From a virus, in IMG/VR virus record IMGVR_UViG_3300034283_000603, positions 1 through 25,015 of that record: a stretch of DNA of 25,015 nucleotides. One strand, written 5' to 3'. The position numbers and the translations under genes are program-made. The notes beneath the pieces are model-generated. The model had not been told where the DNA came from. It searched no databases and saw nothing but the letters and a program-made list of their open reading frames with translations. Numbering within the stretch: the stretch's first letter is position 1; each line of letters opens with the position of its first letter. Positions 1 to 25,015 of this stretch are shown here, piece after piece.

Positions 1-1331
1 CGAGAGATTAGCTTGTCGCCACGAGCTTGAAGACCCCATACAAGCGCTCTGTTAGGGTCTAGACCTGCCATTAGTCCGTATTCAACCGTAACTCCGTAGT
101 TACCGTTAATGTCGGCTGATGGTTTGTACTTTAACTTGTAAGGAACACCGTTTGCTGTAGCAGATACTTCACGTGTAACTTCCTTGAAGTAAACTTCATC
201 GGTTGCTAGTGCAAGCGAAATAGCTTGACCAATTGCCTCACCAAGTACTGATTGAATAACTTTAATTTGTGAATCGAATCCAGCCATAAGCGCCTTGACG
301 CCTTGACCAGTAACGATAGAACCTTCTGCTTGTCCTGCACGTGCTTGTGGGAATCGTGTTCCCAGCTTCATTTCATCGGCTAGAACATTATTCTCAGCAA
401 AAGCAAATTGAGGTACGTCCAGATTAATACGACGAATCTTCTCAGGGGAGTTAGAACGAATGACTGAATCAGGACCAACGGATAGCTGAGTAACATCAGT
501 AGGCAAAGCAAGAGGAGCCTCGACAGACTTCTGGACAGCCTCCATAGTAAGTAAAGCAAGTCGAGCTTTGGCAGCGTAGACAGGTAAAACATCGTCGAAC
601 GAGCCTCTGACTTCTCCATCAAGTGAAGGACGTTGAGCAATTGCAACTGGTACCTTACCCAATTTGTTCGGTGTCTGTGCAAGTACTACTCCCCCTCGTT
701 CTGGGATAAACATAATTGCTTGCTTCTTGTCAGTCCATCGTACAACTTCAAGAAGTTGGTTTGTATCTCCACGAGAGAACGCACCTGTTTGTAGAATCTT
801 GTCAGCATACTCAGGGAATTGAGCTGCTAAATCTCCCGCCTTACGATAGTAAGAGCGAGCATAAACTTGGACTTCGCCAAATCTATCAACGTCGTAATAC
901 GCACCCATGGAGTTTTCAACATGAATATGTGGGCGACGTTCTTTAAAGTTAGGTTCCACACGGAATACAACGAATCCGTATGTACCCAACTGGTCTGCGC
1001 CACGCAGTAGTTCCGTACCAAGTCGTGATGAAGCTACATAGTAATTACAAATCTTTGTACGCTTATCAGCTTTGGTACGCTGGGAATCATCGAGAGATGA
1101 ATCTCCAGCAGCAGTAATGGTAGGTAGAACACCAGCTTGCTCAGATACATCACGAGCTACAACGTCGATAAGGTTAGCAATGATTGGACGTGACCAAGTT
1201 CCTTCTGGGAACAAGCCACGAAATACTTGGTCTGCTTGACCAGCACGAACTAAAGCTACCTCGCGCATGCGCTTATCGCGCTCGGCGTTTCTAGCTTTTA
1301 ATTGCTCAAAAGCTTGTACGAATTCTTTCAT
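1..1331 (-). CDS. Phage portal protein (3' end beyond window)
   Basis: An open frame of about 443 codons runs from an ATG at 1331 to the window edge without a stop, so the C-terminus is missing. The product begins MKEFVQAFEQLKARNAERDK, is rich in charged helices, and contains a long helical, low-cysteine middle part. It follows the large terminase by only 4 bases on the same strand, the standard place for the portal, the dodecameric ring through which DNA enters the capsid. The start is supported by the tight spacing to the terminase stop; no strong Shine-Dalgarno is visible, so translation may be coupled. Identification rests on gene order and overall character more than on a diagnostic motif. 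A minor capsid protein is the alternative. Confidence 0.75.
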   Translation of the reverse strand, partial: MKEFVQAFEQLKARNAERDKRMREVALVRAGQADQVFRGLFPEGTWSRPIIANLIDVVARDVSEQAGVLPTITAAGDSSLDDSQRTKADKRTKICNYYVASSRLGTELLRGADQLGTYGFVVFRVEPNFKERRPHIHVENSMGAYYDVDRFGEVQVYARSYYRKAGDLAAQFPEYADKILQTGAFSRGDTNQLLEVVRWTDKKQAIMFIPERGGVVLAQTPNKLGKVPVAIAQRPSLDGEVRGSFDDVLPVYAAKARLALLTMEAVQKSVEAPLALPTDVTQLSVGPDSVIRSNSPEKIRRINLDVPQFAFAENNVLADEMKLGTRFPQARAGQAEGSIVTGQGVKALMAGFDSQIKVIQSVLGEAIGQAISLALATDEVYFKEVTREVSATANGVPYKLKYKPSADINGNYGVTVEYGLMAGLDPNRALVWGLQARGDKLIS

Positions 1332-1335
1332 GAAG

Positions 1336-3225
1336 TCACAATCTCACTATTCGCTGCGCTGCAGCTAAGTCATCTAAGTTGACGATGTACCTAGACTCAA
1401 TCTCGGAACGAGGTGTGAATTCGTTTTTGAGGAAGTTTGGTACATTTGCTGAAGTAAGTAGAACATCACGGGCTACGATTTCACAGAACCATAACGCCAT
1501 TACGGCGTCCATCTTTAATCGTTTGCCTTGTACTCCTGGCTGCCAGGTTACAAGTTGTTCTACTAGCTTTTTAATATGTTCATTTCTTGAACTGTCTGGC
1601 AACTCAATCATGTTGTCGCCTGCATGTTTCAAGTTGTTGTTGTTACCGTCTCGCTTAATGACGGTACCGAACAACGGTGCGAGTGAGGCTACGCCAAACT
1701 CTGGGTCTTGCTTGTTATTACCTGTGTAATGTGGTCGGTAATTAATACCACGTGTGGCGAGGAAGTTTCTAATTTCCTCGTCCTGTGTTAAGAAAAGCTG
1801 AAAAGCGTTTGACTCAACGATAACGGTATGCGGTTTGTACGCATCCGTCCACTCTCTTATCAAGGAGCGAATTGCTGCAGGTGTGGGGCTGCTCATGACG
1901 TGAACGTCCATGACATAGCGCTTGTGGGTTCTGCGGTCAACTGCGTAAGCTACAGCTGCGGTGTCGCCAGACATCGCTGGGTCAATACCAATAATGCGAT
2001 AGAAGTTCTGTGCATTATCAGGGTGTCCCGCTGCGCCTGCAATAAGCGCACCCGATTTTCTCATTCCATTGACTGCGCCTCTGACGCACATCGGGTCGAA
2101 GATTGCATTCTCCGCGATATCGAGGTTCTGGTAAACCAGTGACCATTTGGATGGTCCTGCCTCGTTGCGAACCGCCGTTAAGCGTTCGCCTGTCCATCGG
2201 TCAAAGTAACCATTCTCGTCAGGCACGTCAGTGTCTGTAAGAGGTTGCTCTGATTTAGCCCAAAGGGTTTTCCAATCCTTTGGATTGTCAGCGTACTCAA
2301 GTACTGCTGGCATGGACAAATATGACCACGGAAGTACACCATCCGTGTAATGCTGGGGGTTGCGAAGTTCTTTATACAAGTCGACTGCTGATACGCGAGT
2401 ACCGACTACAAGAAGCTGACCGCCTCCTGGTGGGAGACGTGAGGCAACTTCCTGCCTAATCCATTCTTGTTGCTTCGCCCATTCATTGGCGTTCGACAAC
2501 GTCACCACGTCGTCTAGCACGATTAGGTCTGCACGTGCGCCGTAGACCTGACCGCCCATACCGATAGCTTCGACCGTAGGGTCTTTAGCGTCGTTGTCGC
2601 GGATATCTCCGCCAAGGTAAATCTTGTTAGCCGACCACTGGTCAGCGGTAGCTTTGTAGCCATCGGCTGGACCGAAGGCAGCTTGTAAGTCAGCGTAACG
2701 CGGATGCGTTAAACGCTGCTTGATAGCGTAGAGAAACTTCTTTGCTTGTTCCTGGGTTTTCGAAATAACGATAACCGAGATGTTAGGATTCTTAACGATA
2801 CGGTAAGTCACGTAGTTAATCGTGATAGTCATCGTCTTGGCGTGGTTTGGTGGTACGTTTACCAGCAAACGAGATAGACCGCCAGAGCCTTTTTCGTAAG
2901 TCATTGCTGGTTCAATCCAGCGGGGCTCTCTGCCCTCTAACATATCGACCACGTTAAGCATGTGGTCCCAAACTTTCGCACCAAGATACTTCTCGGAGAA
3001 TTCGGCAAAGTCAGATAGACCAGACCGAGCATCTTCTGCGAGGTCTGCTGTTCTAAACCGAGCATTGTCTACGTAGGCAGCGAAGCCTTGAGCTTCGCGC
3101 CGTTGGGTATCATACCAAGAGCGAGAGCGACCAATAACCTTTAGGGCATCGGCGATGGTGCGCCCTTGGCGTACCAAGTCGATGAGTTCTTTACGAGCCT
3201 CTTCGGGGGTTAGATTTCTTTCCAA
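1336..3225 (-). CDS. terL: Terminase large subunit with N-terminal HTH
   Basis: The 629-residue product is the packaging motor ATPase/nuclease. Residues 124-132 (VPPNHAKTM) occupy the Walker A position, where terminases usually read PPRHGKS; Walker B is LIVLDDV at about 234-240. The RNase H-like nuclease half starts at IIGIDPAMSGD (about 411-421, acidic D415), with a second acidic residue in VIVESNAF (E471). It is longer than the usual 480-560 residues because residues 1-60 form an extra segment resembling the helix-turn-helix of small terminases (GRTIADALKVIGRSRSWYDT). The start is a TTG at 3225, preceded by GGAG at about 6 bases. The portal follows immediately. The terminase assignment is firm; the fused small-terminase-like domain is inference. 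Confidence 0.92.
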   Translation of the reverse strand: MERNLTPEEARKELIDLVRQGRTIADALKVIGRSRSWYDTQRREAQGFAAYVDNARFRTADLAEDARSGLSDFAEFSEKYLGAKVWDHMLNVVDMLEGREPRWIEPAMTYEKGSGGLSRLLVNVPPNHAKTMTITINYVTYRIVKNPNISVIVISKTQEQAKKFLYAIKQRLTHPRYADLQAAFGPADGYKATADQWSANKIYLGGDIRDNDAKDPTVEAIGMGGQVYGARADLIVLDDVVTLSNANEWAKQQEWIRQEVASRLPPGGGQLLVVGTRVSAVDLYKELRNPQHYTDGVLPWSYLSMPAVLEYADNPKDWKTLWAKSEQPLTDTDVPDENGYFDRWTGERLTAVRNEAGPSKWSLVYQNLDIAENAIFDPMCVRGAVNGMRKSGALIAGAAGHPDNAQNFYRIIGIDPAMSGDTAAVAYAVDRRTHKRYVMDVHVMSSPTPAAIRSLIREWTDAYKPHTVIVESNAFQLFLTQDEEIRNFLATRGINYRPHYTGNNKQDPEFGVASLAPLFGTVIKRDGNNNNLKHAGDNMIELPDSSRNEHIKKLVEQLVTWQPGVQGKRLKMDAVMALWFCEIVARDVLLTSANVPNFLKNEFTPRSEIESRYIVNLDDLAAAQRIVRL

Positions 3226-3291
3226 CTCTACTCCAGTATCTGTAGGGGTCTACAGGGGTCCAGACAGAGGTATCCCCACATAAGCTTATTT

Positions 3292-3319
3292 ACCAATAAA
3301 GGCAGTCGTTAAGACTGCC
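3292..3319 (-). terminator. Leftward terminator hairpin
   Basis: GGCAGTC at 3301-3307 pairs perfectly with GACTGCC at 3313-3319 around a 5-base loop. On the minus strand the stem is followed by TTTATTGG, a modest U-rich tail. It lies between the two-gene leftward operon and the terminase and may back up the stronger hairpin at 3532-3548. Confidence 0.55.
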
Positions 3320-3466
3320 GTTTACGGCTCAGTGGAACTTCGCCGTTACACTTATATAGGGGTCTAGAGGGTGGGCGTGTCTCAAGGGGTTTTGGTAATT
3401 ATTTTTAAAATATATTAAAAGTGCAGGTCAGAGCCTGGTTCTGGTGAAAATATTTTGGTTGATAGT

Positions 3467-3488
3467 GGGGGGCGGGTGGGGGGTGGGG
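3467..3488 (+). other. G-quadruplex motif
   Basis: The plus strand carries four consecutive G-runs (6, 3, 6 and 4 Gs) separated by single C or T bases, which meets the canonical G3+N1-7 pattern with very short loops. It lies in the non-coding region upstream of the terminase. Whether it folds in vivo, and any role in packaging or replication, is inference. Confidence 0.6.
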
Positions 3489-3524
3489 TTAAACATCCTG
3501 GGGGTCGGCTAGGGTAAAACACAC

Positions 3525-3548
3525 AAAAAAAGGGGCAAGGGTTGCCCC
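3525..3548 (-). terminator. Rho-independent terminator, leftward
   Basis: GGGGCAA at 3532-3538 pairs with TTGCCCC at 3542-3548 around a 3-base loop. On the minus strand the GC-rich stem is followed at once by seven T residues (the A-run at 3525-3531). It sits 79 bases past the stop of the gene at 3627-3818 and would end that leftward transcript. Confidence 0.85.
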
Positions 3549-3626
3549 CTGCCCCGCGTAACTGTGCCTGAAAAGGCGAACCCCTCCCCCACCGTCCTCG
3601 CGGAGATGGAAGAGGGGCTTGACTAT

Positions 3627-3818
3627 CTATAGAGCCCTGAACCACTCATATATACGCGCCTCACTATCGGGCTCGTCTATGGAGTGAAGGAGTGTATACA
3701 CACTCCGACTTGTCAAATCCTTGGGCGTGTCGGCTTCGCCGATGAGCGTGTAGATATCTAACTTCCCCTCGCGTACCACCGCGAGAGTACCGTTATCGTC
3801 ACACGCTATCGCCCTCAT
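3627..3818 (-). CDS. Small hypothetical protein
   Basis: A 63-residue acidic protein that I do not recognise (MRAIACDDNGTLAVVREGKL...). It shows alternating hydrophobic beta-like segments and ends EARIYEWFRAL. Its ATG overlaps the stop of the upstream gene by 4 bases (ATGA), which indicates translational coupling and supports both genes as real. A strong terminator follows at 3525-3548, so the two form a short leftward operon diverging from the plus-strand early genes. That position is typical of early regulatory or host-takeover genes, but there is no motif to assign a role. Confidence 0.65.
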   Translation of the reverse strand: MRAIACDDNGTLAVVREGKLDIYTLIGEADTPKDLTSRSVYTLLHSIDEPDSEARIYEWFRAL

Positions 3819-4081
3819 GCGCTTACTCGCTTGAGAACCACGCGAAGATTTGATGCCACGATACTTAACTCGCGCACACCCATGCTTTCGACTACGTCGA
3901 ACACGATACCGACCTTGCCTTTACCTAGTGGAACTAGGTCACCTAATTGCGCGAACTTAACGGTAGTTAATTCGAAATCAGGTACATGGTCGAGCGAGGG
4001 TACGTTATAAAAGCTTTTAACTTCGTTAACTTCATCCTTGAGATTTACTAGTAAATCATCGTGTGTCCATGCTGTAATCAT
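3815..4081 (-). CDS. Hypothetical protein, first gene of leftward operon
   Basis: An 88-residue protein with no family I recognise. The middle reads KFAQLGDLVPLGKGKVGIVFDVVESMG, with glycine turns and beta-like hydrophobic patches that could be a small barrel. The ATG at 4081 is preceded on the minus strand by AACCAACCGAAAGG (4089-4102), the same leader seen before several plus-strand genes, with the AAAGG at normal ribosome-binding distance. It overlaps the next gene by 4 bases. The divergent placement opposite the early plus-strand cluster suggests early expression. Confidence 0.7.
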   Translation of the reverse strand: MITAWTHDDLLVNLKDEVNEVKSFYNVPSLDHVPDFELTTVKFAQLGDLVPLGKGKVGIVFDVVESMGVRELSIVASNLRVVLKRVSA

Positions 4082-4088
4082 CTTCTTG

Positions 4089-4102
4089 CCTTTCGGTTGG
4101 TT
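4089..4102 (-). promoter_or_regulatory. Conserved AACCAACCGAAAGG leader
   Basis: On the minus strand AACCAACCGAAAGG precedes the ATG at 4081 by 7 bases. Near-identical leaders occur on the plus strand before the starts at 5419, 6737, 6908 and 7684. GAAAGG is the Shine-Dalgarno part; the AC-rich upstream half is conserved beyond what ribosome binding needs. Confidence 0.7.
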
Positions 4103-4360
4103 ATCAGCCAGCCCAGCGCCGACTGATGGAAACCATAATACACGACCAGCCCCAGCATGTCAAATTCAGACGGACAGGAAGCGTGTCGTGAGCCTGTTGG
4201 TCATGTCATACATACATGAACACACACCCCACATACACACACCGCTGCATACATACGTATGCGCGGGCAGACCTGCATGCACGTATATGGACTACTAATA
4301 CCTCACGCGTATTGGCTACTAACAGGCGGGCGCCATGATGCAGGCGCATGCACATCTCAA

Positions 4361-4390
4361 GATAGCAAAGCAAAGCTTTGCTTATATAAG
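4361..4390 (+). promoter_or_regulatory. Hairpin/TATA element, copy 1
   Basis: GATAGCA is followed by a perfect hairpin, AGCAAAGC-AAA-GCTTTGCT (8-bp stem, AAA loop), then TTATATAAGG. Two more copies lie at 5355 and 6674. The copies differ at one stem position and the opposite arm changes to match. The element lies 42 bases before the ATG at 4432. A promoter with extended -10 (TGC plus TATATA) and an operator-like palindrome is the likeliest role; an RNA stem is the alternative. Confidence 0.65.
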
Positions 4391-4431
4391 GGGAGCCAGC
4401 CGAAATTCGATTGGCAGATTGGAGAAAAGTT

Positions 4432-4605
4432 ATGAACGGTTATGGACTTTATTGGGGAGACTTCCTCGCAATTGGAATCCTCTTCAGCGTGATTGGCATC
4501 ATGCTCGTGGCTCTCGTATGGGACTACGTGGATATCAAGATAGCAGACCGTAGGTCTGCAGAGTTAGAGCAACACTGGGCAACAACAATTCGAGAGGAAC
4601 GATGA
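4432..4605 (+). CDS. Small single-pass membrane protein
   Basis: A 57-residue protein beginning MNGYGLYWGDFLAIGILFSV. One hydrophobic helix at about residues 8-33 is followed by a charged, probably cytoplasmic tail (DIKIADRRSAELEQHW). The ATG at 4432 is chosen because GGAG lies 7 bases upstream; an in-frame TTG at 4411 would add seven residues without such a site. It is the first gene after hairpin/TATA copy 1. Its last codons overlap the next start (ATGA at 4602). The tail contains a perfect 7-bp hairpin at 4543-4559. Function unknown; a membrane-acting host-takeover or superinfection-exclusion role is possible but unproven. Confidence 0.75.
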   Translation: MNGYGLYWGDFLAIGILFSVIGIMLVALVWDYVDIKIADRRSAELEQHWATTIREER

Positions 4606-4787
4606 TGGACTACAAAGTACAACTGAACCACCAAGAAGATGAGAACGCCCCTCGCGGGACAAGATACTACGTTGAGTTCTTCAAACTCAATGACTGGGAA
4701 ACCTTCGTAGGTGGAGGAGAAGGATACACATGGCAAGAAGCGATGGCAAATGCCATCGGAAAACTACAAGAGAACGGAGAAATCTAA
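4602..4787 (+). CDS. Small hypothetical protein
   Basis: A 61-residue soluble protein (MMDYKVQLNHQEDENAPRGT...) that I do not recognise. It has beta-like segments (YYVEFFKL, ETFVGGGEGYTW) and a C-terminal helix (QEAMANAIGKLQENGEI). Two ATGs in a row occur at 4602 and 4605. GAGAGG lies just upstream, and the second ATG has the more usual spacing. Overlaps on both sides (ATGA with the gene before, TAATG with the gene after) place it in a coupled early operon. A perfect 8-bp stem with a 2-base loop lies in its coding sequence at 4741-4758. Confidence 0.75.
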   Translation: MMDYKVQLNHQEDENAPRGTRYYVEFFKLNDWETFVGGGEGYTWQEAMANAIGKLQENGEI

Positions 4788-5083
4788 TGAAGTTCGCAGG
4801 AGAAGTATTCGTAAGGGACTACCTAATGGTAGTCGAGAATGACCAAGAAGCATGGGATGACCTCATCCAGATGACTCGCGTATACAAGGGAAGCGTCGCG
4901 TCTATCAGCGATGTAATCCAGTACGACTACGAAACTATGGTGACTAATGTAATTAGTCAAGTAGAAGAAACAATCCCTGCATCGGCAGTCAATTTGCTAA
5001 AGCAATTACTGCTCGGATGGGGAGCAAGTGAGTTCGATGCAATTGCAAAGTATGCAATTGAAGCAGACAAGGAGGTCGCGTAA
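4787..5083 (+). CDS. Hypothetical protein
   Basis: A 98-residue acidic, mainly helical protein beginning MKFAGEVFVRDYLMVVENDQ. I know no family for it. The ATG at 4787 overlaps the previous stop (TAATG) and has GGAG 8 bases upstream; an in-frame upstream start at 4730 lies inside the preceding gene and is less likely. The C-terminal half (LLKQLLLGWGASEFDAIAKYAIEADKE) looks amphipathic. The sequence carries an 8-bp perfect hairpin with a GTA loop at 4941-4959. It ends in a TAATG overlap with the next gene. Confidence 0.75.
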   Translation: MKFAGEVFVRDYLMVVENDQEAWDDLIQMTRVYKGSVASISDVIQYDYETMVTNVISQVEETIPASAVNLLKQLLLGWGASEFDAIAKYAIEADKEVA

Positions 5084-5355
5084 TGGGGAGCACGATGGCT
5101 CAAGACTTGGCAGAGAATGTCCTTGACATTCGGCAATCTATCAGCATCCAATTGCGAAGCAATCACTACCCGCCAGTTCCACTTACCATGGTGGAACCAT
5201 GTATCGAAGCCATCTATGCGGTATCGGAAGGGGATACTCACAAGAGTATCCAACTACCAGACGGTGTCACATGGCGTGGCTACCCTACAGCCCCCGCATA
5301 CACCATCGTAGAGGGGCATCATCTCGAACCATGGTGCGACTTCGACCATGAATAG
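5083..5355 (+). CDS. Hypothetical protein
   Basis: A 90-residue protein (MGSTMAQDLAENVLDIRQSI...) of unknown family. The N-terminal third is helical; the rest is proline- and histidine-rich (TAPAYTIVEGHHLEPWCDFDHE) with one cysteine. The ATG at 5083 overlaps the previous stop and is preceded by AGGAGG at 8 bases, a strong site; an internal ATG at 5095 is less well placed. It is the last gene of the first early group, followed at once by hairpin/TATA copy 2. Two perfect hairpins lie in the gene, at 5115-5131 and 5232-5251. Confidence 0.75.
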   Translation: MGSTMAQDLAENVLDIRQSISIQLRSNHYPPVPLTMVEPCIEAIYAVSEGDTHKSIQLPDGVTWRGYPTAPAYTIVEGHHLEPWCDFDHE

Positions 5356-5386
5356 ATAGCACAGCAAAGCTGTGCATATATATAAG
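5355..5386 (+). promoter_or_regulatory. Hairpin/TATA element, copy 2
   Basis: GATA plus the stem GCACAGC-AAA-GCTGTGC (5359-5375), then ATATATATAAGG. Compared with the other copies the variable stem base is C here and the opposite arm carries the matching G. It lies in the short gap between the gene ending at 5355 and the GP88-like gene starting at 5419. Confidence 0.7.
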
Positions 5387-5391
5387 GGCTA

Positions 5392-5410
5392 AACCAACCA
5401 ACCGAAAGGA
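5392..5410 (+). promoter_or_regulatory. Leader AACCAACCAACCGAAAGGA
   Basis: This leader ends in AAAGGA 8 bases before the ATG at 5419. The Shine-Dalgarno part is extended upstream by repeated AACC units, as at 6715, 6880, 7657 and, on the minus strand, 4089. Confidence 0.7.
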
Positions 5411-5418
5411 GCAACACA

Positions 5419-6144
5419 ATGGCAGGACTCAAGCGTTCCAATGACCGTAAGGTCACCAATATGCCAACACCAAATGGCAAACGCTCAGCAATTGCTAACA
5501 CGTTCGGCTTACCTAGTGGTAAGCAGTACTCATGTCCCAACGCCACCAGTATATGCGAGAAGATTTGCTACGCTGGAAAGTTGGAGCGCATCTTCCCATC
5601 AGTAAGAGATACTCTCTTACACAACTGGAACCTGCTTAAAGATGCAGACCTAGAGACTATGTCCAATCTATTGGACGATATGGTTGCTTCATTCCGCTTG
5701 GATTGCAAAGCAAAGGATGCCGAACCTATCTTCCGCATCCATTGGGATGGGGATTTCTTCTCCGATACCTATGCCAAAGCATGGCGAGCAGTCATCATGC
5801 TCAACCCAGACATCAAGTTCTGGGTATATACACGAGTGCCATCCGCTGCAAGAATTCTGGATGGACTTGACAACCTGTCACTGTACTTTAGTACAGATGA
5901 TGAGAACAAATCCAACGCTGTTTATCTTCGCACCGAAGGTGTAAAGATAAAGGTTGCCTATCTATCTGACACCTTTGCTGATGCAAAGGACACGATGCTC
6001 AGTATGACTGGCAAGGTGGGTGCGAAATGCCCAGAGAATCTGGGTTCCATTCCACTAATCACTACCGAAGGTAGTGCTTGTGCAACATGCCGACTATGTA
6101 TCGATGGCAAGGCAGACATTCGCTTTGCTATCGCAAAGAAATAA
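5419..6144 (+). CDS. GP88-family (Gene product 88-like) cysteine protein
   Basis: A 241-residue protein resembling the 'gene product 88' family of actinobacteriophages, whose function is not established. The N-terminal part has a cysteine cluster SCPNATSICEKICYAG (C39, C46, C50). The middle has the family-like RIHWDGDFFSDTYAKAW (about 106-122) followed by FWVYTR. The C-terminus has a second cluster: C204, then CATCRLC (C221, C224, C227). Together these could bind zinc or an iron-sulfur cluster. The start has the conserved leader and AAAGGA upstream. It heads the second early group, behind hairpin/TATA copy 2. The family call is from memory of its motifs; an enzymatic role is not shown. Confidence 0.75.
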   Translation: MAGLKRSNDRKVTNMPTPNGKRSAIANTFGLPSGKQYSCPNATSICEKICYAGKLERIFPSVRDTLLHNWNLLKDADLETMSNLLDDMVASFRLDCKAKDAEPIFRIHWDGDFFSDTYAKAWRAVIMLNPDIKFWVYTRVPSAARILDGLDNLSLYFSTDDENKSNAVYLRTEGVKIKVAYLSDTFADAKDTMLSMTGKVGAKCPENLGSIPLITTEGSACATCRLCIDGKADIRFAIAKK

Positions 6145-6154
6145 GGAGGAACAC

Positions 6155-6487
6155 ATGAACACAGTAGAAGACAGCGTGACTTTACTTGTAAAGGCTGCGG
6201 AATCTTTAACAACCTATCGCAAATCACTAGAGATATGGCGCTCAGCCATGACCGACCTAGCAATCTGGCATTCATTGGTAACAATGACCGAACAACAGGA
6301 AGAGTACGACATCGTAACCGTATTCACGCCAGCAGTGCTGATGGCGTGGATTATCCGCGACCATTGGCAACCAGTATCTATCGACGAAGATGGATACGAA
6401 GGTATCGACAATGCAGTACGTGCATATCTAATCGATAGCAAACTTGCTATTGACCCACACCACATGGAGGAGGAGGAAGATGAGTAA
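6155..6487 (+). CDS. Hypothetical acidic protein
   Basis: A 110-residue protein starting MNTVEDSVTLLVKAAESLTT. The ATG at 6155 is chosen over an upstream in-frame start at 6074 because AAGGAGG lies 5 bases before it and the upstream part overlaps the preceding gene. It is mostly helical and ends in a very acidic run (MEEEEDE) whose codons also supply the GGAGGAGGAGGA ribosome site of the next gene. I see no known domain. Perfect hairpins occur at 6435-6450 (ATAGCAA/TTGCTAT) and, with 6-bp stems, near 6180 and 6272. Confidence 0.75.
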   Translation: MNTVEDSVTLLVKAAESLTTYRKSLEIWRSAMTDLAIWHSLVTMTEQQEEYDIVTVFTPAVLMAWIIRDHWQPVSIDEDGYEGIDNAVRAYLIDSKLAIDPHHMEEEEDE

Positions 6488-6662
6488 ACATATCTACGAT
6501 ATGACAGCCGATGAACTGGCTCAACTCGTGTGCTTCGGATACGAGGGACACCCATGTACCAACACGATGGATGAATATGGATGTCGGAATAGCATGAAGG
6601 ACAACGAACCATTCTGTTCAGAATGCTGTGCCGATACCAACGATGGCGCATGCTGTGGATAA
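6480..6662 (+). CDS. Cysteine-rich small protein, probable zinc binder
   Basis: A 60-residue protein starting MSKHIYDMTADELAQLVCFG with eight cysteines. They are spaced as single cysteines after LV, HP and YG, then PFCSECC and ending GACCG. This spacing suggests a metal-binding knuckle rather than a classic zinc ribbon. The ATG at 6480 overlaps the preceding gene by 8 bases and uses the purine-rich GGAGGAGGAGGA as its ribosome site; an upstream start at 6444 is unlikely. A 7-bp hairpin lies at 6610-6625. Hairpin/TATA copy 3 follows the stop. No function can be assigned. Confidence 0.75.
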   Translation: MSKHIYDMTADELAQLVCFGYEGHPCTNTMDEYGCRNSMKDNEPFCSECCADTNDGACCG

Positions 6663-6673
6663 CAGGCGTCAAA

Positions 6674-6704
6674 GATAGCATAGCAAAGCTATGCATATAT
6701 ATAA
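6674..6704 (+). promoter_or_regulatory. Hairpin/TATA element, copy 3
   Basis: GATA plus the stem GCATAGC-AAA-GCTATGC (6678-6694), then ATATATATAACCG. The variable stem base is T, paired with A in the other arm. It precedes the gene at 6737 by about 33 bases. Confidence 0.7.
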
Positions 6705-6714
6705 CCGACCGATT

Positions 6715-6729
6715 AACCAACCGAAAGGA
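6715..6729 (+). promoter_or_regulatory. Leader AACCAACCGAAAGGA
   Basis: The conserved leader ends 7 bases before the ATG at 6737 and supplies the AAAGGA ribosome site. It is the cleanest copy of the motif. Confidence 0.7.
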
Positions 6730-6736
6730 AAACCAA

Positions 6737-7375
6737 ATGACCAGCCAAAAGTATTGGTTCGTATGTGACCAAGATGAATGTGATTCAGCCGTTGAATTCC
6801 ATGCCAGAGATGGCTTTGGATTTCCAAGCGGTGAAGTCAAGATGACCTGCCCATGTGGCAAGCAAATGCAGTACGTATCAACCCAACCAACCGAAGGAGG
6901 CACCACCATGACAACAACCGAACAAGCAGTACAAGAAGCAGTAGGCATAGCATCACTTAGCGAGGCTGACAAACTACGTGTTGACCTTGAGTCACAACGA
7001 ACCATCAATGATGGTCTACGTACCACCATCAACAACCATCGCAATCAAGTACGTGATTTATACACGATGCTCAACGACGCCATCCAAGATGGCAAGTGTG
7101 AAGAGACAAGCAACATCACCTTCGGTGAGGTATCAGACATACTCAACGAGGTATTCGGTAGCCAACTTGTGTTCACCAAAGAGTACGAAGTACAAGTTCG
7201 ATACACAGTCTATGCGTCATTCAAGGTAACGGCAGCGTCCGAAGAGGATGCTCGTTCAATCGCAGAAGAAATCGGTATCAGCGCTGACATCGAGTGGGAT
7301 ATCGACAACCAGAACACAGAGGTAGACACATGGTCTATCGATGACACACGTATCGAATACATACAGGAGGCATAA
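6737..7375 (+). CDS. Zinc-ribbon fusion protein with internal start
   Basis: The 212-residue product starts MTSQKYWFVCDQDECDSAVE. Residues 1-50 form a zinc-ribbon-like unit (CDQDEC near 10-15 and CPCG near 38-41). From residue 58 (MTTTEQAVQEAVG) a second, acidic part begins: coiled-coil-like helices, then a beta-rich C-terminus (YEVQVRYTVYASFKVTAASEEDARSIAEE) resembling small ferredoxin-like or DpnD-like sensory folds. The ATG at 6737 has the conserved leader and AAAGGA upstream. The residue-58 ATG at 6908 has its own full leader with GAAGGAGG, so two proteins may be made from one frame. It follows hairpin/TATA copy 3. Function unknown. Confidence 0.7.
   Translation: MTSQKYWFVCDQDECDSAVEFHARDGFGFPSGEVKMTCPCGKQMQYVSTQPTEGGTTMTTTEQAVQEAVGIASLSEADKLRVDLESQRTINDGLRTTINNHRNQVRDLYTMLNDAIQDGKCEETSNITFGEVSDILNEVFGSQLVFTKEYEVQVRYTVYASFKVTAASEEDARSIAEEIGISADIEWDIDNQNTEVDTWSIDDTRIEYIQEA
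6880..6910 (+). promoter_or_regulatory. Internal leader and ribosome site for second start
   Basis: AACCCAACCAACCGAAGGAGG lies in frame inside the gene at 6737-7375, 7 bases before an ATG at 6908. It is the same leader that precedes true gene starts nearby, here with a stronger GAAGGAGG. Translation starting here would give a 155-residue product without the zinc ribbon. Confidence 0.65.
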
Positions 7376-7377
7376 CG

Positions 7378-7641
7378 ATGGCAACAATCAGACGTGGCGC
7401 TAGCTGCCCCAATGGGGCAGTCATCGTCGACGCTAAGAACTCATGGGTAGATGGTGAGAAAATTATCCTCTGCCTATGGCTGAAAGACTTACAAGGTAGC
7501 GAGCCGATGTTAAGGAACGCCGACCCTTACGTAACATGGAGGGCGTACCTCCACCCAGATACAGGCGAAATCGTCTGCAACACAGGGCATTATCACGACC
7601 AGCTTAAAGATGCAGTCGTTGACTTTGCCAGCCGTATGTGA
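7378..7641 (+). CDS. Hypothetical protein
   Basis: An 87-residue protein (MATIRRGASCPNGAVIVDAK...) with beta-like stretches and three cysteines, not in a recognisable metal-binding spacing. I do not recognise the family. The ATG is preceded by AGGAGG and begins 2 bases after the preceding stop, so it is probably cotranscribed and coupled. A 7-bp GC-rich hairpin lies at 7404-7420. The next gene starts after a 42-base gap that carries the AACCCAACC leader. Confidence 0.7.
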   Translation: MATIRRGASCPNGAVIVDAKNSWVDGEKIILCLWLKDLQGSEPMLRNADPYVTWRAYLHPDTGEIVCNTGHYHDQLKDAVVDFASRM

Positions 7642-7656
7642 GAATATAACTTCCCA

Positions 7657-7675
7657 TCCAACCCAACCTGAAAGG
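7657..7675 (+). promoter_or_regulatory. Leader CCAACCCAACCTGAAAGGA
   Basis: A variant of the AACCAACC-GAAAGGA leader, ending 8 bases before the ATG at 7684. No hairpin/TATA element precedes it, so the leader and that element are separable. Confidence 0.65.
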
Positions 7676-7683
7676 AAATACAA

Positions 7684-8658
7684 ATGACAACAAGAACAGA
7701 ACGACGCCAAGCAATGAGCATTGCAGGCTATGAAGTAACAGCAACATCAGCACATGATGCAGCAGTACAAGCGGGACTCGACTGGCAAGTATCACTTGCT
7801 GATGTCGAAGCTTTAGCGTTAAGCAACGACGGCGTTAGCCGTCTGCCAGTACCCAATACATTAGCCACTGTCCGTACCGATAAGGATGGTAGTCAGGCTG
7901 TACTAGGTACAGTTGGTAGCCGATACAAAGTATTCCAGAATGATGAGATGTTCTCAGCGCTGGATGCACTAGTAGATTCTGGCGAAGCCAGGTATGCAGC
8001 AGCAGGTGCGTTACGTGGTGGTGCTCAAGTCTGGATGACCCTTGCACTTCCAAAGGAAGTGAAGATTGCTGGTGACCCACACTCTGCATACCTACTAGCA
8101 CGAACCTCCCATGATGGGTCATGCTCATTGGGTATCACACCAATCGTTAACCGATTGTTCTGCACCAATCAAATCTCTGGCATCTTCCGCAAGGATACAA
8201 AGTATTCCTTGCACCACACAACCAACGCTCAACTAAAGGTCAATGACCTTCGCCAAATGTTGGACATTATCTATACAGGTATCGAGACATACGAATCTGT
8301 GGCTGACAAGTTGTTGAATACAACTGTTAATGATGATGATGTAGCCAACATCTTTAAGAAGATGTGGTCACTGCCTAGCCATGTCGAATCAATCCCATAC
8401 TTCCGTCTCTCTCAAGGAGAGAAGCGTCAGTACAACAAAGCACTAGATGCACGTGGTGCTGCTATGAATATCTACCAAGGTGCAACTGGCACACAAGATA
8501 ACCTCAAAGGCACAGCCTTCGGTGCATTCCAAGCAATCGTTGAGTACATCGATTGGTTCAGCCACAAGTCAGGAGCAGTACGAGCAGAGCGTGTGGTGTC
8601 TGGTTCATTCGACCGCACCAAGAGCAAGGCTCTTGAACTAATCACGAAAGGAGTTTAA
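7684..8658 (+). CDS. DUF932 / phage-plasmid-like protein (TIGR03299-type)
   Basis: A 324-residue protein typical in length and pattern of the DUF932 family found in phages and plasmids. Visible features include an N-terminal segment with DWQVSLADVEAL and VPNTLATVRTD, then VLGTVGSRYKVFQNDEMFSALDALV, a central GGAQVWMTLALPKEV, a conserved-looking CSLGITPIVNRLFCTNQI, and a helical C-terminus (GTAFGAFQAIVEYIDW). The family has no settled biochemical role; links to DNA metabolism or recombination have been proposed but I cannot support them here. ATG at 7684 with AAAGGA. It is the largest gene of the early cluster and carries several perfect hairpins (8045, 8236, 8348 and 8619). Confidence 0.85.
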   Translation: MTTRTERRQAMSIAGYEVTATSAHDAAVQAGLDWQVSLADVEALALSNDGVSRLPVPNTLATVRTDKDGSQAVLGTVGSRYKVFQNDEMFSALDALVDSGEARYAAAGALRGGAQVWMTLALPKEVKIAGDPHSAYLLARTSHDGSCSLGITPIVNRLFCTNQISGIFRKDTKYSLHHTTNAQLKVNDLRQMLDIIYTGIETYESVADKLLNTTVNDDDVANIFKKMWSLPSHVESIPYFRLSQGEKRQYNKALDARGAAMNIYQGATGTQDNLKGTAFGAFQAIVEYIDWFSHKSGAVRAERVVSGSFDRTKSKALELITKGV

Positions 8659-8660
8659 CT

Positions 8661-8891
8661 ATGACAGAGAACCCGCTACAGAAGTACGTAGATGAGTTCG
8701 ACCAAGAGGTTGCTCAGCCTCCGCTATCAGCGGAGGATGGGCAGTACCTTCTCAAAGCTTTAGATTACCTAGCAATCTATGCAGAAAAAAATAATCAACC
8801 AGAGTTGGTTGAACAACCACGTCACGATGAACTAGAAGTGACAATGACTGACGTCATCCTGTACTCACGACAGGAGAATACCGATGGGTAA
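8661..8891 (+). CDS. Hypothetical acidic protein
   Basis: A 76-residue acidic protein (MTENPLQKYVDEFDQEVAQP...) with a central helix (GQYLLKALDYLAIYAEKNNQ). I know no family. GGAG is placed 9 bases before the ATG, which lies 2 bases after the DUF932 stop; the 3' end overlaps the next gene by 8 bases. Two perfect hairpins lie within it: 8718-8736, an 8-bp GC-rich stem with an ATC loop, and 8795-8812. Confidence 0.75.
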   Translation: MTENPLQKYVDEFDQEVAQPPLSAEDGQYLLKALDYLAIYAEKNNQPELVEQPRHDELEVTMTDVILYSRQENTDG

Positions 8892-9111
8892 ACTCAAGGA
8901 CAGCACCACGTTAGTGGTGCGTGAGCCATCACTAGTAATAAAGCCTATCGCTGGGTGGTCATGGTACTGTGGGTACCATGATACCTACGGTATCGGCGAT
9001 GATGAGGACGAGGTTCTCTTCATGGCTGGTGCTCATATGTACTACAAGGAAGCAGACGGAGATGTCTGCGAAATAGTTACACGAGAATGGGAAGTGAGGA
9101 AAGAAGCATGA
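8884..9111 (+). CDS. Hypothetical protein
   Basis: A 75-residue protein (MGKLKDSTTLVVREPSLVIK...), beta-like in the first half, with an aromatic patch GWSWYCGYHDTYG and an acidic stretch IGDDEDEVLF. No family recognised. AGGAG precedes the ATG, and both ends overlap neighbours (8 bases with the gene before, ATGA with the gene after). Hairpins at 8903-8920, 8960-8980 (8-bp stem) and 8982-8996 lie close together in its first third, the densest hairpin cluster in the window. Confidence 0.75.
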   Translation: MGKLKDSTTLVVREPSLVIKPIAGWSWYCGYHDTYGIGDDEDEVLFMAGAHMYYKEADGDVCEIVTREWEVRKEA

Positions 9112-9239
9112 TACATCTAGCAAGCGTGACAATCATATGCGATTACTGCAATGCAGAAATCGAACGACGAACTACACGTGAAGCACTCGAAGCTCTGGCT
9201 TACCACCAGAGATACGTGCAGTGCATGAAGGAATACTAA
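9108..9239 (+). CDS. Very small zinc-knuckle-like protein
   Basis: A 43-residue protein starting MIHLASVTIICDYCNAEIER. One CxxC pair (CDYC) near residues 11-14 and a later cysteine near the end suggest half of a zinc ribbon or a dimeric metal site. The ATG overlaps the preceding stop (ATGA), and its TAA overlaps the next ATG (TAATG), so the reading frame is held between two coupled genes. AGGAAAGAAGC upstream gives a fair ribosome site. No function can be named. Confidence 0.65.
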   Translation: MIHLASVTIICDYCNAEIERRTTREALEALAYHQRYVQCMKEY

Positions 9240-9571
9240 TGGCACGACCACGTCCGACTGAGATTAAGTTAGTTGCTAACTTATTAGACCCAGAAGATAG
9301 CGCCTCCGAAAGTGCTAGCGAGTTAGCGTTAGAGATTATCGAAGCGCTGGATACGGCACGAGGTAAGCGTGACTCATACATACTCATAGCACAGCTAGCA
9401 AGATGGGCTCCAGTCCAAGCGTGGGGTGAGTTCAACACACAACTACAGGCAGAGAAGTTTGTTAAGCACTTGGTTGCCGTAGATATAGAAGGCGATGGGG
9501 GCAGAGCCCTCATCGTCCACCTTGAACAGCCAGATAAATTACTAGAACGAATTGGAGAATTAAAGAAATGA
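9239..9571 (+). CDS. Hypothetical protein
   Basis: A 110-residue protein starting MARPRPTEIKLVANLLDPED. The ATG at 9239 is chosen over a GTG at 9221 because AAGGA lies about 6 bases upstream and it overlaps the previous stop. The sequence is helical (ASESASELALEIIEALDTARG) with a C-terminal beta/helix part (ALIVHLEQPDKLLERIGELKK). I do not recognise it. An 8-bp hairpin (TAAGTTAG/CTAACTTA) lies at 9265-9283. It overlaps the next gene by 4 bases (ATGA). Confidence 0.75.
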   Translation: MARPRPTEIKLVANLLDPEDSASESASELALEIIEALDTARGKRDSYILIAQLARWAPVQAWGEFNTQLQAEKFVKHLVAVDIEGDGGRALIVHLEQPDKLLERIGELKK

Positions 9572-9711
9572 TTACAATCATTGTCGCAATAGCAGTAGGT
9601 TTCTTTGCCTATCGGTTGGGTAATAAGAAAGGCAGGGCTGATATGTATCAGCTGTGCTACAACGCTGAGCAAACGAAAAGAGAATTCTTCTCTGACGTTA
9701 GCCAGTGGTAA
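9568..9711 (+). CDS. Small membrane-anchored protein
   Basis: A 47-residue protein starting MITIIVAIAVGFFAYRLGNK: one N-terminal hydrophobic helix (residues 2-17), then a basic and polar tail (KKGRADMYQLCYNAEQTKRE). The ATG overlaps the preceding stop by 4 bases. It is the last gene of the plus-strand cluster; the bidirectional terminator begins 5 bases after its stop. Function unknown. The topology fits a type I/III small membrane protein. Confidence 0.7.
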   Translation: MITIIVAIAVGFFAYRLGNKKGRADMYQLCYNAEQTKREFFSDVSQW

Positions 9712-9715
9712 GACG

Positions 9716-9745
9716 AAAGGCGGGGGATTATTCCCCCGCCTTTTC
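9716..9745. terminator. Bidirectional terminator between converging blocks
   Basis: A perfect 12-bp stem (AAAGGCGGGGGA at 9716-9727 with its complement at 9732-9743) closes a TTAT loop. TTTTC follows on the plus strand and CTTTCGTCTT on the minus strand. It ends the rightward early cluster and, from the other side, the leftward replication operon. The stop codon of the glycosyltransferase gene lies in the loop. Confidence 0.9.
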
Positions 9746-10507
9746 TTCTTCACGCGCCTGAGCTTTCATACTATTCATCATCGTAATCCAATAGAGTTTG
9801 TAGAACTCTTCATCATATGCAAATCGCTTCATGTGTTTAACACCAGCACCAGTGTGTCCGTATAGTGGGACGCCTGCTTCCTTCATGTTCATGAAGAACT
9901 GGATATCCTCACCAATAAATCTATCCTTACCGTCTGCACCACCAGCATCTGTCTCTAGGAACAGTGGCTTATCACCATGGAATTCTCGTATCTTATCTGC
10001 TGCATTGCGATGCATAAGTAAGAAGCCGAAGCCAGCGTAATCAATCTTAAGCAACTGGTTGGGTGGTAGAGGATGGATGTATGACATCGTGTACTTGTCA
10101 TCATCGTGTGCATTAAATAGTGCAGCGTATGGTTGCATGATGGAGGATTCCATCTGCTTACTAATGTAGTAAGTTCCGCTAACAACAGGTCGGTTGACTG
10201 GGTCAGCTGCATCCCAAACTTTTTGCAACGCTTCGGTCGTAAGAACGATGTCGCTATCTACCCACAGTATCCAATCAAAGTCTGTTTGCTTATGCCAGGT
10301 ATCGAACGCTGTCTCACGTTGTCTACCTATCTGATTGCCTTGCACACGTTGAGCTGATGTAATCGGAAGACCCGCTGTTAACAGGGAGTACACCACACCT
10401 TCCATAAACTTGCCATCTACAGTTCCATTGTCACACCAAGTCAACATGATTTGGTCGTTGCCTATCTTTGGTTTAACCTGCTTAGCAGGGTTGCCTGACT
10501 TACCCAA
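9728..10507 (-). CDS. GT-A fold glycosyltransferase
   Basis: A 259-residue protein if started at the TTG at 10507, which has a perfect AGGAGG 8 bases upstream; a GTG at 10534 would add nine residues inside the upstream gene. Near residues 78-88 the sequence reads DWILWVDSDIVLT, the DxD metal/nucleotide-sugar site of GT-A enzymes. The N-terminal MLTWCDNGTVDGKFMEGVV and the later DYAGFGFLLMHRNAADKI fit the fold. GEDIQFFMNMKEAG (family-2-like [E]D-x-x-F) follows. The acceptor could be cell-surface glycan, virion protein or modified DNA; the sequence does not say. The last codons (EEKAGE) form one arm of the terminator. Confidence 0.85.
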   Translation of the reverse strand: MGKSGNPAKQVKPKIGNDQIMLTWCDNGTVDGKFMEGVVYSLLTAGLPITSAQRVQGNQIGRQRETAFDTWHKQTDFDWILWVDSDIVLTTEALQKVWDAADPVNRPVVSGTYYISKQMESSIMQPYAALFNAHDDDKYTMSYIHPLPPNQLLKIDYAGFGFLLMHRNAADKIREFHGDKPLFLETDAGGADGKDRFIGEDIQFFMNMKEAGVPLYGHTGAGVKHMKRFAYDEEFYKLYWITMMNSMKAQAREEEKAGE

Positions 10508-10676
10508 CGTTGCTACCTCCTGCCCATCCTCCACCTTTAAAGTGAATAGGTGCTGCGACGAACAGCTTCGTTAATGTTATGTTGCAATCACTGCATTTAG
10601 GAAACTCTTCACCATCTTTAATGTTATGTTCTACCACCTTGTCACAGGTAATACATTTGAAATCCCAAGTTGCCAT
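10500..10676 (-). CDS. FmdB-like zinc-ribbon protein
   Basis: A 58-residue protein starting MATWDFKCITCDKVVEHNIK. Two CxxC pairs (CITC at 8-11 and CSDC at 28-31) and the ending FKGGGWAGG match the small FmdB-type regulatory zinc ribbon, which typically ends in an F-x-G-x-G-W motif. Its ATG overlaps the stop of the sigma-like gene (TAATG), and its 3' end overlaps the glycosyltransferase start. The role is unknown; proteins of this kind are often called regulators without direct evidence. Confidence 0.8.
   Translation of the reverse strand: MATWDFKCITCDKVVEHNIKDGEEFPKCSDCNITLTKLFVAAPIHFKGGGWAGGSNVG
10505..10521 (-). promoter_or_regulatory. AGGAGG site deciding a TTG start
   Basis: On the minus strand AGGAGG (10516-10521) lies 8 bases before TTG (10505-10507). 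No ATG occurs in frame near it, so this site sets the glycosyltransferase start. Confidence 0.75.
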
Positions 10677-11314
10677 TAGTACGGAGCCCCTCCTCCAAGT
10701 AGTTCTGATATATCTCGTACACCTCGTGTTGCTATCTGCTCTACTCGTTGCGGGGATATCTCCCAGTTAGTAGCAATCTCTGTTAGTGGTTGGTCTTGTG
10801 CAAACCTAGCGTTGAGTATCCCTTGTGTACGTGGGTCAAGCTTCTTCATTGCGCGGTCAACATCGGCTAGCATAGCTAGCAGATTGTTACCTTCACTTGC
10901 TTGCTTCTTAGCTTTGATGCCATGAACATCTGGGTCTAGTACTTGGTTAACCAAGTGAGTGTCTTCTGAACCAAGAACTTTAATTAAGTTCTCAATCATC
11001 TCGATGCGATAGAAGTATTCATCACCCAACTCATAGCCAAGCGAACGTGCCTTCTCCTTGCGAGCATATCGCTCGCCTGCCCTACGCATGAAGGTAGAGA
11101 AAGCTTTGTAACCCATACGCTTTTCATTCTCTTCTTCTCGTATAAGGTACTCTGCTACCTTGTCCTTACGTTTCCAAGCGTACTCATTCATGGCTTGCTT
11201 GATGTCTGCTTGTTCGGCAAACCGATGGTACTTCTTGGATAGGTTATAAGAAAGCACAGATGTAATATCGTTGACCTGTTCCCAGATGGGATGGTCACGT
11301 GTCAGCTCAGTCAT
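10676..11314 (-). CDS. Sigma-70-like transcription factor
   Basis: A 212-residue protein. The C-terminal part (about 152-205) resembles sigma region 4: KKLDPRTQGILNARFAQDQP followed by an HTH, LTEIATNWEISPQRVEQIATRGVRDI. The N-terminal half (about 15-95) is helical and basic (SYNLSKKYHRFAEQADIKQA) and could be a divergent region 2. It would bind host RNA polymerase and direct it to phage promoters. It lies late in the replication operon, overlapping the endonuclease VII stop by 8 bases. The ribosome site is weak (GGTGA), which fits translational coupling. Region 4 is convincing; region 2 is inference. An HTH regulator without sigma activity is the alternative. Confidence 0.7.
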   Translation of the reverse strand: MTELTRDHPIWEQVNDITSVLSYNLSKKYHRFAEQADIKQAMNEYAWKRKDKVAEYLIREEENEKRMGYKAFSTFMRRAGERYARKEKARSLGYELGDEYFYRIEMIENLIKVLGSEDTHLVNQVLDPDVHGIKAKKQASEGNNLLAMLADVDRAMKKLDPRTQGILNARFAQDQPLTEIATNWEISPQRVEQIATRGVRDISELLGGGAPY

Positions 11315-11594
11315 GTGACTTCACCAAGTATTCGATTGACTTGAGCAACAGGTTAGGGTCATCGCCTAACAAACCAAGGGCGCGATTATGGTTACTGCAA
11401 AGCAGTCCTCGTACCTTGCCACTCTTATGACAATGGTCAATGTCGAGCGCTCTACTCGTGGGAGCTGAGCCACAAATGTAGCAAGCTCCACCCTGCTCTT
11501 CGAACATTCGGTCGTAGTCTTCAACACTAATACCGTAAGACCGAATGCGAGACACACGTTGCTCTTCGTAAGTTTTATTTCTGTTGCGTGGCAT
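11307..11594 (-). CDS. Endonuclease VII-like HNH nuclease
   Basis: A 95-residue protein with the recombination endonuclease VII pattern: YDRMFEEQGGACYICGSAP (zinc C38, C41), the catalytic LDIDHCHKSGKVRGLLCSNH (D53, H54, H56; zinc C66, with H69), then NRALGLLGDDPNLLLKSIEYL. Phage enzymes of this family resolve branched DNA before packaging. The length is that of the minimal catalytic unit. GGGAGAAG lies next to the ATG, and the start overlaps the preceding gene by 20 bases. Small HNH proteins can also be homing nucleases, but its fixed place in the coupled operon favours a replication role. Confidence 0.9.
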   Translation of the reverse strand: MPRNRNKTYEEQRVSRIRSYGISVEDYDRMFEEQGGACYICGSAPTSRALDIDHCHKSGKVRGLLCSNHNRALGLLGDDPNLLLKSIEYLVKSHD

Positions 11595-11892
11595 ACTTCT
11601 CCCAGATGCCTCGCTCTACCATCAACGCAATGATTGCGTAGTTGGCTATGTCAATGAAGCTATCTTCAAGTGCCTCGTTGTTTGGTTCAATACTGTTATA
11701 GATTAAATTCTTTAATCGCTCTAACTTATCTGACATACGAACCATCAACCCATTGGTTGCACCACCAGGTGCATTCCAAATATTGAGTGGACCGTAATCG
11801 ATTTGCTTCATGACCAAGATATCCAGAAGATGGTCGTAAATTTCCTGAGCGTCTTCCTGGAAATTATCGATGGTTAATTTACTGGTTGCCAA
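11575..11892 (-). CDS. DUF1599 / nucleotide-modification-associated-like protein
   Basis: A 105-residue all-helical protein. The pattern MKQIDYGPLNIW...GLMVRMSDKLERLKNLI...NEALEDSFIDIANYAIIALM matches the DUF1599 family, also named nucleotide modification associated domain 1: the conserved YG..N, R..DK..RL and D..D.ANY blocks are all present. Such proteins are related to MazG-type all-alpha NTP pyrophosphatases, so nucleotide pool clean-up or base-modification support is plausible but unproven. It starts with TTG at 11892, after AAGGGG. It sits between the TOPRIM primase and the endonuclease VII gene. Confidence 0.8.
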   Translation of the reverse strand: MATSKLTIDNFQEDAQEIYDHLLDILVMKQIDYGPLNIWNAPGGATNGLMVRMSDKLERLKNLIYNSIEPNNEALEDSFIDIANYAIIALMVERGIWEKYATQQK

Positions 11893-11903
11893 CGGAGCCC
11901 CTT

Positions 11904-12551
11904 CTAACTGTCTAATGCATTAATCAATGCGGTTAATGCTTGAGCTCCTTGGTCTACAATTATACTATTGATATCACTGTCAGGCGGTAGCGACACGCGC
12001 ATAGACTGTGGGATTGCATCCTGTAATCTGCGAGCTAAGTCCTGCCCTGGGTTAGAGCCATCTTCTTTAACGTCGTTATCTGTAGCAATTACTACTCTAC
12101 CTATACCATCAAAACAACGTGAGAAATAAGGCTTCCAAGCGTTAACGCCAGCGACAGCGACAGCAGGATGACCAGCAAGAGTTGCAGAAATAGCATCAAT
12201 CTCTCCTTCAACAATTAACACCTCCCTTACCGCATGAAGTATTGCGCCTACGTTATACAAATGATGCTTCTGACCAGTAGGTATCATGTACTTAGGGTCA
12301 CCATCATCAATGCGACGGAACTTAAACCCGACAACACCAGCCTCGGTAATGTATGGAATAGATAAGTGATGCTTGAGTCTGTCCTCGTGACCAGCAGCAG
12401 GCTCTACTACATAGCCCAACAGAAATTGTTGGGCGCCATCTAGGATGCCACGCTTCTCAAGGTATGCCTCAGCTGGTGAACCAGCTAATGAATCGTGATA
12501 TGTATGTGCTGCCTTTGTCCAGAGTTCAATGAGCTTGGGATTGGTTCTCAC
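11904..12551 (-). CDS. DNA primase, TOPRIM part (split primase)
   Basis: A 215-residue protein holding the catalytic TOPRIM domain of a DnaG-type primase: VLIVEGEIDAISATLAG (E115 as the general acid/metal residue), VAVAGVNAWKPYF, and VVIATDNDVKEDG (D158-D160). The N-terminal 100 residues (AYLEKRGILDGAQQFLLGYV, GFKFRR) look like the primase RNA-polymerase N-subdomain. The CHC2 zinc domain is absent and is instead encoded two genes upstream (13075-13407), with the Ntn-hydrolase gene in between. The start is GTG, overlapping the previous stop (GTGA) with GGAGAAGAA upstream. Primase and zinc parts presumably act together with the helicase. Confidence 0.9.
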   Translation of the reverse strand: MRTNPKLIELWTKAAHTYHDSLAGSPAEAYLEKRGILDGAQQFLLGYVVEPAAGHEDRLKHHLSIPYITEAGVVGFKFRRIDDGDPKYMIPTGQKHHLYNVGAILHAVREVLIVEGEIDAISATLAGHPAVAVAGVNAWKPYFSRCFDGIGRVVIATDNDVKEDGSNPGQDLARRLQDAIPQSMRVSLPPDSDINSIIVDQGAQALTALINALDS

Positions 12552-13078
12552 TTCTTCTCCTGTCTGTGTGTAATAAACGGAGGTGCAGTATACACATCAT
12601 TGCGAGCAGCAATCTGCATTGCTTGCTTCCATGTTGCGCCACCTGCTAATGCACCAAGAGCCCATGATGAACCAGACCCTACGCCATACAGACCATCGTC
12701 ACGTAGGTATACAGAATAGTTATCATCTACTTGGTAGATGGTTCCATTGATTGCTAATAAAAATTCAAACCCAGCATCCTCATCATCCTTGCTTGGGCTA
12801 TACCCAGACTCCTTGATGCAGTCCCTCATGCTAGGTACTACGGTTGTAATCATAAAGTGATACTCGTCTTTGATATTGGCTGGGATTGCTGGTGGTTTCC
12901 ACACGTGTTGGATTACATCACATGGTTGCACATCACCTGCACCTGCGACCAGCCACTTGCCACGTTTAGTTATCTTAGTAACTATCGGATGCGAGAACGG
13001 TCTACCACCTGCTGTGGTACGTGAGTCGGCTGCAAGAATGCAGCCGTTGTCTTGTTGGATACCAATAATAGTTGTCAC
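12548..13078 (-). CDS. HslV/proteasome-like Ntn-hydrolase
   Basis: A 176-residue protein with the HslV/20S beta-subunit pattern. After removal of the initiator residue it begins TTIIGIQQDNGCILAADSRT, so Thr1 would be the nucleophile, with Asp17 and Lys34 (VTKITKRG) at the expected places. A GVGSGSSWALGA segment (about 132-143) matches the serine/glycine turn of HslV (IGSGG-x-YA-x-A). Length (about 175) equals HslV. It starts with GTG. It lies between the two primase genes with 4-base overlaps at both sides. No HslU/ATPase partner is in the window. It could be a peptidase acting with host unfoldases or on phage proteins. Confidence 0.85.
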   Translation of the reverse strand: MTTIIGIQQDNGCILAADSRTTAGGRPFSHPIVTKITKRGKWLVAGAGDVQPCDVIQHVWKPPAIPANIKDEYHFMITTVVPSMRDCIKESGYSPSKDDEDAGFEFLLAINGTIYQVDDNYSVYLRDDGLYGVGSGSSWALGALAGGATWKQAMQIAARNDVYTAPPFITHRQEKK

Positions 13079-13407
13079 AACGCAGCTCTCAATCTAGGTG
13101 GTGTCCACCTACCACTGCCCTTCTTCCGTCCACGTGTAGGAGTAGATGACTTAGACTCTTTGCCTATGTTCTTCTCCGCCCATGAACGAGCCTCTGGGTA
13201 TGTTAGCTTCTCACGTGCCATGATTATCTGTATACCAGAACCACTTGCGTTACATGCATAACATACCCAGACGCCCTTGTCTGAGTTTACTGAAGCAGAC
13301 TTACGTGAGTCATCATGTACAGGACACAGGATTGATTTCTCCCCGCCAAGTGGCAAGGTCAATCCGTAATGATTGAAGACTGCTTCTAGAAACTCAGGCT
13401 GATTCAT
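13075..13407 (-). CDS. DNA primase CHC2 zinc-binding part (split primase)
   Basis: A 110-residue protein with the DnaG-type zinc motif: CPVHDD (C28, H31) and WVCYACNASGSGIQIIM (C49, C52). A short helical segment (LTYPEARSWAEKNIG) and a basic tail (RGRKKGSGRW) follow. It recognises template for primer start in complete primases. The catalytic TOPRIM part is a separate gene at 11904-12551, with an Ntn-hydrolase gene between them. The ATG at 13407 has only a distant AAAGGA; the upstream lysozyme gene ends 3 bases away, so coupling is likely. Confidence 0.9.
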   Translation of the reverse strand: MNQPEFLEAVFNHYGLTLPLGGEKSILCPVHDDSRKSASVNSDKGVWVCYACNASGSGIQIIMAREKLTYPEARSWAEKNIGKESKSSTPTRGRKKGSGRWTPPRLRAAL

Positions 13408-13410
13408 TTG

Positions 13411-13788
13411 TTAATACCAGTTCCTTTCCTGGTGGAACCTGTACGCCCCGCACCAAGTATCGTATCGATGGAGCACGTAGTCGTGCGCCTCCTGAGTCTG
13501 TTTGAGTAATGACCAATGAGGTTTCCCCCATAGTAATTGCCACACTCCACGAGCTCCACTCTTTTTGTTGAGTGACGTCTCGTTGTAGCGACTCTCCTTG
13601 TACGCAATACGTTTCGCACATAGTCGCTGCTCCTTCTCGGTCACGAACTGAGCAATCGCATACTCCACTCTCTGTTCCTTGTCCATTACGGACATGCGAA
13701 CTTCGTGTGTAAGTTTGGGTGATAACGCTTGTGCTGGTGATACCAACACGAATGCTATCGCTATGCCCATCGTTGTCGCTAACCGCAT
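13411..13788 (-). CDS. Secreted lysozyme/transglycosylase-like protein
   Basis: A 125-residue protein with an N-terminal signal peptide (MRLATTMGIAIAFVLVSPAQA, predicted cut after AQA). The rest resembles a small soluble lytic transglycosylase fold: AYKESRYNETSLNKKSGARG, with E65 as candidate catalytic acid, VWQLLWGKPHW, and an ending HRYDTWCGAYRFHQERNWY, typical of small SLT-like proteins. It would cut peptidoglycan outside the membrane. AGAGG is close upstream of the ATG. It lies inside the DNA-metabolism operon, far from the endolysin/holin genes at 19674-20568. A longer frame at 13394-13840 in another phase is a shadow. Confidence 0.8.
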   Translation of the reverse strand: MRLATTMGIAIAFVLVSPAQALSPKLTHEVRMSVMDKEQRVEYAIAQFVTEKEQRLCAKRIAYKESRYNETSLNKKSGARGVWQLLWGKPHWSLLKQTQEAHDYVLHRYDTWCGAYRFHQERNWY

Positions 13789-13826
13789 AGTTACCTCTTT
13801 TCATTTTGTAACCAGCTGTCACATGA

Positions 13827-14180
13827 TTACTGATGTCCATTGTAACCTGCCTGTTTAAGCAGATTTACCCAGAGTTCCGCAGGCATTACTGCATACGACT
13901 CTGAGATATTAGAAGTGCCACGCTTCTTCATTAAGACAACGCCTGTTTCTGCATCTGCATGCGTCATCTCATCCTCAAGTTCCCGAAGGTACTGAGGAAT
14001 TCTAAATGATTTTTCATTCTTGCATTCTATAACTACACCATTGATACCGTCAATGTCACCGACATCGTCGTGACGACCAGCACCATACGCACGTTCGGCA
14101 CATGGGTAACCCATACTTCTTAACCACTTGACTACGTCACGTTCAAACTGTGAGCCTTTACGTTTAGCTGCTGTTGTCAT
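13827..14180 (-). CDS. Holliday-junction-resolvase-like PD-(D/E)XK nuclease
   Basis: A 117-residue protein: KRKGSQFERDVVKWLRSMGY (E13), GRHDDVGDIDGINGVVIECK (D42, E52, K54), then IPQYLRELEDEMTHADAETG and GVVLMKKRG. This is the compact resolvase-type PD-(D/E)XK fold common in phages of actinobacteria, likely cutting branched recombination or replication intermediates. The ATG overlaps the WhiB stop (ATGA), with AGGAG 7 bases upstream. It is the second small PD-(D/E)XK nuclease of the operon besides 14611-15003; substrate specificity cannot be read from sequence. Confidence 0.88.
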   Translation of the reverse strand: MTTAAKRKGSQFERDVVKWLRSMGYPCAERAYGAGRHDDVGDIDGINGVVIECKNEKSFRIPQYLRELEDEMTHADAETGVVLMKKRGTSNISESYAVMPAELWVNLLKQAGYNGHQ

Positions 14181-14446
14181 GTGTAATCTCCTGGTATCAG
14201 TGAGTCTAGTTTTATATTTAACTTACGACGGATTGCCATTCGGTCACGCGGTGTCATCCCACCCCATAAACCATAACCTTCGTGGCGTACTGCCCAGTCA
14301 AGACATTCTGTCTTTACTTGACAGCCAGAACATATCATCTTGCCAAAAGCATACATTGATGTATCGCCTTCGTTCTCAGAATCTGGGTAAAAAAAATCGC
14401 TACCAACTTCTCTGCATTGACCACGTGATAGGTCTGGCATTCGCAT
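14177..14446 (-). CDS. whiB: WhiB-family iron-sulfur transcription regulator
   Basis: An 89-residue protein with the full WhiB signature: C11, then C39-x2-C42-x5-C48 (CSGCQVKTEC) to hold a [4Fe-4S] cluster, followed by GYGLWGGMTPRDR (the G[VI]WGG turn) and a basic tail (RRKLNIK) for DNA contact. WhiB proteins bind the sigma-A subunit and are found only in actinobacteria and their phages, so this is the best host indicator in the window. GGAG lies 7 bases before the ATG. It is coupled to the resolvase gene by ATGA. Phage WhiB copies may override host septation or redox programmes. Confidence 0.96.
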   Translation of the reverse strand: MRMPDLSRGQCREVGSDFFYPDSENEGDTSMYAFGKMICSGCQVKTECLDWAVRHEGYGLWGGMTPRDRMAIRRKLNIKLDSLIPGDYT

Positions 14447-14456
14447 CTATAACTCC

Positions 14457-14618
14457 TTAAGGTCGACGTTTTAATCTATAAAGATTTTCCCAATACCTTA
14501 ATGCAACTTCATCTGTAACTACAAGATGACGCCACCTTTTTCTTTTCTGCATTCCAAGGTATGCAAGTACGTGCCACTTAACCCAAGCACCACGCAAGAA
14601 GATTGTTATCTTATTCAT
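14457..14618 (-). CDS. Small basic protein
   Basis: A 53-residue, strongly basic protein starting MNKITIFLRGAWVKWHVLAY and ending RYWENLYRLKRRP, with a KRKRWRH cluster in the middle. The ATG overlaps the 3' end of the nuclease gene by 8 bases. The stop lies 10 bases before the WhiB start, and the WhiB ribosome site (AAGGAG) begins right at it. The charge and size fit a nucleic-acid-binding accessory protein, but no family is recognised. Confidence 0.7.
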   Translation of the reverse strand: MNKITIFLRGAWVKWHVLAYLGMQKRKRWRHLVVTDEVALRYWENLYRLKRRP

Positions 14619-15003
14619 TCTTTAATTCTTTCATAACATCTAGTAAATTTTCTACCGTAATCAGATAGCCCTTGCTTCTGTTCGGTGGTATCTCGCAAGT
14701 AATCTCACGTCCATACTTCTGTATGGCGTGACGTACATGACCAGTTGGTACCATCAATACGCCATGTTCCAGAACGAAAGCCCAGTAACTAGCCTTCGTG
14801 ACAGACAGACCCGATGGTTCCCATGAATCAGAACGCTGATACCAGCATTCAACTTCTATGTATAGGTTGCCAGTAGCATGCCACTTGCGGTCACGTTTAA
14901 CCTCAATGGTCTTGCCACCAGTAAGTAACTCTTCTACTAGCTTCTCGCCTGACTGACCATAACTAAAATCTAAATCAAATGAAGATAGATTACTCATTGC
15001 CAT
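14611..15003 (-). CDS. PD-(D/E)XK nuclease-like protein
   Basis: A 130-residue protein: GEKLVEELLTGGKTIEVKRD (E20, E34, K36) and GNLYIEVECW (E50) give the core of a PD-(D/E)XK fold, followed by SGLSVTKASYWAFVLEHGVL and a C-terminal helix. A role as a DNA endonuclease, perhaps against host DNA or branched DNA, is likely. The start overlaps the helicase stop by 10 bases; an alternative ATG is two codons inside. It is distinct in sequence from the nuclease at 13827-14180. Confidence 0.8.
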   Translation of the reverse strand: MAMSNLSSFDLDFSYGQSGEKLVEELLTGGKTIEVKRDRKWHATGNLYIEVECWYQRSDSWEPSGLSVTKASYWAFVLEHGVLMVPTGHVRHAIQKYGREITCEIPPNRSKGYLITVENLLDVMKELKNE

Positions 15004-15827
15004 TGACTCATTGTTCTGGCGCGGAACAAATCAGCTGGTGAATTATAGAGAACCATCTTGCTTGCCTCTGCTGCTAGAGATACATAGCTCTCTGCGGTTG
15101 GGTCTGCCTTGCCATGTCGGTTCTTAACAACGGCAACACGATAACTATTAGAAGCACTATCCAGAGCCACCGAAAGGACCAACTCTGGTAGTGCTGCTAC
15201 CTTACCCATCAAAGCTTTACGTGGTGCTGGGTAGTTTGGCTTAGACATCTTTTCATTCTCGGATACGTGGTGTAGGACGATGAAAGCCGATTCATATTCA
15301 CGTGCCATGTAGTGAAACGCTGACATGGCATCACGTAGTGCAGTCCACTCGTTATCGCTAGCGGACACTACGTTCATTAAGTTATCTACATATACAGCAG
15401 CAGGAGCCGAACCATGTAATTCAATCCACGCTTCTATCTCCTCTTCAATATCTTGAAGAGAAGGTGCTGGGTCGAACGCGAACCTTACATGGTTGGCACC
15501 TTCTGCTAGTGCATCCTCAAGGAGAACACTTGCTTCGGTATCCATCAGTCTTTCAACATCAGCAACATCTTTATTCATAATAATTGCACCAGCGCGAGTA
15601 GCGATGGTACGTGAATCAGAGTCTGCTGATATGTACAAAGATGGAACCTTAGAAGTAACGGCGTACCATAATGCAAGTAGTGTCTTGCCTCCGCCTGGTT
15701 GTGCAGCAATCAAATGCAATTGCGCTTGACGGAACACAACCTGACTGGCGGTGAGTTGAGGCAAGATTTCTGGTAGTTGATGACCAGCTGGTGACTCGAC
15801 ACCCACTACTTGCAATAGGCTACGCAT
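14994..15827 (-). CDS. DnaB-like / RecA-fold replicative helicase
   Basis: A 277-residue RecA-fold ATPase. Walker A is AAQPGGGKTL (41-50, K48), Walker B AAVYVDNLMN (D148), and the sensor/His block FIVLHHVSE (182-190) resembles DnaB helicases and RadA/RecA-like proteins. The usual N-terminal DnaB primase-interaction domain is absent, so this is the ATPase core only, as in many phages of actinobacteria. It should unwind DNA at the fork with the split primase downstream. The ATG overlaps the previous stop (TAATG). A perfect 8-bp hairpin lies in the gene at 15444-15463. Confidence 0.85.
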   Translation of the reverse strand: MRSLLQVVGVESPAGHQLPEILPQLTASQVVFRQAQLHLIAAQPGGGKTLLALWYAVTSKVPSLYISADSDSRTIATRAGAIIMNKDVADVERLMDTEASVLLEDALAEGANHVRFAFDPAPSLQDIEEEIEAWIELHGSAPAAVYVDNLMNVVSASDNEWTALRDAMSAFHYMAREYESAFIVLHHVSENEKMSKPNYPAPRKALMGKVAALPELVLSVALDSASNSYRVAVVKNRHGKADPTAESYVSLAAEASKMVLYNSPADLFRARTMSQWQ

Positions 15828-16288
15828 TACTTAGTCCAGATTGTTTCTGCTTCTACAGCACCTGGTGAGAAAGGCTTCGGTCCCTTGGCTGGGTCAAACC
15901 AACCAACATAAGCCTTGCCTGCTTTTGATACGCCCTTCTTCTTGGCGTACTTGCCACGTCCGTCTGGTAGGTCTGGCGCATCTGGATGTCCATATGTCCA
16001 CTCGTTACCATACTTGTCTTTGACAACCTCAATTGCTTGAGGTGTTGTAGATACAGGCTGTGGGTTTAAACCAGCTGCCTGTAGCCCAGCGATTGCTTGC
16101 TCCATGTTAGGTGCATATGCTCCGCCGTTAGTGCGGTTAAGTAGCATAGCTTGCAGACCTTGTGCATCAGTGATTGCCTCGACTGCTGCGGTTAGGTTTG
16201 CTTTGAATTCAGAAATGCTGTTACCTCGAACGGTAAACAAATCATTTCCGTTTAGCTTTCCTGTAAACGAGAACATAGATTCAGTCAT
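15827..16288 (-). CDS. Conserved unknown, between nuclease and helicase
   Basis: A 153-residue protein. The N-terminal half (MFSFTGKLNGNDLFTVRGNS, FKANLTAAVEAI) has a beta-beta-beta-helix pattern. A linker rich in Q, P and T leads to a C-terminal segment DGRGKYAKKKGVSKAGKAYV-GWFDPAKG. This C-terminal layout recalls proteins in phages of actinobacteria whose C-terminus is a C4 zinc motif with 'skkGk.y.gw'; here the cysteines are missing. Placed between the RecB-like nuclease and the helicase, it may be a single-strand-DNA-binding or recombination accessory, but that is inference. It directly abuts the nuclease stop. Confidence 0.7.
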   Translation of the reverse strand: MTESMFSFTGKLNGNDLFTVRGNSISEFKANLTAAVEAITDAQGLQAMLLNRTNGGAYAPNMEQAIAGLQAAGLNPQPVSTTPQAIEVVKDKYGNEWTYGHPDAPDLPDGRGKYAKKKGVSKAGKAYVGWFDPAKGPKPFSPGAVEAETIWTK

Positions 16289-16957
16289 CTACTTTCTCTC
16301 CTTTTCTTTCCCAGTTGTTGGAAGTTGTAGCGGGAAATCTTTACTGCCCCATGCTGGACACTTCTCGACGAACGAACACATCTTGCAATTCTCACCAACA
16401 AATGTTGGGAAGTAACCTTGCAATACTGAGTGGTTCATTGAGGCAAACGCATGCTCATAGTATTCAATACTTAGGTGGGTTAAGTCAATCAAATCGCCAA
16501 GCTCGCCTTGGCGTGTCATAAAGAATGCGCCCCACTTGGGACGGATGCCATAAATCTTTTCAATACCACTGGCATATAAGCCATTCTGGATTACACCGAA
16601 TGGCGTCCTGGAACCTGTCTTGTAGTCAACGATAACCAAGTCTTCCCCTACTTGATATACCGCGTCGATAATAAATCTTACAGGTGTGCCTCCGAAATGC
16701 ACATCTGCAGACCACTCGATTCCAGGACGACCATCAGGCATAGTAGCGATTTGCCAACCAGATTGCAACATCCATTTCTGGTATGCCTCTACCTGCTTGA
16801 GCCCATCGCTCTGCCAAAAAGCTAAGTCCTCGCCATCTGGACGAGCAGCGGTCTTGCGACCAGCTGTCTTCCACTCTGTCGATGGGATTCCTGTTTGCTC
16901 TTCGACACTTCTAACTTCGTCATTAAAAACCTCAAGCCACTTCTCAGTTAAACTCAT
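16289..16957 (-). CDS. RecB/Cas4-like nuclease, C-terminal part (split)
   Basis: A 222-residue protein carrying the catalytic core of a RecB/Cas4-type PD-(D/E)XK exonuclease: FIIDAVY (D98), LVIVDYKTGSRTP (D111, K113), then QNGLYA (Q124, Y128). Its C-terminus CKMCSFVEKCPAWG (C191, C194, C200) is the CxxC-x5-C half of an iron-sulfur cluster. The family's N-terminal LTTWQSCP...GSAVH block, including the first cluster cysteine and the motif histidine, is missing here. It is encoded separately at 17155-17364. GAGGAAG lies before the ATG; the start overlaps the zinc-ribbon gene by 14 bases. The frame has a stop at 16985-16987, so it cannot extend upstream. Confidence 0.88.
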   Translation of the reverse strand: MSLTEKWLEVFNDEVRSVEEQTGIPSTEWKTAGRKTAARPDGEDLAFWQSDGLKQVEAYQKWMLQSGWQIATMPDGRPGIEWSADVHFGGTPVRFIIDAVYQVGEDLVIVDYKTGSRTPFGVIQNGLYASGIEKIYGIRPKWGAFFMTRQGELGDLIDLTHLSIEYYEHAFASMNHSVLQGYFPTFVGENCKMCSFVEKCPAWGSKDFPLQLPTTGKEKERK

Positions 16958-17192
16958 CGTCTTCTTCCTCTGGTTGTTCTGGTTTCACGTAGTCTGGATG
17001 GTCTACTGGTGTGGGTGTTGTCATAGGTGAGCCACATTGGGCGCAGAAAGAATCGGTGAACCACATAACCAAGTCATAGTCTTGGAAGATGGCTCTGATT
17101 ATTTGAATGTTTGAACCGCAGTTCACACATTCATTGCTGGGGATTCCCCGCTGGTCAATTAGATTGCTGTTGTTGCTGCTTGTAGAACTCAT
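16944..17192 (-). CDS. Small zinc-ribbon protein inserted between nuclease parts
   Basis: An 82-residue protein. The CVNC (22-25) and CAQC (50-53) pairs form a zinc ribbon around IIRAIFQDYDLVMWFTDSF, a pattern of small proteins in phages of actinobacteria. An acidic tail (QPEEEDDEFN) follows. It overlaps the N-terminal nuclease part by 38 bases and the C-terminal part by 14 bases, each in a different frame. The ATG has no clear ribosome site, so it is probably coupled. A job as partner of the split nuclease is suggested by position only. Confidence 0.8.
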   Translation of the reverse strand: MSSTSSNNSNLIDQRGIPSNECVNCGSNIQIIRAIFQDYDLVMWFTDSFCAQCGSPMTTPTPVDHPDYVKPEQPEEEDDEFN

Positions 17193-17364
17193 GGTTCAAC
17201 CATTCCAACATAGAGTGAACAGCTGAACCAGCTGCTAGATATACTGCGGGTTTCTCTGGTACCATGGCAACCTTACTCAAGTAATATTTCTGAGGGCAGG
17301 ATTGCCAGGTTGTTAGCTGACTGTAAGACCGATGCGGAGGAAGTTTATTCATACCGTAAATCAT
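17155..17364 (-). CDS. RecB/Cas4-like nuclease, N-terminal part (split)
   Basis: A 69-residue protein equal to the N-terminal block of a RecB/Cas4-type nuclease: SYSQLTTWQSCPQKYYLSKV (C23, first iron-sulfur ligand) and VYLAAGSAVHSMLEWL (H50, motif I). It ends in KQQQQQSN, just where the rest of the family would continue into the segment now at the start of the gene at 16289-16957. Joining the two gives about 290 residues, the usual length. It is the first gene of the leftward replication operon; AAAGGA lies 10 bases before the ATG at 17364. Confidence 0.85.
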   Translation of the reverse strand: MIYGMNKLPPHRSYSQLTTWQSCPQKYYLSKVAMVPEKPAVYLAAGSAVHSMLEWLNHEFYKQQQQQSN

Positions 17365-17450
17365 ACCAGCATATTCCTTTCTTGTGTCCTAAGACACGCC
17401 GTTTATTTTTACCAATAATCTGATAGGGTTGAGGGGTGGTGGGAGGGAAA

Positions 17451-17470
17451 GGCTTGCCTGATGGCAAGCC
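17451..17470 (-). terminator. Upstream hairpin of tandem terminator
   Basis: GGCTTGCC (17451-17458) pairs with GGCAAGCC (17463-17470) around a TGAT loop: a perfect 8-bp stem. On the minus strand it is followed only by TTTCCC, so by itself it is a weak terminator. It lies past the stronger hairpin at 17496-17521 and may catch readthrough. Confidence 0.5.
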
Positions 17471-17483
17471 GTGGTAGAAAAAG

Positions 17484-17521
17484 GGAAATAAAAAAAGAGG
17501 GGGACGATTAAGTCCCCCTCT
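17484..17521 (-). terminator. Rho-independent terminator of fibre/lysis operon
   Basis: A perfect 10-bp stem (17496-17505 with 17512-17521, containing five G-C pairs in a row) and a 6-base loop is followed on the minus strand by TTTTTTTATTT. It begins 10 bases after the stop of the gene at 17532. It separates the late fibre/lysis operon from the replication operon. The replication genes therefore need their own promoter within 17365-17450, where no consensus is obvious. Confidence 0.9.
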
Positions 17522-17531
17522 CCTTTTAGCC

Positions 17532-17750
17532 CTACCATTCTGGTGGAGCAACTGCGAGCGCATCCAGCGTGGCTATATTGATGCACCCGACTGCTGGGAT
17601 GGAAAGTTGATGCTGCAACCCTCTTAGCAACTCGGCAAGGGGAGCATCAAGCACGTCATCTCCAGCAACATTAAGAGCTAGCCGAACCTTATCGACCAAC
17701 TCACTTCGTTCACCTGGTGATACCAGTGGTATTAACTTGTTCTCTTCCAT
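17532..17750 (-). CDS. Small peptidoglycan-binding-like protein
   Basis: A 72-residue protein with VRLALNVAGDDVLDAPLAEL then LRGLQHQLSIPAVGCINIATLDALA. The block LQ..L..P..G.I...TL.AL recalls the PG_binding_1 repeat (usually LQ-x-x-LG-x-x-x-DG-x-x-G-x-x-T-x-x-A), so a stand-alone cell-wall-binding unit is plausible though degenerate. The ATG overlaps the stop of the preceding gene (TAATG). It is the last gene of the late operon, near an endolysin; it could supply wall binding in trans. A strong terminator follows. Confidence 0.6.
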   Translation of the reverse strand: MEENKLIPLVSPGERSELVDKVRLALNVAGDDVLDAPLAELLRGLQHQLSIPAVGCINIATLDALAVAPPEW

Positions 17751-19663
17751 TATTGGATTGGCTGCTCCGTATCAATTGTTTGCAATTGAACGGTAACGAT
17801 GCCACCGAATCCATTAGCAAAGGATGGAGGAGATTGCTGTTCAAACTGAACAGCTCTGATAACACAGATTCTTTCTTCCTCTGAAGAGAAGTCCTGATAC
17901 AGAACTGCTCCACCGTTTTGCTCAATACGTTCTAGATATTTAATACGCTCCCAAGGGCTGCTTACGTTAGTAACTCCATTGGTGTCACGTTCCTCTTCAT
18001 AGCAAAGCAAAGGAACCGTGATGGTTCTTGAGCGAATAGGTGCAGGTAATGCACGACATTGCCACTCTTGAAGCATAGGTCCAAGCGTAACGTCTGAAGT
18101 ACTTCTTGTTAGCGTAATGGTAATCTCAAAGTTATCAGATGGTTGAAGACCAGCAGATAACTGCAAGTCAGTAGATGCGTTGAGTGGTACTGCACCAATG
18201 CTTGATGCGTTGCCATTGTCATCGGCTACTGTGAAACCAATCTGTCCATCATCGCCTACTGCTCGGATTGCAATTGAAACTGGTTGCTTCTTCTCTGATG
18301 TACCCCATCGGATATAGCCAGACTTGATTGTTCCAGATGTTGCTAGGTTTGTTGCATGCTCAATCCATACACCGCTTGATGATGTAATAAATTTTCTATC
18401 ACTTGTTCCAATAAACGATACGCCGTTGACTGTTCCAGAATCTGTAACTAAGTCTGATGCGTAAGCAAACTGACCATCAAGCGGTGTACCTAAATCGATT
18501 CGCCATAAACCATAAGTATTGTTGTAGGCATAAGCTCTCGTTGCATAGATGTATGAATTGCTAAACGCAATATCTTTAACTTCACCTTCTACGTTAAGCG
18601 AGCCATATGTAAAGGCGGTCCCATCAGAAGTTTGGTTTCCAATTCGAAGACCACGTGTCGTTGCTAGTGCAACGTATTCGCTGAGGTAACAGCGTATCTG
18701 GTTAAGGCTTTCACCACGTGGCAATTCGGCAATAACGGTTGGTTCATTAATTGCAGCAAGCGGGTTTGTTGGGTCAATAGTAAATGAAAGAACTCGTGAT
18801 ACGGCACCTTGTGTATAACCAACTATAATCGCTGAGTTTAATTCAGAGATAGAGTTAACAACTGTAGAAGTGTTGGCTGTTTCCCAACGTTCATTAGATG
18901 CATTGAGTCTAGGGGTTGGTGTTGTATAAGCTCTACCTACTTCGTAGATTCCTACCTCAACAGTTCCCTCTCTTGCAGCCACAATGATACGTTCCTTAAC
19001 GTATGCAATAGCTTGAGGAAACCAATCGGCAGCAACATATGTTGGCTTGTCCCAAAGAATTCTAACTGCTCCAGCAGTTGTTACATCATAGACACCATTG
19101 GTTGCAGCAACGATACAATAAGTTCCATCTGATGTCAGGCAATAAGGTATATTACCAGCACCGAGAGATATACTTGTTGACGTGTTTGTTGATTCGTTGT
19201 AAAACTTTAATGTCGTGTCTTCAATGTAGAATGTACCGCCAGCTACAGTCACTGGGTTTCTTACAGCAGCAGTGCTTAAGCTTGTTGTTGCCTTAAGTAG
19301 AGTTAGCTCTCCGACATTCCATACATCAAGGTTGTTTGATTCATAGAATTTATATAAGTCGCTTGAGTCTGCATCGTAGTAACGTTCGCCAGCGCCATGG
19401 TGCCATGATGTAGCAGACCGTAGCCACCAGTTAGACAGTGAGTTTTCACCAGCGGTAGAGCCCTGGTCAATACGTTCCTTCTGGTACGTAGTCGTGATAC
19501 GACTAATACGGTTTTGGTCAGAGGCTGCAGATAGCCATGGTGTATTACCAATAGCGTAGCTAGCAGCAAAATCCTCACGCTTATACTTAACAAGAGCAGT
19601 CGGGATAGACTGGCTCAAGATAATCGGTAGGTCACCAACTAGGGCTTTGTTATTCGTTGCCAC
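17750..19663 (-). CDS. Large beta-rich virion protein (fibre/spike or propeller-like)
   Basis: The 637-residue protein begins MATNNKALVGDLPIILSQSI (GTG start, AGGAG upstream). It is mainly beta strands. Its middle part has repeated blade-like segments such as LTSDGTYCIVAATNGVYDVT, VKERIIVAAREGTVEVGIYE and SEYVALATTRGLRIGNQTSD, which read like a beta-propeller. The C-terminal 150 residues (QPVSIAIRAVGDDGQIGFTV, DNFEITITLTR) resemble a beta-sandwich. It lies directly after the endolysin gene in the late operon, so a baseplate, spike or receptor-binding protein is the best guess. Its low cysteine content fits a virion protein. No enzymatic site is obvious. Confidence 0.7.
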   Translation of the reverse strand: MATNNKALVGDLPIILSQSIPTALVKYKREDFAASYAIGNTPWLSAASDQNRISRITTTYQKERIDQGSTAGENSLSNWWLRSATSWHHGAGERYYDADSSDLYKFYESNNLDVWNVGELTLLKATTSLSTAAVRNPVTVAGGTFYIEDTTLKFYNESTNTSTSISLGAGNIPYCLTSDGTYCIVAATNGVYDVTTAGAVRILWDKPTYVAADWFPQAIAYVKERIIVAAREGTVEVGIYEVGRAYTTPTPRLNASNERWETANTSTVVNSISELNSAIIVGYTQGAVSRVLSFTIDPTNPLAAINEPTVIAELPRGESLNQIRCYLSEYVALATTRGLRIGNQTSDGTAFTYGSLNVEGEVKDIAFSNSYIYATRAYAYNNTYGLWRIDLGTPLDGQFAYASDLVTDSGTVNGVSFIGTSDRKFITSSSGVWIEHATNLATSGTIKSGYIRWGTSEKKQPVSIAIRAVGDDGQIGFTVADDNGNASSIGAVPLNASTDLQLSAGLQPSDNFEITITLTRSTSDVTLGPMLQEWQCRALPAPIRSRTITVPLLCYEEERDTNGVTNVSSPWERIKYLERIEQNGGAVLYQDFSSEEERICVIRAVQFEQQSPPSFANGFGGIVTVQLQTIDTEQPIQ

Positions 19664-19673
19664 GACTTATCTC

Positions 19674-25015: not shown

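Follow-up and report, generated by a model that had tools for sequence, protein, structure and literature searches.

Genes of the phage sequence examined here (the window; all 25,015 nucleotides of the stretch, positions 1 to 25,015 of IMG/VR record IMGVR_UViG_3300034283_000603) are densely set with short, perfect hairpins, which are very probably selected as structures. Hairpins were defined as perfect inverted repeats with a stem of at least 7 bp and a loop of 1-5 bases. A complete tally of positions 4364-9283 gave 31, or 30 distinct hairpins when those at 4364 and 4368 are counted as one locus in two registers. Of these 31, 27 lie fully within genes, and three intergenic hairpins of the AGCaaaGCT type lie outside them.

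Hairpins along the genes of the window

The hairpins of this stretch and its surroundings are as follows, with loops in lowercase.

4364-4382, + strand: AGCAAAGC aaa GCTTTGCT, between genes; AGATAGCAnAGCaaaGCTnTGC plus TATATA element, copy 1 of 3
4543-4559, + strand: GCAGACC gta GGTCTGC, gene 4411-4605
4672-4690, + strand: TTGAGTT cttca AACTCAA, gene 4602-4787
4741-4758, + strand: CGATGGCA aa TGCCATCG, gene 4602-4787
4817-4834, + strand: GACTACC taat GGTAGTC, gene 4787-5083; CGATTACC tatc GGTAATCG in relative G001
4941-4959, + strand: TGACTAAT gta ATTAGTCA, gene 4787-5083
5040-5060, + strand: CAATTGCA aagta TGCAATTG, gene 4787-5083
5115-5131, + strand: GAATGTC ctt GACATTC, gene 5083-5355
5232-5251, + strand: GGATACTC acaa GAGTATCC, gene 5083-5355; kept in relatives
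5359-5375, + strand: GCACAGC aaa GCTGTGC, between genes; AGCaaaGCT element, copy 2 of 3
5507-5524, + strand: GCTTACC tagt GGTAAGC, Gp88-family gene 5419-6144; GCTTGCCA ag TGGCAAGC in relatives
5602-5620, + strand: GTAAGAGA tac TCTCTTAC, Gp88-family gene 5419-6144; at the same site in relatives, GTGAAGCAA gtg TTGCTTCAC and GTGAAGGAG gtt CTCCTTCAC
5661-5676, + strand: GTCCAAT ct ATTGGAC, Gp88-family gene 5419-6144
5881-5896, + strand: CTGTACT tt AGTACAG, Gp88-family gene 5419-6144; of the 21 aligned copies, 20 have a hairpin here, altered in sequence
5972-5989, + strand: CCTTTGC tgat GCAAAGG, Gp88-family gene 5419-6144
6060-6076, + strand: CACTACC gaa GGTAGTG, Gp88-family gene 5419-6144
6435-6450, + strand: ATAGCAA ac TTGCTAT, gene 6155-6487
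6610-6625, + strand: CATTCTG tt CAGAATG, gene 6480-6662
6678-6694, + strand: GCATAGC aaa GCTATGC, between genes; AGCaaaGCT element, copy 3 of 3
7001-7015, + strand: ACCATCA a TGATGGT, gene 6737-7375
7404-7420, + strand: CTGCCCCA a TGGGGCAG, gene 7378-7641
8045-8061, + strand: CACTTCC aaa GGAAGTG, DUF932 gene 7684-8658
8236-8250, + strand: AAGGTCA a TGACCTT, DUF932 gene 7684-8658
8348-8365, + strand: ACATCTT taag AAGATGT, DUF932 gene 7684-8658; a hairpin with a stem of at least 6 bp in 25 of 26 aligned copies
8619-8635, + strand: CAAGAGC aag GCTCTTG, DUF932 gene 7684-8658; in 20 of 26 aligned copies
8718-8736, + strand: CCTCCGCT atc AGCGGAGG, gene 8661-8891
8795-8812, + strand: TCAACCA gagt TGGTTGA, gene 8661-8891
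8903-8920, + strand: GCACCAC gtta GTGGTGC, gene 8884-9111; GCACCACC tt GGTGGTGC in relative L007
8959-8981, + strand: TCATGGTAC tgtgg GTACCATGA, gene 8884-9111
9265-9283, + strand: TAAGTTAG ttg CTAACTTA, gene 9239-9571
3923-3939, - strand: hairpin in divergent gene 3815-4081, beyond 4364-9283
4042-4057, - strand: hairpin in divergent gene 3815-4081, beyond 4364-9283
4411-9865, + strand: gene block with the highest hairpin density, 29 against 1.6 expected
10676-24920, - strand: remaining genome in the window, weaker excess, 25 against about 4.7 expected (stem at least 7 bp)

The initial annotation had estimated about 25 hairpins, 22 of them in coding sequence. Their abundance holds, the exact figures do not, and all 17 hairpins that it listed are present with the coordinates and loops it gave, the stem at 8960-8980 extending to 8959-8981. 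In the 4411-9865 block, 29 hairpins with stems of at least 7 bp compare with 1.6 ± 1.2 in synonymous-codon shuffles (maximum 6 in 100 shuffles); at stems of at least 6 and at least 5 bp the counts are 50 against 6.9 and 78 against 24.8. Codon-preserving shuffles, named in that annotation as a check, thus do not reach the observed count, and chance and codon usage are ruled out as the cause. The density is roughly one hairpin per 100 nt, nearly all stems are at most 10 bp, and all differ in sequence, with no common stem motif.

An excess had been described for the presumed early region; it is indeed dense there but is not confined to it, extending to the genes at 3415-4081 (4 hairpins against 0.1 expected from synonymous shuffles), to 10.7-24.9 kb, and to cultured Streptomyces phages. 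At the terminase end of the window no excess was found at stems of at least 7 bp (1 against 0.9), and terminase copies across relatives carry a 2.9-fold excess at stems of at least 6 bp. Hairpin density tracks gene blocks. Within genes, the first 20 nt show little excess (5 against 3.9), rising to about 4-fold from +20, and codon alignments stay in frame through the hairpins.

The excess is one of short loops only: across six genomes, stems of at least 7 bp with loops of 2-5 bases number 412 against about 55, and those with loops of 8-12 bases number 81 against about 63. The triloops GAA, GTA, and GGA are about 2-3-fold over background, as are AAA and TTT; the initial annotation's remark on GTA and GAA mini-hairpins thus holds only in part, special GNA DNA mini-hairpins not being favored in particular. 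A tetraloop search of the window clade found no excess of GNRA or UNCG. In the Beephvirinae, hairpins between genes have UNCG tetraloops in coding-strand orientation (15 against 1, based on annotated gene strands). A bias toward loops beginning with U weakened after collapsing per site.

Relatives and evolution of the stems

All 24 close relatives examined (60-100% identity) share the excess, with 2.6-6.4 hairpins per kb against 0.2-0.4. Three cultured Beephvirinae, which infect Streptomyces, have 48 against 7.4, 41 against 8.2, and 50 against 7.8 (5-6-fold), and the annotated genes of phage Manuel contain 19 against 2.7. The Streptomyces phage phiC31 has no excess (7 against 9.9), nor do D29, phi29, or lambda; hairpins are rarer than chance in T7, show a 2.4-fold excess in the genes of N4, and are weakly represented in Planktophila phage F5. 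Because phiC31 and the Beephvirinae share one host genus and yet differ, the excess is a trait of the phage lineage; this difference, together with the weak signal in F5, excludes a host-wide property as the cause. An assembly or amplification artefact is likewise excluded, as independent metagenomes and cultured isolates concur. A WhiB-based host scan found nothing.

Four-fold synonymous sites within stems changed in 15 of 578 cases (2.6%), compared with 746 of 7490 (10%) at control sites (odds ratio 0.24, p = 4e-11), 10 of 75 (13%) in hairpin loops, and 50 of 557 in flanks. Stems of wide-loop repeats, which served as the ascertainment-matched control for stem conservation, changed at 36 of 681 sites (5.3%). 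The frame at 13394-13840 behaved like a wrong frame and was excluded from rate tests. Double changes that preserve pairing exceeded those in phase-matched control pairs in three comparisons (21 against 0, 72 against 19, and 215 against 70), and one and the same site can hold different paired sequences among relatives. The proposal that structure rather than sequence is selected is therefore supported, since stems exceed matched synonymous sites in conservation and also show compensatory changes. Stems are gained mostly by single changes at third codon positions. Individual hairpins are replaced as divergence grows large, with 52 of 1591 intact above 25%.

Level of action and alternative explanations

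The hairpins probably act at the RNA level, a reading favored, on modest evidence, by base mismatches, by the near lack of excess over gene starts, and by the coding-strand UNCG tetraloops of intergenic Beephvirinae hairpins. Single mismatches in early-block stems are G.T at 3.0-fold compared with A.C at 1.3-fold (p = 0.012), and Beephvirinae stems give 2.8-fold compared with 0.9-fold (p = 0.011). Stem-breaking changes show no G.U preference (GU 19, AC 21-24), strand asymmetries reach p values of only about 0.03-0.07 when each site is counted once, and the folding excess of the antisense strand is nearly as large as that of the sense strand. Structure in DNA, as single-stranded hairpins or cruciforms serving replication, packaging, or a structure-specific nuclease, is an unlikely reading that nonetheless draws on this near symmetry and on gene content: among the proteins encoded in the window are an Endonuclease VII and a PD-(D/E)XK protein, and the latter has a Beephvirinae homologue annotated as a Holliday-junction resolvase and was not found in F5, a phage poor in hairpins. 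Against it stand the higher static counts of G.T than of A.C on the coding strand in two lineages, the scarcity of excess at start codons, and the way density follows gene blocks. That the hairpins pace early transcription, as pause or attenuation signals or as terminators inside genes without U-tracts, is very improbable. Terminator and pause hairpins do resemble those here in stem and loop size, but a U-tract follows only 5 of 313 hairpins (background 143 of 13890), which rules out intrinsic terminators, and one hairpin per about 100 nt would be extreme for terminators.

Template switching at quasipalindromes during replication copies one arm to the other and could thereby make or repair short perfect hairpins that serve no function. 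Hairpins are documented to arise by it (PMC8794818), and work cited by PMC6649704 has appealed to it to account for excesses of short inverted repeats. Strictly Watson-Crick stems, short loops, and near strand symmetry are what it would produce, and the hairpins corrected in this way likewise combine perfect stems with compensatory changes (PMC8794818). It predicts no slowing of substitution, however, whereas four-fold stem sites evolve about 4-fold slower than control sites and 2-fold slower than matched ones, so that the stems are under purifying selection. Nor are its one-arm multi-base changes and rapid repair seen here: both arms were altered in 6 of the 7 multi-base gains, and, in small numbers, just 1 of the 8 changes that hit the mismatch in ancestors with one mismatch (125 cases) restored pairing. 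Polarized comparisons gave 54 single breaks to 7 paired changes. Hairpin density also varies between genes of similar four-fold divergence. The gain, repair, and rate tests thus do not support such a bias, which we regard as improbable. To a similar degree we doubt that selection on mRNA folding stability in general, of the kind found in RNA viruses with genome-scale ordered structure, gave rise to the hairpins as a by-product. Relative to synonymous shuffles, the energy of local folding is lower by 14-19%, compared with 4-7% in lambda, T7, and F5; but artificial random genes selected in simulation to an equal energy gain lacked short-loop perfect hairpins and had a flat loop spectrum, and in N4 a folding excess of similar size goes with fewer hairpins.

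Proposed role and comparison with known systems

The explanation that fits best as a whole, and which may have an even chance of being correct, is that the hairpins are selected, sequence-independent structural elements that act in RNA and are protective. Local stem-loops, with stems of about 6-9 bp and loops of about 3-5 bases, are encoded in the coding sequence of one actinobacterial phage lineage mostly through synonymous codon choice. They would fold quickly and form again in the wake of each polymerase and between ribosomes, so that the transcript would be kept locally self-paired. Most likely, such a transcript would suffer less attack by single-strand endonucleases of the RNase E/J type, or re-pair less with DNA or antisense RNA; the hairpins would be too short for RNase III and would be kept off the start codon. 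The protective part of this scheme is tentative. More doubtful still is an active use of the hairpin code, in which a phage or host factor would read it in transcription, translation, decay, or defence rather than the hairpins arising as a by-product of message stability.

In E. coli, inverted repeats are depleted just before start codons and enriched about 25-60 bp after them (inverted-repeat map, PMC6060812), and small inverted repeats in prokaryotic coding sequences were noted by Ladoukakis and Eyre-Walker 2008, as cited there. E. coli genes thus share short perfect repeats and a similar start-codon profile with these phages; they are reportedly below random overall, whereas here an about 18-fold, lineage-specific excess runs throughout genes with purifying and compensatory evolution. 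The coding palindromes of Nematomorpha mitochondria (PMC6649704) are also perfect inverted repeats in functional protein genes with both arms coding, but their arms reach 284 bp, compared with dense hairpins of 6-9 bp with 3-5-base loops in double-stranded DNA phages. In RNA viruses with genome-scale ordered structure, coding RNA is similarly folded locally throughout, and it is the structure rather than the sequence that is kept; the phages here differ in having double-stranded DNA and uniform short-loop perfect hairpins, which simple energy selection did not yield in simulation. Translational bypass elements interrupt the reading frame with a hairpin, whereas the hairpins here leave it intact. 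The promoter hairpins of the N4 virion RNA polymerase are likewise short, perfect, small-looped, and found in a phage, but are conserved in sequence and position, whereas the stems here share no sequence.

Small inverted repeats in genes were already known; in the present case they show an order-of-magnitude excess that is confined to one phage lineage and demonstrably under selection. This matters for phage genome annotation and offers a clean case for separating template-switch mutation from selection. As the excess occurs in plaque-forming Streptomyces phages, the role of coding-sequence hairpins is directly testable by recoding. Beyond their coding content, the messages of these phages probably hold further information of a structural kind.

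Excess of short hairpins within genes

All of the hairpins listed in the initial annotation, which had counted about 25 between 4364 and 9283 (22 in coding sequence), were found in the sequence, and this interval holds 31 perfect inverted repeats with stems of at least 7 bp and loops of 1-5 bases, 27 of which are wholly intragenic. In the + gene block (4411-9865), where density is highest, 29 such hairpins were observed; the codon-preserving shuffles proposed as a check fell far below this count (1.6 ± 1.2 with synonymous codons permuted). With stems of at least 6 and at least 5 bp, 50 and 78 hairpins were observed, compared with 6.9 and 24.8 in the same permutation. Across six clade genomes, stems of 7, 8, 9, and 10 bp with loops of 2-5 bases were 6, 11, 14, and 22 times as frequent as the null, whereas counts for loops of 8-12 were close to null. 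Because the excess is found only at short loops, composition or general repetitiveness is ruled out as its source. The hairpin finding in the window genes is genuine.

Three intergenic hairpins (4364, 5359, and 6678) are copies of a distinct repeat in which TATATA comes after AGATAGCAnAGCaaaGCTnTGC; this repeat shows a compensatory change at n and is kept in relatives:

Window 4358-4398: AGATAGCAnAGCaaaGCTnTGC + TATATA element, intergenic repeat
Window 5353-5393: AGATAGCAnAGCaaaGCTnTGC + TATATA element, intergenic repeat
Window 6672-6712: AGATAGCAnAGCaaaGCTnTGC + TATATA element, intergenic repeat

These three could serve in mRNA processing or be linked to promoters, and their function may be distinct from that of the intragenic hairpins, which are not U-tract terminators. 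A GC-rich perfect 12 bp hairpin with T-rich ends at 9716-9743, where the + and - gene blocks converge, is probably a bidirectional terminator.

Selection on the hairpins and rival explanations

Selection was shown in three ways: re-paired stems, slow four-fold sites, and density by gene block, with counts that include related sequences, so that nominal p values are optimistic. At aligned sites, the stems of relatives differ in sequence yet pair (at 5602: GTAAGAGAtacTCTCTTAC, GTGAAGCAAgtgTTGCTTCAC, and GTGAAGGAGgttCTCCTTCAC). Pairing-preserving double changes exceeded those in phase-matched control pairs at 3-8% (21 versus 0), 8-15% (72 versus 19), and 15-25% divergence (215 versus 70), which upholds the earlier proposal that structure rather than sequence is selected. 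With outgroup polarisation, 15 of 578 four-fold synonymous sites had changed in stems perfect in the ancestor versus 746 of 7490 control sites; the values were 10/75 for hairpin loops and 50/557 for flanks. Wide-loop inverted-repeat stems, selected identically, are the fairest control (36/681), and hairpin stems are still about two-fold slower. Hairpin density is 4-9 fold in most + block genes versus about 3 fold in the terminase, despite similar four-fold divergence.

The main rival is template switching at quasipalindromes, which predicts stems evolving neutrally or faster, mostly paired changes, quick repair where a stem is mismatched, and copying of several bases at once into a single arm. 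Not one of these four signs was observed, the repair test comprising 8 changes only. General selection for stable messages draws support from folding 14-19% stronger than shuffles versus 4-7% in lambda, T7, and the hairpin-poor Ca. Planktophila phage F5, but it fails, as artificial random genes selected for equal energy gain gave a flat loop spectrum with hardly any stems of at least 7 bp at short loops. Short-loop Watson-Crick hairpins are specifically favoured by something.

Distribution among phages and the window phage

The hairpin trait tracks phage lineage. All 24 relatives with a DUF932 protein 60-100% identical contain 2.6-6.4 hairpins per kb (0.2-0.4 expected), whereas a relative with a 30% identical protein shows no such excess. 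Ratios for stems of at least 6 bp were 3.8, 2.0, and 1.3 at loci with terminase identities of 86-100%, 70-76%, and 49%, respectively. Three cultured Beephvirinae (Streptomyces phages) show a 5-6.5 fold excess for stems of at least 7 bp, and 19 hairpins (2.7 expected) lie in the annotated genes of the Manuel replication block. Observed/expected values were near or below 1 in phiC31, D29, phi29, lambda, and Klevey. N4 genes contain 42 hairpins versus 17.4 expected (2.4-fold), with a folding excess of 14%; T7 genes, with 0 perfect hairpins (stem at least 7, loop 1-5) versus 10.3 expected, apparently avoid them. The host is excluded as the cause, since phages of one host genus differ in hairpin excess.

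The window is a 25 kb portion of a phage genome of ~41 kb (size taken from relatives) and encodes a terminase, split primase, DnaB-like helicase, sigma factor, Endonuclease VII, and WhiB, Gp88, and DUF932 proteins. The terminase shares about 42-43% identity with those of Beephvirinae and 46% with that of OX376641; the latter's assembly name, LanE43-AprF5, agrees with F5, a cultured phage (PMC10202952). A freshwater actinobacterium is the putative host of the window phage. A PD-(D/E)XK protein (13827-14180, -), akin to a Beephvirinae protein that is annotated as a Holliday-junction resolvase, is present in hairpin-rich phages and was not found in F5. Several tandem proteins of about 170-200 aa (21339-24130, -) all match one short F5 stretch, which suggests a duplicated gene family, and 12548-13078 (-) has a weak, below cut-off match to a proteasome subunit (Pfam E 0.00035), in an actinophage. 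The relative IMGVR_UViG_3300027754_000069 (82,688 bp) carries two terminase genes ~41 kb apart, 96% and 88% identical to that of the window, and is probably an assembly chimera of two joined phage genomes.

Level of action and possible role

On balance, we favour action of the hairpins at the RNA level. Among one-mismatch stems on the coding strand, G.T was enriched 3.0-fold versus 1.3-fold for A.C in the + block, and 2.8-fold versus 0.9-fold in Beephvirinae. Genes show little hairpin excess over their first 20 nt (5 versus 3.9) and about a four-fold excess from +20, a profile resembling that around E. coli gene starts (PMC6060812). In the intergenic hairpins of three Beephvirinae genomes (L134, L138, and L139), UNCG tetraloops lie on the coding strand (15 versus 1), which also points to RNA. 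Compatible with either strand are the about equal numbers of G.U and A.C among stem-breaking changes, an antisense folding excess ~0.9 of sense, and marginal per-site strand tests.

With stems of 6-9 bp and loops of 3-5 bases, the hairpins occur about once per 100 nt, and should form locally and quickly, re-forming between ribosomes. RNase III substrates are usually longer than these stems, which would be too short for that enzyme. The hairpins also spare the start codon. Our best guess is that the hairpins hold transcripts locally paired, which would reduce endonuclease attack or re-pairing with DNA.

Follow-up and report, generated by a model that had tools for sequence, protein, structure and literature searches.

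Beside the replication genes of a virus fragment lies a proteasome-like protease gene that is single-copy in nearly every near-complete genome we checked from a family of ~40-kb freshwater actinophages. The fragment, called the window here, is the whole stretch of 25,015 bases analysed (IMG/VR record IMGVR_UViG_3300034283_000603). What is new is the fixed single copy, its two addresses, at the portal gene or at the primase genes, and its apparent replacement in place by distant homologs. We favour, with a probability of roughly 0.6, a self-sufficient Ntn peptidase with an active Thr1, matured by methionine aminopeptidase and acting during infection, rather than a primase-specific device. Computation supplied the fold, the conserved catalytic residues, purifying selection, the single copy, the two addresses and the lack of any detectable dedicated unfoldase; the ring, the maturation and the activity we infer. 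Host methionine aminopeptidase would take off Met1 and expose Thr1, the subunits would assemble into a ring like that of BPH or HslV, and the complex would break down unfolded or specific host or phage proteins in infection with no dedicated ATPase. A place between the primase halves would provide co-expression with the replication operon and translational coupling through 4-nt overlaps. We take the primase site as one of two ways to express the protease and not as a functional lock. Counting against the favoured reading, a pair of separate roles would explain the two addresses as well as a single general role does.

The features of the window on which the argument draws are these:

12548-13078, minus strand: proteasome-like Ntn hydrolase, 176 aa, with a GTG start, then the catalytic Thr1, and no propeptide (PHROG_1040, 1.2e-28; PF00227, 3.5e-4; AF2 pLDDT 90.4; BPH TM 0.78)
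13075-13407, minus strand: CHC2 zinc-finger half of a split DnaG-type primase, 110 aa (PF01807, 8.8e-12; phrog_360, 1.5e-24; CPVH...CYAC motif)
11904-12551, minus strand: TOPRIM half of the split primase, 215 aa (Toprim_3, PF13362, 1.1e-8; Toprim_2, 2.1e-7; phrog_47, 1e-30; phrog_849, 5.9e-29; VEGEID and TDND motifs)
13075-13078, minus strand: GTGA overlap of the CHC2 stop and the protease start, 4 nt (4 or 1 nt across the clade)
12548-12551, minus strand: GTGA overlap of the protease stop and the TOPRIM start, 4 nt
14994-15827, minus strand: DnaB-like replicative helicase in the same operon (phrog_243, 3.8e-75)
11575-11892, minus strand: DUF1599-type gene downstream of TOPRIM (PF07659, 8.5e-7), syntenic in relatives
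3-1331, minus strand: portal gene, running off the window; the alternative protease address in relatives is directly downstream of portal
17155-17364, minus strand: N-terminal part of a split PDDEXK/Cas4-like exonuclease (PF12705, 3.4e-7; positions 11-69 of the phrog_1870 profile)
16944-17192, minus strand: Cys-rich, zinc-ribbon-like open reading frame between the exonuclease halves, 82 aa (weak zinc-ribbon matches only)
16289-16957, minus strand: C-terminal part of the split exonuclease (phrog_1870, 1.4e-67, profile positions 74-304)

A sequence-only reading of the window had described a split primase with an Ntn-hydrolase gene between its halves and 4-base GTGA overlaps at both ends. Reading frames, profiles and junctions agree with it, and the CHC2, protease and TOPRIM frames all lie where it had put them, on the minus strand. 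Both the CHC2 zinc finger and the TOPRIM domain of a DnaG-type primase were found, on two genes rather than one polypeptide in the window and in all relatives seen. The minus-strand operon also includes helicase, PDDEXK nuclease, WhiB and sigma-factor genes; the WhiB gene points to an actinobacterial host. In relatives of the primase-inserted clade the CHC2-protease overlap is 4 nt (GTGA or ATGA) or 1 nt (TAATG or TGATG), so the tight packing is conserved there; in two relatives a 72-aa gene separates the protease from TOPRIM. Elsewhere in the window (20822-24130), six adjoining genes of ~170-200 aa have similar ends (LYGI/LYGV) and form a tandem family, likely of virion or tail proteins.

The protease matches PHROG_1040, 'peptidase HslV family', over residues 1-175, and its match to the Pfam family Proteasome (PF00227) falls just under the Pfam cut-off. 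An AlphaFold model of the monomer, computed from an alignment of 28 sequences from the window and viral contigs, had a mean pLDDT of 90.4 and a pTM of 0.87. Its top PDB match was BPH (5OVS, TM 0.78/0.74), followed by HslV, Anbu and the 20S beta subunit, and its matches in a viral structure library were phage proteins labelled HslV or proteasome subunit. Model and PDB matches bear out the assignment to the Ntn hydrolases of proteasome fold. T1, D17, K34 and the glycines of the GSG turn, G133 and G135, are intact in the window and invariant in all 174 full-length aligned sequences (173 distinct homologs and the window), as the sequence-only placement of the active site would have it; Lys34 is equivalent to Lys33 with one inserted residue. 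Glycine occupies mature position 47 in 168 of the 174. We looked in close relatives for loss of Thr1 or of the lysine, named beforehand as grounds for giving up the idea of a protease, and found none: all 174 keep these residues, and a Met-Thr start is present in every one of 291 hits. The start codon overlaps the upstream stop and there is no propeptide. The median pairwise dN/dS of 0.07 in a close set of proteases, with dS near saturation, is readable only as a sign of strong purifying selection on the protease. Two pattern scans of genome contigs, which miss distant relatives, detected no cellular ones.

Phage proteasome homologs were already known, and so was the family of the window gene (PHROG_1040). 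Fuchs, Alva and Lupas (2021) described many proteasome homologs, including viral ones, with PPH, AAH and CPH as phage group I; they did not find AAH in actinophages and reported no genomic context informative as to function (PMC8665760). By its fold, active site and missing propeptide, the window protease is a proteasome-like group I phage homolog. The model has the beta-sandwich core with flanking helices and lacks a C-terminal H5; like PPH, AAH and CPH, the protein is phage-encoded and compact, with the Thr1/Asp17/Lys33 active site and no AAA+ partner. Unlike AAH in the 2021 study, its family occurs in actinophages, and it keeps to strict gene addresses. We rejected membership of PPH, which is ~140 aa long and lacks H2, as the window protease has 176 aa and its model contains both H1 (residues 50-58) and H2 (residues 72-90). 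H1 is short, and on this model the packing of a ring may differ from that of BPH or HslV.

BPH is a heptameric double ring and HslV a double hexameric ring. BPH of Thiobacillus denitrificans has the closest solved fold, at 22% identity to the protease. It is a cellular protein, whereas ours is from a phage, and we know of no dedicated unfoldase for either. In BPH, H1 and H2 are joined by a long acidic pore loop; the corresponding segment of the window protease, residues 59-71 (VWKPPAIPANIKD), is short and not acidic. The protease resembles HslV (ClpQ) in length, Met-Thr start, fold and active site, but no HslU-type AAA_2 gene was found in 20 phage records, and the equivalog scores of 14.7 and 15.2 bits (NCBIfam TIGR03692/NF003964) lie far under the cut-offs of 157.75 and 137, so HslV proper was rejected. 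The search for HslV and proteasome families proposed with the sequence-only reading thus returned a proteasome-like family, PHROG_1040, and not HslV itself. The 20S beta subunit was rejected likewise (TIGR03634/TIGR03690, 27.9 against 224 and 12.1 against 191.9 bits), as was connectase, since H1 and H2 are both present in the model and the two-helix insertion that connectase has between S3 and S4 is missing. An HslV without HslU has been reported in the Salmonella jumbo phage SNUABM-04 (PMC7823757) and a 'proteasome-like' protein annotated in Alteromonas phage V22 (PMC7289586). These proteins, likewise annotated as HslV or proteasome-like, belong to other phage groups, and the parts of the two reports drawn on here note no primase or portal address for them.

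We surveyed synteny in related phages and found two protease addresses, one at the portal gene and one within or after the split primase. The order CHC2-protease-TOPRIM is kept in close relatives (about 45 loci; 76 TOPRIM loci), and another lineage, with a protease ~60% identical, has CHC2-TOPRIM-protease. A larger set of relatives comprised 80 of 346 candidate stretches, mostly 60-65% identical to their own query and 45-49% to the window. In its main branch the protease directly follows portal wherever portal is covered, and the ~80 TOPRIM loci of this portal lineage read helicase-nuclease-CHC2-TOPRIM-DUF1599 with no protease between. Whole genomes are otherwise largely syntenic; the genes that have moved are those for the protease, the Cys-rich frame, WhiB and the transglycosylase. 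The WhiB-like gene (14177-14446) and a small SLT transglycosylase-like gene (13411-13788) lie within the replication operon of the window, and their homologs in the portal lineage lie elsewhere on the opposite strand. In the window lineage (L079, 17883-19724) the slot after portal, taken by the protease in relatives, holds genes of 107 and 499 aa, the latter with a C-terminal endolysin- or transglycosylase-like match. One record of 82,688 bases (IMGVR_UViG_3300027754_000069; L020, L041) contains two full, different protease/primase operons and is probably two phages joined in assembly.

One related phage has a cultivated host. OX376640 is Planktophila phage LanE43AprE7 (E7 below), which was obtained with Ca. 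Planktophila LanE-43 of the order Nanopelagicales as host; the main text of the paper describing it names no HslV or protease and mentions genes for degradation of host proteins (PMC10202952). LanE43AprE7/F5 (OX376640/41) share with the window the terL-portal-...-exo-helicase-primase backbone and a 40%-identical protease; unlike in the window, the protease follows portal, and the CHC2 and TOPRIM genes overlap directly. The basal, portal-adjacent position of E7 slightly favours portal as the ancestral address, the rooting being uncertain.

In many tailed phages the slot after terL and portal is that of the prohead protease. The gene might thus encode a head or virion maturation protease that clips scaffold, portal or ejection proteins and has merely been moved in the window lineage. 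The protease adjoins portal in essentially all members of the ~62% identity cluster for which upstream sequence is available, the ~41-kb genomes contain a scaffold-like gene and an MCP, and scanning of head-module genes revealed no other prohead protease. However, the MCP is ~8 kb away on the downstream side, beyond very large virion-type genes, and the protease gene is part of the replication operon in two lineages whose terL, portal, scaffold and MCP modules are the same. Distant relatives in other phages are found by RNR and PhoH (Vibrio, Pseudoalteromonas), DHFR/TS/RNase H (Pantoea), ThyX (Microbacterium) or WhiB (DSL-LC01), or in unrelated regions, among hypothetical genes in Psychrobacter and Moorella phages. 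In L055 the protease follows genes for Prim-Pol, adenylosuccinate synthetase, deoxyribosyltransferase and dUTPase. We keep a role in head maturation as an unlikely reading and do not accept it, given the two lineages in which the protease gene is found outside the head module. As a separate observation, the adenylosuccinate-synthetase-like gene beside the protease of L055 (613-6531) may be PurZ-like, and this phage possibly has a modified base (2-aminoadenine).

The sequence-only reading saw no HslU-type unfoldase in the window, which proved correct and extends to whole related genomes: a profile search for AAA_2 unfoldases found none in 20 phage records. The AAA hits that were mapped were the replicative helicase, the mapping leaving out frames of 253 aa (G004) and 452 aa (G015) and hits in the large phages W02 and W03. 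With no phage unfoldase found, and Mpa/ARC and Clp ATPases being common in actinobacteria, the protease could be a core peptidase with a host AAA+ unfoldase (Mpa/ARC, ClpX or ClpC) as its docking partner, hijacked for targeted degradation. This seems to us distinctly unlikely. No unfoldase is known for BPH, and relatives of the protease occur in phages of unrelated hosts. The docking interfaces of HslV and the 20S proteasome differ and are specific (PMC8665760), and the protease is far in sequence from both families.

Exactly one protease copy was present in 29 of 29 records, some of which were found via the protease itself. Among the 14 records found only through TOPRIM, 11 had one copy and the three without were fragments of 20-25 kb. 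Near-complete genomes carried their one copy at portal or at the primase. The backbone (whole-genome) tree and the protease tree conflict in two places, with long branches that leave exact placement unsure. Phages E7 and G018 are 87% identical in portal, 88% in helicase and 82% in terL, but 41% in the protease; G031 and G029 are 69% identical in TOPRIM and 72% in terL, but 22% in the protease. The G031 protease keeps the same address and still belongs to PHROG_1040, and there are seven such loci (L286-L292). From these identities, the E7 and G031 types are best read as swaps in place for distant homologs, the alternative being very fast local divergence. The window and G029 show 62% identity in the protease, 36% in helicase and 45% in terL, a pattern that suggests either a slowly evolving protease or exchange between lineages. 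The near-universal single copy, the two fixed places and the swaps suggest that these phages need the protease.

The low identity of the E7 and G031 proteases beside far more similar backbone genes would also fit a counter-defence or host-takeover protease in an arms race, in which changing host targets or inhibitors drive the swaps at fixed addresses, and the same genomes carry WhiB and sigma-factor genes for host control. Within a lineage, however, selection on the protease appears strongly purifying and not diversifying, and no defence target is known. We regard such a role as rather improbable.

A protease dedicated to the replisome is a further reading, in line with the sequence-only view of it as translationally locked to the primer-making enzyme. 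The tight 4-nt overlaps are conserved, and adjacency to the primase occurs in two lineages and is kept even with a very different protease homolog. Against a lock, the ~80 related primase loci have no protease nearby while the genome has it at portal, and primases with and without an adjoining protease are both conserved. Since related phages express the protease from the head module, the primase address is not needed for its function, and a replisome-specific role is quite improbable. The tight packing with the primase genes stands; the ideas of a primase split by the protease, or of a bond between the two, are not supported. That the protease caused the split was rejected, because the halves are already separate genes in the loci without it. 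These loci, together with the CHC2-TOPRIM-protease lineage, show that the split predates the insertion: the protease entered the junction between two already separate primase genes. Where no protease lies between them, the CHC2 and TOPRIM genes share ~145 nt, read in different frames (for example L048, 2459-2604; L086, 10884-11032). Both encoded ends at this overlap look conserved.

A second enzyme in the operon was said to be split around a small gene in the same way. There is such an enzyme, a Cas4/RecB-like PDDEXK exonuclease, but its junctions differ, with overlaps of 38 and 14 nt instead of 4. The position of the Cys-rich frame is conserved in the window lineage and in the CHC2-TOPRIM-protease lineage, and relatives that have no frame at that place still encode the two exonuclease parts by separate genes. 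Both cases look like insertion between pre-existing halves. One cysteine of the exonuclease is encoded by the N-terminal gene (QSCPQKYY) and three by the C-terminal gene (CKMCSFVEKC); forming a Cas4-type Fe-S cluster would therefore take two polypeptides.

An Ntn hydrolase with no protease function, either an amidase or a ligase like connectase, is very improbable, even though connectase, a proteasome-like protein, shows that this fold need not mean proteolysis (PMC8665760). Our model has both H1 and H2 and no two-helix insertion, the reverse of connectase, and the best-matching folds are BPH and HslV.

A stand-alone peptidase acting during infection remains our preferred reading. A single copy in nearly every near-complete genome of a phage group that is abundant in freshwater, at a portal or primase address, with apparent swaps at least twice, indicates a real, selected role. 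These results extend the points made by Fuchs and colleagues in 2021 on actinophages and on gene context, and they show that phage genes can overlap tightly without being functionally bound to each other. With E7, a related phage with a cultivated host, the function of a viral proteasome homolog becomes testable. Very tentatively, and as a picture we think unlikely to hold in full, this family of freshwater actinophages may depend on one stand-alone proteasome-like weapon, kept at one of two addresses, whose versions are swapped as host targets change.

Follow-up and report, generated by a model that had tools for sequence, protein, structure and literature searches.

On the evidence of profile matches and conserved residues, two genes on the minus strand of the window (the whole stretch of viral DNA analysed, 25,015 nucleotides) encode the two halves of a single member of the RecB/Cas4-type PD-(D/E)XK nuclease family. 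The two products, termed N and C, most likely assemble after translation into a two-chain exonuclease with a predicted iron-sulfur cluster spanning both chains, a reading to which we assign a probability of roughly 0.83. The junction between the halves is occupied by a third ORF, termed Z. The three genes share the minus strand and use a different frame each; Z overlaps N by 38 nt (17155-17192) and C by 14 nt (16944-16957). The features of the locus and its downstream neighbors are as follows.

17155-17364, minus strand: N, 69 residues, the N-terminal exonuclease half (PF12705 positions 3-51; phrog_69, E 1.3e-11; phrog_1870 positions 11-69)
16944-17192, minus strand: Z, predicted zinc ribbon of 82 residues with CVNC...CAQC and an acidic tail (no variation in either CxxC pair across 16 rows)
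16289-16957, minus strand: C, 222 residues, the C-terminal exonuclease half (PF12705 positions 87-247; phrog_1870 positions 74-304, E 1.4e-67)
16985-16987, minus strand: TGA stop closing the C frame upstream of the C start (read from the sequence, TCA on the plus strand, and from the open-frame limits in relatives)
17296-17298, minus strand: codon of C23, the predicted fourth cluster cysteine, in chain N (from the translation)
16358-16387, minus strand: codons of C191, C194, and C200, three predicted cluster cysteines, in chain C (from the translation)
16619-16666, minus strand: codons of D98 to K113, the catalytic D...DxK, in chain C (from the translation)
15827-16288, minus strand: ORF of 153 residues, the next gene downstream of C (without a PHROG or Pfam match)
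14994-15827, minus strand: DnaB-like helicase, belonging to the same replication module as the nuclease (phrog_243, E 3.8e-75)

The sequence and its translations agree with the original prediction in the coordinates, lengths, frames, and motifs of the three ORFs, including the placement of an 82-residue zinc-ribbon ORF between the halves in a third frame. The proposed division of residues was likewise found: N carries C23 and H50 (within GSAVH), and C carries D98, D111, K113, and the series C191-x2-C194-x5-C200. In addition, G46 and E54 are in N, and Q124 and Y128 are in C. The stop codon at 16985-16987 is present, and no single frame shift accounts for the split. A second in-frame ATG of N, at 17352, corresponds to the start common to many relatives.

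Both halves exceed the Pfam gathering score of 22 bits for PDDEXK_1 (PF12705, 247 positions), N with 30.9 and C with 26.9 bits. Since each passes this score separately and on consecutive parts of the profile, the relation between N and C is more than a chance resemblance. The exonuclease profile phrog_1870 (313 positions) is tiled in the same manner, as is, below its cut-off, the Cas4 profile TIGR00372 (180 positions; N 3-44, C 71-179); the 65-bit equivalog cut-off of the latter for CRISPR Cas4 was missed by both C (32.5 bits) and N (16.7 bits). Profile tiling and the retained residues support the earlier proposal that a single nuclease fold and a single predicted cluster are distributed over two intact chains.

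Relatives of the window type were collected in three IMG/VR scans, each represented by its best 80 loci (of 172, 167, and 135 relatives, respectively), giving 232 loci, some of which stem from the same contig. Among these, 226 of the 232 show N, Z, and C in the same order and relative frames (+1, +2), comprising 99 distinct sequences; in the other six, one or two of the parts are missing and the match reaches the contig end. The single polypeptide that is usual for the family, although not a strict requirement of it, is absent, with two ORFs in 226/226 complete loci among the matches listed. The catalytic H, D, D-x-K, and Q-x3-Y, although spread over two chains, are each present in 98 to 99 of the 99 distinct sequences listed. 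At the level of single residues, C23 is found in 97, D98 and D111 in 98, and G46, H50, E54, K113, Q124, Y128, C191, C194, and C200 in all 99 of them; the four predicted cluster cysteine positions are hence present and kept. The overlap of N and Z ranges from 11 to 41 nt, and TGA, TAA, and TAG all serve as stop codons. Median dN/dS, calculated after leaving out pairs beyond a synonymous-divergence window and sequences without the anchor motif, was 0.05 for N (96 sequences, 452 pairs), 0.10 for Z (96 sequences, 340 pairs), and 0.11 for C (88 sequences, 697 pairs). Purifying selection thus acts on each of the three genes, most strongly on N. This selection and the near-invariant site residues uphold the view that neither half is decayed.

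A survey of relatives for whole and split versions, as suggested with the original prediction, yielded both one-piece actinophage loci and split groups. The cultured actinophages PurpleHaze, JSwag, Rhodalysa, Geostin, Success, SWU2, and PAC5 possess the enzyme as one CDS of 264 to 313 residues. The window and the cultured actinophages have in common that the exonuclease precedes a DnaB-like helicase, and in PAC5, as in the window, the CHC2 and TOPRIM primase genes come next. A scan with three cultured-phage queries, from which the best 80 of 112 relatives were taken (L318-L397), showed N and C in a single ORF in 80/80 and Z in 0/80 of these loci, including flanks of up to 3 kb. When the same profiles were applied to the seven cultured loci, both halves scored in one ORF in five; for Geostin and Success one half scored and the other fell below the threshold. 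Two further observations concern such single-chain relatives. The short "exonuclease" family phrog_31737 (146 positions) matches one-piece enzymes in their N-terminal part only, and further broken or split copies may be among its members. In Cutibacterium phage PAVL21 (MW161465.1, 14555-17518; L635), hypothetical genes are annotated on the strand opposite to the exonuclease homology; these "three hypothetical proteins" were considered as a possible split and set aside as uninformative, being annotated on the other strand.

AlphaFold2 was used to model the one-piece relative L342, with a mean pLDDT of 91.2. Compared with solved structures by Foldseek and VIA-align, the model resembles ACE1 of the Cas4 family (E 5e-9, VIA-align Z score 16.7), and VIA-align Z scores were 17.2 for AdnA, 15.1 for AddB, 13.8 for Dna2, and 13.1 for Cas4. 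In the model, a helix formed by residues 34 to 49 bears the GxxxH...E motif and is followed by a helix comprising residues 56 to 77; the break falls into the loop 50 to 55, that is, it appears to be placed in a flexible six-residue loop between two helices of the normal one-piece enzyme. The first methionine of C aligns with the column of M54 of L342, where 22 of 28 one-piece rows have Met, and the start of C is therefore likely to be a methionine common in the one-piece enzyme, in an alignment that is gappy at this place. Modelled alone, C reached a mean pLDDT of 82.0, with the core kept and confident over most of its length. The cysteine segment had pLDDT values of 63 to 65 in this model versus 82 to 94 in the one-piece model, which is compatible with, and gives a faint hint of, a cluster that needs N.

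The split also exists without Z. The nearest deposited relatives of the window (terminase 46%, helicase 39%) are OX376640.1 (LanE43-AprE7, phage E7; L398) and OX376641.1 (LanE43-AprF5, phage F5; L399), both of which are described as having been grown on a "Ca. Planktophila" isolate, host LanE-43 (PMC10202952). The two records, which represent the first cultured Nanopelagicales phages, are unannotated and filed as "Caudovirales sp. ct2KA10." In E7, N (61 residues, 2213-2398) and C (202 residues, 2382-2990) overlap directly in different frames without Z, and F5 shows the same arrangement. Scans with C proteins of the E7 type returned 305 and 283 relatives, of which the best 80 each were taken. 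Among the 157 loci L398-L554, the halves are directly split in 142, separated by an insert in 10, and fused in 1; in the remaining 4, N is missing at the edge of a contig. A further 80 loci of this type comprise 71 direct splits, 7 with an insert, 1 fused, and 1 without N at an edge; loci overlap between the scans, and the fused locus is on the same contig as the earlier one. Altogether, 112 distinct splits of the E7 type (107 direct, 5 with inserts) were present among the matches listed, and all 12 checked positions are conserved in 112/112 of them. The direct N/C overlap measures 8 to 20 nt, with TAA or TGA as the stop codon.

In some of these loci the halves are separated by inserts of approximately 180 to 920 nt. 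One consists of an ORF of about 109 residues, termed X (L464, 2664-3008; L470, 2658-3002; L484, 2679-3005; also L485), for which no Pfam match was obtained. In L436 (2039-3014) and five more loci, X is accompanied by Y, an ORF of 222 residues, and in L579 and L580 (1683-1880) the halves are separated by roughly 200 nt with no clear ORF on the plus strand. A search of the E7-type loci with the Z profile gave two chance-level rows only, neither inside a junction insert. The fused form is found on a singleton contig (L551, 2191-2961, identical to L555), in which N and C form one ORF and the loop is also removed. It was considered as the ancestral one-piece state, which is unlikely, because L556 is 99% identical and yet split, the junction of L551 being 16 nt shorter. 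The fusion may be a real variant or an error; the fused form may be viable, which would speak against the two-chain reading.

The existence of the E7/F5 group bears on the role of Z, which had been put forward as a possible third piece of the enzyme. A need for Z was not supported: as the same split occurs there without Z, two chains are evidently enough in that group. The description of a nuclease split around a zinc-ribbon gene suits the position of Z between the halves in the window type, and is less apt if Z is taken as the cause of the split. In a search of 50,697 phage records, Z had no match at E<=1. Its matches in Pfam, PHROGs, and NCBIfam were weak or below threshold and for the most part zinc ribbons, and a comparison with solved structures gave only chance-level rows. 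The nearest named matches, all of them sub-threshold zinc ribbons, include Lar-type restriction alleviation proteins (16.8 bits versus a cut-off of 39.6) and YhfH. A homing endonuclease was also considered and rejected, as Pfam, PHROGs, and NCBIfam gave only a chance-level PHROG row (E 0.4). Judged by its distribution, Z probably came later, as a passenger or accessory specific to one clade, rather than being a required third piece; its role in the window clade may be that of a subunit, of a regulator, or of a mere passenger using the same coupled translation. A variant compatible with the two-chain explanation, in which Z is an obligate third subunit of a three-chain complex in the window clade, is rather doubtful. 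It would suit the purifying selection on Z, its overlaps with both genes, and its occurrence: among the matches listed, Z is always accompanied by C, and also by N if the contig extends far enough. Such co-occurrence by itself would suit a passenger, however, and the homologous nuclease of the E7/F5 type manages without Z, while other, unrelated ORFs fill the same junction elsewhere.

Two explanations that dispense with a two-chain assembly fare worse. It is improbable that C acts as a nuclease on its own, or is a dead one, and that N serves a separate purpose: C does carry the D...DxK core and is predicted to fold confidently by itself over most of its length, but N retains exactly the residues it contributes to the one-piece enzyme (C23, G46, H50, and E54) and shows the strongest constraint among the three genes, and the cysteine segment of C is modelled poorly without N. 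Slightly less probable still is programmed +1 frameshifting into a single chain, once in the E7 type and twice in the window type. The regularity of the frames would be in keeping with it, the steps being +1 and +1 in 226/226 complete window-type loci and +1 in 71/71 direct E7-type splits of one set, in each case among the matches listed. Against it, the overlaps contain no conserved slippery run and vary in length and in stop codon, Z and C retain their own start codons, and two E7-type loci, both with an insert, have N and C at +2; moreover, the inserts between N and C cannot be bridged by a single shift. As to intervening elements, no Rfam match at the gathering score was obtained within the window, and because the three ORF frames differ there is no in-frame intein. 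Sequencing or assembly error or gene decay, conceivable for one contig alone, is of negligible probability and is refuted at the family level by the distinct sequences among the matches listed (99 of the window type, 112 of the E7 type), two cultured isolates, and strong purifying selection.

The order of events was addressed with a tree of 24 split and 23 one-piece rows, in which N and C of the split rows were concatenated by script. The split rows comprised 13 of the Z type and 11 of the E7 type, including inserts and the fusion; Geostin was omitted owing to its very long branch. The best tree separates all 24 split rows from the 23 one-piece rows with a support of 94/85, which is not starred, and with long branches between the groups; the Z type forms one clade with a support of 100/97. 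A single fission before the Z and E7 types diverged is favored by this topology, and it would mean that Z arrived after the fission. Given the Z-free split group, "fission first, Z later" is the simpler order, of which the tree is no proof.

Returning to the two-chain reading, N and C would be produced as separate chains from overlapping genes, probably by coupled translation (overlaps of 8 to 41 nt); a point against such coupling is that Z and C are preceded by ribosome-binding signals of no more than moderate strength. The chains would then bind through the helices that are packed together in one-piece relatives, and C23 of N would complete the predicted [4Fe-4S] cluster with C191, C194, and C200 of C. 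The assembled enzyme would resect DNA ends within the replication and recombination module of the phage, alongside its helicase and resolvase. In the window clade, Z would have come to occupy the junction as an accessory subunit or a passenger, the same split being found with Z in the junction, with a different insert there, and with the halves directly next to each other. A tentative extension, which we consider possible and no better than unlikely, is an obligate two-chain enzyme of freshwater actinophages that acquires its cluster and active site only once the chains have assembled, and whose gene junction has become a place where small regulatory subunits dock (Z in one clade; X, alone or with Y, in others). 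If true, this would be a nuclease whose activity is set by its assembly partners.

The remaining content of the window gives some indication of its host. WhiB, sigma-factor, and glycosyltransferase genes are present, as are also named for E7 and F5 (PMC10202952). From sequence kinship with these two phages, we infer a freshwater origin of the contigs, and the host is presumably actinobacterial, perhaps belonging to the Nanopelagicales; two scans of 84,980 species genomes for the host returned no relative. Several other genes deserve mention. Between the CHC2 and TOPRIM primase genes lies a proteasome-beta-like (Ntn-hydrolase) ORF (12548-13078, minus strand) that stays below the family cut-offs (PF00227, 20.7 versus 22.4 bits; TIGR03634, E 1.6e-6). 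Six adjacent ORFs of 171 to 201 residues (20822-24130, minus strand) are alike by eye, with recurring starts and YGI endings, as if by tandem duplication; the two of them that were checked had no Pfam match. On the plus strand, a GP88 family protein (5419-6144; PF17338, E 1e-56) and a DUF932 protein (7684-8658; E 1e-38) are encoded.

If assembled as read here, the enzyme would be an Fe-S nuclease made from two chains and kept across a large natural set of phages, two cultured isolates of which allow direct testing. It raises the questions of how a cluster is built over a chain break and why phages retain the break, and for annotation it means that either gene taken singly is half the exonuclease. 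One-piece forms, two-piece forms, and two-piece forms with Z, X, or X and Y provide a natural series for the study of gene fission.

Among known systems, the closest are the exonucleases of cultured actinophages (PurpleHaze gp76, Rhodalysa gp56, Pahexavirus PAC5 gp37), which share with N and C the family profiles, the catalytic and cysteine positions, and the place before a DnaB-like helicase; they are single chains of 264 to 313 residues, whereas the window has two chains with Z in the junction. The E7/F5 nuclease is broken at the same place as that of the window, and its residues are distributed over two overlapping genes in the same way, but its halves overlap directly without Z. ACE1, AdnA, AddB, Dna2, and CRISPR Cas4, whose solved structures have a fold like that predicted for the one-piece relative, carry the nuclease domain on a single chain, unlike N and C. 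In the open-access literature, to the extent that its texts could be searched, no report of a split RecB/Cas4-type nuclease was found; gene splitting is known for other phage enzymes, and what appears new here is its occurrence in this type of nuclease. Phage "genes in pieces" are described for NrdA of Aeh1 around mobE, the T4 topoisomerase around mobA, and the polymerase 43A/43B of Aeromonas phage 25, the junction genes being homing endonucleases or spacer, and the split NrdA and the split polymerase are reported to be active (PMC2988022). N and C conform to this pattern in that two conserved chains have one-piece orthologues elsewhere, and Z departs from it in not being recognizable as a homing endonuclease. 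As far as that account describes them, these systems are likewise DNA-metabolism enzymes in two reassembling chains, sometimes with a junction gene; the present case concerns a different enzyme, with a junction ORF that lacks an endonuclease match and a predicted Fe-S cluster that would have to form across the chains.
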